A stretch of 64,000 nt of DNA. Origin: Sanderia malayensis (lineage: Eukaryota; Cnidaria; Scyphozoa; Semaeostomeae; Pelagiidae). The stretch lies in assembly GCA_013076295.1 (NCBI GenBank), contig RQOL01000906.1, positions 248,001 to 312,000 of the forward strand, read 5' to 3'. Numbering within the stretch: the first letter of the stretch is position 1; each line of letters starts with the position of its first letter. The notes below the pieces were generated by a model. It did not search any database, was not told where the DNA came from, and saw only the letters and a list, made by a program, of their open reading frames with translations. Of the stretch, positions 1 through 64,000 are shown piece by piece. The position numbers and the translations under genes were made by a program.

Positions 1-1540
1 TTCTCCCTTGGTCTGAGTTTTGTCTTTTTGCTACTGCACTCAGGTTTGCTGAACATCATGGTTTGCTTTCACTTCTTTCAAGCAGTGGCTAGGTTTACAG
101 CATAAAAATCCATCTCACATGGCCTTGATAATAACTGTTCCATCTGCAAAGTCAGTAATGACAGCAACACTTATGCTTCTCTGATAGATTCTAATCTGTC
201 CTTGCATCGTCCAATTCAGGTACACTGTTATGATTTTCTCACAAAGTTGAACAAAAAAATATTCTCAGATCTTGTCTCTGTATCAACATCGTATATTTAT
301 ACGCTTATTCTTCAACTAAAAATATACTTGTGATTACTGCGAGGAATGTACTTCCAAAGATACTCAAGAATGCGGCAAGCAATACCAAGTCAAAAGTGAA
401 TTATAAAAACAGCAACAAATTGCCACAATATCATAATTGTCTAACTTCCATGGCTCCATCTCCGTCTTAGAAAAAAATTAAACGTATTCTATGTCAGGAC
501 AACAACTAGTAGTATTCAATCTTCTTTCCATAAAACTTTTCTTTTTCATTAACTTTTCAGAATTCAGTTTTGGCTTCTGTTTACTGCTTTAGCCCTTTTT
601 CCAGCTATAGAATATCTCATAAACATCTTTACTTGCCAGTACCTCTTGTCCAGACAAAAACTCAAGGCAAAGATAATCAAATGGCTATTTCCCACTTGCT
701 TCGAAACCAACTGAACCACATTACAAGAAAACGCTATTTATATCAAGACTACAGGTGAAACAAAAATTTTAAACCGATTGAAAACAGTGTGGATATGAAC
801 GCAAGGAGAAATATTAATTATTCTTGTACTAACGGTAGTTGCCAAATACACTTATTCAATCCCGTGTGCTGTACGTCAAATTATAATTTGCTAATTTCAT
901 CATTTTAAACAATTGTAAAAACGCACTTAAATGCACAAATAAACAATAATACCTAAAAAGTTTCACGGCTCCTCCACCGCCTCATTACTGAAATACTGAG
1001 CGACAGTTGTGTTTGGTTTCTATTCTGTTACATTGTTACGGTAGATTAGATTGACTACTCTATCAATATCAAAAACTGAATATTAAAGTTTTAGAAACAT
1101 GTTCTCAAGATACAATGCTAAAGCAAGTAACTGAAGCATCATACGTAAATGAAAACGAAAAACAACCAGGATTAAAAACGAAAGAGGAATGCGGAAATAT
1201 GAAAATGCAGTGGAAGAAAAGATTGGAGATCGATAGATTTGCCAATCCAGCACAAAAAACTAACGGAATAGAACATAAAACAATTGTAGCTCAGTATCTC
1301 ACTGACAAGGGGTCGCAAAATTGTGTTGCTATTGTTTGTTTGCGCATTGCAGAGTGTTTTTATGAGGGTTAAAACAATGGAATTACAAAAATTATAAATA
1401 TTAATCAATAAACTGTTTAATACCAACACCAATGAGAAAATAAGAAAAATAACAAGGCAATGCAGAAATGATAAATTACTGCCAGCAAAAAACGTGTAAT
1501 TAAGTACACAACAGAACAACAAAATTAAACAAACCAAGGT
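1..1540. other. Non-coding stretch, no gene recognised
   Basis: AT-rich sequence with only short unsupported open frames. It lies downstream, on the minus strand, of the ZFYVE21-like exons, so missing 3' exons of that gene could lie here, but I could not identify one with confidence. Confidence 0.4.
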
Positions 1541-2126
1541 CCCGTTTAGACGGTACCCGTGGTCAAGTTTCTAGCCGATAAAGTTTTTTTATGTATAGGC
1601 ATTGTGCTTACACGAGATCAACCTATCCTTAGAAATATTTGTGCTGATAGCCATGCAAAAATACGCCCTGTTAGAAAGAGGATGAGTTGACAACTTGAGC
1701 GGACAAATATTTGCACGGTACCGTGTACAGCTTCCATCCGTATAAATTGGTACAAATAGCTGTACGAATTCATAAAGAGCTGAAAAAGCCAGGCAAGCAA
1801 GGCAGTTTGAAAATGTTGGAATTGGCACTCATAATTTAAAAGCAGTTTTTTGAAATTTACGACGAAACTTAACTTTCAGAAATAAAAAAAAAACATCGAA
1901 AATTTTATAAAAATCCGGACAGCAATTAATTTCACTCACAACACAAAAAATTGGACTTGGCCCAACAATTTATGGAAAAGCATACTGCGTATGACAATCA
2001 AAGAAAGCCAGCTGGCAAAAACCATGATGTGAATTGGAGGCCTATCCGTACAAATATTTGACCGGTACACATATCCGTACAAAAACTTGAATGGCTAAAA
2101 ACTTGACCAGTACTATGTACACGGGG
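1541..2126. mobile_element. MITE with imperfect ~40-bp terminal inverted repeats
   Basis: The left end (CCCGTTTAGACGG, then GGTCAAGTTTCTAGCC) is matched in inverted orientation by the right end (GGCTAAAAACTTGACC, then TACACGGGG). The interior has no coding potential and contains several degenerate copies of a GTACaaat/TTGaccGGTAC motif. No clear target-site duplication was found, so the superfamily is open. Confidence 0.55.
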
Positions 2127-2427
2127 CATAAGACAAGGTTAAATGTAATAAGCGCGACACTCTAATAATGGATTTGATTTGAAGAATTCGGCATCAAAAA
2201 CGCCTTCAATGACAATTGGTAAGCAAACCCTGAAATTAATTGCAGGTGACATCACATCGGTTTATCAAAATAACATATTTCTGCAAACAAAAATCGTGCA
2301 CAGAGGTACGAGGCATTATGCGCAACACTTTAATGTCAAAAACATAAAAACACAATTCTACATTCGTTTCAACTAAATTCTTCACAATAAGGAACAAAGT
2401 AATCTTAACAAAAAGAAAAAAACAAAC

Positions 2428-2741
2428 CTGCGAGGGGAAGGCTCCATTCTGCATCGAAAAATTAGGGGAGCAGAATCATCTACCAAAAACTCTGATCCTA
2501 AACAATTGAAGCATAAATAAAATTAAGGTGAATAAGCATTGAATCATGCAAAAATAATAAAACAAAACGTACCTTCCTCAAGAATACAAAGATGTTTCTC
2601 GTAGAATTCTTTTTCATATTGTGCAATGGGCAGGCATTCGTGACAAACTCGCTGTGGATCAATGAATGCAAGCCTTGGCAAAATGATTTTCTTTGAGCAG
2701 CATTGAGCACAAAATATCTTTCCACATCTTCGACAATGGTG
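2428..2741 (-). CDS. ZFYVE21: ZFYVE21-like FYVE zinc-finger protein, two internal exons
   Basis: Two adjacent minus-strand exons can be read. Exon a (2741-2573, 169 nt) follows an attcattaaag acceptor and ends at G|GTACG. It encodes most of a FYVE domain: HHCRRCGKIFCAQCC, then IDPQRVCHEC, then EFYEKHL. FYVE domains bind phosphatidylinositol-3-phosphate on endosomes through the basic RKHHCR-type motif and eight zinc-ligand cysteines; the first Cys pair would be on an upstream exon that I could not find. Exon b (2497-2428, 70 nt) follows ..gtttag and ends CGCAG|GTTTG; its product begins GSEFLVDDSAPLIFRC. The phase fits (1 nt carried over). The spacing FYVE, then EFYxKxL, then a FLV strand matches ZFYVE21, a focal-adhesion and endosome adaptor, better than other FYVE proteins. 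Upstream and downstream exons are unresolved. Whether the locus is intact is unknown. Confidence 0.72.
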
Positions 2742-2749
2742 CTTTAATG

Positions 2750-3900
2750 AATTAAAAAAATGATATTATGCAAACCATGGGAAATTGAGTTAAAAATTGC
2801 AGATAAAATCTTTGAAGTTGATTATGAAATTGATTATGACCTATGCAAATTTTGATTGCACCCTTTACTCCTCGCTGCCGTGAGCAATGTCGTTTCTAAG
2901 AAATAGGTAAACCTACAAATGATTCGTGAAAACACGCTGTGCAACCGAGACTCATAAGTTAAAATAGAAATCAAAAGCACAGAGAGAGAGCCAGACATCA
3001 ACAGTAACAGACGTAGGGCCCATGTACAGTCAACTTTGTGCGGACTTAGCGCAGTGATGGTAATTAATTGGAATGCGAGGAATCGAGAAATTTGCTCAAC
3101 GCTGAAAAGAAAAAGTTTTCATCATGCATTATTCATGTAACTGCCTGATGACAGTAATAAACGAAAACAGCATGGCTGGTTTTCGAAGCTCAGAACATAA
3201 AGATCAATATTATTATGAAGACGCACAGGAGGAGAAATGTTCTTGTGAATTATGCCCCTCCAATGGCAAGTACCATTGACCGTTATATTTTGGGCTCCAA
3301 GTGGCTCCACGTTTAAGAATGCCTCCTCCATCATTTCAGTCCTACATGTTTGAGAGACAGTACCCTGACGCCAATCTCATTTCTGCTTGCATTAATATAG
3401 ACAATGCAAAAGCAGTAAGCATAGTCCTTTTGTGAAACATTTTCTGTTGTTCTTCCAGAAAATAAACAATAGATAAGAAGAAAACATTTTCTTTTTTCGG
3501 CCATTTTTAATTGCATGCGTGATCTCAACCACAAAATGAAAGCAAAACTTGCCTTTTACCTTGCACAAAAGCGAATATGTTATTGGCAATGACAGGAGGA
3601 AGTAAAGTGTGTACCTCCTTGCTCTTTTGTTGATCTTTTGTTGTTTTTATTGCCATGGGGGCCTTGTGTTCGTCGTCAGAGAACTTGGAGCTCGCAAAGC
3701 ATTATGATTGGTGGAAAACGAGGCTAAAGTGATTACACGCAATTTTCCCCCAACAAAACTACATTGATTACGCTTCACGAATCGAAAAGGCATATTTAAT
3801 ATCATTAAAATAACATTGCACAGTGCTCACTGTATCTGGTCAAGAGCACAAAGTTGTTTTCAAAGAGATTGGAGATGAGAATAGCCAACGAAAAAGCGTT
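2750..3900. other. Probable intronic or 5' region of the ZFYVE21-like gene
   Basis: No exon could be proved here. A minus-strand open stretch ending at a G|GTAAAAG donor near 3558 has an ATG at 3654-3652 and a CCAATCA box on the same strand about 50 nt upstream. It could be a first exon, but it does not resemble the ZFYVE21 N-terminus and lacks the expected first CXXC pair. Confidence 0.25.
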
Positions 3901-4262
3901 CGGATATACACTTAATAAGCATAAGTTACGCACCACCTGATGAAAAATGACGTCTAAAAGTGGTTCGAGGCCTAAGCAAGAGAATTTACATAACGATTTA
4001 TAAGAACCAAACGGGTTTGGATAGCGAATTTATTTAGCAGAAATATACTCAAAATTTCCTAAATTTTCAAGTGAAAACCTAATTTAAAATAGATCATGTT
4101 GTTTTATAATAATATTAAAAGAAAACTGCTAAGAAGTCCCTTAAAGTGCCCCTACGGCTTTTCGTTATTTGCGAATTCAATAAAACTCTGTACGCTGACT
4201 TCAAATCTGAAAAGTATTTTTAAATCAGACCCGTAGTTCACGAGTTATAACGTGTGGAAGTG

Positions 4263-4974
4263 TGGACTTGCTACAAGTCTCTCTCGCTGAAAAACGGAAG
4301 AAGGGAAGAGCGAGAGAGACTTGTAATACTTGGCAGCCTTGGTTACTGGCTGGACAGAGCTCTGTCCAGTTGGCATCCTTTGACAAAAAGCCAATATCCA
4401 ATCATATGCTTAGAAATCACAATAATTTAAATGACTGTAAGGGGGTCACCTAACACAAAAGCGAGGCTCTGCACTCACTGTCAGCACTGTTCTTTCGCAA
4501 TGGCGGACACAAGCTTCGATGAAATAATTGAAAATGCTGCAAGTGTTCTGGGCTGCAATAAGCTTCGAGACTTCCAGCGGAGTGCTGCAGCTGGAATATT
4601 AAAAGGCCACGATGTTTTAGTTTCACAGCCTACTGGTTCCGGAAAGTCTCTTCCGGAAACTTTTCAGTTGTTGCCGTTTGTCGTGGTTAGGCCGATCGTG
4701 CAGATGCAGGCTACCAAACTTCGGGCCATGGGAATTGTTTGTTTAACATTAGATGATGAATTTGACTCTAAGTTATTCGATTCAGGAACGTTCAGATTGA
4801 TATTTACTTCACCCGAAGCAAAATTCAACAAAATTCACGACACAACCCCCGTCATTTTTGAAACGAAAGAGAGGCTCGATAACTCATGAATATTAATGAG
4901 CTGCCAAGTATTACAAGTCTCTTTCGCTTTTCCCTTCTTCCGTTTTTCAGCGAGAGAGACTTGTAGCAAGTCCA
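4263..4974. mobile_element. TIR transposon with 3-bp TSD (GTG) carrying a RecQ-like fragment
   Basis: The left terminus (TGGACTTGCTACAAGTC...) and the right terminus are near-perfect inverted repeats of about 75 bp (4263-4337 and 4900-4974). The flanks are GTG at 4260-4262 and GTG at 4975-4977, giving a 3-bp target-site duplication. The interior holds one open frame resembling the N-terminus of a RecQ helicase. Three-bp duplications and an associated SF2 helicase are known for Academ-type transposons. Assignment to that superfamily is an inference. Confidence 0.72.
4500..4889 (+). pseudogene. RecQ-like SF2 helicase N-terminal fragment
   Basis: A 129-codon frame starts at ATG 4500 in the context CGCAATGGCGG. 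It has a RecQ zero-type motif (LRDFQRSAAAGILKGHD) and a Walker A motif (SQPTGSGKS, about residues 44-52). Further on come a motif Ia-like stretch (IVQMQATKLRAMGI) and a strand reading LIFTSPE that matches the region after motif Ib. The segment between LLPFVV and the Ia-like part is shorter than in RecQ. The frame stops at TGA 4887-4889 before the DEAH box (motif II), so it cannot be an active helicase. It fills the interior of the TIR element, so it was captured or left after internal deletion of a larger autonomous transposon. Confidence 0.7.
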
Positions 4975-5858
4975 GTGGATGTGTCGATGTTTCACCATTT
5001 CCCTTGTCTCACTTTTAGGACAAGGGAAATGGCGATCGAGTCCGACTATGACATCATAGTAGGTGCTCCGTTCATTTTCCCGTACTGAAGCAACAAATAT
5101 GACATCGATTTTCTCTCACATGATGGGCTCGATATTTGTTTTTTTTGTCGTTGATGATTAGAAACAGGTCGGCGCATTATGGCATTAAAATTTGAAAGGC
5201 TTGTGATGAGATTGCAGCTGTGGGGAGGAATTACAAAATTCCCATGTAGTGGCTGCTTATTGTGCTCAATGGCGGCAGGCGTAGGCCTACATTTAGTATA
5301 ATAGATAGCGTGCTTTGTCGTGTCTCGTTATGTGTTTTCGTGGGTATTTGTGCAATTTTGGTGATCAGAATTGAATAGAAAGTTTCCATAAATTAAACAT
5401 TCTTAGTCGGATGGTAGTTCATGACAGTAGGGATTGCAGTGCGCAGGAATGCGAAGATGGCAAGGGGATAGGATTGATCGTATCATAGAGTAAAGCAGAC
5501 CGATGATAGTGATACCAATTTCGTGCCTCACTTTTCCCACTCTTTTGATATTGTATATATGGATGTTTATGTTCATCATTGAACTAAATATTTTATGAAT
5601 TTTTCGTTCACTTCAGGAAATTAAGGGACCTCTTTGCAGTTTTCTTTTAATATTATTATAAAACAATATCATATAGTTTAAATTATGCATTCACTTCCAA
5701 ATTTTGAGTATCTTTCTGCTGAAGAAATTGGTTATTGAAACCCACTTGGTATTTGCTACGTAAATTTTCTTGTTCAGGCCTAGGGACCACTTCTAGACGC
5801 CATTTTTCACCTGGTAGTGCGTAACTTCTGCTTAGTAATCGTGTTTTAGTATATTTAC

Positions 5859-7080
5859 AAGTGTCTCAAAGACACTAGGGCCAATCTAAACGAGAGATTA
5901 TTGAGTCTGTCCAAATCACAATGTTGCCTAATATGATGATGACGTGGATCAGACTTCAAATATTCTAAATTCATAGCAACATGGTCTCCCAACTGAGCAT
6001 TGAGCACTGCTGGGAGGTGGTATCAGAGGCTCTGAAGCTTATGAAAATTAAAAAGAGTTTAGGAAAAGTTATAAACAATAGCAATCTGTAACTTGAATAA
6101 CACCAGGTGGCCTGAATCTTAATTAAATGGTAAGTGGACCAAGCCTCATTTAGAGTCACAAACTGTGGTTGAAGCATCCACATATAGTGGACAGTGATGG
6201 GTTGCAACAACGAACACAATCTGAAACATGTCCCTCATGAAGAAAACAGAAGCATCGTAGGTAAAGAGTCTTCCTCCTGTTCGGAAGATCACAGGCAGAT
6301 GTGATGTGAGTTTGGCTAGCAATGGCATGTGATGCAACAGCAGGGACAAGATTGGTCTCTTGATAAGTTGACCAAGGCATTTGTGTTGCTGTTTCCGCTC
6401 TGTTTTTGCTGTTATAGTTGCGAGACCTCGGCAGCAGTGTGGTTGTTGGGCAACTCCTTTCCAAAGTTGACAACTGTAGTAGGATCATGTGTCAGGTCAA
6501 ATTGCACCTCCTTCACACAGACGAGAAAAAGGAAACCTTTCATGAACTGTTTGCACAACAAAGTCTCAAAAGCATGAAAAGGTTAGGTTCTGTATTAGGG
6601 AAGAGATCTTTCAATTGCCACAAAAAAGAGAAGAATCCTTTGCTGGCTTAGAAGTTGTTTCTTGAAATTACAAAAAGGACCACACCCAAATGGAGCACAA
6701 TATATATTACTAGAAAGTTCTCACCTCACTGAGTCCCAATCTGCAATAATAGAGTGTTTCCAAAACACAACCTATCTCAGTAAGACACCTGTTGGAGGTC
6801 TTGCACGAGCACGGCCCGGGCTATTCCCCAAAATCATTGGGCGTCTTGCTAAAAATCCTCACCCACTTTTGCAAGAACATCGGTCGTCATCAAGACCGGT
6901 GATTGAGACAAATTATTTCAAACTTGTAAGTTTTAAATCGAGTTCATTTTTATAGTTTATAAAACAACTGCATCCAAAAGTTATGCCCCCTTTAATCGGG
7001 GGTGTGACACACACTTACTGATTCAGAATAAATAAAGGTTGCTAGTGTGGCCCACCTTTACAGACTTCAGCATTATCTTC
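5859..7080. other. Unassigned sequence
   Basis: There are overlapping open frames on both strands around 6150-6650. The minus-strand one is Cys-rich near 6156-6300. None matches a family I can name, and the competing frames argue against a confident call. Confidence 0.3.
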
Positions 7081-8190
7081 ATTTTCACCTAGCTATGGTG
7101 GTCATTGAGCGGTGGATCGGTAATAACTCTAATTGCAGATTATCCGGACAGTTTCCATGAAGGATCTTGCGTGTCATAACTAACCTCTCGTATTTATGAT
7201 TCCTTAGACAGGCAACCAGTCACAAATACCTCCATCCTTCTATTTTTCATTTTCAATCCGAAACTTTAGTCTTGACTGTAATCTCTGGAAAGCGCTAAAA
7301 TTCCCATAACAAATATACTGCCATAATATGTTACCGTACCTTAGGTGGCTCTCAGTAAACGCAAAATTATGCTACTGCAGTTATCTTTAACTGAAGTAGC
7401 ATATCTTCTAGCTTCTGAATTGCAGAACAGCAACATTTTACCATAGTTTTAATCGTTTTATACTGATCTTTCCTGCTTAACTTTTCGTCAATATTGAGAG
7501 CAAGATACTTTGTTTTTGATACCCTATTTTCTTATGATTGACCTCGATATCTCTGAGCTCATTTAGGACATTTAGCTGCCCGCAATGGCCTATCACCATA
7601 AATTCGCTCTTGCCTGTGTTCAAGGTTATTTTATTTAGCGCATCTATTCTGCGACATTACCCACCTTCCTAATCAGAGAATCACTGTCAGTAGAAGAACA
7701 AGCAATGCTTGTATCGTAAACAACCTTGCAAACAACATTCAAAAAAGTTAAAATGTATGATGAAAAAAAGGGTCCCAAGCACGATCTCTGAGAAATGTCA
7801 CCGTTTAGGATATTTGTGGTTGAATTTTACCCAACAACATGACAGAATTGTTCTCTGTTTCTTAGGTATGATGTGATCCAGCAATGTGTTTCTCAGTGAC
7901 AGCAAGCGCTGATAGCTTCGTGAGGACAATAGCAAGGTTGATGGTGTCAAAAACTTTTTCAAGTCCAAACATACGCTCACATTTAATTTGCGTTCATCAA
8001 TACTTTTGAAACAGGTTTTCGTAATATTAAGCATAGAGGTTATTGGGCTATGCAAATTTCCGAAAAGGAAATTGACTTTTCGACAATAAATCATTTGTAC
8101 TACAAAAATCATAGAGCTGGTCATGCGCCAACTTCTCAATTAGCCAAGACAGAGCAGAGAGAACTGATATGCTAAAAAATAAATGAAAGA
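7080..8190 (-). pseudogene. Non-LTR retrotransposon reverse transcriptase, decayed (CR1/L2-like)
   Basis: Reading the minus strand through several frameshifts gives the normal order of a LINE reverse transcriptase: ISVLSALSWLIEKL near 8180, then NDLLSKSQF, then VCLDLKK/FDTINLAI (motif A region, near 7990). After that come a degenerate VPQG..LG region, LNTGKSEFMVIG (near 7610), NIDEKLSRKDQ (near 7490) and a thumb-like LRYGNILWQ (near 7330). The catalytic FADD box is not recognisable. The element has stops and at least three frame changes. It is probably the downstream part of the fragment at 10200-10360, separated by a Penelope-like fragment and a MITE. Confidence 0.65.
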
Positions 8191-8389
8191 ATAAAATACA
8201 ATTGGAGATTGACACATTTTTAATGACGTCTCGGGCCTATAGCCACTGTCAAGTGGAGGAAAAAGAGCATAGAGTCATGAACATAGAAAGAAAGAATTTG
8301 GTGTATGATAGATAGAATTGAAGCAAATGTGACGTGGAAAGAGAACAAGGAAGAGTAGGTGAAAAAAGAAAAGTAAGAAAAACACTATG

Positions 8390-9045
8390 AAGAAAAAATG
8401 TATATCAACAAAAATCATTGTAAATAGCATTGAAAACTGCTTACTGCGCCAATTAGGATGAAGGGCTTTTAAATTAAGAACAAGGAGCTTCGGAAACGTT
8501 TTTCGTTTAATAGAGTGGGTAGATGAATATAGAAGGCCAAGAATGGGCATGTCATTCGAAGAGCGTTCAGCTGAGTTAGAATGAAGGGAGATGTTGCTAC
8601 CAAGAGCGTCAGCGTACCTGGTATCCAAATGAACTCTTTTCGGACATTGCTGAGTTGGTGTGACGTTTCTCCAATATAAAGGGCGTGACATCTTGCACAA
8701 ATTATGCAAAAGATGAGGCAGAAAGAAGAGCAGGTGATATGGCACTTTATTTTCAATTGTTTATTATGATTGTGAATAATATTGCTTTGGTTAACGTGCA
8801 TGCAGGGGCATGTTCCAGGTGGATCAGCCCTATTGATGTTTGTGTGGGCGAGTGAATCTTTAAGGTTTTTGTAGCGTCAAAAGGCAATGAGAGGTGATTT
8901 GAAAATTTTCGGGTTTCAGGATTGTTGGTAAGGATGTTGAAATTTTTGTAGATTATGGTTTTGATCTTGCTGTTCATCAGGTGGAAGGTTAGGGTAAATG
9001 GAATTCTTTTGCTGTTGTTACTGTTATTGTTAATTTTGATCAACT
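8390..9045 (-). pseudogene. Penelope-like element C-terminal fragment with GIY-YIG endonuclease
   Basis: The minus strand gives, in order, the linker typical of Penelope-like elements (KRIPFTLTFHLMNSKIKTI near 9005-8955, then NPETRKF), then a CPC..H-like segment, then CARCHALYIGETSHQLS near 8690-8640. The last is a GIY-YIG nuclease core (LYIGET). It continues in another frame with LGSNISLHSN and SIKRKTFPKLLVLNLKALH, the helical end of that domain. Penelope-like reverse transcriptases carry this nuclease C-terminally and insert near single-strand breaks. The RT domain is missing and there are at least two frameshifts, so it is dead. Confidence 0.75.
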
Positions 9046-9049
9046 GTAA

Positions 9050-9575
9050 AGCCTCGTCTTGACAGAAAGTATGGAGTCACATCATGGACAAAAGTCGAAT
9101 CGTGTGTATCATGTCGTAAAACGTGAATCATGTCGTTGGATTTTAGGTCGACTCGTGGTTTTATCCCAAATCGACGACTCATGTCGTCGTTCATGTTATC
9201 GTGTCGTTAATAGATTTGATGAGTAGTCTCATTGTGTCGTCGATCACTTTTACTAATCAAAATTTTTGATTAGTTGATCAAATCAATGATCATAAAATAA
9301 ACGATTTGATTGACTTTGCATTGTATGTGCGCTTGTGATGTCTCCACTTGCCAGGGAGATTGCAAAAATATTAAGGACCTGCAAAGCCTGGAAGAGATTG
9401 AATCATCACCAACTAATGTCAATCGACCATCACCGTCCAATCTCTGCCCAGGCCTACCCTTGGATGGGAAGCTGCTTCACTGTACAATATTGTACAACAC
9501 AGTGGATAATAAATCCCCGTGATCTGAGATGGAAAAAGGAGCACATTTGATTGGCTTTAGATTGAAAATCATAAT
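9050..9575. other. Low-complexity GTCGT-rich stretch and non-coding DNA
   Basis: From about 9080 to 9240 the sequence has recurrent ATCATGTCGT/GTCGTCG words in degenerate array form. The rest shows no recognisable gene. Confidence 0.4.
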
Positions 9576-9581
9576 TGTTTA

Positions 9582-10021
9582 CCGTAAATGACGAAATTAG
9601 CGCCCCCTGCCAAATAACCGCCCCTGCCGAATAAGCGCCCCCGGGATGAAGGCAATTTTTGTAGTAAGCGCCCCTGCTTGAATAAGCGCCCCCTAAACAA
9701 ACGGAGCGCTTATTTGAATATAGAAAAAACAACGAATTTTATTGTCAAGATGTATTTCAATATACTTAAAAACAAGAAATTACTTTATAATTGGTCCTTT
9801 AATGATCTTGGCCTCCTCCTTAAAGCCAACTCAAACTGAGAATATTTCTCTTTAATGTTCGAAATTTCAAAGACAACTGGAAATAAACTTTCTCCGTTAC
9901 ATTGTTTGAGCAAAAATTAATAAGCGCCCCTGCTGAATTAACCGCCCCCGCTGAATTAGCGCCCCCTCTAAAAGTTTATTTTTTAAATAAGCGCCCCGGG
10001 CGCTAATTTCGTCATTTACGG
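9582..10021. mobile_element. MITE, TA target duplication, ACCGTAAATgACGAAATTAGCGCCC family
   Basis: The two ends are perfect inverted repeats over about 25 bp (CCGTAAATGACGAAATTAG at the left, its complement at 10003-10021), flanked by TA at 9580-9581 and 10022-10023. The interior carries repeated aaTAAGCGCCCC words in both orientations. A related element sits at 43599-43862, where an empty-site paralogue supports TA as the duplication. Fragments lie at 31227-31510 and 36839-36862. No coding capacity. Confidence 0.75.
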
Positions 10022-10199
10022 TAAGCAGATACAGCGAAGGTGGCGTAGTTGTAAATAAGGAATAGAATCTTTGCATTTCTGAGGATGGGATGAGTAGTAG
10101 TTGAGAAAACAACAAGCATCCGTTTCCTTGCAGTATATTTACGTAGAGATAATATTTCCAGTAGTTGATAAAAGAAGGTCAAAGAAGGGAGGCTGTCTT

Positions 10200-10360
10200 T
10201 ACTGATGGTATGTCTAAATTGTAGAGCAGGATAAAAAGATATTCAATAGAATCTTTATGGGAATTTTGTCTGGCCAAGTCGATTTTGAGTTTTTCAGACC
10301 AATGATGGCTTTCCTCACATAGCTGGCACCAAACTGCTTAAATTGAAGTTTTGATGCGTT
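10200..10360 (-). pseudogene. Non-LTR reverse transcriptase N-terminal fragment
   Basis: The minus strand near 10318-10245 reads VRKAIIGLKNSKSTWPDKIP. This corresponds to the V.KAI..LK..KS.GPD.IP motif that opens the RT domain of LINE elements. Flanking sequence is frameshifted. It may be the upstream part of the RT at 7080-8190. Confidence 0.5.
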
Positions 10361-10566
10361 TTTGTTACTTCCTTCCAAATATTGCAAAGGGTTCTTATTT
10401 TGCTATTGCTCGATATTACTTGCAAGATTTGAACCTAGAGTTACAAAATGCTCATGCAATGCTTCAGCAATCCAATCTGGTTGGGATGGTCAGGCTTTTT
10501 GCCTTGGGAATTCACAGCACATAAAGAAAAAATTTAGATATTTAACTAAAGAAGACATTTGGATAT

Positions 10567-11085
10567 TTAGCTGGGGGTCATCCCTCATTTCGCTCGCCCC
10601 AGCCTGCCAAGTAAAAAAACTATTTCTGGTTGGCGTGCTTTGCTTGCTGCATTCACTTACGCTCATGCCCCTTCCAACCAAATGTGCAATGGATTGGCTC
10701 GCTACGCTCACTTGAGTATATATTTTCAAGATCGGTTGACTGGTTGGCGCCCTTTGCGCGCTACATTCAGTGACACTATTGACCCTTCCGACCCCACATA
10801 CAATGGATTACGCTCGCCTGAGTATCAATTATCAAACCATGTTAACTGGGTTGCACGCCTTGTGCGCTGCATTCGCTAATGCACATGCCATTTCTGGACC
10901 CATGTACAAGGGTTTGGCTCACTCTGCTCGCCTGAGAATCCTGTATCATTATTTGTTTATTAATGCTTGGGTTTTTTTATATTAGGCCAAAGCGTTGAAG
11001 CATGCCAAGAAGGTCGCTTATTACAAGTTTTTTACCCAAAAAAGAAAACAAAGCTGTCACCTGTTTACACAATACTTCATTGTTT
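10567..11085 (-). repeat. CTAG-ended repeat family, partial copy (R-e)
   Basis: It carries three degenerate units of the roughly 90-95-bp tandem module seen at 18720-19160, with the words GCGCACTTtGTGCGC, TCGCTnACGCTCATGCC and TAGCTCGCTGCGCTCGCCTG. It is followed by the family's AGGCCaAAGCGTTG segment near 10985. It then joins the S repeat at 11104. Confidence 0.5.
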
Positions 11086-11103
11086 CGGGTGGAGTGAATT
11101 GTT

Positions 11104-11496
11104 TTGGCAAGTTTCAACCAGCTGTCTTTAAAAAACGGAATCCGGAATGCTGCTATCCGGAATATGGATTCCGGAATACAGAATACGGAATCTGGAACAA
11201 TGATAATAATAATGATTATTATCATTCAACTATTGAACATAACTATAAAGATATTTACAAAAAAAACAAAACTTGCAGTTGGATTCCTTGCCAGTCCATG
11301 TTTAAAGGAAGCTATTGTTGGGCTGCTCTTTATCACATCTGGTATGCTATTCTGGAGTATGCTACCCCTAACACGTACAGAATTCATGCCGACGGCCACA
11401 ATGGATATGCTAGGAAGTAGAACGGTGTTCTTTGTCCTGACATTGTATCTGGTTTCTCTTCTTGTAATAGTATATAAACTCACAATTGCTTTTTAA
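11104..11496. repeat. S-family repeat, copy 1
   Basis: It begins with clustered CCGGAAT words (11138-11185), then AT-rich spacer, then a block that recurs in inverted orientation at 17262-17392 and 23265-23645 (TGGTATGCTATTCTGGAGTATGC). A frame across it looks membrane-like. The other two copies do not preserve that frame, so I treat it as non-coding. Confidence 0.55.
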
Positions 11497-11839
11497 GCCA
11501 ATTTGTTTAACAATTTTTTTTTACTAACTGCTCATTAGTAAAAAAATTACAATATATCTACCTATATAACAAACAAACAAAAAATATACATATCCTATAC
11601 AGAAGATATTTATATATAAACAATTACACTATTTACATTATTAAAAACATCCTGTCATATTAAAAAAAAAATCGAAAAGAAAGTCTCCGATGGGCTTCGC
11701 CCTCGCTACTCGTTAGAAATTGTTGATCGCTTTGGAATCGCGTCAAGGTCTTCAATGTTCGAGTGTTGTTGGAACCTTGATCAAGAACCTCGAACGCATC
11801 GGATTGTTGATCTGGTTAGGGAAAATGACAACTCTGTAC

Positions 11840-14418
11840 TAGACCAGTGGCTGAGAGGGGAGCATTACCATCCGAGGAGGCAATTTATGGGACAATGTTT
11901 TTCTGATGTAGTTTTGGGCGTAGAATTCGAATCTGGATGTTGATCAGGTGTGCGAGGGGGCGTTTCCGAGATTTTGGGGGGTTAAGGGTAAAAATAAATT
12001 TTCCTTTCAACCATCCAATTTCTGAGAAAATCATTATAAGAATGATGCCCAAGCCACTCTACTTCTATGTGGAGATAGATACTGCTATGTCACGATAAAA
12101 ATTGGCTCTCCCTATTTTTGGGGGGAAGTAGCTAAATTTCGAAGCCCAACTGGACTACATGCCTACTACCCAAAATCATGTTGTTCATGCGTAACTTTTC
12201 AATTCAGATTTGAATGATGCAAAATTTTCAACTGAACGCACATAATATTTACATTACAAGGATAAAACGCTTATGCACGTATTCTAAGAAACTCGTTATG
12301 AGGAACTCAGACTCTCGAATGGCCAAAGAAACTCCAGTATTGAAAAAAAACTTTTCTAAGAGACTTCTATATTCTTCGTGAAATATAAGAGGCTATTTCC
12401 TATGTACTATTTATTTTTATAACAATAGCTTTTGAAGAGTAGCACTCATTATTAGCATGTTGTGCTTAACCCCCTAGACTAAGTTCAAAAATATTATTAG
12501 CACCATTTGGATAATCTAAAACAATTTTGAATTTCAAGGAACTCCTAAAAAACTTTTAGTACTTAAAATCAGAAAAATCTAAGATTTCAGTACTGGGAAA
12601 ATTGGTTTGTTCCTTATAAAAGTTGTTTAATCTCTCATCAGAAAGGCTGTTATCTGTTGAAATCGCTGAAGAGCTACTTTCAGCAGAGGAAAGAGGCATT
12701 GCAATGTTTGATATAAATTTAGCGATCGTCTCCATACGAATGAAAACCAAACTGCATCCCTCTTTGATCCCATTAAACGGTCTCCTTGGAAGGGATCTGG
12801 AGATGCTGAGAAAAGTCTAAAGTAAAATCCAATGACAAATCAAATGTCCGAGGAAACCCTGTCGGTAAATGCTAGCTGCTATGTAATGGATTTAGCTGCA
12901 TCACTTCCCTCGATTGTAAAGCTTCTAGATAGAGCTGTCAGAAACTAAGCAAAGTCGGAAATTAAGTCAGGAAGACGTGGAAATGTTCATGAGTTGGAAA
13001 CCAACCACGAAGAAGCAGACACCAAGATTTGCTACCTTCTGCACCACGCCGTAAGCCAAAATATTGGTAATGAAACAGTAGCTGACGTGCGTTCCAGTTC
13101 ATGAGACGTAGACATCCACTGGCAAAGCAAGAAACTCCTTAATCTTGCATTATGTCAACTTTCTTACGCGCAGAAACAAGCACTTCTGGGATTGCATGCT
13201 TTCTCTGGAAATGACTATGTGTCATCATTTTCTCTAAAGGGAAAGAAGGCTTTCTGGAAGAAAATGAATGAAAGAGAAGAATGCATGTTAGCCTTCAGAA
13301 ATCTTGGTGTTGAAACTCACCCTAGTGAGAACTTAATTTCTAGCCTCGAGAAAATTGTCTGTTCCCTTTATGGAGAAAAAAGATTAGAATCCGTTGCAAT
13401 GCAAGGAAAGCAATATTTTGGCAGAATTTTGCAGTCGATAAGAAGACTTTAACTATCTTCATTCGGCATCCGTTACTTGTTGCTACAGATAGTAGTACTG
13501 GGGCGAGAGGATAGGCGAGAGCCTTGCCGATGTCGACCACTTCGTTTTCTATAAATGCTACTGTAACGAGAAGACCAAGAATGTTCCTTTGCACCCCAAC
13601 ATCTTTTGATTTGCCATTGCATTTCATTTTAGACCTTTCTCATCATCTCCAAATCCCTTCCAAGGAGACCGTTTAATGGGATCAAAGAGGGATGCAGCTT
13701 GGCTTTCATTCGCATGAAGACGATCGCTAAATATATGAAACATTGCACTGCCTCTTTCTTCTGCTGAAAGTAGCTCTTCAGCAACTTCAACAGATAACGG
13801 CCTTTCCGATGAGAGATTAAACAACTTTTATGAGGAACAAAACAACTTTCCCAGTACTGAAATCTTAGATTTTTCGGATTTCAAGTACAAAAAGTTTTTT
13901 AAGAGTCTCTTGAAATTCAAAATTGTTTTAGATTATCCAAATGTCTGAGTTTCTTATAACGAGATTCTTAGAATACGTGCATAAGCATTTTATCCTTATA
14001 ATGTAAATATTATGTGCGTTCAGTTGAAAGTATTGCTTCATTCAAATCTAAATTGAAAAATTACGCAGGAATAACATGACTTTAGGTAATAGGCCTGTAG
14101 TCCCGTTGGGCTTCGAAATTTAGCCACCCCCCCCCCCAAAAAATAGGGAGAGCAAATTTTTATCGTGACATTGCAATATCTATCTCCACATAGAGTTAGG
14201 GTGGCTTGGGCATCATTTTTATAATGATTTTCTCAGAAATTGGATGGTTGAAAGGAAAATTTATTTTCACCCTTAACCCCCCAAAATCTCGGAAACGCCC
14301 CCTCGCACGCCTGATCAACATCCAGATTCGAATTCTACGCCCAAAACTACACCAGAAAAACATTGTCCCATAAATTGCCTCCTCGGGTGGTAATGCTCCC
14401 CTCTCAGCCACTGGCCTA
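11840..14418. mobile_element. Palindromic DNA transposon, 3-bp TSD, nuclease-like core (Academ-like)
   Basis: The ends are TAGACCAGTGGCTGAG and its near-complement CTCAGCCACTGGCCTA. They are flanked by TAC at 11837-11839 and TAC at 14419-14421. Removing the insert and one TAC restores the retroelement frame, which confirms the boundaries. Arms of about 800-990 bp (11840-12832 and 13625-14418) are inverted copies of each other; the left arm has extra sequence around 12290-12480. The central 12833-13624 is single-copy and holds the nuclease-like fragment. A 3-bp duplication together with an XPG/PIN-like protein fits Academ transposons; that assignment is an inference. Confidence 0.78.
12950..13452 (+). 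pseudogene. XPG/PIN-like nuclease fragment inside the palindromic transposon
   Basis: The plus strand reads, through frame changes, an EEADTKICYLLHHAVSQNIG stretch near 13010-13070 and a DVDI segment near 13105. It continues ALLGLHAFSGNDYVSSFSLK (about 13175-13235), then WKKMNEREE and a C-terminal SLEKIVCSLYG. The pattern EADT...DTDV...GLHAFTGND is shared by a very abundant transposon-linked family with PIN/XPG-like acidic residues. The window copy is short and frameshifted, so it is not active. Family assignment is from motif memory and should be tested. Confidence 0.55.
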
Positions 14419-14421
14419 TAC

Positions 14422-15056
14422 GTATCGCAGCTGTTACTATGCTGAGCTCCATCCTCTTCTTTTCTGGAATCATCTCGCTCAAGCGTTTATAGAAAATCTG
14501 ACATTCTCTGCCCATTGCTCCATTAGTTGAGAACACTAGGGGAGTGAATGTTCCGTTTTCGACTTGCAGGACTCTTTCTTTATAATGCCTCTTCTTTTCA
14601 GCTTCGTTTGTTAAGCAGCATTTTGCTAGTTCTAGGCTGCTGTATCTTCGGGCGTTAAGGTCAAAGACCCTGATATCAAAAAATGCCTTCTGACCAGCTA
14701 CCAAAAAACTAGCTGCACTGACATCCAACCTTGCTTCTCGACTCCTGTTGGTAGCTCGTTCTTGCAATTCGTCACCATTCAACTCGTTCAGCAACGGCTC
14801 GACTTTGACATCCCTACATACTTCGTTTAGTAGATCTGCCGTGATGTTTCTGACCTCATTGTGGCGTAGAGTGATGAAGCCACCTTTTTTTGCACGAGGG
14901 AGCATGCGGTACGTCAAAACGAGAACCATATGCACAGATATTCGGCATCTTGTTCATCAGCCATCCGTAACGAAGATGAAGAGCGTCTTGGAACTCCTGC
15001 TTTGACATGTCGAATCCGAATTCTTTCAGTGGCAGAGAAGATAGCCAGTTTGACAC
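14422..15056 (-). pseudogene. Retroelement C-terminal zinc-ribbon and PD-D/ExK-like nuclease region
   Basis: The region opens with a helical segment (LSSLPLKEFGFDMSKQEF and LHLRYGW) found after the RT in this family. It continues with a degenerate Cys/His zinc motif and then, after a frameshift near 14890, with GGFITLRHNEVRNITADLL. The nuclease-like core reads EARLDVSAASF, then GQKAFFDIRVFDLNA, with spaced acidic residues as in restriction-like endonucleases, then NGTFTPLVFSTNGAMGREC. Such nucleases nick target DNA for target-primed reverse transcription. The frame is cut at AAIR by the transposon insertion at 14418. Confidence 0.65.
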
Positions 15057-15083
15057 ACCTTTCTGATTGTTGGATGCCGTTCT

Positions 15084-16078
15084 TTATCGTTCCTCGTCAG
15101 TCATCTCTTGTATGAGTGATTGTAGTCTTTCTTCCTGGCGTTTTTGTCTTGCTGACTTTATTTGGTTTCTAGACTTGCCGCTGTTGGTGTTTCGGATGCC
15201 AAGAATTTTGTTTTGAAGATCTAATGTGACTTTCTTTGAGTTTTCGTATTCTTCTTTAGCGGTTTCCGTAAAGATCTTCAAACCAAGACCCCCGTTTCGT
15301 GTTGGAAGTGCCAAGAGCTTGCGTTCTTTGTCATTCACCACGTGACCTCCAGTTATAGATGGAATAAGCTTTTGCCGAATGACATCCTCAATTGGCTGGA
15401 ATTCATTCTCACAATCTGGTATCGTTCTCAGGAAGTATGTTAATTTGTGCTGATATCCGGCGACAAAGCAGGAATAAGCGGCTTGAGGTTGAGTTTCACC
15501 GCCTTTTGATAAGAGGGTCAGCTCGTCTACCCATGTTGCAACTTCTGATCTCAAGTAAGCCGATCTGTGTTCCTGGCTTCCGATGGCGGCCCCAAGATGC
15601 TTATCACCCTCTGGTGTAATGGTTATGTTGGTGCCATTGAACGCAACATGAGCGTCATCTTCGATTTCTGGCTTGACGATCAGGATACATTTGGAAGGTC
15701 GTGGAAAGTATCCATATTTCGGATCATTAAACAAAAGAGTATCCCACCATTTTCTCAGGGCGTTGATCTTTCCTGCGGCCGTTATATCATCAGCAAAAGC
15801 TACATCCTTTAGATTTTCATCACGTGATTCTGCTCGCATATGGAGCATTGGCGTTGTTCCGATCGCGCAGATCGCCATACCAAGCGGGTCTCCTTGGGTC
15901 GTACCCTCATTTGATTTGACTTCTCTCCTTCCAATGACAAAAAGCCTTGCTGGAGCCGAGTAGCAATTCCTAACAAACGTAGCCATTGTTGGACAAACTA
16001 TTCCTATATTGTGCGAAGGAATACTTTTCGATTCAAATTGTTGAACGCGTTTGCAGCGTTCAACAATTTGAATCGAAA
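15084..16078 (-). pseudogene. Retroelement reverse transcriptase domain (5'-truncated)
   Basis: The open frame on the minus strand runs about 330 codons. It includes NEGTTQGDPLGMAICAIG (finger/palm motif B region, near 15890) and VAFADDITAAGKINALRKWW (near 15800), where the catalytic ADD box is intact. Later stretches are PSKCILIVKPE, HLGAAIGSQEHRSAYL (thumb-like), and LPTRNGGLGLKIFTETAKEE near 15270. The fingers upstream of about PTMATFVRNCYSAPARL are missing, so this copy is truncated even though this segment is uninterrupted. It continues frameshifted into the zinc/nuclease segment below 15084. Confidence 0.75.
16026..16078. repeat. Perfect 23-bp hairpin with 7-nt loop
   Basis: 16026-16048 and 16056-16078 are exact reverse complements, with loop GTTTGCA. 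It lies exactly at the 5' truncation point of the retroelement. That suggests a 5' inversion or template switch during integration. Confidence 0.9.
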
Positions 16079-16475
16079 TCTCTTCTTGTAATAGTTCAGG
16101 CACAAATACAGGTGTCTGATGATGCAATGTCTTGCAAATCTCTATCCTCAGTCTTTATAAAAATATTTACGGTATCACTCCAAGCATTCTCATTAAGCAA
16201 ATCCTGTTTGCTTGTCTCGAAACCATTGCTTTGTCACCCTCTCGTGGTTAATGGGTGTTCATCTTTCACCTCTAATAAAATAGCATTCAATTTCTTCACA
16301 AAAAAATGCCATTACCGTGGATGAACGGCTGTCAGTTCAGCTTTTTGCATTTATTTTGTGGCTGTGGAAACAAATATTTTGAACTATGGATACAGATGAA
16401 GCCTATTAAGTTTTCAAATTGCAAACATCACTTCAGATCTTTCGTTGTTGCCAGTTGTGCCAGTTTAGTTGTGTG

Positions 16476-17250
16476 ATGGCAGAGCAATCCGTTCCAAAAC
16501 CAAAGCGGAAAGCTTTCAATGCATTACAGTGTATTGAAATGTTCAACTGGCCAGATGTGTCCGTCATTAAAATGATTGGAGCTGGCAGCTTTGGATCCAT
16601 TGTTTTGGCGAAATATAAGGCAGAAAAAGTAGTTTAAAGCAACCATTTACAACCAATGGAAGTGAGCGTGAGTTAATGAAAAAAGTAAAGCTTCTTAAGA
16701 GCATTAAAGGACATATAAATATTGTAAAATTCAAGGCAGTTTGTTGCAATCCTTTTTCAAATATGCAAGAATATGTTTATTTTTCATTTGCCCCTTTTGG
16801 TGACAATACAAGTGCCAACTCGCTTTCCAAGTTCTTGGCCCACGTTGATGAAACATACGACTTTGAAGGATTTCAGCAGGTTCCAGAGGTTGTAGTGACA
16901 GATCTCATAAACGGACTATTGTATTGTACAAGAAGGACATCGTTCATCGTAATCTAAAGACAGCCAATATTCTGATAAGTAATAAACATATATGTTGCGA
17001 GAATGAAAGTGGTTTTCTTGAAAAATGAAAGTCTGGATTTAAGCCTGTCGTATGCAAGTTGACTGATTTGGGGGAAATTGGGCCGAACCTTATTCAAGCG
17101 AAGACTTTGTTGGCCTCTAAAATTGCTCGCATAGACAGAGGTAGTCCCGTGTATATGGCACCTGAAATTCTCTTTAAAAAGCTACAATGAGCATTGGAGA
17201 GTCTTGAAATTTTAATGGCAGCAGATATGTGGGCACTTGTGTATATTTGT
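16476..17250 (+). pseudogene. Copy A: protein kinase domain of a MULE-associated gene
   Basis: From ATG 16476 the plus strand encodes a kinase through two frameshifts and several stops. The Gly loop reads IGAGSFGSIVLAKY (about residues 33-46). The beta-3 Lys follows in another frame (VV.KATIYNQW). Then come HINIVKFKAVC, a hinge-like YFSFAPFGD, KKDIVHRNLKTANILI, CKLTDLGEIGP, SPVYMAPEI and ADMWAL. The catalytic Asp of HRD is Asn (HRN) and DFG is DLG, so catalysis would be doubtful even without the breaks. No intron is seen in this segment. A homologous kinase occupies the same place upstream of the transposase in copy B. It is cut off near 17250 by an S-family repeat. Confidence 0.8.
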
Positions 17251-17261
17251 GTATATCCTAG

Positions 17262-17392
17262 CACATCCATTGTGGCCGTCGGCATGAACTCTGTACGTGT
17301 AAGGGGTAGCATACTCTAGAATAGCATACCAGATGTGATAAAGAGCAGCGCAACAATAGCTTCCTTTAAACATGGACTGGCAAGGAATGGAA
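17262..17392. repeat. S-family repeat, copy 2 (partial)
   Basis: It is inverted relative to 11310-11440 and shares GGGGTAGCATACTCTAGAAT and AAAGAGCAGCGCAACAATAG with the copy at 23370-23430. It is inserted at the 3' end of the copy A kinase. Confidence 0.6.
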
Positions 17393-17399
17393 CTGCAAG

Positions 17400-17697
17400 T
17401 GCCCCTGAACCAAACAGATCCTACTGTGCGCAAGACAATCTCATATTTGGAAGGTGAGTGTGAATTAGTTGTGACATATGATTGTGTTGTGATGTGTGAG
17501 CTGCAATGGAAATTGAAGCTGGAGTTGAGCTCAAATTCATTGTCATATTCAGGTGACCACTAAAGCATTATGTTTTTTCAGGCCCAGGAAGCTACAAACC
17601 AGCATATACCAGTATTTATTTAAAAAGGAAGAACATGAGATTGTGTGTCTCAAATCCTATGGGAATGCAAAAACCGGCAGGGCTTATATAAGAACAA
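17400..17697 (+). other. Possible exon remnants of copy A gene 1
   Basis: A GGAAG|GTGAGTG donor-like site (17450) and a TTTTTTCAG acceptor-like site (17580) frame an intron-sized segment. The flanking short frames could be kinase C-lobe remnants, but no motif is certain. Confidence 0.25.
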
Positions 17698-18710
17698 CTA
17701 GCCGGGGGTGCTCGCATTTGCTCGTTTCCCGGAGGGGGGCAAGCGAAAAAAATTTAATGTGGTAGGCACACTTTGTGCGCTGCATTCGCTAATGCTCATG
17801 CCTCTTGCAGCCCCACGTAAAATGGGTTAACTCGTTACACTCGCCTGTCTATCCATTAGGAAGAAACATTGACTGATAGGGCACACTTCGTGTGCTGCAT
17901 TCGCTAACGCTGATGCCTCTGCCTACTCCTCTTACAACAGTTTGGCTCGCTCCATTCGCCTGATAATCCATTATCATAATTTTTTTATCAAAATTGTGGA
18001 CTTGTCTATATTAGGCCTAAGCGTTACAGTATGTTGAAGCAACAATGGCGGTCGCCTACTACAAAAACTACAACTATTTCAGCTCAAAATACAAAAAAAG
18101 CTATCGCCTGTGTTTTCAATTGTTCCCTGAAACTTTCCAGAGGTCACTCAAACAATAAGCATGTCTTTGCAAAGATAATTCAGCTCATAAACACTTTGGA
18201 AGGCGCCCAGTTATCCTTTGTGTGCAAAACAAGAAAAAATGTCTTCTCCAAAAGTACCTGCTACAACCCGAGTGCTAATTTGCATGATAACGAAAAACGT
18301 GTGACTGTTCACGTCAAGTCCAAAAAAAGCCAATCAAAATGCAGCAAAAGGCGAAACCGGTCACATGAAGAGCGAATACTTTGTTCGAAAATGGAGTTCG
18401 CGATGCGAATTTTGAAGTTTCGCCATCGTAAACGGTGGTTTTTTCGTAATAGCCAATTAGGCAAACTTAAACACAGAATTTCCTAACCTTTTAGTCGAAA
18501 CTGTAAGCTCTCATAAAGATAACTTTCTGGTTCAGAGGGCAAGAAACAGCTCACTTAAAAATAGAGCAGATTAAGGGCTTCAGAAAAAAGCCTTTATGGA
18601 TACCTCGTTCGTCGTTTCGACCCATTGTTTTTGGGCATTTGACCTATTGTTTTGGGTTGAATCTATTGTTTTTGGCAAGGAAAGTGTGTCATCGCATGAC
18701 TCCGCAGAAT
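17698..18710 (-). mobile_element. CTAG-ended repeat R-a (Helitron-like termini, full copy)
   Basis: Read on the minus strand it starts TTCTGCGGAGTCATGCGATG (18710) and ends GCGAGCACCCCCGGCTAG (17698). The interior has roughly 90-bp tandem modules near the CTAG end and about 600 bp of spacer shared with R-b, R-c and R-d. A TC start and CTAG end with no inverted repeats resembles a non-autonomous Helitron. The 3' hairpin is weak (CCGGG/CCCGG), so this class is only suggested. Confidence 0.55.
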
Positions 18711-18720
18711 AGTAATATTA

Positions 18721-19590
18721 CTAGCCAGGGGCGCTCGCTTTTGCTTGCTTCCCGAAGGGGGGCAAGTTAAAAAAATTTAATGTGATGGCTGGTGCACGTC
18801 GTGCGCTGCATTCGCTGACGCTCATGCCCCTTTCAACTCCACGTACAATGGGTTAGCTCGCTGCGCTCGCCTGTGGTTGGAGCACTTCGTGTGCTGCATT
18901 CGCTTACACTCATGCCTCTTTCAACCCTACGTAGAATGGGATAGCTCGCTGCGCTTGCCTGTGGTTGGCGCACTTTGTGCGCTGTATTCGCTTACGCTCA
19001 TGCCCTTTCAACCTCACTAACGATGGGTTAGCTCGCTGCGCTCGCCTGTCTATCTATTATCAAGAAACATTGACTGACAGGGTGCACTTCGCGCGCTGCA
19101 TTCGCTTACGCTCATGCCTCTGCCTACTCCTCTTACAACAGTTTGGCTCGCTCTGCTCGCCTGATAACCCCTTATAATTGGTTAATAAAACTTTGGGCTT
19201 GCTTAAATTAGGCCTAAGCGTCGCAAGCATGCCGAAGCAACAATGGCAGTCGCCTACTACAAAAACTAAAGCTATCTCACTCAAAAAACAAAACAAAGCT
19301 ATCACCTGTGTTCTCAATTGTTTCATGTATTTTTCCAGAGGTCTCTTCAAAACAAAAACACGCGTCTTCTCCAAAAGTACCTGCTGTTCAACCCGAGGGC
19401 AAATTTGCATGATAACGAAAAACGCGTAACTTTTCACGTGAAGTCGGAAAAGAACCAATCAAATTGCAGCAAAAGGCGAAACGCGTCACGTGAACGGCGA
19501 GCGCTTTGTTCGAAATTGGAGTTCGCGACGCGAATTTAGAAGTTTCGCAAGCGTAAACCGTCGTTTTTCGTGATAGCCAATTAGGCGAAA
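18721..19590 (-). mobile_element. CTAG-ended repeat R-b with ~95-bp tandem modules
   Basis: It starts CTAGCCAGGGGCGCTCGC at 18721, 10 bp after R-a. Four to five tandem modules (18780-19160) repeat GCGCAC-TTnGTGCGC, CGCTnACGCTCATGCC, CCCACGTACAATGGGTTAG and CTCGCTGCGCTCGCCTG. The remainder matches R-a but stops near 19590, lacking the TTCTGCGG end. Confidence 0.6.
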
Positions 19591-19654
19591 AAAACAAAGA
19601 ATTATTTTTGCAGGTCCACATCAACCTTTGGTTGCCTGAAATTTAACCTGCTGT

Positions 19655-20190
19655 AACAAATAATATATATGATATGATATGATATGATATGTTATGATAT
19701 GACCAATAAGGCACAAAGTATCCAAGACTTTGCTGCAAAAGTCATCACTGGTGTTGCCAAGCGTGAACATGCAACTCCATTGATTCATAATCTTGGGTGG
19801 ATGAGACTAAACCAATTGAGATCTTATCATCGAATGTGTCTTGTTTACAAATGCTTACACAGTCTTGCATCAGTTTATCTTATATTTAAATTTTACCCTG
19901 AAGAGGAATGTACACCAATATCAAACAAGACAATCAAATGATTTACATGTACCAATGACAACAGCTCGCAGTGATCAAAGAACTTTCTGCTTTAGTGGTG
20001 TCAAAGACTATAATGCATTGCCAAGTCATGTCAAGGAAGCCTCTTCTTATGGATAATTAAAATTAAAATTAACGACAGAATTAGACTATTGATAAATTCT
20101 ACAAGGAATATTTTAGGTTAGGGTTTTCATTTTAATTTCAATTAATTAGGCTATTTTAACATTTTAATCAAATTTGTAATTATTTCCTTT
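19655..20190 (+). pseudogene. Non-LTR retrotransposon 3' end of ORF2 (CR1/L2-like)
   Basis: After an ATGATATGATATG microsatellite, the plus strand encodes NKAQSIQDFAAKVITG (19705 on), LGWMRLNQLRSYHRMCLVYK and LASVYLIFKF. After a frameshift it continues with HVPMTTARSDQRTFCFSG, KDYNALPSHVKEA. This is the conserved C-terminal tail of LINE ORF2 proteins. The 5' part is missing, as is usual for incomplete reverse transcription. It is inserted into copy A of the MULE element. Confidence 0.75.
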
Positions 20191-20288
20191 TGATTAATTT
20201 TATACCGCTATGAAAAACCTTTGTACCAAGGAGTGGTGACTTAAACATGATCATTAAACATTTATAATGATCATTTATCATTATCATT

Positions 20289-22397
20289 ATGCACCAACCT
20301 AACTGGAGAACCTACTTTAGATCTGCACATAGTCTAATCACAGAAAAACCTGAGTTGGAGTGTTTGCTTGCTTGTGGCAAAGATGGTGACCTTGCACTAA
20401 TAGATGGTTTATCGAGAAATTTTAAATTTGCAGAATTTTCGAGGTGTTTTATCCACAATATCAAAATAATATCAAGAGAGAATTAGCTTCAAGAGGCATG
20501 CGAAGTGACCTAAAGCAAAAAAATTGGACATCAAACTTGAGAGTCTAAGACCATCGTGGGAAGACAGAAAACGTGAGAGTGGGAAAGAAGTACAGAAATA
20601 TTCTTTTTTTGATTGGTTCAAAAAAGAGAAGGTATGCAAAAAAAGGTTTTTTACTTGTTCAATCTCTTCCATGAATGGTATACTAAATATATAGATTATC
20701 ACCTTGCAAGGTGCTGTTTATGTTCCACTTTCAATCTTTCATGGTAAGTTTTAAAAACTAGCCTGAAGATCGAGGGTATCATTGCTCTACAAAACGAAGC
20801 TGTTGCAGCCATACCGTTTGTTGACTACCAAATCAGAATCCGCTTAGATAAAGTAAGATATATAATATGGTTTTTAAGAGCGCAAAATGTGTCTTTTTTA
20901 TCCCAGGTGGCTGACATAAAGAAATCGCTGCTGAAGCAAGTTCGGATCGAGGCGGGCCTTGGTACCCCCTGAACGACTTACACGACAAATGATGTAGAGG
21001 CTACAAACTTTATGGTCCAACACGGTCTTTCATTCAATCAAAGAATGCCCCATGACTTTATTGCAGATGTGAAGAAAGTCATAAGCATCCAGTTCAAAAA
21101 CGAAGAAAGGGTGTATTTGGAAGGGGTCCTTACAAGTTGCTCAAAGCTATATAGCCATCTTATATTTAATAACTTTAAGTGGAGCATAATGACCCTTGAC
21201 AAACGTAAGAACACTGTTAAGAAATTCTCAACACTGGTGTTGATGGTAAAAAAGACGACTTTTTGTCAAATGATAAAGAATCACCACAAGATGAAAGAGC
21301 AATAGAGAAGGAGCCACGCTGTTTAGAGATAACTGCAAGTAGGTGTGGAATCGAAAATGTCCCAATGCCTATACTAGAAACAATTTTTGACAAGGCCAGC
21401 AAGTTAGTTTCTTTACAGGGGCTTGTTGTACCACAGCCCGGCTCAACAAATGGATCTTATATTGCTGCCAGTTATTCAAATAAAATATTCACTGTCACCC
21501 CTGGAAAGGGCGGTAGCTTGTCCTGTGATCGTTAATGCACGAACAAATCTACAAGATCTGCAAGCTTACCACTGCTGTAGCACATGTACGGGGTACTCTC
21601 AACGAGTTCATTGCCTGGTATAAAAGAGGACTAAGAAAAAAACGTGGGAATCTCATAGATATGGCTTTGCAAAATGGTCCACAAAACGCTGAAAAAAAGT
21701 AAACGTTCTAACAAGAAAAAACACAAAGCAACACAATTCATAGATGTTGTGAATGATATAGAACATCTGAAACAACAAACAGCAAATATTCCCGTGACAG
21801 AGCCAGAAATACAACCACATAATTGAAGAGCAATGCCCATGTTGGTGCCAGGTGCGCCTCCTTGGTGCGATGTTCAGATGCACTGAATAAACAAGCCAGT
21901 ACCGATTCAACAAGATTTTTAACAGTGGCAATCTTCACCACAGCAGGTGACTTATAATCTTAAAGCATTTCGATTTCTTCTTTGGTGATTTTAACGTCCC
22001 TGAAAAACATTTGAAATTGAACTTTCAGCAACTACAGTTGCCACAATCAGCTATCAGAAGAGAGATGTTTACTGTAAAATAGCTTCCTGGCACAACTGTT
22101 TCTCGATGCTATGGCTGTAGAAGAGCGATACAGAATCCACCTTTGGCCAAGCCAGACAAGTTGGTTGTGGTCTATCTTGAAATGAGGGAATACAAGGACC
22201 GGATCACAGGTCAGAAGCAGGTGTTACCGCATGCTCAAAATGCGCATCTTCATTTATTCGCCAGCTGTATCAAAGATAGATATCCAATGTTCAATAATTC
22301 ATATTTTTATGTGCGAAGAGAGTTCAATAGTTTTTTGACGTCATCCCATCTTGTTCGACTTTATAACAAGTTTGGATGGATGCCATTTACAGTTTAG
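20289..22397 (+). pseudogene. Copy A: MULE-type transposase with SWIM-like and C-terminal zinc motifs
   Basis: The exons are 20289-20631 and 20907-22397, with a GT-AG intron between (WFKKEK|GTATGC ... ATCCCAG|). Early on: RTYFRSAHSLITEKPELE, ACGKDGDLALIDGL (second catalytic Asp), RCFIH-like EFSRCFIHN. After the intron: DIKKSLLKQVRIEAGLG and TTNDVEATNFMVQHGL (acidic third residue). Then KWSIMTLDKR, a SWIM-like zinc finger near 21525-21600 (LSCD..C...K-C-H), and the tail CYGC, LVVVYLEMREYKDR, NAHLHLFASCI, FNSFLTSSHLVRLYNKFGW. The first Asp region (VDPTFN in copy B) is lost to the upstream insertions. Many frameshifts and stops are present. An AATAAA lies about 40 nt after the stop. The kinase at 16476 is probably the same element's first gene. 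Confidence 0.8.
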
Positions 22398-22532
22398 GGA
22401 GAAGGCACCGCCCTCCTTTGAATACCAGATTTTAGAAAATAAATCTACTTTTAATGTTACTTTTATAGTTTGATTTTGTTTTCTCCATTAACATTTGCTT
22501 AATATAGTTATCATAATTTCTAATATATATAT

Positions 22533-23028
22533 TCTGCGGAGTCACGTGATGACGCATTTTCCTTGCCAAAAACAGTAGATTCGACCCGAAACAATAAGTC
22601 GAAGGCCTCAAGACAATGGGCCAAAACGGCGAACGAGGTATCCATAAAGGCTTTTTTCTGAGGCACTTAATCTGCCCTATTTTTAAGTTAGCTGTTCCTT
22701 GCCGGCTGAACCAGAAAGTTATCTATATGAGAGCTTACAGTTTGCGCACGAAGTGCGCCCTATCAGTCAATGTTTCTGGATAATAGATAGACAGGCGAGC
22801 ATAGCGAGCTAACCCATTGTAAGTGGGGTAGAAAGGGACATGAGCGTTCGCGAATGCAGCGCACGAAGTGCGCCGATCACAGGCGAGCGCAGCGAGCTCT
22901 CCCATTGTAAGTGGGGTCGAAAGGGGCATGAGCGTTAGCGAATGCAGCGCACGAAGTGCGCTGACCACATTAAGTTTTTTCACTTGCCCCCCTCCGGGAA
23001 GCGAGCAAACGCGAGCGCCCCCGGCTAG
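22533..23028 (+). mobile_element. CTAG-ended repeat R-c (internally deleted copy)
   Basis: It starts TTCTGCGGAGTCACGTGATG (22533) and ends AGCGCCCCCGGCTAG (23028). It keeps both ends and two tandem modules but lacks the middle of R-a, so it is a deletion derivative about half as long. Confidence 0.65.
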
Positions 23029-23264
23029 TTATATCTCTATGTTGCTGTTCAAAATATATACCATTGATTGATATTGTAGTCTTCAGAATTAGTTAAGCAG
23101 GTTTAATTGGTAATTAGTTATAAGCAATCATATCTATATACTTGAAAAAGTTATTTTAAGACGCTGTTTGCTAGTTTTGATAAACAGTAAAAAGTGGCAT
23201 TCGTTTCTCTGATGTTCTGTTCACTCCAACAACTGAACATTGCATCATGAGAACACTGTATTTT

Positions 23265-23645
23265 TGCCTGAGTTATTCCAGAGAAGAGAGATACAATCTC
23301 AGAACAAAAGACACCATTCTACTTCCCAAGCGCACTTCCACTGTGGCCTGCCGGATGAATTCTATGTGTTGGGGGTAGCATACTCTAGAATAGCATACCA
23401 AATGTGGTAAAGAGCAGCGTAACAATAGCTTCCTGTTGCCAAAAAGTAATAACATGGACTAGGAGAGAGTGCAATTGCAAGTTATGCTTTCTATTGTAAA
23501 TATCTTTATAATTATGTTAAATAGTTAAATAACAATAACAATTATCGCTATTCACTATTCCGGATTTCTTATTCTGTATTCCGGGCTCTGGATTCCATGT
23601 TGCAGATTCCGATTCGGTGTTTTAAAGATAGCCTGTTTCAACCAT
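23265..23645 (-). repeat. S-family repeat, copy 3
   Basis: It is the inverted counterpart of 11104-11496, sharing GGGGTAGCATACTCTAGAAT, an AT spacer, and the final cluster of ATTCCGG words (23555-23600). The frame seen in copy 1 is broken here. Confidence 0.6.
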
Positions 23646-23879
23646 CATCAGCTGCATGAGCTGTGGTGTAATCCAAGGAGTAAAGTTCTTGAAAATTCCT
23701 CTTTGCTTTAAGGATGTGTGGACATCCATAACAGAGCTGAAAATAAAAAAAAATGTATCTGCCATACAAGCAGGGTCATTAGTACAGCCATCAAAAACAT
23801 GTGTCTAGTCGGTTGACTGCAAATCACATAAGAGCCATAATTTGACAAGATCCTTATTTCAACAAAACTAACATTTTTG

Positions 23880-24180
23880 TTCATCCAGAACTAGTATCAA
23901 TCTTACTTCCGGCAAAGACTAGGTAATGATCAGTAAAACTGGTTTCTGATATCCCTGCTTCAATGATATAGTTTGAGCCGTCAGTTTCAATATGGTCAAT
24001 GAGAGTTATTGTCATTTGGGTTACGACAAGATCATTCGATGTAGGAACAATTATTGTGGAACTTCTTATTTGTCGCTCGAATTGAAATTCACTATTAGTA
24101 GATTCGAGCTTCTTTGTTGGGTCATAATTTGACTTTTTTAAGTCATTGTCATCCAAAAACGATCGCTTTACCCTCCGAAT
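23880..24180 (-). pseudogene. Non-LTR retrotransposon endonuclease C-terminal fragment
   Basis: The minus strand encodes FLDDNDLKKSNYDPTK, then VVTQMTITLIDHIETDGSN, then ISETSFTDHYLVFA. The TLIDHI and (S/T)DHYLV motifs are the last conserved blocks of the APE-type endonuclease of CR1/L2-like elements, and the His of DH is a catalytic residue. The rest of the element is absent. Confidence 0.65.
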
Positions 24181-25099
24181 CTAATATGGACATCAATTTA
24201 TGGAGAGTATGAAAGGATGTATCATCATTATCTGGTGTAGAATGTCGGTACCGGTGTAGAATGTGTTTCAGGTTTCAACACATTAGTGATTCAGGATTTG
24301 GCACATAAGTGCTTTGAGCTTTAAAACGCGGGTAAAACGCAAGCGCTTCCCGTTCAACAGGAAACAAAAATAATTCAACAAATAATTCACCAATTCATCA
24401 AAATATCACATCCTGAAAATTATTTCTACATCCTCACTGTCATATATTTCTGAAGGCAATTTCACTGAATAAGGTTCAGTCACATTCAGACATCATACCA
24501 ATGAGTTAGTTATTACCAGATATTACATCACATCTAAAATACATGGTAGATTTAAAACTGTTGTTCCAATTTTTATTCACAATTTCCAGCTTAAACCAGA
24601 AAGGAAGCGAATGGTATTCATAAATTCTGATAGGAAAGCGACGACCAAGACTTGCACCATCAACCATGTCAATTTTCCTGCTCATCGTTTTCCTATTGAA
24701 ATGAGGGATTAAGATTTAGGAATTTCTAGCTGGATAAGCATTCTGAGTTTTTCTCAATTCAATTCACAGCGAAGCCAGTGTCAGAAGTATTACAGGAGTG
24801 GACCGCCGTTAGACAATGTTGATGTAGGGCTGGCATGCATAACAGTATCTGAATATATTTGCATTTCCTGTAGTTGCATCGAGTGCTTTACTAAATATAG
24901 AATCAGGCAATAGCAACGGACCAAAAATTCCTCAACTAATTATTTTTCAATAGTTAAGGACTAATTAAATGCTATCATGATTTCATCCAAATAAATAGCA
25001 GTAAACGTGTTACATGATAGTTACTTTATGTGATCCTCATCCTGACAGCTATAAAGTACGACATTATTTGCAAGTGTAAATTTATAATACTTTCAATAG
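24181..25099. other. Unassigned AT-rich sequence upstream of the integrase exons
   Basis: No reading frame or repeat was recognised. It may contain introns or upstream exons of the integrase gene at 25100. Confidence 0.3.
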
Positions 25100-26290
25100 G
25101 TTGAAAAGCCTTGGGAAATGATAGGCATTGATTTAACAAAACTTCCGATAACAGAGCGAGGGAATCAGTATCTGTTTACCTGCACTGACTATTTTATGAA
25201 ATGGGTGGAAGCCTTCCCAATTATGGAGGAAAGTGCAAAGGAAGTAGCCAAGTGTCTAGTAAAGTTATTCTGCCGCGATGGTGCACCAGAAAGAGTGCTC
25301 ACTGACCAAGGTAGAAAATTTGCCAATGAGGTAACATGTTTTGTTGAATGTTAACGTTCATAATCCGTTAAGGTAATTGCTGCTATTGAATCCATTTGTA
25401 CAAATTGTTCGAATTTAATTCAAATAGTTAAATGAAAAATTCTGCAACTTGTTGTCAATTAAGGACAAGACAACAGCTGCATACCACCCTCAAACCAACG
25501 GCCTCGATGAACAAACAAATCAAACAATTAAACGGCATTACTGTTCCGACTTATTCGTCATCTAGCATCTTTAGACATTCGTCATCATGCATTTCTACGC
25601 ATTGTTGCTTTTTAACTGTAAAATTATATATAAATGGACGCCGCGTAACTTTGCATTATTGCAGACGCCTGCTGACACTAATGTCGGAAGATAAAGAACC
25701 CACAAACTGGGACATCATGATTGAGCCTGTTCTGTTTTCAATAAGAACCAGCCGTAATGCAAGCACAAAATGACACCATTCCATATGATGTATGGCCAAG
25801 AAGCTAGAAGACCAGTGGAGGTGGCAGAAAATGATGAAGACTTAAGGGAAGTAAAACACACTCTGTTTCACGTTTCAAGTCAACTTAAAACTTTTATTAT
25901 TCTTGCTACAAACGGTCCATACTATTTGCTATTCATATGTGCTACTTCTGCTAAATATTATAAAAATATCATTTTAGCTGCAAATAAAGTTACCCACAGA
26001 AGAAACGATAATTAAATCTATGTCGTCCATTGAAACCAATAGGGAGAAAGATGCATCAAGAGCCATTAAAAATGTAGAAATGGCACAGGAAAAGGACAAA
26101 AAGTACTAGAAAAACACGTTCCACGAATCATAAGTTTCACTCTGGGACAAAAAGTTTTTCTCTATGATGCACGCCGCAAGACTCGTCAGGGGGCAAGTAA
26201 ACAAAAGAATGGAGTGGGCCACACACCATAACTGAAATAGTTGGCAAGAAACATGCCAGGCTTAATGGGAGAAAAAAATTAAAAAACAAA
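25100..26290 (+). pseudogene. Intron-containing Gypsy-type integrase (Ginger/GIN-like)
   Basis: Exon 1 (25100-25330) follows TTTCAATAG. It has IGIDLTKLPITERGNQYL, TDYFMKWVEAFP and VLTDQGRKFANE, supplying two Asp of the DDE triad. A GT-AG intron follows (25331-25427). Exon 2 (25428-about 25534) has TTAAYHPQTNGLDEQTNQ with the catalytic Glu. A second intron ends ATTATTGCAG at 25664 but appears to begin GC, a rarer donor. Exon 3 has PTNWDIMIEPVLFSIRTS, then a 1-nt frameshift near 25769, then MTPFHMMYGQEARRPVEV. A last exon from 25978 leads to VPRIISFTLGQKVFLYDARR, the SH3-like C-terminal part. Ordinary Gypsy integrases have no introns. DNA transposons of the Ginger group and the host gene GIN1 do. 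Frameshifts make this copy a pseudogene unless they are assembly errors. Confidence 0.7.
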
Positions 26291-27240
26291 GCCGTGGAGA
26301 AGCCGTGAAGTTTTTCAGAAAAGGAAAGCACAGTTGTAGCACAATGCAACATAACATCTGAAAGTTACGAACTAGATACAGAAGCTACGGAACAGCAAGA
26401 AAGCAAAGACAATATTGCAGTAGGAGAGAAGGAACAAGTGTGTGATACTAGGAAAAGAGAGAAAGAGGAGAAAATGCAACAAAGCGAAATCACAATTCAG
26501 AATAAAGAAGATATGAAAACAGAAGAAATAATACTTGAAAGTTCCGTACATGACGAAGAGGAAATTGTTGATAAAAAGAGTTGAAAGACGTGAACACAAT
26601 AGAAGGCAAGTGTGAGATAGAAACATGGACTGACAAAGTAACAGCAGAAGAAAAATATGACTGAATGAATGAATTATTTCATATTTTAGAGAGTTCCAAC
26701 GAAGATCTGCCAACAGAACAAGACATGACCAAAACAAATACCCGAAAAAGACAACCACTGATCACGAGCAAGAAACATGGAAAACGGAGGAGGATGAAAA
26801 TGCTAGGTGAGATTGAAAAGATGACAAAAATTGGCAAAAGCTGCTCCGATGATGAAGACATAGCAACTGATGTAGAAGAATAGTTTGCAAATGACACACT
26901 GGAAACCACAAGTAACGAGAAGAAAAAAGAACGTATTAGACATTACTTTAGAGACTGTAGGGTGCAGTTACAGTATTCCGAGAGAAGATGATATCCATTT
27001 TGAAGGCAGTGAGGTAGAATATTACGAAGAGAATATTGTAGATGAAAGAGAAAATTCTGCCTTCACAACGAATGTAAAAAACATCACACTTGAAGGCGGT
27101 GACAATGATTTGATGCGCCAAAATGCGCAAAAAGATGAGTGTAGAAAGAAAGATAGGTTTTTTTGTAAATCTATTAATGAATGTACTTATCAATATAAAA
27201 AGTTACAAGTGTTCCAAAGAAAAATCCACCAAAAGTAAAC
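26291..27240 (+). other. Acidic/lysine-rich open stretches downstream of the integrase
   Basis: Several short plus-strand frames are rich in Glu, Lys and Asp (for example SCSDDEDIATDVEE near 26850). They could be the decayed tail of the integrase protein. No domain was recognised. Confidence 0.3.
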
Positions 27241-27341
27241 TTGCAAAAGGTGTTAATAAAAAAGTTATTTTAGCATCTTACATTAAATTAAATTAAAAAG
27301 ATCACAAAGCGAAAGATAAACTGAGATTATTAAATTATTAT

Positions 27342-28862
27342 CTACACATGTGGTCTATTTAAATAGGCAACAGCTCTCAGAAGAGCACTGGTGCTGATTT
27401 CATGATTTGAATATTGTTTCCAAAGTTCAAAGTAGCGTCCATGACAATTTCTATATGTTTTTCTTTGGTATCTTTGTAATTTATTACTTTTTACTAGCCT
27501 TGCTTGTAGAGTAACAAATTGCGATTCCTCAAATAATAAAGGAAGCAATACGTAGAACCGAAGAGAGCTTCTTCCCGATTTGTTGTTTAGACGACGATGC
27601 CAATCCTCCACATCGTTGTTGGTACGCACAGGCTGGTTGAATATAGACCATGTTTCTGGTGGCCAATTGCTGCTTCTTATCCATGTTTCACTCACATACA
27701 TTGTCAAGGCTGTCACTGGAATGGTTGCTCTTGCCCCAGATGTTCAAAGGCCAATGTGATGTGTTCAGCTAGCAGGAAAGGAATGTGATGTGTTGGTAAA
27801 TTGCTGGTGAACTTTTATAACTTGTGGCAAGTCCAAGATTCCGTACTTTTCGCCACATTGCTTGTGTCCAGTGAAACGAACAGCCTTGGATGTTGTTTGT
27901 CAAAACTTTTCGGCAACCTTTCCATGCTGCAGCTTTGAAATCAAGGACCACCTTTTCAACAGATGTTTCACCATTCAAGCAATCCACTATTGCCCTTAGC
28001 ACTGCAACATAATCCTTGGTCTTTCGTCTTGACATCAAAACCATTACCAACGGTGTCTGCTTGATGTTACCATTTTCTTCTTTCAAAAATGCATGAATGG
28101 AGAGCAGCTGTTTAAAACGCTCTTTAATTAATTTAAATGTCCCATCCATGTACCACTTGCCTTCTTAAGAAGTTGGAGTTGGTCCGTTGTTGCAAAGACA
28201 AGATGCCGGGCACTGGTCAGTTTGATATCAGATCTGAGGAAATCAGAGGGAATATATTCCTCATTCAGGATGAAATCCAGATCAGCTGGTCCTTTTGGCC
28301 ACGTTTTTTCTCTGTGGCGGTTAGCTTGTCTGATCAAGTTGGCCAAGGATGATTGACTGCATGACGGCTGCAACAAGATCTGATCAGCATTCTCACGCAT
28401 AACTCCCTCCACAATGTTTGCAGCTGATGCAAAAACATTCTCAGTGGCCTTTGTCTTGATGTCCACTTGAATTTTCGATGTGATATTCACACCAGGCTTG
28501 CCAGCATGACAGTGAGGTTGCGGACCTCGGCGAAACACCTGCCCATCTTGTTGCAGCGTTGCACTACAGGGCAAGCTTTTGCTTCTGGCGCTACACCTCC
28601 AGGCTTTCTTTCCACTTCCCTATGCCCGCTTCAGGACGTATGAATAGCCATCACTGTCAATGAGCTTGTCTTTTCCCTGTTTGGTAGCACCTGGTATAAC
28701 CTCGCAACAAATCTCTTCATTTGCAAAATCAACTGCAACTTCTGTTGGTAGCGAATCTTCCAAAGTATTTTCAAGCATAGGCACTGAATTTTGGATAGGT
28801 TCGACAATATCAAACTCGTCTTCTTCATCCGTAATTAGAAATAGAATTAATGATGTTTCCAT
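27342..28862 (-). pseudogene. FLYWCH zinc finger plus MULE transposase
   Basis: On the minus strand, an acidic N-terminus (28862 on) leads to LIDSDGYSYVLKR. In a second frame CSATLQQDGQVFRRGPQPHC follows, forming a FLYWCH-type finger. Next come SSLANLIRQANRHREKTWP and HLVFATTDQLQLL. The MULE core follows in a third frame (28149 on): MDGTFKLIKERF (first Asp), KTKDYVAVLRAI, VVLDFKAAAW (second Asp), GCSFHWTQAMWRKV (conserved C/H). After another shift comes WSIFNQPVRTNNDVEDWHRR (27620, third acidic residue) and a helical end ALLRAVAYLN. This order is that of FLYWCH-bearing Mutator-like transposases frequent in invertebrates. At least three frameshifts make it inactive. It is a different MULE lineage from the one at 20.3 and 48.5 kb. 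Confidence 0.8.
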
Positions 28863-28879
28863 GGCTTCATCCTGAAATG

Positions 28880-29425
28880 AAATAAATTGTACTTGTCAAT
28901 ACAATTTAATTGTATGCCAACGTTTTAACATACAAGAGAAACAACTTAACATCAAGATTAAGTTTTATTGTGTAACATACCTTGCAATTACAACATCTGA
29001 ACTCAATTTCTCTCTCTTGACGGCACATTTCTCTATACTCTTGACGGCACTTGTCTAGAGATTCCAGTTTCGCAGGTTCTGTGTTGCCATCTCTTGCAAA
29101 TGTAAATTTCTTTCACAACATATTTTTCTTGACGAACTTTTTTCTTATTAATATGCATGCTAAGCCTTGCGTTTAACAAGACAAATTTGAGAAAATTTCC
29201 GATTTTGTCATACTCTCCCACCTTTTCAATCTATTGTTACAATGAATTCACGTGGCGCGGAACGACTAATGCAAGTGGGCGGATCGACTCGGATGGAGCG
29301 GATTGGAGAGTGGGCGGATGGCCGGTGGGGCGGTGGGGTGGAACGTCTAGAAACAATTTAGATAAATGTAGTCCATTTTCGGCGTTTTACTTCAGGGAAC
29401 GTTTTGACATATTTTTTTATTCAAA
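28880..29425. other. Non-coding, with a GC-rich GGCGGAT/GGTGGGGCGG patch at 29250-29345
   Basis: No gene was recognised. The G-rich patch stands out from the AT-rich surroundings. Confidence 0.35.
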
Positions 29426-29429
29426 AGTG

Positions 29430-29880
29430 CTATGCTTCAGTGTGCAGCCCATTCAGGGGCCATCCAGAAACGTATGGTCATGCAGAGAAGCATATGACAC
29501 CGGCGAACAATTATAAAATTTCTTCCATGCTTTGGTTCAACTTCAACGCCTACAACTTCCAGAGCAGCACTACTAATATCTGTCCTCTGAACATGAGGGA
29601 TGTTTGGATTGACATAAATAGTGATACCCCACAGCCCATACTTTAGGCACCTCTATATATGTCATAACATGTCATAACCATCAATTTTGACCTCAAAATC
29701 TGAAATGTCCTTGTCCAAGCGTCTTTTCGTGAGGCCCAAGATATCGAATTCATGACAATCCATTACTAGTCCACTTAAATACCTTCTACCCCCTAAGAAT
29801 ACCTAATAGATCTACTGACATTGCTTCCAAATTTACGCATACTGCCTTCGTTTATGTGCAGCCCATCTTTAGCCAAATCA
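29430..29880 (-). pseudogene. Non-LTR retrotransposon ORF1/ORF2 junction (SGNH tail and endonuclease start)
   Basis: The minus strand first reads AKDGLHINEGSMRKFGSN (29875-29820), the DG.H.N..G tail of the SGNH-hydrolase-like domain in some LINE ORF1 proteins. It then gives an APE-endonuclease start through frameshifts: ILGLTKTRLDKDISDFEVKI and, near 29640-29560, WGITIYVNPNIPHVQR, AALEVVGVEVEP. The order ORF1 then ORF2 on one strand fits a CR1/L2-like element. The copy stops near 29430. Confidence 0.6.
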
Positions 29881-29891
29881 AATCTAATATA

Positions 29892-30678
29892 TACAGGGTT
29901 GGCCAAAAAAATGTAAACCCCTAAAATAAAAATTTGTAAAAAATATATTTTAGCGGCAAATTTCGGGAAATTCTAGAGTGCAATATTTAGCTTAAAAGAC
30001 ATTTTGTGGAAAAAGAATGTGTAATTATTTTCAGTCATTTTTGAGCAGTTGTAATTTTCAAACATTTAGTCATGAAACTGACTGTTATGACATTTTATGT
30101 CTGAAAGTTGACAATGTTAAAAAGCAAAACAAGAAATGTTAGAAATAACAAAAAGAAAACAATAAATGAATAAGGCGTTCAAAGTATCCTCCTTCCTGTT
30201 CAATAAATTTGTGCAGTCTTTCTGGCCAAGTATTAATTATTTTCATAATTTTTCGTTGTGCCAACAAACCCTGTGTCCGTTCAAGACCTTAAGGCAATGT
30301 TGCAGGAGTGCGTATGTTATTTTCAGGTCAATAGACTAGTTTTTATGAGGAAATGATTCTCTTTCTTCTCCGACCATTCTCAATTTGCAAATTCTGGATG
30401 AAATTTTTATTTTCTTGTGATATTTATGTATTGCTGTATGTATTGCTATTCCGACGTAGTTAATTGACAGACACTAAATGTCATAAAAGCAGGTTTCGCA
30501 ACTAGAAATTTGAAATTACAACTGCTCAAAAATGACAAAGCATAAACACAAAATGCTTTTACACAAAATGTCTTTTGAGTTTAATATTATATAGTAGAAA
30601 TTTGCAACAAATTGTTCGTAAGATGTCTTTCCTAAAAATATTTTGTTTATGGGGTTACTTTTTTTGGCCCACCCGGTA
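29892..30678. mobile_element. Mariner/IS630-like non-autonomous element with ~230-bp TIRs
   Basis: The ends are TACAGGGTTGGCCAAAAAAA and its near-complement TTTTTTTGGCCCACCCGGTA. The inverted similarity extends about 230 bp inward. The centre, read on the minus strand, retains INTWPERLHKFIEQEGGYFE (about 30250-30190), the C-terminal tail typical of mariner transposases. So this is a deletion derivative of an autonomous element. A second, nested copy is at 42850-44066. Confidence 0.75.
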
Positions 30679-30680
30679 TC

Positions 30681-31210
30681 TTCTACGGAGTCACGTGATG
30701 CTACTCGAAACTTGCCTAAAACAATATATTTGACTGAAAACAACAAGGGGCTGAAATGGCGAACCGTATAATCACACAGGCTTTTGAATCAGCATTTATT
30801 GTGCTACATTTCAAATGGAAAGCACAGTTTATTGATTAGACCAAGGTTATCTACTTTTTCAAGTATTTTTACGTTATTCCTGTCTTATCAAGAAAAAGCA
30901 ATGGTTTGCAATGGAGATATTCCTACTTGGAAATGACAACTCGATATTCAAGCAAGGTGCCAGCTTTTCATGTGCTCAGTTACACGGCCGCTGCAATTGG
31001 ATTCGTGCCTGTTGCAATTTTATGTCAAGAGTCATGCGTTTTCTTCATTTTTAAGCAAATTTCCCCTCGGGTCGCAGCAGGTACTTTTGACGGAGATGCA
31101 GGTTTTTGTTTTGCCACAAGAGGGCTGCCTGCACAGGTTTCCAGGTGTTTTTATGGACTGAATATTCGTTGTTAACACCTGCTAGGACCTCTGGAGATTT
31201 ACAGGAATAA
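30681..31210 (+). mobile_element. CTAG-ended repeat R-d (5' part)
   Basis: It starts TTCTACGGAGTCACGTGATG and shows the family's middle (TTTCCCCTCGGGTCGCAGCAG, GTACTTTTG) near 31060-31090. The CTAG end and tandem modules are missing. It lies directly next to the mariner-like element end at 30678. Confidence 0.5.
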
Positions 31211-31220
31211 TTGTGAACAG

Positions 31221-31515
31221 GTGTTACCGTATTTCCTCTATTTACCGCCCACCCTCTTCTTTCCACTCTATTTATTGCTGCTTTCACTTTCAAGGTGTTG
31301 TGTTCTCTGAGGTGTTCTCTTTGTTGTGTTCTCTGAGGTCTTCTTTTTGTTTAATTCTTGCAACTTGTTGTTGCTCTTCACCATTTCGGACCACTTCTAG
31401 AACCCATACTGAAGTCCTTGATTAAGCACACACCATGGAATAAATCCTCCTCCCCTCCAATAAGCACCCACCGCAAAATCATCTTTGCAAAATAAACACC
31501 CACCGTCGAATAAAC
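31221..31515. repeat. Degenerate TACCGTA...CGAATAAAC MITE fragments
   Basis: A TTACCGTATTTCCTC block at 31227 and AAACACCCACCGTCGAATAAACCCC near 31495 resemble the ends and interior of the MITE family at 9582 and 43599. Confidence 0.4.
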
Positions 31516-32140
31516 CCCTGAGAGGGTTTTTTGAATTTAGCAGAAACAATTGAACAACTTGATCAAATGCAATTGTAAATTTATGGGATAAATTTTTTAT
31601 AGCTCTTGATAAAACTTGACAACGTTATATTTCATAACTTTGGAGATTGTTTGTTATTTTAGTAAATACTTTTGATTCTATTTTTTGACTGACTTTGTTC
31701 TTGTATTTTCAAAATACTTGGACATAGATATTGCTATGAAACCAACATATCTTCCTGACCATCTTTGCCTTTCCTAGAAAGGCTTCATTCGACATTTCTT
31801 TACTCGCTCACATCTGCTTCATAGCTCTCAGTGAAAGAGTTTCCAGCTGAGGCATAGGATAAAATATATTGGACCCTCCTTTATCATCATCAATAGCATC
31901 AGACTAGTTTTACTCAACAATCAATGACATCCTAGTTACCTTCATATGTCTCAGCACTGCAGTCACCACTGTTGGTCTTAGAGCTACTACTGGATGAAGG
32001 AATATCAATGTATGAAACTTTCTGCTCAATTCTGATCACAAAAATGCACAAATACCCAAGAACACACATTGGATGTGCTATCCATTACATGTGATTGAAA
32101 ACCACAGATTCATTGTCAGCGTTAGCAATAAAGGCTATAC
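31516..32140. other. No gene recognised
   Basis: AT-rich sequence without supported frames, repeats or motifs. Confidence 0.4.
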
Positions 32141-32148
32141 CCGTAACC

Positions 32149-32387
32149 CAGTGGCGTAGTTAGAGGGGGGTCAGGGGGCGAACAACCCCCCTGTAGAGCT
32201 AAACTCCCATTTTGTCGGAAAATTGCTGATCTTGTCGGAAAATAAATATCTTCTTTTTACGCTTAGTTCTAGCAAATTTCTTATCTTATATTCATAGTCT
32301 TGAAGAAATATGAAATTTTTGTCAGAAAATCTGAATTTCTCGTCCCCCCCCCCCCCCCCCCTATAAAATTTCCTATCTACGCCATTG
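32149..32387. mobile_element. hAT-like MITE with 8-bp TSD
   Basis: The ends are CAGTGGCGTAGTTAGAGGG and CTACGCCATTG. The 8-bp sequence CCGTAACC flanks it on both sides (32141-32148 and 32388-32395). It contains a run of about 20 C (32344-32361). The CAGTGGCG ends with 8-bp duplications are characteristic of hAT elements. Confidence 0.85.
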
Positions 32388-32395
32388 CCGTAACC

Positions 32396-33845
32396 AAAAT
32401 TCATTCTGTTTCATTCAAAAATTGTTAAACAATGACTTCATATAATGTCATATAATTATTAAAAACAAAATTCAAGACACTATTTAGCATTCAAAAGGTA
32501 TCATCAAGTAATATTCAATGATATCGTTTTTACATCCTTTCAATAAGCCAATAAGAACATTTCGTGACAGTTCTTGCAAAAATATGGGAAAATTATGTCA
32601 TTAAAAATCATACTTAAAATTTTCCCAAGCTCTATCACATATTTTTATTCTCCATAATAAATCACACCAAAAGCCCAACGTTATCAACTTTGGCTGGTTG
32701 TTTGGAAGAAATCCCTTGTAAGTCTGAGGGTGCATTTTTCGCATGACAAAAAAGGATACATGGGACCCTATCTATCAATTCCTCAGAGGTTCAAAACTTT
32801 GCTCTAAGAAACCCGGGATGTCAAATTATTTAATAAAATGATGCTGGATCAAAAAGCATGAATACAAACAAAATTATGGACCACTCAAAATCAAAAGTAA
32901 CTCTTTCATGAAAAATCTGCTTCTCACTCAATTAAAAAATCAAAGTATTGTTCAAAATTAAAAGCCTTACATTATAGGAAAATGCGGAGAGAAACAAAGA
33001 ACACACAACACATGATTTTTCCAAATAACAAAAATTTACTCTGCTGTGCATGTCCACTAAAAATAAAAAATATATCTAGGTATGGCACTTAAGCCAGGCA
33101 AAATAAGGCACTTGCATTTTGCAAATTTGTTAGCAACAGGTCAAACCTATAAAATATGAAACAAATGCATTTCCACTATAAGGAAATTCATTATCCCCAC
33201 TGCTATTAAGAGTCTGGAGATCATAAATTAATTTGCAAAACTGCAAAGGACTCGCACATAAAATTGAAGTTTGTGCAGGGTTTTAATCCTATTTACACAT
33301 TTACAAGAAGCAGCCTGTTATTAAGGTGTACAAATACACTAACTTTTTTGAACAAAATTAGTTGGATTAGAAAAGCTATTACCTTTCAAGCTATTACAAA
33401 GATATTACCTTTCTTGTAGTGATAGAAAATTTCTGGCAGCAGATACCACATGTTGGTTTCTAAGATCAAAAGGGAAAATAAACATTAAGAAATAGAATTA
33501 TTTCATAATAGTTCTGGGGATTTATTATCATAGTGTAGAAATGTAAGATTAAATCCCAAGTCTTCTTTGTGAATGTTGTTTATGTGATGTAGGTTACGGA
33601 AAATATTTATCTGCAAAGAATTCAAATTTTTAAACCTATTTCCCCACCATTGTTTCAATTTTTTTACCTCTCACAATGAATGAATTTGACAATATTTCAA
33701 ATGTTAAATAAATGAATAGAAAATAATTTTGCATTAAAGTAACAAACACTATAATTCCCAGCAGACAAATAGCTAATAGCAGAAAATAATGTATATCCCG
33801 CTGACAAAAATTGGTAAATGTTCAAAATAAACACACTATAGATAA
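32396..33845. other. AT-rich non-coding stretch
   Basis: No supported frame, RNA gene or repeat was seen. Confidence 0.4.
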
Positions 33846-33849
33846 TGAT

Positions 33850-34130
33850 GATCGTCAAAATCATCATAGGCCAATATATAGGACATCTAGCCAGAATGGG
33901 GAGCCATAAATGGGCCAAGAAAACACCTGAATGGGCCCCATGGGACAGAAAAAGAGCAAGGGGAAAACCAAAGAGAACATGGAGAGATGACATGGAGCAC
34001 AAGGTGGCATTACATAGACTCAAAGAGCATAACACCATGTTGAGTGAAGGGAGTTGTGTAGGACATCGGCCAGCAGTGGTGTAAAAGGGTGATGATGGTG
34101 ATAATAATGATAATATTGCATCTTCTCCAG
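33850..34130 (+). pseudogene. RTE/BovB-like retrotransposon C-terminal fragment
   Basis: The plus strand encodes IIIGQYIGHLARMGSHKWAK, then TPEWAPW, then KRARGKPKRTWRDDMEHKV. This matches the basic W.GH.AR...RW..K..EW tail of RTE-type and related LINE proteins. It is followed by a GATGATGGTGATAATAATG tract, as expected at an RTE 3' end. Upstream domains are missing. Confidence 0.65.
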
Positions 34131-34920
34131 AAGGTGCATATATTGAGAACTCAAGTTTTATTATTATTATTACCTTTACTAAGCTGTGGTATTGTTGTTG
34201 GTTGTATGATGTGATAAAAACTCATATCGCTGTGGTATGACCACTTTTGTTTCATAGTATACTTGTTATTTGATTCCTACACATTCTGAATAGTGTTATG
34301 TTGCTGGTAGAGTTGTGATGAATATTTTCATTATACTCCGCCTAACAGTATAAGCTTATACGCACCTTGTTTGCAACACTACAGTCAGGGTTTGTGAAAA
34401 TCTGATCTAAGAAGCATTCATGTTATTTTTAAAAATGGTCTATTGGCACGTCTTAAGATACTCCTTCTCTGGGGACAATACTTTGATAAGTATAGGTATT
34501 GTACGTGTCATGCACTTTGTGAGTTTGGTCTTGCCAATTCGAAAGAAACCTTTCACCCCCAAGATAGTTTACGTTTCAAGATCTAATATCTAAGCTACCC
34601 TATACCACCCACTACCATTCAAGTAAATGAACGGATATAAAAGTGGCAAAACGCAGAGGACTGGGCAAACTAAATATAGATACGGCTATTCCTCCAATCA
34701 TATCGGAGCAATGCAAAGTTCATGTGATCACTTGGAGAAAAGGAAGGAGACGGAAAGAGACGCTGTGCCTTGTATGCATGTGATCACTTTGCTTGAACTC
34801 TATCTGCGCGTGGTTGAATTGAATTGAGTTGCCATCTATTTTTAGGTGCTGTCCCTTTATATCAATTCATTTACTTTAATCAATTAAGTTACAATTTAAA
34901 GAGTTATGTTTTGCACTGGT
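34131..34920. other. No gene recognised
   Basis: Contains short ATTATT tracts near 34160. Otherwise featureless. Confidence 0.4.
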
Positions 34921-34924
34921 TGAC

Positions 34925-35573
34925 CTGACCCCAGTTTAGGACTAGTTTGGGACTATTTAAGGACAAGTTTGGGACTATTTGAGCAGCTATATTATCAAAA
35001 CTGGAGGCAATAAGTCACTTCAAATATGTAGAGGCATGTAGAAAACAATAATACTGTTATTGAATCTTTACCGTATGTTTTGTAAAAAATTTACTTCTTA
35101 CAAGGGCCTTATTTGGTATGACAAAGCGCGTTGTATGTAGATACATCATACATCACATCTACTTTTTCAGGCTACTTGTGTGGATGTGTGGCTGAGTCGT
35201 TTTCAGAGTTAATTTTCCTTAGGAAAAAAATTTTATGACCGGACGGTCTAGTGTAGGACAATATTTTAAGAATATGAAATAAAAAATGTATTATCTTCGC
35301 GTTCGCCTGGAATGGAAAAGTAGATGTACATTACAACGCACTTTGTCATCCCAGTTTTGCTTGTTTACAAAATTAGGCCTTTGTGACAGACAACCACGTT
35401 TTTTACAAGAAAAATATGGGTACGGTAAAGATTCAATAAAAGTTGTTTTCTACATGCCTATAGGTTGCATATTTGCAATTGAAGTGATTTATTGCCGTCA
35501 GTTTTGATAAAGTAGCTGCATAAACAGTCCTAAACTAGTCTTAAACTTGACCCATAGTCCTATGGAGGTCGAT
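34925..35573. mobile_element. Foldback element (inverted arms ~240-270 bp)
   Basis: The left arm (34925-35195) reads ..TTTAGGACTAGTTTGGGAC.., TTATCAAAACTG, GCATGTAGAAAACAA and TTGAATCTTTACCGTA. It is matched in reverse by the right arm (35290-35573). The loop is about 100 bp. There is no coding capacity, and the exact ends and TSD are unclear. Confidence 0.6.
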
Positions 35574-35828
35574 GAGTACGTTTTGCAAATCAAGTTAATG
35601 CTGAAGTCATAGAAATGCCACTTACCTCAGTGTCAGCTTGCCACTGTGGTTCGTCTAACTCAAATATTGACTTTCCAATGTCACTCACAGGCAGCATTCG
35701 AATCCCCCCTTTGCCTTTAAAAAGTCGTTTCTCCACACAAGAAGCCTGCATCATGAAATGTTGTCAGCCAGCAGATTGGCAGATAGATTGTGATAAAGCT
35801 TCGGGCATCGGGCAGTGCATTCGGGTTT

Positions 35829-36620
35829 CAACTGCATTGGCTCGGAGCGCCAGAAAATGGAGAAGCCAGAAAGTAGAGAAATTGAGGCTCCCAGAAAATG
35901 GAGAAATCTTTGTTTTCTTGCTTGTTTGTTGTTGATTACCTCCCAGAAACACTTCTAAGACGTAGAGAATGCTATTTTGCGGGTTTTTGCCAAGTTTAAA
36001 CAAATTTCCAATGATATAAGTAATGTTTTAGTGCATTTTAAAACCTCAGAGTGCTGCGAAAACACTTACGCCACTTTTTTTTTCATAGAAACAACAAAAT
36101 TTCGTGATGAATTGAATGACAGGGTAAGACGGGGGTGCAATTTGCATTGAAATTATCGCGAAATATTACAAACCTTGCAGAAATATGGATAATTATATTA
36201 GTTAGTTGTTATAATGTCACCTTAATAATAAATACAGCAAGATAAATCATGAATTACTATGCTTAAAAATGACGTAATATTGTAGTATTTTAGGATAATT
36301 TCAATGCAAATTGCACCCCCGTCTTCCCTTGTCATTCAATTCATCACGAAATTTTGTTGTTTCTGTGAAAAAAAGTGGCCTAAGTGTTTTCGCAGCACTC
36401 TGAGGTTTTAAAATGCACTAAAACATTACTTATATTATTGGAAATTTGTTTAAACTTGGCAAAAACCCGCAAAACAGCATTCCCTACATCTTAGAAGTGT
36501 TTCTGGGAGGTAATCAACAACAAACAAGCAAGAAAACAAAGATTTCTCCATTTTCTGGGAGCCTCCATTTCTCTATTTTCTGGCTTCTCCATTTTCTGGC
36601 GCTCCGAGCCAACCCCACTC
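35829..36620. mobile_element. hAT-like foldback element with 8-bp TSD and ~320-bp arms
   Basis: The arms 35839-36160 and 36296-36610 are near-identical inverted copies starting TTGGCTCGGAGCGCCAG. TCGGGTTT at 35821-35828 and at 36621-36628 is a perfect 8-bp target duplication. The loop is about 135 bp. Frames on both strands are mirror images of each other and are not genes. Confidence 0.85.
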
Positions 36621-36731
36621 TCGGGTTTTGTTAACAAAGGCTCCTACTAAAGTACGGAACGAAAAAAGGAACATGGGGCGGAACAGAACGACCAGATCGG
36701 AACGACCACATCGAAGGCTAACACACTAGGG

Positions 36732-36810
36732 AGGTGGCGCGCGAAGCGCGCCACCTTCCTAGAAACAATTGAAACCCACCCCACAAAAGTGGGGTGGGTT
36801 TCAATTGTTT
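36732..36810. repeat. Two adjacent perfect hairpins
   Basis: The first has an 11-bp stem (36732-36742 with 36746-36756, loop GAA). The second has a 22-bp perfect stem (36763-36784 with 36789-36810, loop AAAA). The GC-rich, CpG-containing first stem stands out in AT-rich DNA. Confidence 0.85.
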
Positions 36811-36838
36811 TGGCCTTCGATCTGAGTCGGCCCCCAGG

Positions 36839-36862
36839 GACTTATTCGAGGATTTACGGTAT
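36839..36862. repeat. Solo end of the ACCGTAAATCC MITE family
   Basis: TATTCGAGGATTTACGGTA matches the right end of the element at 43599-43862. No partner end was found to the left. Confidence 0.6.
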
Positions 36863-36869
36863 CATGTTG

Positions 36870-38290
36870 GTGGTGTCCTCCTCTCCTTGCCCCACAAGAT
36901 TTTGAATATGAAAGTTCTTAATTATTTTGATGATAAAATCATAAAAGAATTTTGCCATGGTCTTTGCAAATAATGACAGTTAGCAAGGTCAATTTTTTGA
37001 CGAACAATTTCATTATCATTTCCCACTTATTATCTTCTATAATGAATTTGTTCATAAAAACTGGTGCAAAGAAGCACACATGTCTGATTATTTTTCGCCG
37101 AAAAATACTTTGCACTGGCAATCATTGCCTTTACTCTTAAAATATTTGCTTGCAAAGAGAACCAGAACACCATCAGAATGGTTGCAGTACAGCAACTATT
37201 GGACAGACTATTAAGAAATTCCATAATTTACATGGTGCAGCCTGTTTTCAAATATTAAAATATGTGAATATTTCATCCATAGCCACTGCATATCCTTTAT
37301 TGATTTGCGCGCTGCGAAGCAGCAATGCAAATATTAAAATGCATTCGCTCAACCGGATGTCATGTAAAGTACGTTTTCAACGTCACAAAAGAGAGCAGAG
37401 AGCCCGGCCAATGAGCATGCTGCATTTGACATCCATAACAATAAGCATCCTGATTTGGGTTGCCAGAAATATCTGCGCGAGTTTGACGAAACACCCGAGA
37501 AAATATATGCGCAGAAATTAGCATATGAATGCGTTCACAGTTCCACAGAAATGTAACAGAACGCAAAAAAAGTGTCTGTCATGGCGGCTAATATCCCGCT
37601 GAGCTGTGAGAAAGTGATGTTTTTATTTAAGGTTGCTGCCACAAATAGTTTCAAAAAACAGCTTCAAACAAAAATTTTTTAAAAGAGCAATAGTTTTTCT
37701 AAATTTCCATCAGTCTAAATTTTAAAATTCATCCTAATAACAAAGATATGAGAACAAAAACATGCCATATCTTCATGAATTTTCATGAATTTTCATGAAT
37801 TTCGCCATATTTTAAATAAACAACAAGCTTTATTTACCCTTGCTAATGAATTGAGGCAAAAATAAGGAAAAACAATGAAGATATGGCATGTTGGTGGCCC
37901 ACATGGATATATATTGATACGAACCCTGCATGTCATCGAATTTAACAAAGCAACCATCTGATCACTCTCATTCTGCTAGTCAATAATCTGCACCATCTAG
38001 CGAAAATCTTAAGATAGGGATATCTCTTGTTAAAGTTTGGACAGATTTCAGCTTATCAAAAGCGGTGTACCCTTCTGACTTACTATGCCGATACGCGTTA
38101 ATTTTATGAAAAGGGTATGTATGGTCATCCTACTTCTACAGCAGCCTACATTCGCATAACGGTGCAAAAAAGGCAGAGGTGCCAAAGTTAAGCTACTTTA
38201 TTATAATTGAAACATTTCTATTTGTATATATGCGCTTTAATAGTTACCCGATTTTGCAACAAGTACTAGTACATCTCCATTCGCTTGATA
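36870..38290. other. No gene recognised; one short inverted repeat
   Basis: CATGCCATATCTTCAT (37762) and ATGAAGATATGGCATG (37877) form a spaced inverted repeat around three TTTTCATGAA words. A possible ATGGCGGCTAAT start at 37579 is not backed by any downstream exon. Confidence 0.35.
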
Positions 38291-38295
38291 GTTAA

Positions 38296-38473
38296 AGGGA
38301 ATGTGCAAGGTTGAAAGGCGTGCATTTGCAACTGCTAAAAATAGATTTGGTTTATTAACCAATCAGAGAAGCGCAAAGGGAAGATTAGGCCTGTTGTTGT
38401 TGCCATTTTGCATTTTCTTCCGGTTCTCATCGATCTATTTTTAAAAATAGCCTGTTATCTTTGCACATTCCCT
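38296..38473. mobile_element. Short MITE flanked by TTAA
   Basis: AGGGAATGTGCAA at the left and TTGCACATTCCCT at the right are perfect inverted repeats, each bordered by TTAA (38292-38295 and 38474-38477). TTAA duplication is the piggyBac hallmark, but piggyBac ends usually begin CCC, so the class is open. Confidence 0.6.
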
Positions 38474-38692
38474 TTAAGGAGAGAGTGAATGGCCTAGGCC
38501 CGCAAAATGTCAGCCTTCGAGCGCGTCGTATTCCCGTTGTATTTTTCCGAAATTATCTTTAACTGGTCAATAATGGCTTAGTAATAATCTTCCACGTCTC
38601 GGCCAATAATTTTTTAAATTGATCAATTTTTAATGAAATAATTGAAGAAACTATATCGCGGGTAGTACGAGGCAACACTGTGAAAGAAACTA

Positions 38693-39424
38693 CAGTGGAA
38701 TCCCGCTATAACGAACTCTGTAGGGACCGAGAAAATAGTTCGCAATAGCGGGAGTTCGTTGTACAGAAGGGACATTTTTTTATAAAGAATTCCAAACACA
38801 AATGGGCCAGAATGTCTGTTGGACCCTCCTTCAAGTATTCGCGCTTAAATGGCACACTATATTGTTCCAAAAAAACAATTTACAGGATGACAACAGTTAT
38901 TGCTCTGATATATTGCAACAGGAAAGCACGTTCAAGCATGCTTAACAATGAAACATCACAAAGCAAAGTCGATATTACCACTTGATGTCAATTTTTTAAT
39001 TACTATTTCTATTTTCTGTACTTTTATTTCTTTCTGTTCTGTTAAACAAAAGAATCAGTGATATGTTTTTGTTCCTTTTTGCTTCTCATTGCTACGTCAT
39101 ATAATTTCGAGAGGGAATTGATCTTCTTCGCATTTCGTTCCCTATTTCCGCACAAAAAAGGCTCGGTCTTTGAAGTACATCCAGAGCTTCAAAAACTTCA
39201 CCCTTGGCGATAAGGTTTCTCGAAAATTCGTTATATCGAGGGTATTTGTGGTCAAGGGATGGGAAGTTTGGTTCGTAATAACGAGAGCTCGTTATATCCA
39301 GGGTTCGTTATACAGGGAGCATTTACAGTAGGATTTGCTTCCCAGAATCCAAGGGACCGGAGTTTTAGTTCGTAATACCGGGAAGTTCGTTATAAGCGGG
39401 GTTCGTTATAGCGTGATTCCACTG
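38693..39424. mobile_element. pogo/Tigger-like non-autonomous element, TA TSD
   Basis: The ends are CAGTGGAATCCCGCTATAAC and its complement, flanked by TA. Subterminal copies of GTTCGTTATA in both orientations are typical of the family. An inverted, shorter relative lies at 53347-53833. Confidence 0.8.
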
Positions 39425-39489
39425 TACATCCCATTCACGTCTGGTTTCACATTCATATTCGCCGACCCAGCTCCATATTCACGAGGGAT

Positions 39490-39862
39490 TATCGTCCCAT
39501 TCAGGTTCGGACTCGACAAAAATTGCCATTTCCCATTAAATACTGGCTACATTTGCAAGATTTTTTCATATAAGCTAGAAGAATTGGTTGCCCCTTTGTT
39601 GCAATTGAAATTGGTGCAAAATATATTGTAATGGCGGCGTAGAAGAGTAGATTCAAATTCAGAGCATGATCATTTTCGTCCCATTCAGGTTCGGATTCTA
39701 CAAAAACTTCCATTTCTCAATAAATGCTTAAATGCTGGCCACATTTGCAATATTTTTTACAGAAGCTAGAGGAATTGGATGGCCTGCTGTTGCAGGTGAA
39801 ATTGGTACAAAATATGTTGTAATAGCGGCGTAGAAGAGTAGATTTAGATTCAGAATTTGCTT
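39490..39862. repeat. Tandem duplication of a ~185-bp unit
   Basis: 39490-39670 and 39675-39862 share CGTCCCATTCAGGTTCGGA, ACATTTGCAAnATTTTTT and GGCGGCGTAGAAGAGTAGAT with moderate divergence. No coding role was seen. Confidence 0.7.
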
Positions 39863-39886
39863 AGGCCAAATGTTCCGAGGTAGAAC

Positions 39887-40932
39887 CTACCTCGAACCCA
39901 GGACCATTCCAGCTTCGCTGACATGGCCCTGGTACCTACCTCGCAATAATGGACTGTGATTGGCTAACCAATTAACAATAGAAACTGCATAAGTTAGTGA
40001 CCCGGGGAATTTCAAGAATTAATTTTCAAGAAAGGCAATGAAAACAAGGGAAAATGTGCCGATAATGCGAGAGAAAACGTGACCCTGCATTGTTGTTATT
40101 TACTATGCTTCACGAGTAAAACCCTAACAAGAATTTTAAAAACCTTTCGATGATGACAGGAGAAAATTATAAACAGGTGATAGCTTCATTTCTTTTTTTC
40201 AATCCGAGATATTTTCAAATTTACTTCGGCCTGTCTGCAGCGCCTAGGCCCAGCAAAAACGTATGATTTTTGGACTGATTTGTTGCTAATTTTGAGGCTT
40301 AAAGTTTTGAAAATGATTATTAACATCAAGTTTAAAGCTATATATAAATTTTACGTTTAATTCAGGCGTTATTTTGCTTTTTACACGTCTGAAAACAAAT
40401 AGTTCGGGGGCATAGGAGAAGGCCAATTTTGCTCAACATAAATAATTGTTGTACTCTTCCAAAATGAAAGTTTGCTTTGTCAATTTATGAAATTAAGCTT
40501 CAAACACTTTTGATAAATATTCTCTCTGATCTTGGAATGTTATTTTTAATTATGTGGATTTCCATGCATCTATTGCTCAAAAATTACGATTGAATTCGGA
40601 TAAAGCCGATATAATCACTTTCAATTTCCGCGTGTTTTGATGGTTTTTAAAAAAATCGCACAGCAACATGCCCGGGGGAATTCGGGAATTAAAAAAAGAC
40701 TCTCTGACAAACATTGACCCCAAATAATTCCAAAATTGTCACAGAGAAAACTAAATTGTAGACGAAACAAAATGGCGTGGAGGCACGAGCGACGCTAATT
40801 ATGCTATATTTACCCTGATATTTTAACTTCATGTATGTTTTTGCATAATTACATGGAATAAATTAACACCAAATTTGCAGGTAGGTACCAGGGCCATGTC
40901 AGCGAAGCTGGAGGGGCCCTGGGTTCGAGGTT
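39887..40932. mobile_element. TIR element with 10-bp TSD
   Basis: The left end CTACCTCGAACCCAGG and the right end are inverted repeats of about 55 bp (AGCTTCGCTGACATGGCCC is exact in both). GAGGTAGAAC occurs at 39877-39886 and 40933-40942, a 10-bp duplication compatible with Mutator-like elements (8-11 bp). There is no open frame of note inside. Confidence 0.7.
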
Positions 40933-40944
40933 GAGGTAGAACAA

Positions 40945-41555
40945 CAGCAAAAATAACGGGATAGCAACAACAACAACATAACAAATCAGTAGTAAAACTT
41001 TATACGGGCTTTCTACAAATGATTTTAATTATTTGCTGGAAATTATTATGATCTGTAGGAACAGGTCTTGCAATGCAGATATAAGTAAAAATTAACAATG
41101 TGAAATAAAGATGCATTGGTTAGAAAATTCCAAGCCTCAACATCATAGTTGTTTGCAAATAAATATTTTTATATAGCATTTCAATTTATTGATTTCGTTG
41201 CATAGTTTTGCTTTGTGTCTTTATCAAAATTTACAAGCATTTTAGTCCATTGTTTGTTTTAGTCGCTTTGCATGCATCATTTTGTGAAATGAAATAAAAT
41301 ACGGGTTATTTTCACATCAGTCCATATATAGCTCCGAAACCTTTCAACCTGCTTTGAGAAATGAAAAATTTATGTACATATGTAAGGTTAAAAGATGTGT
41401 AATGTAATATTGGTGAAGTAACAATGTTGAACATTCCATTCTTCTTGGAATAAACTTTAAGCAATTTCAATGAATTTCATGTTTCAAGCCTTTAAAAATC
41501 AAATTGAATTGAATGACATCGAAACACGTGCCTTTTCTCGAATCCGAACGGCTAA
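40945..41555. other. No gene recognised
   Basis: AT-rich non-coding DNA between two mobile elements. Confidence 0.4.
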
Positions 41556-41684
41556 GACTTCATATAAGAATATCCTAAGGCCCTGAAATATATTATCGGA
41601 CGAACCATATATGGTACTAGCATGTATATGTATGGTATAGTATAGTATAGTAGTATAGTACCTGTATATTACTACAGTATACCG

Positions 41685-42835
41685 ATACGTCCTAGTTATC
41701 CTAGCTGTCCTAGTTATCCTAACTGTCCTAGCTGTCCTAGTTATCCTAACTATCCTAGCTGTCCTAGTTATCCTAGTTATCCTAGCTGTCCTAGCTGTCC
41801 TAGTTATCCTAGTTATCCTAGCTGTCCTAGTTATCCTAGTTATCCTAGCTGTCCTAGTTGTCCTAACTGTCCTAGCTGTCCTAGTTATCCTAGCTGTCCT
41901 AGCTATCCTAGTTATCCTAGCTGTCCTAGTTATCCTAACTGTCCTAGTTATCCTAGCTGTCCTAGTTGTCCTAGCTGTCCTAACTGTCCTAGTTGTCCTA
42001 GCTGTCCTAACTGTCCTAGCTGTCCTAGTTATCCTAGGTGTCCTAGTTGTCCTAGTTATCCTAGCTGTCCTAGTTATCCTAGCTGTCCTAGTTATCCTAG
42101 CTGTTCTAACTGTCCTAGCTGTCCTAGTTATCTTAGCTGTCCTAGTTATCCTAGCTGTCCTAACTGTCCTAGCTGTCCTAGTTATCCTAGGTGTCCTAGT
42201 TATCCTACCTGTCCTAGTTATCCTAGTTGTCCTAGCTGTCCTAACTGTCCTAGCTGTCCTAGTTATCCTAGGTGTCCTAGTTGTCCTAGTTATCCTAGTT
42301 GTCCTAACTGTCCTAGTTATCCCAGCTGTCCTAGCATGTCCTAACTGTCCTAGCTGTCCTAACTGTCCTAGTTATCCTAGCTGTTCTAACTGTCTTAGCT
42401 GTCCTAGTTATCTTAGCTGTCCTAGCTGTCCTAGTTGTCCTAGCTGTCCTAACTGTCCTAGTTGTCCTAGCTGTCCTAGCTGTCCTAGCTGTCCTAGTTA
42501 TCCTAGGTGTCCTAGTTGTCCTAGTTATCCTAGCTGTCCTAGTTATCCTAGCTGTCCTAGTTATCCTAGCATGTCCTAACTGTCCTAGCTATTCTAACTG
42601 TCCTAGTTATCCTAGCTGTTCTAACTGTCCTAGCTGTCCTAGTTATCTTAGCTGTCCTAGTTATCCTAGGTGTCCTAGTTATCCTACCTGTCCTAGTTAT
42701 CCTAGCTGTCCTAGTTGTCCTAGTTATCCTAGCTGTCCTAGTTATCCTAACTGTCCTAGTTGTCCTAACTGTCCTAGTTGTCCTAACTGTCCTAGCTGTC
42801 CTAGTTGTCCTAGTTATCCTAGATGTCCCAGTTGT
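41685..42835. repeat. 9-bp tandem satellite (T/ATCCTA-G/A-C/T-T type)
   Basis: About 125 head-to-tail 9-mers, mainly GTCCTAGCT, ATCCTAGTT and GTCCTAACT, often in alternating order. A Thr-Arg rich frame on the minus strand comes from this periodicity and is not a gene. Confidence 0.95.
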
Positions 42836-42849
42836 TGTGCATGACTTTA

Positions 42850-44066
42850 TACAGGGTGGGCCAAAAAAATCACCCAAAATCACAATGATCAAGTTTGTTG
42901 GTCCTTGGTGCAGATCGCTTTGGGTAATTTGGCTTTCTGTCAAGTCTGAGGGTCTTAGGACGATGAAAGTGTACTGAAGTTCTGATCTTCTTCTTTGTCT
43001 TAGAGTGAAAATCACCCGAAACAAACTATTTTTAGGAAAAGCATCTGATGAGCAATTTTTTGCAAATTTCTACCATTAACATTCAACTCAAAAGACATCT
43101 TGTGTAAAAATATTCTGTAATTATATTAAGTCATTTTTGAGCAGTTGTAATTTTAAAACTTCTAGTCGTAAAACCTACTGTTGTGAAATTTTGTCTGAAA
43201 ATTGACAACGTTGAAAAACAAAACAAAAAAACTTAGAAATAAAAAGAACAAAAAAATAATTAAACAAGGTGTTCAAAGTTTCCTCTATTTCCTATAAATT
43301 TCTGAAGTCTTTCTGGGGCCAAGTACTATTTTTATAACTTTTCGTTGACGACAAACCCCGTATCCGTTCAATAGCCTAACCCAATGGCGCAGTATTGTGT
43401 ATGTTATTCTCAAGCCAATGGAAAAGTTTTTGTTAGGAAATTCAGAAATGATTTTCTTTCTTTTCCAACCTTTCGCAATTTGCAAATTTTGGATGAAATA
43501 TTTATTTTTATGTGATATTTTGGCATATTGCTTTCCTCTGAACAATTTGAAAAAGACGTATGTATTGCTCTTCCAACGTAGTCAGTTCTCATACATTACC
43601 GTAAATCCTCGAATAAACCCCCACCTTCGAATAAGACCCCCCTTGAATAAGCCCACATCCTGATAATCATTTGCAAGGAAATTGAGCCCAAGTATCGAGA
43701 TATTGAAGTTGTTTAGTGAATGTATTGCAAATAGCAGCAAGTTTAAACCAATAATTTCATTGATTGGCTGCATAGTATAGCATTCATTTTGCTTAATATT
43801 GGACAATAATCTGGCTGAAATTTAGTTTTTGCAAATAAGCCCCCGGGGGCGAGGATTTACGGTAAATGTCATAACAGCAGATTTCACGATTAGAAATTTT
43901 GAAATTGTAATTGCTCCAAAATGAGGAAAAATCAATACCAAATATTTTTACACAAGATGTCTTTTAAGTTGAATATTTATGGTAGAAATTTGCAACAAAT
44001 TGCTCATAATATTACTTTCCTAAAAAATAGTTTGTTTCGGGTGTTATTTTTTTGGTCCTCCCTGTA
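42850..44066. mobile_element. Mariner-like element nested at the palindrome centre, with its own nested MITE
   Basis: The ends TACAGGGTGGGCCAAAAAAA and TTTTTTTGGTCCTCCCTGTA match the element at 29892-30678. A second, inner pair of inverted arms (about 43005-43195 and 43865-44055) also matches it. The minus strand retains a degenerate mariner transposase tail near 43400-43270. It is interrupted by the MITE at 43599-43862. Confidence 0.7.
43599..43862. mobile_element. MITE of the CCGTAAATCCTCGAATAA family, TA TSD proven by paralogous empty site
   Basis: Inverted ends CCGTAAATCCTCG at the left and CGAGGATTTACGG at the right, flanked by TA at 43597-43598 and 43863-43864. The same host sequence without the insert is present in the mariner-like copy at about 30470 (ACACTAAATGTCATAA), which shows one TA in place of two. 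Confidence 0.85.
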
Positions 44067-44469
44067 TAAAATCATGCACAACAACTGGGACATTTAGGAT
44101 AACTAGGACAGCTAGGACAACTAGGACAACTAGGACAGCTAGGATAACTAGGACAACTAGGACAGCTAGGATAACTAGGACGATTAGGACAGCTAGGACA
44201 GTTAGGACAACTAGGACAGCTAGGATAACTAGGACAACTAGGATCGCTAGGACAGTTAGGATAACTAGGACAGGTAGGGTAACTAGGACGTATCGGTATA
44301 CTATAGTAATATACAGGTACTATACTACTATACTATACTATACCATACATATACATGGATACATGTTAGTACCCTATATGGTTCGTCCGATAATATATTT
44401 CAGGGCCTTAGGATATTCTTACATGAAGTCCTTGCCAGAACTGGATGGGAACAGAGGCAGGCAGACATC

Positions 44470-46070
44470 ATGGAAAATATGGCGGAAGATAAGTTTAATA
44501 ATGACGAAGGAGATGATGTTGACCCTTGGCACGAAAGGATTAACCGCTCTGGTTGTTCGAAGTTCCATTACGCTCTGCAGGTTGATTTATTGTACATTTG
44601 AGCAGCACGTTATTTTTAACTAATCCATATCCATGCTTTTAGGCCCAAACAAACAAGAGAAGCTTGGGATATTGCTCCTTTTACAAGTTGTTTCGATTCG
44701 TCTATTGGTTTTATACGCACGGACACTTTATCGTTTAAATTCCCGATATTTAGTAAACAATATGAAAACCTTTAAGAAAAATTTTCGGAGTTTCTGCCAT
44801 ACTGTACTCGCTCCAAAAGACCGAACGTGTTGTACTGGTCCACATCTCCATGGCCAAGGCTTGTTGCCCCAACCCTGAAAATCCAAAGAAACTGGCCACA
44901 TTTTAATTTAAAAAAAATCATATTATCATAGTAATTGTAAGGCCCCTGACAAGTAATTCCAATAAATGAGAATTTCTCAGTGTAGTAGAATCAGTTGTCT
45001 GATGATCGCATGAATGCGTGAAACTCTGAGTAACAACAAAGATATGTTTTTTTCTTCCTGAATCTATCTCTGTGCATATTGTAATTTACTAATTTTTTCA
45101 TAGCAAATCAACATACTTAAGTTATCGGGAGAAAATTAGGATTCACATAAGAACTTTATAATAAAAAAGATGGAGTTGGAAGAAAATGTTCAATTTTTAC
45201 ACTCCTCTGTGTAACTTGGGACATATTTATTTAACAATAACATTGTATCTGATGCCAAACTGCATGTTCTATACGTTATTTTTGTACCAAAGTTTCTCCC
45301 GATTTTGTTAATTTGACAAGTGGCCTACAGATACCTTAAGATTATTTGATTTCAAGTACATTAAACTAACTTGCTTCTTTGCTTGTCAATGTAAATTTTT
45401 TTGGCTTTGTGTCAACCTATTCAGCAAGTTATGGGGCATGCTATTAGAAGTTGATATTGTCAGTATAATGGATACTTAGCCAGTGTTGCTACAAAAATGC
45501 ATACACAAGGACCCTCTGAGGAGCTTTGTTATTGTTATTCCTAACTTTTCCTTTTTTCTAGCATTCTCAATTTCTTAAGATCAGACATTGAGGCAGCAAT
45601 TTTTGTAGTTGTAATTTTTTAAATCATAATTGTGAAAAGATGAAAAAAGTAGTTATATTAGGACTTCCAATCCATATACTAGCATATGGGGGTACCAGCA
45701 TTTATCATATGTGCCATTGTCATATATCAGATGCTGTATGAGTAAATGTGAAAATACTCTGTCCCATATTTAAGTATTCCGGAATATTCAAGCTCTTCAT
45801 ATGATTTTATCTTTTGTGCTTTTATGTCGTTTTGTCTACTTGTGCTTATCTATCAAATTGTGTTCAACCTTGAAAGCTTTAACATAAAGTAAATCCTTCA
45901 ATTTTGATCATTTTTGTTTCTTTCTCTGATTGGGATTTTCATTTTATATTAAGTATTTGTGTTTTCATCATTTGCAGGATTGCTTTGTCGAAAAACAGGA
46001 CTGGAGACTTTGCCAGAGAGAAATTAAAGATTTCAGAAACTGCATGAAGAAACAAGAACAGTGTAATTGA
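44470..46070 (+). CDS. COA4: COA4-like twin CX9C mitochondrial protein, two exons
   Basis: Exon 1 is 44470-44580 (37 codons, ends CTGCAG|GTTGAT). The intron is 44581-45977 (TTTGCAG acceptor). Exon 2 is 45978-46070 (30 codons plus TGA). The joined 67-residue product has an acidic N-terminus (DEGDDVDPWHERI). It then has CSKFHYALQDC (Cys29-Cys39) and CQREIKDFRNC (Cys49-Cys59), two exact CX9C motifs that form a CHCH fold oxidised by Mia40 in the mitochondrial intermembrane space. ISRSGC..H.A.Q.C followed by QDWR.CQ is diagnostic of COA4 (CHCHD8), a cytochrome c oxidase assembly factor. The copy is intact, with the intron in phase 0 inside the first CX9C. The first in-frame ATG is used; the frame is open upstream into the palindrome. 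This is the only clearly intact gene in the window. Confidence 0.9.
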
Positions 46071-48500
46071 ATTCTATCGGAGAATGATTTTGGGGACAAA
46101 TTTTCTAATCTTTCTGGATATTTTGTGTATCCATTTTTAGAAGTACCAAGACATTTTCACTTTTTTGTTGTATATATTTAGGCATGAGATAAGTGTAAGC
46201 TTGCGGTGCAAGGCTCCCAGAAAGTAGTTGCTCTTCTAATCGCTGGACTCAGGACCACATGACTTTCATTCAGATCCCTGACCCATCATACGATCCCTAA
46301 TACAAAAACTGCCTAAATTTCATTATTTTTCGCTGAAACTATTGTATCGAAGTCAAAGGCACTTTTGTGAACTATGAAATGAAGTTTCGCGAGCATATGA
46401 ACACAAACACAAACATATGCCTTTTGATTAACCAATTTTTCCAAAAGACACGCATTGTCGCTACAAATCGCAGAATTTTGCTGTTACTAAAATGCTGAAC
46501 GAGGAGAAGTGAACAAGAATAAACATTAATATGCCCAGTTTTTAGTCTACGAGAAAAGCAATAAGTAAACAGGCGGATTTACACAACTGTATCGTCTCAG
46601 AGCGCCCGAATATGGGCGAGTTCTTCTTTTCTCGCTTGTATATTTGGTATTGAATTTTTCTAAAGACACTTTTGGATCGTCCGGGAGATTGTTTTTAAGG
46701 TTCCTGCTAATTTTTAACTAAATATATTCATTGCAAGTAAGTTTGTAGATGTTGGTGAGTGCGGAAAATGTTGTGTTCTGTATCAGTGTCAGTGTTCTGT
46801 GTTCTGTGTTTCTGTTTACTTGCCCATATAAGGTATGCGCCTCAGATGCACACGTTCAATTTTGATTGGGAATGAGGCTACCAGGTATGATATCACTCTA
46901 CAAACTTCTCATTGGATAAAATGTAAACTTGTTGAAGGCTATTTCTAAAATGCTGAATTGAACAGGAATGAATAGGAACGAACGGGAACGAAGGAGGAAC
47001 GAACAGGAAAAAACAGCAACGAACGAGGAATGAGCAGGAAAGAAGCAGGAGTGAGCAGGAATAAGGCCATTTTTGCTCACGGCAGTGAGAGTATAACATC
47101 ACTGGGGAAAATTCGTGTGAACTTTTTTCGGCTTTTATATTACCTACCACAATACATTGCGGGGAGGCACCTATTTTCATTGGGCAATTTATAATTTCCT
47201 TGTCAATCAAAGGACACATTAACAAAGGACGCGATTGGATTAGTGCAAAACGCAACAGGGATTCGTTGTTTCGAAAATGCGCAACAACGCACGATCAATC
47301 CAGAAGCATTGCATCATCCAGTCGCAATAATTGTCAGGGAGTCGCATAGCTCAACAGGCTTTGTTCGAATCGAAGAATTCAGTACGCAAGGAAGCTCGGG
47401 ACATCTCCCCCTCGCACGCAAAGCAAAAGCCTAGGCACTGCAGCATCTGCTGACAGAGCACACAAAGCACTAGCAGAGATTAGACGAAAACAAAGGGCGG
47501 AAGAATTTTCGAAGGAGAAAAGTGTAAAAATTTCGAAAAATACAGGGAGTTTTTAGCTGAAAAAGAGCCACTACATCAAAGGAGGCGAAGGGGAATAAAT
47601 TGAAGTGTTTTCGGAAAAGAACAGGCAAGGAACGAAAGGGCCAGGCGTGGGAAATCGATCTCATCTCACGAACAATAAAATTGAATGAAGGAAGGGTTCA
47701 AAATAACCTTGTTTAAATAAAAACCTTTTCACATTTTCCTGTCAACATGAAAAAAAGCTTCCAACAGTCGTGGAACACTTGCGGAACACTGTCAGAGATC
47801 ATCTGTAATTTCACCAAAAATTCAAATTCCTGAAAACTTATTCCAGCGAAAGTTTTAACTCATTCGCGAAAGTAAATTCCAAGAACTGCGCTTTTTTCTT
47901 TTTTTACAGTCAGGAACGTTTCTCCCCGCTAGAGTTTCTTCCCTTAATTAAATATTATCAGTAACAACTACCATCCATCATATTCAATAACCAAAGTGCC
48001 GTGAGCACCGAAAGGATTCCCTTTGATTTACTCTACGAGAAAAACAGAAGTTAAACACAATTGAGACATGACGTCATCATTCAAAAATGACCAGTTAGTC
48101 ATAAAAAATCGCTTGTTAAGGTAAGGTTCACATAGATTTATTTATGTTAAATTACAACGCACTAAAGAATTCTTGTAACATGTATTGTATAATCAACAAA
48201 TGATGCATTTATGCGTTTGTGCAAAAACCGACAGGAATTGACCCCTCTGAACCCTATCGTTTTTCAGTGACAAAAAACTTGTTGTTGCAAATTTTTGGGT
48301 GCTAAAACAAGCAGGAATTTATATGGTCTGTCTCATTTTGTCTTTTACTTATCAATATTTAAGAAATGTGAGCAAAACTACAATACATTAAGGTAACTGG
48401 AAAAGCAAAAATGCTGAATGAACAGGAACGAGCAGGAATAAACAGTATGTGAGCAAATAACAATAAACATTGGAGAAGAGTAAAAAAACTATAATATATA
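46071..48500. other. Intergenic, with a GGAACGA-rich degenerate repeat
   Basis: 46955-47065 is a run of related GGAACGAACGG/GGAATGAGCAGG words, with a shorter relative at 48410-48445. TGTTCTGTGTTCTGTG repeats lie at 46785-46815. No gene was recognised. Confidence 0.4.
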
Positions 48501-48508
48501 AAGACGCG

Positions 48509-51344
48509 TTAGGCCGTGTATGGATACCATTCGAACTCGCTGAAAAGACGCTGCAAATGTTCTTGTCGCAAAGCAGGCAAGAATTCATCGGGTACACACA
48601 ACATGTTATTGTGAAAGCTCCGATATCGTGTCATGACGCAAATTCTTTGCAAATGAAAATGATTATTCTGTGGATACGGTGTAACCACTTCTTGGCCTGT
48701 CCCTCTCTCCCTGTATCTTCTTTAATCTTTGTTCACAAGAATTAAGTCGTCAGGGGCTGGTAATGGTGGGTGATCATTTGTGAACCACAACCATAACATC
48801 TTGAGACATTAATACCAGCAACCCATTTAATGGACCAAATTGCTGATGCCGGTGTTGTACTAACTTGCTGCCTTTGAACTTGTGGCTGCTCATAGTTCGC
48901 AACAGGAGCCATTGGTGGCATCACGAACTGTTGTGTTGAGTAACATGGCATCTGCATTGTGCTGTTTACTAATGTACAACTCTGTCCAGATTTTCGTGGG
49001 CCTACAGCAAGCGTACGGCGTTTACTGGAGACAGCATGGCTCACTGCGGCTTGCGGAACAGCCTCATGATCATCATATTTATCTTCTTCCAATAAAGGAA
49101 TGAACTGCTCCACCGCTGAACGTTTGGCATTCGATCTCTTTCTATTGCTAGGCTTCTTTCCAGTGTTTTTTATGCCCTCCAGACAAAGCCATTTCTGTGA
49201 TTTTTGGGCCCGCCTTGGACTTTATGTACCAAGAAATCAGGGCAATGATGCGATTGGTACGTTCAGCCACTGCTAGCGTGTGCTCACATAATTTTGTGGA
49301 TCGATGTAAGCATGCCTTGTCACATTCTAGAGATCCTCCTCTACCTTGTTTCACTGTATGGGTGTTGTTGCTTTCCAGCAGCTACAACGAATGAACCAAT
49401 GTTGGCACCAGGTGTGGGCATCACAAAGCCAGGTTTTTTTAGCAGCTGATTCGGGTTCGTGAACATAGATTCAAGAATGTTGGGTGGAATTGTTTTGATA
49501 CCACTCTCTGATGCTGTAATTGACAGTTTGCAATTGTTCTTCGGTATCTTTGACAATGGCTCTGCTGTTACTGATGACGTGGCTTAAATTGCATTGCAGT
49601 GCTGCATCATGTCAACGTCCTCTTGCTGCTGACCCATACCTGCAGCGAGAACTTGTGAGTGGCCTTCATCCGTTGACTGTGTGACATACTGCCCCACCTT
49701 CGATCGTCTGGCACCAATATGAAAACATGGGTATAACTTTGAATGGACCCTTTCCAATCACTGCACGACCTTCATTTCGAAATTGTGCATCCACAATTGA
49801 CTTCACCTGAACAATGAACTCCTGGATCTTTTTCAGCTCAAAATGCAATCCATGCTTAATCATGAAATTTCCGGCCTCAGATTCATTTTTGGTGTACTCT
49901 GAGGGTGGATCCCCAAGGCCAGCCTCTGTGCGAACTGGCCTAGGCATGGATTCCTTGATGTCCTCTCCCTACAATTAAAATGTTAACCTCAATTATGCAT
50001 GAATCATGCATTATGTGCATTACACATCGAGGAATTAATATTAGAATACGCAGTTACCTTTTCTTTCTTGAACCATTCATAAACGTAATCTTCTTGCTGG
50101 GGCCATTTCTCTGCTTTCCCACTTGCTCTTCAAGGCGAGTAAACTTTCATCAAACTCCTCTCCGAGTTATTGTCTACGAGTCAGGTATGCTTGATGCTGC
50201 CCACCTGCCTGCCGAATATTTCTTCCATAATAGTTTGCTTGTCGGTGGCAGTAAATCCTATCTTCTAATTCCCGCTTGATGTTATCCTTAAATTCCTCTT
50301 CAATTCCATCATTAATGCTTTTCCCCATCACACCACATGCCAGTACACCATCCAACTCTCTCTTTTCCGTTAACAGGGAATGTGCAAAATTAGAATACAT
50401 TTTCCAGTCCTTCTTTTGATGCAGAAGCAAAGGACCAATAAAGACGGGTGCCTTATTTGTTTGCTTATTTTCTAACCCTTAAGTTACGGTATGTTGTCAC
50501 CGTGGGACTGATTTTGGCATTGAAAATGTTGAACGTTGGATCGACCGTCACACTGAAAACTGCCTTGGATTTGTGCAGATAGGCCGACTTCATTCAGTTG
50601 ACGTTGGCTTGCAAGGACGGCAAGTCTGGGTGCACTTTGCACTCGCGTATAAAGACACTGTCCTTTGAATTCTCCTCCTCTCCTTTTGCTCTCTCCAGCA
50701 ATGTAAACATTTCGTCTACAGGAAGGCGGGTCTGTCCCTCCTCTGAGTCGACTGTATTTTTTGAAGACCTTTCATTTGCTTCCCATAACCGATGTTATAC
50801 AGGTCCTTTGGACCTCCCGGAAGCTTGTCCAGATTATCGGTGCCCACAACATCGCCTAACCCACAATATATATGTCTAATATCTCCTTGGTGGAATTCTT
50901 CCTCGTCTTTAAGGCTTTCTCGATCTGTCTGCGTGATCTGGGCATGGCACGTCTGTAGATGGATCGGCTACGTGCACTACCATGTGCTTAACAACCATCT
51001 CGTGTTCGTCGTGGTCAAAAGAGTAGCGAAGAAGCACGTTCTGTGTCATATTTCCTTCACCGTCTGCAATGAGAAAAAGTATAAATTTTTACTGGGATTC
51101 ATTAAGGGTAATTTCATTTCCATATATTTTCGTGCAGTGAGTTACTTACCGTACAACACTGCAATCGTTTTATGGAGTTCGGGATCCGAGCCATTGACCC
51201 AAAACATTCTTTTCAACGTGTAAAGATCTGTACTTGGCTCTGCATTATTTGTGTTTTCTCGAATGACCAACATTTCGTCTCCACCCCCTTGCCTCTCCAC
51301 ACGAAAATAATGCCTTCGAAGACCCTTTGTGTCGCCGTCGCCAT
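48509..51344 (-). pseudogene. Copy B: MULE-type transposase (gene 2)
   Basis: It starts at ATG 51344 (MATATQRVFEGIIFVWRG). Exons end G|GTAAGTAAC near 51160 and resume after ATTGCAG near 51065 (DGEGNMTQNVLLRYSFD). The catalytic region has VDPTFNIFNAKISPTVTTYR (first Asp, near 50535). Near 50350 it reads LACGVMGKS, where the second Asp of the (T/K)DG motif seen in copy A is replaced, then KDNIKRELEDR. An intron (50057-49969) follows WFKKEK at the same point as in copy A. Next is RTEAGLG.., NESEAGNFMIKHGL (third acidic residue), a SWIM-type finger ECDKACLHRSTKLCEHTLAV near 49290, and the tail RCYGCG, APDDLILVNKD, NNHFHLQRIC, LPALRQEHLQRLFSEFEW. The stop is at 48511-48509. Multiple frameshifts are present, so this copy is dead. 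Confidence 0.8.
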
Positions 51345-51465
51345 GATCCCATTGAGTCGCATTTTACATCATTTGAAATCTTCAATCTCTGATTACTGAC
51401 CAGGAAAGCAACATTGTCGACACGTTTGTGGGCGGAGCAGTGCATAGAAATTTCTTTTCGTATTC

Positions 51466-52620
51466 CTATAGGGCTCTAGTTTCCACTGGAAGGCCGGTGC
51501 CAGAATTGTTACCATTGTAAATCTGGCCATCAGCAATAGCATTTGGTTGCACGGACTTTTGACTTTGACGAGAAAAAATTACTGTCAGTGTCAGTAAAAC
51601 GCATTTGATCTTACATGGATCATTTGATTTCATTTGATGCTTTCACCTAAGATCATCACGAATGACTGTATATTGCTAAATACTTACCTTTTCGATGCAA
51701 TTTGTGTTATCTGTATGCCGCTACTTGAACTTTTACCACACGAGTCATCTGAGATTATCGTAACCATGATATCAGGAGATGTCGCAGAGCTTCGTGGGTA
51801 CCTCGCAATAGTTTCATTTAGTTTTGCTGACAGGTCATCTTCATACCTAGAATTGAAATTCAATTCTTGAATAATATCAACCATATTGATAAATTTCTTG
51901 GTAGATATATAATTAAAAGCTCTTTGATAAGACTTACCCTTCCTCTTTCATGGCTACAGTGACAATATATGGGGTGCAGGCAGTGGTAACGTTGCCCGTA
52001 GCCATTCGCTATGCAATCCAATGCTTCTGCACCCTTTCCGTTACCTCCCAACTTTGCCCCAATTGGACGAGTTTCAATAACGAGAATTCTACCGGCTGCT
52101 GTTGCTACCCGGTGAAAAGATATTTGACGGCCTGAACAATTGCATACGCCGATTGATGTTTTTCCATTGCACACATACTTACTGAGCACTTTGAGAACTT
52201 CTTGGGCTTTGACTTGAAAGTCGTAGCTGTAAACCTTTTTATTGTCATATACTTTTTCTTCGAATGAAAGCTTGTGTGATAACAAAGAGATGCTAGATAG
52301 GATAGCAGCTGCTTGGTGTATGTCATACATTGTTGACGTATCTCTATATTCATTGAGTTCAATTGGAAAATCTGTGATGATCTTACTTGTGTGTTTTTCA
52401 AGGGAATCCAATGTCTCCAGCTCTGTAGAGGTATAGTGCATCAGCCTGTCAATGATACCAAGACACAGAAATGCACAGGCATTTGTTCCGTCATTCGCTG
52501 GCTGTACTGTATGCTGCAGTAATTTTGCATCTCCGTTCACTGCATCATTTATATTTGCGTCACTCAATTCAAGAGCAGTAGCTTGGGAAACATTCATGGG
52601 TGGAGTCTGCAAGTCTGCAC
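51466..52620 (-). pseudogene. Copy B: C-terminal half of gene 1, papain-like cysteine protease-like domain
   Basis: After a CTGTGCAG acceptor, a 220-codon exon (about 52620-51949) contains HTVQPANDGTNACAFLCLGI. Its DGTNACAF core resembles the active-site Cys block of papain-fold peptidases. About 150 residues later comes ISFHRVATAAGRILVIETRP, which could supply the His of a Cys-His pair. The exon ends at AAG|GGTAAGTC. A second exon (51847-51690, after TTCAATTCTAG) encodes YEDDLSAKLNETIARYPRS and ends AG|GTAAGTAT. A third, after CTGACAG near 51562, ends PVETRAL and TAG at 51468-51466. The enzyme assignment is an inference from motif spacing. The exon structure is well supported by consensus splice sites. 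Confidence 0.6.
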
Positions 52621-52624
52621 AGTT

Positions 52625-54292
52625 TTAGTAACATTTAGTAAATTCAGCATGGAATCAACGTTTCATCTTTTTCTCCATCATACTTAAGGTAAACGTGAAA
52701 AACATCCCTTAAATTCTGATAGTAGCATGCCTGAATCTGAATATACTTCTTTGATGGTGAAGGCAAGCGTCTTGCCAGCAATTGAATTTTAAAAAGCTCA
52801 TCACAATCTTGCATTTCTTCACTTCTTTTTCCATAGCTGCTTTGATGTCGTTCTGGAATGAGTATCCTTTGTCTGGATTTAGGCAGACAAACATTGTCAT
52901 CAACAAAGCCCACATGTCAATAAGTTTTAGCTTTCTAGATTAGCTGACCGCAGCATTATTTCTGGTACGGAAATCTCTGGAGCCATCAACGCAGTGCTTC
53001 CTTTTTGCAACTTCTTTGTCCTTGTTGGAGAACTTTTTCCCCCATTCCAGTTCCTTTATGCAATGAGGAATAATCTCACAAGTAAAACAACCTTTTCAAT
53101 CAAGTTTTATCTCAATCGAATCACATAACATAGAACACGAATACACTCCAACTCTAAAATCTCACAAGACAAATTCCACACCCGAATCATATGGTGTTAT
53201 AAATTTACGCTGTCAATCAAAAAATACATTAATTATAAGAAGCTGCGCTGCGCTGCTGCCCCGCAACAGTCCGGGTATTCCCTGCAAGGGCCTTTGTCTG
53301 GCATAGCTTAGACCTGGCCTCCCCAAGATCAGCAAGTTTGCAAATACAGTGGAATCCCGCTATAACGAACCCCGCTTATAACGAACTTCCCGCTATTACG
53401 AACTAAAACTCCGATCCCTTGGATTCTGGGAAGTAAATCCAACTGTAAATGCTTCCTGAATAACGAACCCTGAAGATAACGAACTTTCGTTATTATGAAC
53501 CAAACTTCCGATCCCCTGACCACAAATACCCTCGACATAACGAATTTTATAGAAAACCTATCGCCAAGGGTGATTGGTTCATTGTTAAACATGCTTGAGA
53601 GTGTTTTCCTGTTGCAATCTATCAGAGCAATAACTGTTGTCATCCTGCAAACTGTTTTTGGAACAATATAGTGCCCTTTATGCGCGAATACTTGAGGGAG
53701 GGTCCAACAGACATTCTGGCTCATTTGTGTTTGGAATTCTTCATAAAAAAATGTCCCTTCTGTACAACGAACTCCCGCTATTGCGAACTATTTTCTCGGT
53801 CCCTACAGAGTTCGTTATAGCGGGATTCCACTGTAATCGGCTTATGGTTGTAGGCTTCCTCTCTTTCTCTATGACCAAGATTTAAATAGTGGACGTTAGT
53901 GACCAAAACATTGGCAGGCTTTATGTCTCTATGCACCACACTGTTTGCATGCATAAATTGTAGTGCCCCGGTAACATCCTTCATTATGTCCATTACAATG
54001 CCGGGGAAAATGACACTAAATCTTCGTTGTCAATGTATTGAAGAAACTGCTGTAGAGTATTAGCTGCAAATTCTCGCTCGAAGGGCCGAAAGCTAAACTC
54101 GCAATAATCCAGCATCATGGCAATAGGGTTTTCACATAGTGCATAAAAGTTTACTACATTGCTGCAACTTATCTCACTCAGTATAACTTATTGCACTTAT
54201 CTCGAACGATGAAGCAGGCATATGAAGCTTTTTGAAAGCGACATTTTCATCGTTGAATATCCCTTTCTCTGCTTCTGCAAATGCTCCTTTAC
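52625..54292 (-). pseudogene. Copy B: protein kinase domain of gene 1, disrupted by a pogo-like insert
   Basis: After a TTTTCCAG acceptor at 54292 the minus strand reads GKGAFAEAEKGIFNDENVAF with the beta-3 Lys in VAFKKL. It continues NVVNFYALCENPIAMML, a 1-nt frameshift near 53995, ALQFMHANSVVHRDIKPANV (HRD intact), CKLADLGEARSKL (DLG), GSTALMAPEI and LIDMWALLMTMF. It is broken by the TIR element at 53347-53833 in the loop between HRD and DLG, and by two further frame changes in the C-lobe. It aligns block by block with the kinase of copy A (16476-17250) but keeps the catalytic Asp that A has lost. Confidence 0.8.
53347..53833. mobile_element. pogo/Tigger-like element inserted in the kinase exon, TA TSD
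   Basis: Ends CAGTGGAATCCCGCTATAAC and complement, with TA at 53345-53346 and 53834-53835. It is homologous in inverted orientation to 38693-39424. The flanking kinase sequence continues on both sides, so this is a datable insertion into coding DNA. Confidence 0.85.
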
Positions 54293-54335
54293 CTGGAAAA
54301 TGAAACAAACAATGATAATATTTCGAACTTATATT

Positions 54336-54406
54336 ATATAGCTATGATGCTCTTACACTACACAAGCTTACCCGTGTTAATTTAACCCGGGTTAACTTGT
54401 GTAGTG
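54336..54406. repeat. Short palindrome (26-bp arms) at the 5' edge of a non-LTR element
   Basis: ACACTACACAAGCTTACC and the inverted GGGTTAACTTGTGTAGTGT face each other around TTAATTTAA. It may be a remnant of another TIR element, or a target-site rearrangement, where the copy B sequence meets the LINE-like element. Confidence 0.6.
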
Positions 54407-55301
54407 TGTTTGGGGTAGCATTCATAAAGAATCAACAAATTGGAAACACGCAAGCCCCAGACGAGATTAATTACGAAAAATTTATTCGCAGTTTGGAACA
54501 TCAAATACTATCTCTGGAAAAACAGTTGGAGCAAAAACAACAAATTATTGAAAAGCTTTTGACAAACAATAACGTCCAAGTTCAAGCTCTATTGCTGATG
54601 GACAAAGATACTAAAACATCAAAAAAGGAAAGTCACACTTTGAGGAAAGCTCCTTTTAATGGAGACAATCAGAGCAAGAGTGAAAATAAAGGCAAGCACA
54701 CAAAAGAAAAGAACAATCAGCAAGAAAATAAGAGTCATCGCCGTCCAAACAAAAGAAATCAGAATCTGTGAAGGATAATGAAAACAGTGAGCAAAACGAA
54801 AACGAAAGGAAGAAAACAGTTTATTTGGTCGCAGACTCGCTCCTTCATGGAATCCACGAACGTGGGCTTACTAGCAAGCAAACAAATGTGAAAGTGACAG
54901 CTCATGGTGGGGCAACAACACGTGACATGCTTGACCATATTAAGCCAGCATTAAGAAGACAGCCTGACACAATAATTGTACACTGTGGTACCAAGGACCT
55001 GACTGCCAACGTAGACACAATAGAACAATTGCAAGAGATCTTGGAAGTTGCGAAGATCGAATCAAGTAACACAAATATAGTTATATCCAGTGTTGTGACG
55101 AGGGCTGATCAAGCAGGTATGAAAAAGAAGGTATCCAAGTTGAATAACAAGTTAAAAACATTTTGTAATGATAATGACATCAAACTAATTGAGCATAGCA
55201 AAATCACTGATGACTGTCTTGCCACGAAGCGCCTTCGCCTAAATAAACGTGGAGACTCTTATTTAGCTAATAACTTTCTTAAGTTTATAGGGGACAAATG
55301 A
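54397..55301 (+). pseudogene. Non-LTR retrotransposon ORF1: coiled coil plus SGNH-hydrolase-like domain
   Basis: The first frame (to TGA 54771) has a predicted coiled coil (SLEHQILSLEKQLEQKQQII) and a Lys/Asn-rich linker. The second frame, open from within the first, reads VYLVADSLLHGI. Its block I resembles the SGNH nucleophile block, with Ser in DSLL. It continues HGGATTRDMLDHIKPAL, IIVHCGTKDL (block III-like) and LRLNKRGDSYLANNF. SGNH-like domains occur in ORF1 of CR1/L2-like LINEs. The two frames overlap by a few nt, so a single indel probably split one ORF1. No good upstream ATG was seen, so the 5' end is likely incomplete. Confidence 0.7.
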
Positions 55302-55340
55302 ATAGCACACACCTCTCCCCAAAAAATTCAAAATTCAGAA

Positions 55341-55905
55341 GTGCCACGAAATACCTCTGATAATCAACCCGATGACGACAACCTATCTTCTGGCCCAGAT
55401 TTGATTTGCTCTAATATTGAGCAAGATCTCTTTGCTAGAATGAAAGAATTACGACTAAAAAATCATAACAATTCATTAATTTCTCACCTGAATATAAACT
55501 CAGTGAGAAGTAAATATGAAAATTTCACCGGCATGATATCAGAGTATGTCGATGTTATGGTCATAGCAGAGACAAAACTAGATGATACTCCAAAAAACCA
55601 ATTCTCTTTACCAGGGTTTAAAGCACCTATACGGGTGGACTACACTGCGAATTCTGGTGGACTATTGGTTTTGATAAATGAAATGATTACTTCTAAACAA
55701 ATCAAAACCATAAATGTCACTGAAGATATTCAAGCAGTCCCTATCGAGTTGAACATTAATAATTCTAAATGGTTGCTTTTACCCATTTACAAACCTCCTT
55801 GCCAAAACGAGACCTACTTTCTTGACGAAATCCAGAAGGTTGTAGACATCTGTGCTAAATCAGTGCAGAGCCTACTTCTTTTTGGAGATTTCAACATGGA
55901 TATAT
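55341..55905 (+). pseudogene. Non-LTR retrotransposon ORF2: APE-type endonuclease, cut at its middle
   Basis: The frame has SLISHLNINSVRSKYENF (NIN.. metal site), VMVIAETKLDD (Glu of the active site), GGLLVLINE and LLLFGDFNMDI (the DFN block, last of the endonuclease before SDH). It then runs into the 92-bp satellite. RT, and the rest of ORF2, are absent. Upstream ORF1 is in the same orientation 40 bp away, as in an intact CR1/L2-like element. The 3' truncation is unusual, because LINE copies normally lose their 5' end. A rearrangement or satellite expansion is likelier than incomplete reverse transcription. Confidence 0.75.
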
Positions 55906-56850
55906 GTGTAAGTTGTGGGAGAATGAAAAGCAATTTCAATCAGAAAATGTAACTAAGGATGAATTTTAGTTTGTTATAGCTGTATTTACATGAATTCATG
56001 CGTATATTGCGGGGTTGAATATTAATATCAGTGAAAACAAGTAAAAAAGGTGTATTTGAATCAGCCAGGTTTAGCTGTATTTACCTGGATTCATGTCTAA
56101 TGTGTTGGTATGAATGTCAATATTACGGAAAACAAGTAAACAAAGTTGTATTTCACTTAGTTTTTGCTGTATTTACGTGAATTCACATGTGAAATGTTGG
56201 AATGAATCTTAATATCAGAGAAAACAATTAAATAAGGGTGCATTTTAAAACGTTTTAGCTATATTAATGTGGATTCACGTGTAAATTGTGAGAATGAAAT
56301 TAAATTTCAATGAGAAAACTGTAAGTGAAGATATATTTTAATTAGATTTAGTTATATTTACATGTTTTCGTGTCTGCTTTGTGGGAGTGAATATTAATAT
56401 CACTGGAAACAAATAAAATGGGTGTATTTCAATTCGCGAAGTTTAGCTGTATTAACGTGGATTCATGTGTAAATTCTGTGAATGAATGTCAATATCAGTG
56501 AAAAGAAGTAAATAAAGATGTATTTACTTAATTGTGCCCCTATTTTCGTGGACTCGTGTGTAAATTGTGGGAATCAATGTCAAAATCACAGGTATTTTTT
56601 GATTATTTGTTATCTCTATTTACATGGATTCATGTTTAAGTTGTCGGAATACATGTCAATATCACTGAAAACAAATGAATTAAGGTGTAGTTCATTTGGT
56701 TTCAGTTGTCTTGGCCTGGATTCATGTGTAAATTGTGGGATTAAATGTAAATATCAAAGAAAACAACTAAAAGGGTGTATTTCAAGCAGTCCCTGTTAGC
56801 TGTATATACGTGGATACATATGTAATTTATGGTAGTGAATGTTAATATTG
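55905..56850. repeat. ~92-bp tandem satellite, about 10 copies
   Basis: The unit is approximately TTAGCTGTATTTACgTGG-aTTCATGTGTAAATTGTGG-GAATGAATnTnAATATCA-GtGAAAACAAnTAAA. Starts of the GCTGTATTTA block fall near 55979, 56074, 56166, 56258, 56350, 56446, 56538, 56616, 56707 and 56799. Copies are about 75-85% alike by eye. Confidence 0.9.
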
Positions 56851-57740
56851 TCGTGAGGTGTTTCTGTTAAGAATTCCACCCCAGAGCTGGGGACGGTAAC
56901 CAGAACTTCAGTAGGCGATGTCTCGCTTGCGATGGTGCTGTACGCTAAGGTTTCAACCAGAGAATCAAAATTCTTGCGGCAAAATGTATCGATAAAAATA
57001 TAATCAGTTGAGCTCCTAACCCTGAGCTCAACGAACTGAAACTGAGCAACGATAATAGGTTTTACAGAGTAATTAAAACTAGATAACACCATGTTACACA
57101 AGCGTGGTTACATGTAAAATACCCTGTACTTCAACACCCACGAAGAACAGAAGCCCTGAACACGTTGGTGGCTTCAACGCGCTCCACTGGCTCTATACAT
57201 CTAGGCGGGAAAATAACCTGGGCCTCGTGCACGTAGGTTGCACAGAAGCCATAATTAAGTACCTAAAATTCTATTGTTTGTTAATTAACTGCGCATATCC
57301 AAGGACATCTCGGTGTCCACGTAATCTTTAAGTATTCTTCATAATATAGTCCACGTGGCTTCAATAACAATGAAGGACATCTCGGTGTCCACGTAATATT
57401 CAGACTTCAATCTTCAAATTCTCTAAATTTTCGTAATATCGTATAATTCTTCATAATTCTTCATAATTCTTCATAATTCTTCATAATTCTTCATAATTCC
57501 TCATAATCTTCATAATTCTTCATAATTTTTATAATCATCGTAATTCTTTATAATCGTAATATTTCTTCGTAATCTTCGTATTTCTTTATAATCTTCATAA
57601 TTAGTCGTAGTACAAAATTCACCTGCAACTCGTTGCAATTCGATACGTGAATTGTTGCCGCTCGCAATAGTCAAATATAATAATAATAATAATAATGAAA
57701 TAGCCGCTACAATGATAATAATAATAATGATAATAAGATG
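56851..57740. other. Low-complexity and unassigned sequence before the gap
   Basis: 57300-57326 and 57373-57399 are direct repeats, each with a GGACA/TGTCC hairpin. 57440-57605 is a TTCTTCATAA-type array and 57677-57735 is an AAT-type tract. A Ser/Thr-rich minus-strand frame (57101-56796) is not recognised. Confidence 0.5.
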
Positions 57741-57743
57741 GGC

Positions 57744-57843
57744 NNNNNNNNNNNNNNNNNNNNNNNNNNNNNNNNNNNNNNNNNNNNNNNNNNNNNNNNN
57801 NNNNNNNNNNNNNNNNNNNNNNNNNNNNNNNNNNNNNNNNNNN
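57744..57843. other. Assembly gap (100 N)
   Basis: A run of 100 unresolved bases, probably a placeholder length. It truncates the gag frame that enters from 57978. Confidence 0.99.
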
Positions 57844-57978
57844 GTTTGGCCAGAATGGTGGTAATTTCACACTATAACCAGACACAGAAGGTAATTCTCG
57901 TGATGGTTGTGCTGTCGCTGTAGCCTGCGAAGAACTTTGGCTGGCTGTTGGTGCACCGTTGTTTTGAGGTTCAATCAT
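57844..57978 (-). CDS. Gypsy-type gag N-terminus, truncated by the gap
   Basis: From ATG 57978 the minus strand encodes MIEPQNNGAPTASQ, a Ser/Gln/Thr-rich linker, then YSVKLPPFWPN. The KLPPFWP block opens gag of many Ty3/Gypsy elements in invertebrates and precedes a W...VE..F capsid helix that would lie in the gap. Just upstream (58085-58062) is TTGGTGACCACGACGTGA, a boundary sequence I recall from Mag-like elements. This belongs to a different element from the pol at 58409, since the leaders differ. Confidence 0.6.
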
Positions 57979-58065
57979 GTTGGTTGAAAACGCGATTACG
58001 AAATATAAAATAAAATGTATGAACTTGCCTGAATATGTTCGAATATGACGAGTGAAGAATGTCAC

Positions 58066-58375
58066 GTCGTGGTCACCAATTTGGAATCACGGTTACTGTT
58101 CGTCGAATAGCTAGTGATAACCAATAACAAGGCAAGATATCGCGTGTCTTTGCTTGAAGAATCGAGAGCAAGAAAATATTCGTGTGCGTTGTGTGAAAAC
58201 TATGATCTAACTGATTCATTAAACTTTGTACATAAAACTAACAATCAAAATAAAATCAGGTGCGAATATCAGAGGAAAGAGAATGATAGGTGATGATGAG
58301 AAGTTATTTACCGACAGGATGGATTAGTGAGAAAAGACGTTAGTGTAAAGGTGTTGGAATTTTGATTACAATTGT
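58066..58375 (-). repeat. Candidate LTR of the gap-truncated Gypsy-type element
   Basis: The roughly 300 bp between the pol stop (58409) and the gag leader has no frame. It begins near TGTAATCAAAATTCC and ends near the TTGGTGACC boundary. No second copy is visible in the window, so the call rests on position only. Confidence 0.35.
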
Positions 58376-58408
58376 CGTTGTCAATGATGATATTGAAACG
58401 CTACAGGT

Positions 58409-61400
58409 TCATCGAAACACGACTACAAAGCTTAGTAGTTCATCGTTGTATGGAACGATGTTGCGACGCAATCGTAGGTTATACGGTGGGTGCAGTTCCC
58501 TTTCAGTGACTTCTTCATCTTCACTGTCTGATGTTTCAGTTATCTCTTCGGCCGTTTCTGGTTTTGGCTCGGCTTCGCTTTCTGCTGTACTCGGCAGTTT
58601 AATCTCTGTCAGCGTTGTCGGGTGACGTACTCGCTTTAACTTATCGCGTGTGACGGTTTTCGTGATATTGCCTTTATCTGTCTGTACTTCAACTGAATAA
58701 AATGGATGCGCGCTGCGAATGACTTGAAACGGGCCGTTCCACTTTTTTGTAAGCTTTGTTCTTGTGAGTCTTGGTAAGAACATGTAAACATGATCTCCCG
58801 GTGCCAGTTTGTCGTCTTGTGTGACCTTCTTGTCGTGAAATGTAGCGTATCTTGCTTTTCGTTTGCTCATATTTTTGCGCGCAATTTCATACATGTGTTG
58901 CATTGTGTCTTTGAATGTGCCAAAAGCTATCTGATCTTCTTGAGGTTCTAAAGTACTAGAATTCTGAATCGTCGGCCGTGCATCAATTCTGCTGGGCTAA
59001 ACCCGGTTGATGTGTGCACGCTTGTGTTATATGCATAGCAAGCTTCTCGTAGCCATTGATCCCACTTGTTCTTGATCTGCTCATTTTGTATCAAGGCAGT
59101 GGTGAGATATGTTTTTGTGTTTGCGTTTGACTGCTCGGTGAGGCCATTTGAACTTGGATTGTATGCTGTGGTACGCAGCTTTTTAATGCCCAGACCTGCC
59201 ATAAGCTCCTGGAACAATCTGCTTTCGTAGGCTGGATCTTGATCAAATAGTAGAGCTCTAGGGATTCCGAATCGTGGACAGTAATCCATCATGTATTTAG
59301 CTGCTGTTTCTGCTGTGCGATCTTTAATTGCATATAGCTGTATGTACTTTGTGAAGACATCATTCACGACTAAGATGTGACATTTTCCAGTTGCTGTTGT
59401 TGGTAACTCGACCAAGAAATCTATCGATATCAGGTCCAACGGTTTCTCTGGAAAGCTTCGTCTTCCCATGTTGGCCAACTTCTTCTTTTGTGGCTTTAGT
59501 TGTAGACAGATTTCGCATTTTTCGATATGTTTCTTGATACCGTCATATGCATTTGGCCACCAAAAAACTTAGAACGCGTCTGTGCGTTTTGAAAACGCCA
59601 AAATGGCCGGCCGCCCAATCAGAATGGCATAAAGAAACTATGTCTGTTCGTAATTCTTGTGGCAGTACCATCAGTTGTTTTCCGTGGTGTTTATACACGA
59701 GAAATCCTGTATCATCTATAGACAGGTTGGCTGCTTTTCGTCTAAATTCTGAAGGAAATTCAAGTTTGTGTTCATTTTTGTGATGTTCGAGGTACTTGAT
59801 TACGGCCTGTAATTGGGTATCGTCTCGCTGGGCTGCTAATAACTCGTCATTGTCGAATAAGTCTGGGGCGAAGTACATCGAAAATCCTCCTAGCGCTTCA
59901 ATCGGTGCTACGGCTTTAACGTTGCGACTCAAATAGTCTGCGACGGCGTTTTCCTTTCCCGGCAAGTATACTAATTCTCCAAGCTCTTGTAGGTATTCAA
60001 TCCATCGGTATCGGCGATTAAGAACGTCTTTAAACGTCTTTCAAAATGTCAATGGTTTGTGGTCAGCATAGACCAGAAAGTCTGTTCCTCTCAAATACAC
60101 TTCGGTTTTCCTGCATGCAAAGTAAACGGCGAGTAGTTCTTTATCCGTCGTGGCGAAGCGTCGTTCACTCGGTGACAGTGTTCTTCCCCCGAATTGAACA
60201 GGACGGAGTTCTCCGTTGTCTTCTTGGGCTAACACGAATCCAATGCCGATATTGCTGGCGTCGGTAATGAGTATAAAGTGCTTCTTGAAGTCAGGGTTGT
60301 AGCGCTGTGCAGCTGTCTAATTGTTCCTTCATGGCAGTAAATGCAAACTCGCATGTGTTTTTCCATTGAAACTTTGCGCCTTTTCTCAATAGTCCATAGA
60401 GTGGTTCAGCCAATGAAACATAATTTGCCACAAATTTCCTGTAAAAACAAGCAAGTCCCAAAAATGAGCGCACTTGGTCAGCATTGATAGGTTTGGTAAC
60501 TTGCACAATTTCTGTTAATTTAGACTGCAACGGTCTTACACCATTAGCTGATATTTCATGCCCAAGAAAGTCAACTTGTGGCTTGACAAAATCGCATTTC
60601 TTCATATTAATTCGTAGGCCTGCTGTTGCCAGCTTTTGTAGGGCGTTGTCAAGATCTTGCAGATGTGATTCCAAATTGGGGCTGAAAACCAGGATATCAT
60701 CGAAATAACAAGCAATGTAGGCTTCTGTTCCTTTAAAAACTTCTTGCATGGGTGCGGCAAAAGTGAATTGGGCTCCAATTCACCCAAAAAGCATTTTTTC
60801 CATTGATATTTGGCTCCTGGTAGCACAAATGCAGTTTTTGCACGATCTTGTTCAGCGACTGGAATCTGATGATAGCCATTCTTCAGATCTAGCACAGTAA
60901 ATACACTTGCACCATGCAATCGATCCAGAGATTCATCAATTCGTGATATTGGAAACGTTCCCGGCACTGTTTTCGTATTTAACGCGCCGTAATCGACGCA
61001 CATGCGCAACGTCCCGTACTCTGATTTCATGCTGAATCAGTGAAACTTCTGGTTTTTCGGCGAGCTGCTGAACACAATCTTTTAGTGCCTTGACTACTTG
61101 ATTGCGTTGATTGGGATCCAGATGATGGAGCTTGTCATCAGACTTCTCAGGGCTTTCCGCGCACATTTCAACAGTCTCGTTGACAGTTTCCAGACAATTC
61201 AACGTGCCCAATGTTTCTCCTTTCTTCAGGCGAATCTCTTCGTCGCTCCGATTGTATATTGGAAATTTAACGTGTTTTGTGATTGACTGAAAAAACACAT
61301 CGCTCATCTCTAGCTTTTCCCAAATGTTCTCGATAGGTTCAAAAAATGACGTTGTTTCACTCATTACTTTAACTGCTGCGTTCTTGATCTTCGAATGCAG

Positions 61401-61856
61401 CATAATTGACGAATTTGTTGGAATTACTGCTATTCTTGCTACGTGAATGCATGCAGATTCCACGTCTATGTTTTCCCGCCAATACTTTATCACTACACTT
61501 GCATCGTTTTGTGGTATGAATGTGAGCAGTTTATTGTCATTGTCTCTTACTGTTCCTTTAAGCTTTAATTCGGTTTGCATACCTGAAATATTAGATGTGA
61601 TGCCTGATGAAATTAGTATTGGTTGATATTCCAAGACATGCGAGGAACCATCTTCTCTGAAAAACTGCATATTTAGATGAGCTACGCCTTCTATCTCAAA
61701 ATTATTTCCAGCTATGCCAACACCACTTCGTCCGGCCGGTATTAATGGTGGACGAGACGGTAGTTTATTGAAAGTCTCTGTTGTCATCATAGAGTACATG
61801 CTTCCCGTATCGTATAAAAATTCTACCTTTGCGCCTCCAATATTAACTTGTAACAT
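58409..61856 (-). pseudogene. Ty3/Gypsy pol (protease, RT, RNase H, integrase), frameshifted
   Basis: In order on the minus strand. Protease: VEFLYDTGSMYSMM (61820). Reverse transcriptase: LRMCVDYGALNTKTVPGTFP, VFTVLDLKNGYHQIPV (first Asp) and IACYFDDILVFSPNL (FDD box). RNase H: FATTDKELLAVYFACRKTEV, YADHKPLTF. Integrase zinc region: LCHSDWAAGHFGVFKTHRR. Catalytic core: ISIDFLVELPTTATG, LLFDQDPAYES, NPSSNGLTEQSN (D, D, E). C-terminal GPY/F-like block: KKWNGPFQVI. The order RT-RNaseH-IN is Ty3/Gypsy. There are at least four frameshifts and a deletion just before the RT, where the protease-side frame jumps directly to LRMCVDY. It cannot make an intact polyprotein. Confidence 0.9.
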
Positions 61857-62500
61857 AATCCGCGATACTGGTTTGATTTTCGCTGCGCTTTGGCTCCAAC
61901 TAGCATTTTACCGGCTGATGATGATGGCGATGTTTCATTTGCTGCTCTTGCAGACCTGCAATATTTTGCAATATGTCCCTGACGCTTACACTTGTGGCAA
62001 GTTTTCAATTTATAACACTGTGATTTCGTATGGCCTATATGTCCACAGTTTTCGCACTGGTTTTCCGGTTTCCTTTCTTGCTTCTCGGTCACGCGTTCAA
62101 TTTGTGTTGTCAATCTTTCTATCATCGCTTCTAGCTTATCCATTCGATCATCGGGCGGAGAGCTAGTTCCGCTCCCCGCCGCCAGCAAACCTTCTTGCCT
62201 ATGTAACGCATTGCTGCCTGCTGCAGAGTTAGCAAGTTCAAGTATACTTTCTAACGAGCATTTTCCCGTTAACTGCAACAATTTTGCTGGTTCTTGGACT
62301 TCGGGTACTAGCTTGGGCAAGGTGTGATTCTGAGCGATTGATTCAATCACCCCATTGTCTGTAATTCCGTAAAGTTCTTTGATAACCGACTTAATTTAGT
62401 CCAACGCATTTAGTTGTGCCTCGAATTGTAACACCCATGTATTAAAGCTTACAAAGTTGTCTCCTTTAAAATTTTGTATCGCCGTAATTTTTCCAGGCAT
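61823..62500 (-). pseudogene. Ty3/Gypsy gag with zinc knuckles
   Basis: The start is ATG 62500 (MPGKITAIQNFKGDNF). It has FNTWVLQFEAQLNALD, an in-frame stop near 62392, and VIKELYGITDNGVIE. A nucleocapsid with two CCHC knuckles, CENCGHIGHTKSQC and CHKCKRQGHIAKYC, lies near 62055-61965. Capsid sequence between LNALD and IKSVIK is shorter than expected, so there is probably an internal deletion. It overlaps pol by about 34 nt in another frame, as at gag-pol frameshift sites or after mutation. Confidence 0.75.
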
Positions 62501-62535
62501 GATGTCAAATGTTGATCTCGGATCACAAATTTCAG

Positions 62536-62554
62536 AATCTCGGTAGGACCTCCA
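62536..62554 (-). other. Primer-binding site, tRNA-Gln type
   Basis: The minus strand reads TGGAGGTCCTACCGAGATT, 36 nt before the gag ATG. It is complementary to the 3' end of an animal tRNA-Gln (expected TGGAGGTCCCACCGAGATT), with one mismatch over 19 nt. It fixes the downstream edge of the 5' LTR. Confidence 0.75.
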
Positions 62555-63140
62555 TTTTTGTTGTGGTTTATCCTATGTGTTTGTTGAGTCAAAGATAAGC
62601 GTCGAAGTTGATTGGTAACATACATATATATATACAAAATGAATCTCAAAATAGCTTTGAAAATCGGAAACAAAGCGAAACATAATAACTACTAAAACTT
62701 TTCGTCTGACACTCATCGGAGTAGTACGTCGGAAAGAGAACGAAAATGAAAACCTCACGAATAATAGAATCTGTCTACATCAAAACCATGGATCCCATAT
62801 TGTGTAGACAGAAGGAGTTCGTTTTCCCACTGGGACTCTTTCGATAATCTATCGTTCGATCACCGGTGATGATTGGTTGTTTTTGCGCTATACCAATCAC
62901 TCACCTCTTTTCTTTTCATGTATATTGATCGATGTCACTCCGACCAATACTAAATTTTAAAACGAAAAACAACAATATTTATAACCAAAAACAATTAACA
63001 AATCTAAACCAATCAAATTTCAGAAAAACAATTCTCCCGCAGGAAAATTACTCACTCTCGGTTAACTTCCCGCGGCTAGCATTGTGAATCATGTATACTT
63101 AAAACTTAAAACAACTTGCGGTAATTCATGGATAAACGAG
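62555..63140 (-). repeat. Candidate 5' LTR of the tRNA-Gln Gypsy element
   Basis: It lies directly upstream of the primer-binding site, non-coding, with a GGTTATAAATATTG TATA-like box near 62985 and CACAACAAAAA at its end. No matching 3' LTR follows the pol at 58409, so the copy is incomplete or chimeric. The outer boundary is a guess. Confidence 0.45.
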
Positions 63141-63176
63141 TGGCATTACAATCAATTGGCGAACAACATCTATTTA

Positions 63177-63716
63177 GGGCCTGTTTATATGGAGAAGGGC
63201 CAGCCCTCCTAGGAGGGCTAGCCCTCTTTGCCGAGATCTGGCCTTTCTAGTTGACGCTTCATAAAATTCCTTTTCGTTTACATGAGGAGGGGGCCAGCCC
63301 CCTCAGGCGAGATCTCGCTATTGACTACCCGAGATCTCGCCAAGGAGGGCTGGAAAATATGCTTTTGCGCACGCGTCAAATACATACTGCATGTGTTGTC
63401 AAAGTAAAAGTGGCTGTTAGCCGTGAAAATATCAATTCAAACACAAAGCAATTTGGCTGGACTTCTGACCTGACATGGCGCACCTTCTAATCACTGCTCT
63501 CCATAAATACAAAAGTAAAATGGAATTCAAAAATATAGATTTCGATGGTGATAGGCCAAAACAATATGCTTGGCTAAGAGCAAAAGTGGTGACAAGTTAT
63601 CACGGTGAAGGAATAGCTGTGAAAATTTCCGAAGAAGGCTGGAAAATGCTCATATAAACAAGCATGCAAATGCAGCCCTCTTAGGGGAGCTATCCCCTGT
63701 CCGCATAAACAGGCCC
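63177..63716. mobile_element. Harbinger-like MITE with TTA TSD
   Basis: GGGCCTGTTTATA at the left and ATAAACAGGCCC at the right are inverted repeats, flanked by TTA (63174-63176 and 63717-63719). A 3-bp TWA duplication is typical of PIF/Harbinger. The interior has repeated GAGATCTCG and CCAGCCCCCT words. Confidence 0.75.
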
Positions 63717-63719
63717 TTA

Positions 63720-64000
63720 ACTATATATAAAATTATTGCGTGAGCAACATAGGCCCGAAGACTGGCGTCTCGATGTTGCCTTTCAAAGATTTCCGCAACA
63801 CAAATCGTGGATATGTGTATATCTTCTGGCAAGCCTCCACAGGACCCCAAACAACGCCCTTGATGCCCTTGAAAACTTCTGGAAATTGGAACAGGACTAC
63901 TGGAGGACGTGCGGTTGGAACAGAAGAAGTTACCCCGACAATTGCTGCGAAAATTGCTTCAGCACATGGTGTAACGCCATAGATGCCGGAACAAGGGGGT
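63720..64000. other. Window end, open frames on both strands, unassigned
   Basis: Both strands are open for over 200 nt here with higher GC than neighbours, which suggests coding sequence. I cannot match either frame to a family. Confidence 0.3.

Follow-up and report, generated by a model that had tools for sequence, protein, structure and literature searches.

A protein kinase gene upstream of a MULE-like transposase gene raises the question of whether the two form a single mobile unit, and of what a kinase, joined here to a papain-like domain, might do for a transposon. The locus concerned (copy B) lies on the minus strand of the window, the whole 64,000-nucleotide stretch of Sanderia malayensis DNA that was analysed. 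The preferred reading, given a probability of roughly 0.6 with structure weighted above mechanism, is an animal MULE lineage whose transposase gene is accompanied by an upstream, same-direction gene encoding a kinase fused to a viral tegument-like deubiquitinase (VTD), with an accessory role. The structural side of this reading is drawn from sequence: a unit bounded by TIRs and TSDs, linkage across the genome, co-divergence, retention of the active-site residues in both enzymes, and homologues in other genomes.

Copy B is a dead element copy, and its parts, together with a second remnant (copy A), lie in the window as follows.

46936..54406, minus strand: two-gene MULE element remnant (copy B), 5' end missing; from blastn of the L027 element against the window
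52712..54341, minus strand: broken protein kinase gene with another element inside; from reading frames, Pfam Pkinase, and tblastn with the L031, L038 and L040 kinases
about 53345..53835, unstranded: ~490-bp TIR element with ends CAGTGGAATCCCGCTATAACGAAC and a duplicated TA, inserted in the kinase; from sequence
51863..52624, minus strand: open frame with VTD domain, catalytic Cys kept, His replaced by Arg; from frames, alignment, and the fold of a homologue
about 51688..51846, minus strand: presumed Ser-rich linker exon, VTD to transposase; from the frame and a homologous 159-nt exon in L027
48512..51562, minus strand: broken MULE transposase gene with N-terminal exon, DDE core, SWIM-like finger and Cys/His tail; from frames and tblastn
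48028..48356, unstranded: 3' terminal inverted repeat, inner part; 91% identity to both L027 TIRs
46936..47072, unstranded: 3' terminal inverted repeat, outer part; 80–87% identity to L027 TIR ends
16476..22379, plus strand: copy A remnant, with kinase at 16,476–17,268 and transposase at 20,283–22,379, in the same order as copy B; from tblastn, with a match at C859:268283-268480

In the 5' to 3' direction, copy B holds kinase pieces, a protease-like domain, a short stretch rich in Ser and, last, a MULE-like transposase. Kinase motifs (GKGAFA, VAFKKL, HRDIKPAN, ADLGEAR, APE and DMWAL) are present on the minus strand in the order that the initial annotation gave, and the NDGTNACAF block lies on the same strand between kinase and transposase; the protease block NDGTNACAFLCLG was placed between the kinase pieces and the Ser-rich stretch using the frames and an alignment of intact relatives. 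An 83-aa catalytic-loop piece exceeds the Pfam cut-off for Pkinase (E 1.8e-9), and since intact relatives of the two genes can be aligned to copy B with their order unchanged, this reading is favoured over chance. Neither gene is intact, and the kinase pieces are spread over all three frames and split by the ~490-bp TIR element, which we take to be Tigger/pogo-like and which has related pieces at 38,691–39,426 of the window. The reported "downstream His motif" probably does not hold the catalytic His, whose position is occupied by Arg (ETR for [DE]TH).

The bounds first drawn for the element, 48,509–54,292, proved too short. Matches to L027 (blastn) run from 54,406 down to 46,933–46,936, the 3' repeat reaching 46,936, where the terminal motif GGCTATTTCTAAAATGCTGAA lies, and a ~950-bp insertion separates its inner and outer parts; on the 5' side, recognisable copy B sequence stops at 54,406, where plus-strand LINE-like ORFs adjoin. 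The copy B locus appears again in the assembly as L025, 99.6% identical over 9.9 kb including the flanks, which is a haplotype or duplicate and no second jump. For copy A, the terminal motif GGCTATCTTTAAAACACC found at 23,634 of the window by motif scan may be the 3' end.

With the 5' end of copy B missing, the evidence for a TIR- and TSD-bounded unit comes from other copies. Long inverted ends of about 200–660 bp surround the genes in six of 21 oriented loci (L027, L036, L037, L038, L040 and L044), and in five of these, perfect TSDs of 9–10 bp lie beside a terminal GGCTA motif: ATCAGCAACA in L036, TTTGTACGAC in L037, CATTTTGGT in L038, ATTTCTAAAA in L040 and TTACGAAATT in L044. Kinase, protease domain and transposase all fall inside these bounds in L037, L038 and L040, and both genes do so in L036, where the kinase–protease gene is internally deleted; a check for common TIRs and TSDs, as proposed in the initial annotation, thus finds both genes enclosed in four copies. 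L044 is TSD-bounded and lacks both the kinase and the transposase N-terminal exon, and for this reason is read as a deletion derivative. In L027 the left end is degraded, with about 8 of 10 TSD bases, and a common 3' flank identifies L027 and L028 as one duplicated locus; in L033 a 9-bp repeat lies six bases beyond the element ends. The full-length form of the element is about 8.1–8.5 kb. Six terminal sequence types occur among the elements, which indicates that the pairing of the kinase–VTD gene with a MULE is old, and recent capture of a host gene is not what these data show.

Two other origins were considered and rejected. Insertion of MULEs beside a host kinase family does not accord with both genes being enclosed by TIRs and TSDs. 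A Helitron or Helentron was likewise set aside, as a DDE transposase, TIRs and TSDs were found; Helitrons and Helentrons encode a Rep/helicase protein and are not known to have TIRs or TSDs.

The linkage of the two genes was followed across the whole assembly from which the window is taken (184 Mb, 918 contigs), using the protease domain, the kinase and the transposase as queries; only the best candidates were scored in these searches, and the counts are therefore lower bounds. After removal of four probable assembly duplicates (C303:5855562, C675:5350885, C679:138130 and C780:3989), 17 protease-domain loci were retained, and at 14 of them the nearest listed transposase match lies 0.9–5.5 kb downstream on the same strand, with none listed upstream or on the opposite strand within 10 kb at any of the 17. 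At C569:6555389 (L030) a transposase N-terminal piece lies ~0.5 kb downstream, and at C289/C675 and C859:6130248 no transposase was found in the 4.6 kb examined. Linkage in another species has as its sole basis P0129 and P0038, both on contigs of 872,090 bp.

Such pairing would be expected by chance at a rate of 0.0024 per locus, against the 14/17 observed. With both genes also enclosed by TIRs and TSDs, the suggestion that MULEs landed beside a dispersed kinase family, by chance or insertion preference, has negligible probability, although a listed transposase is absent within 10 kb from 10 of the 15 kinase-only places (and present at five). Six weak host-like kinases were counted apart from these 15, and none has a listed transposase within 10 kb. 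Conversely, an upstream kinase or protease gene was found at 24 of 87 transposase places, assembly duplicates still included, and was lacking within 10 kb at the other 63. Transposases without a kinase, and kinases apart from any transposase, are what the initial annotation had said would count against a joint unit; they exist in number, and TIR/TSD-bounded pairs exist nonetheless. With only 24/87 transposase places paired, the two-gene arrangement is a feature of a subset of this MULE family, and the 63/87 and 10/15 unpaired places are read as the rest of the family plus broken copies. The earlier inference that both genes form one mobile unit is upheld by order, strand and spacing within 10 kb at the 14 loci, and a stable two-gene mobile unit is regarded as close to certain.

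The upstream gene is best seen in L038 and L040, where it has open frames of 671 aa and 681 aa, respectively, and matches Pkinase above the Pfam cut-off (E 4e-31 and 3e-30). Motifs for the ATP Lys, HRD and DFG are present in the kinase domain, HRD is kept in 26/26, and the HRD loop is invariant in six copies and the homologues, as are DGTN-x-C and TH...G-x-GN of the second domain; this conservation holds across 31–42% identity. The DFG Asp is missing in the L031/L032 genes, and in L046 tblastn found a kinase and no VTD match. Host-like kinases of the same genome score far lower (E 1e-6 and weaker). A clear kinase class was not found, the best solved chains being Chk2, followed by EGFR, greatwall, OSR1, ULK1 and JAK2, at 2e-10 and weaker.

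The second domain had been labelled papain-like, which holds for its fold and can be sharpened to the VTD type. One homologue, P0001, came from a first protein search; a profile built from four sequences then retrieved 42 proteins at E <= 0.01, including P0001 and P0152 from Acropora millepora. The last few of these matches cover the kinase part only, and, judged by eye, P0122 and P0123 correspond to the L031 copy in the window genome while P0153 is similar to L033. Of the 42 proteins, 33 were aligned (leaving out P0122, P0153 and P0156–P0162), and among them the catalytic Cys is present in 33/33, His in 29/30 and Asp in 27/29, and the window's subfamily has Glu in place of the VTD Asp. The predicted fold of a homologue is papain-like and closest to solved VTDs, with AvrPphB (1ukf) slightly above VTD 8add in Foldseek. 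Profile evidence is weak, with PF04843 matching two of 33 members (best E 0.059); sequence comparison with solved structures gave an unrelated best match (E 0.87), and NCBIfam none. An OTU domain was rejected, being absent among the Pfam matches and the best 25 of 29 families listed, and pattern matches in viral contigs (nine) and prokaryote genomes (eight) gave none that was confirmed. Membership of the VTD fold family is considered highly probable. Relative to herpesvirus large tegument proteins and solved VTDs (8add, 8adb, 8adc and 2j7q), the domain here has about 10% identity, is fused to a kinase, and has an activity that is only predicted; intact copies probably encode an active deubiquitinase. 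That the kinase–VTD protein is instead kept as a scaffold, for binding and not catalysis, would fit the absent DFG Asp of L031/L032, the lost catalytic His of copy B and inactive VTDs reported in Drosophila (PMC9741609), but is improbable given the near-complete retention of Cys, His and HRD.

The transposase had been described as a MULE protein with a SWIM-like finger and a novel Cys/His tail. The MULE-like character, the finger and the tail stand. The tail is not peculiar to copy B, however: further copies in this genome carry it too, as does, judged by eye, the MULE protein P0074 from a different source. The D, D and E catalytic residues are conserved in an alignment that holds P0026 twice. 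P0026, which lacks the Cys/His tail, also supplied the structural model, poor outside residues about 300–650; this has an RNase H-like fold, and its best structural match is ISCth4 (6xgx), a transposase of the IS256 family, which is bacterial, whereas long TIRs, introns and a second gene characterise the animal element. The genome's transposase pieces have no Pfam MULE/Transposase_mut match at E <= 1; among homologues, P0074 exceeds the cut-off for PF10551, and P0078 and P0101 that for PF00872. A zinc finger, C-x3-C-x7-C-x-H, was read by eye in L036 and L044, and 16 of the 121 proteins fetched show the pattern, many of the 121 stopping before the finger position. According to PMC6446971, the SWIM finger does not occur in all MULE groups.

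Kinase and transposase appear to have diverged together. Their protein distances are correlated over 15 elements (Mantel r 0.87, 104 pairs) and over nine dereplicated elements (r 0.55, P 0.0008), the latter value being weakened by the many kinase distances of 0.55–0.75, near saturation. Nei–Gojobori dN/dS was restricted to comparisons with >= 50 codons and dS < 0.9; among 22 such comparisons, 18 lie at 0.26–0.61, three exceed 1 and one is undefined, and as several copies are broken these values mix selected and free decay. L038 against L041 gave 0.26 for the kinase, 0.34 for the VTD, and 0.29 and 0.29 for the transposase. The three high values are the VTD of L040 against L039 (1.97, 16 changes) and against L043 (1.23, a broken copy), and the transposase N-part of L040 against L039 (1.06, five changes).

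These values also bear on whether the upstream gene is a captured host kinase–deubiquitinase carried without any role in transposition. MULEs do take up host sequence (PMC6446971), and many transposase places lack the gene, which, with the three ratios above 1, leaves this reading some room; it is nevertheless unlikely, given motif conservation at such low identity, co-divergence, dN/dS mostly below 0.62, the six terminal types, and element kinases that far outscore the host-like ones.

A further alternative concerns the product: kinase, VTD, Ser-rich linker and transposase might be spliced into one polyprotein. In L027 the VTD exon, the 159-nt Ser-rich exon and the transposase N-exon are in frame with phase-2 introns, a comparable Ser-rich exon exists in L037 (among five solutions) and L040 (among four), and strong splice donors are present after the VTD in L038, L037 and L040. 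However, L038 allows direct joins only, through weak sites, L036 and copy B have no in-frame solution, and with so large a number of candidate sites chance alone produces in-frame joins. Moreover, P0026, the model from Dendronephthya gigantea, consists of the transposase only and begins at a start of its own, and eight of 19 homologues with the VTD C-terminal motif end 3–4 residues past the domain, which could be donor read-through; seven more end within 10 residues past the motif, by true stops or reading into an intron. A single fused gene is possible but rather doubtful.

Two known groups of elements come closest to this one. Like MULEs with accessory ORFs (PMC6446971, Table 1), it has a Mutator-type transposase, long TIRs, TSDs of 8–10 bp and an extra ORF or domain. 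The extras described there include OTU in MuDR-6_HM, an unknown second ORF in MULE-Co, SET in Phytophthora and PMD in plant MUDR types, whereas the element here carries a kinase and a VTD, not OTU; the word "kinase" is absent from the available text and MULE table. Helitrons and Helentrons with VTD and OTU (PMC9741609) share a transposon-encoded deubiquitinase of VTD type with Cys...Asp-x-His, but differ from this element with its DDE transposase, TIRs, TSDs and VTD fused to a kinase. VTDs outside Helitrons, and cnidarian genes fused to transposon-associated regions, are also reported there, and "kinase" occurs 0 times in the portion available. Literature searched on transposons and kinases, as far as its text was available, yielded no kinase of this type encoded by a transposon. 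Within that scope, the combination of kinase and VTD in a MULE appears to be new, MULE accessory ORFs and transposon-encoded VTDs being already known.

As to mechanism, the kinase–deubiquitinase might serve as an accessory protein by stripping ubiquitin off the transposase or off factors of the host, whereby the element would escape proteasomal removal or ubiquitin-dependent silencing. The kinase may act on the same complex, choose targets, or switch the deubiquitinase. Helitron VTDs have been suggested (PMC9741609) to prevent degradation of proteins needed for transposition, and from this a guard against degradation, or against a ubiquitin-dependent silencing step, is the simplest reading for the MULE. 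This accessory role, as opposed to another, is put forward tentatively. More speculative still is the idea that the lineage keeps its own kinase–deubiquitinase over deep divergence, in at least some members fused with the transposase, as a switch against host ubiquitin control.

VTD and OTU domains in Helitrons, and OTU in a MULE group, hint at ubiquitin as a front between transposon and host. A kinase-coupled deubiquitinase with both active sites kept, and with homologues in coral and others, makes that question testable with a defined enzyme. MULEs are thereby added to the transposons by which VTDs may have been spread among animals, and protein kinases to the enzymes that belong to a DNA transposon's own equipment. 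If the idea of such a switch is true, no protein kinase would have been recognised before this one as a stable component, under selection, of an autonomous DNA transposon.

Transposases of this element family can end in a Cys/His tail that follows the SWIM-like finger and takes the form C-x2-C ... HFH or YFH ... C. This tail is conserved at element loci elsewhere in the assembly (L036, 1833-3122; L038, 7742-8707) and, as read by eye, at the C-terminus of the homologous protein P0074, and no Pfam family matched it above cut-off.

Besides copies A and B, the two element remnants, the window holds these retroelement-like ORFs:

14,315-16,154, minus strand: reverse-transcriptase-like ORFs of another retroelement, directly upstream of copy A
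54,319-55,952, plus strand: LINE-like ORFs, judged by eye to resemble first an SGNH hydrolase and next an endonuclease
58,409-62,395, minus strand: Gypsy-type LTR retrotransposon-like ORFs, read by eye as gag, protease, reverse transcriptase and integrase

Copy B lacks its 5' end, and the LINE-like ORFs sit at that very point; a gap of 100 N lies near 57.8 kb. The window also holds a large minisatellite (41,499-42,844 and 44,024-44,623), whose short period codes for Pro/Ser/Cys and in which several frames are open on both strands.

At L046 (C569:320500-328499) a kinase lies upstream of the transposase, and the stretch that separates the two gave no match to the VTD at E 1e-5; the locus is either a kinase-only variant or one whose VTD has decayed. 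Beyond this species, P0129, a kinase-VTD protein, and P0038, a transposase homologue, are both listed with a longest contig of 872,090 bp, so the two are probably encoded on a common contig. At L031 (3759-5390) and L032, on contigs C289 and C675, the kinase-VTD gene carries a 5' TIR motif, has no transposase match within 4.6 kb, lacks the Asp of its DFG motif through deletion, and is represented by gene models P0122 and P0123. This may be a solo or domesticated, kinase-dead copy.
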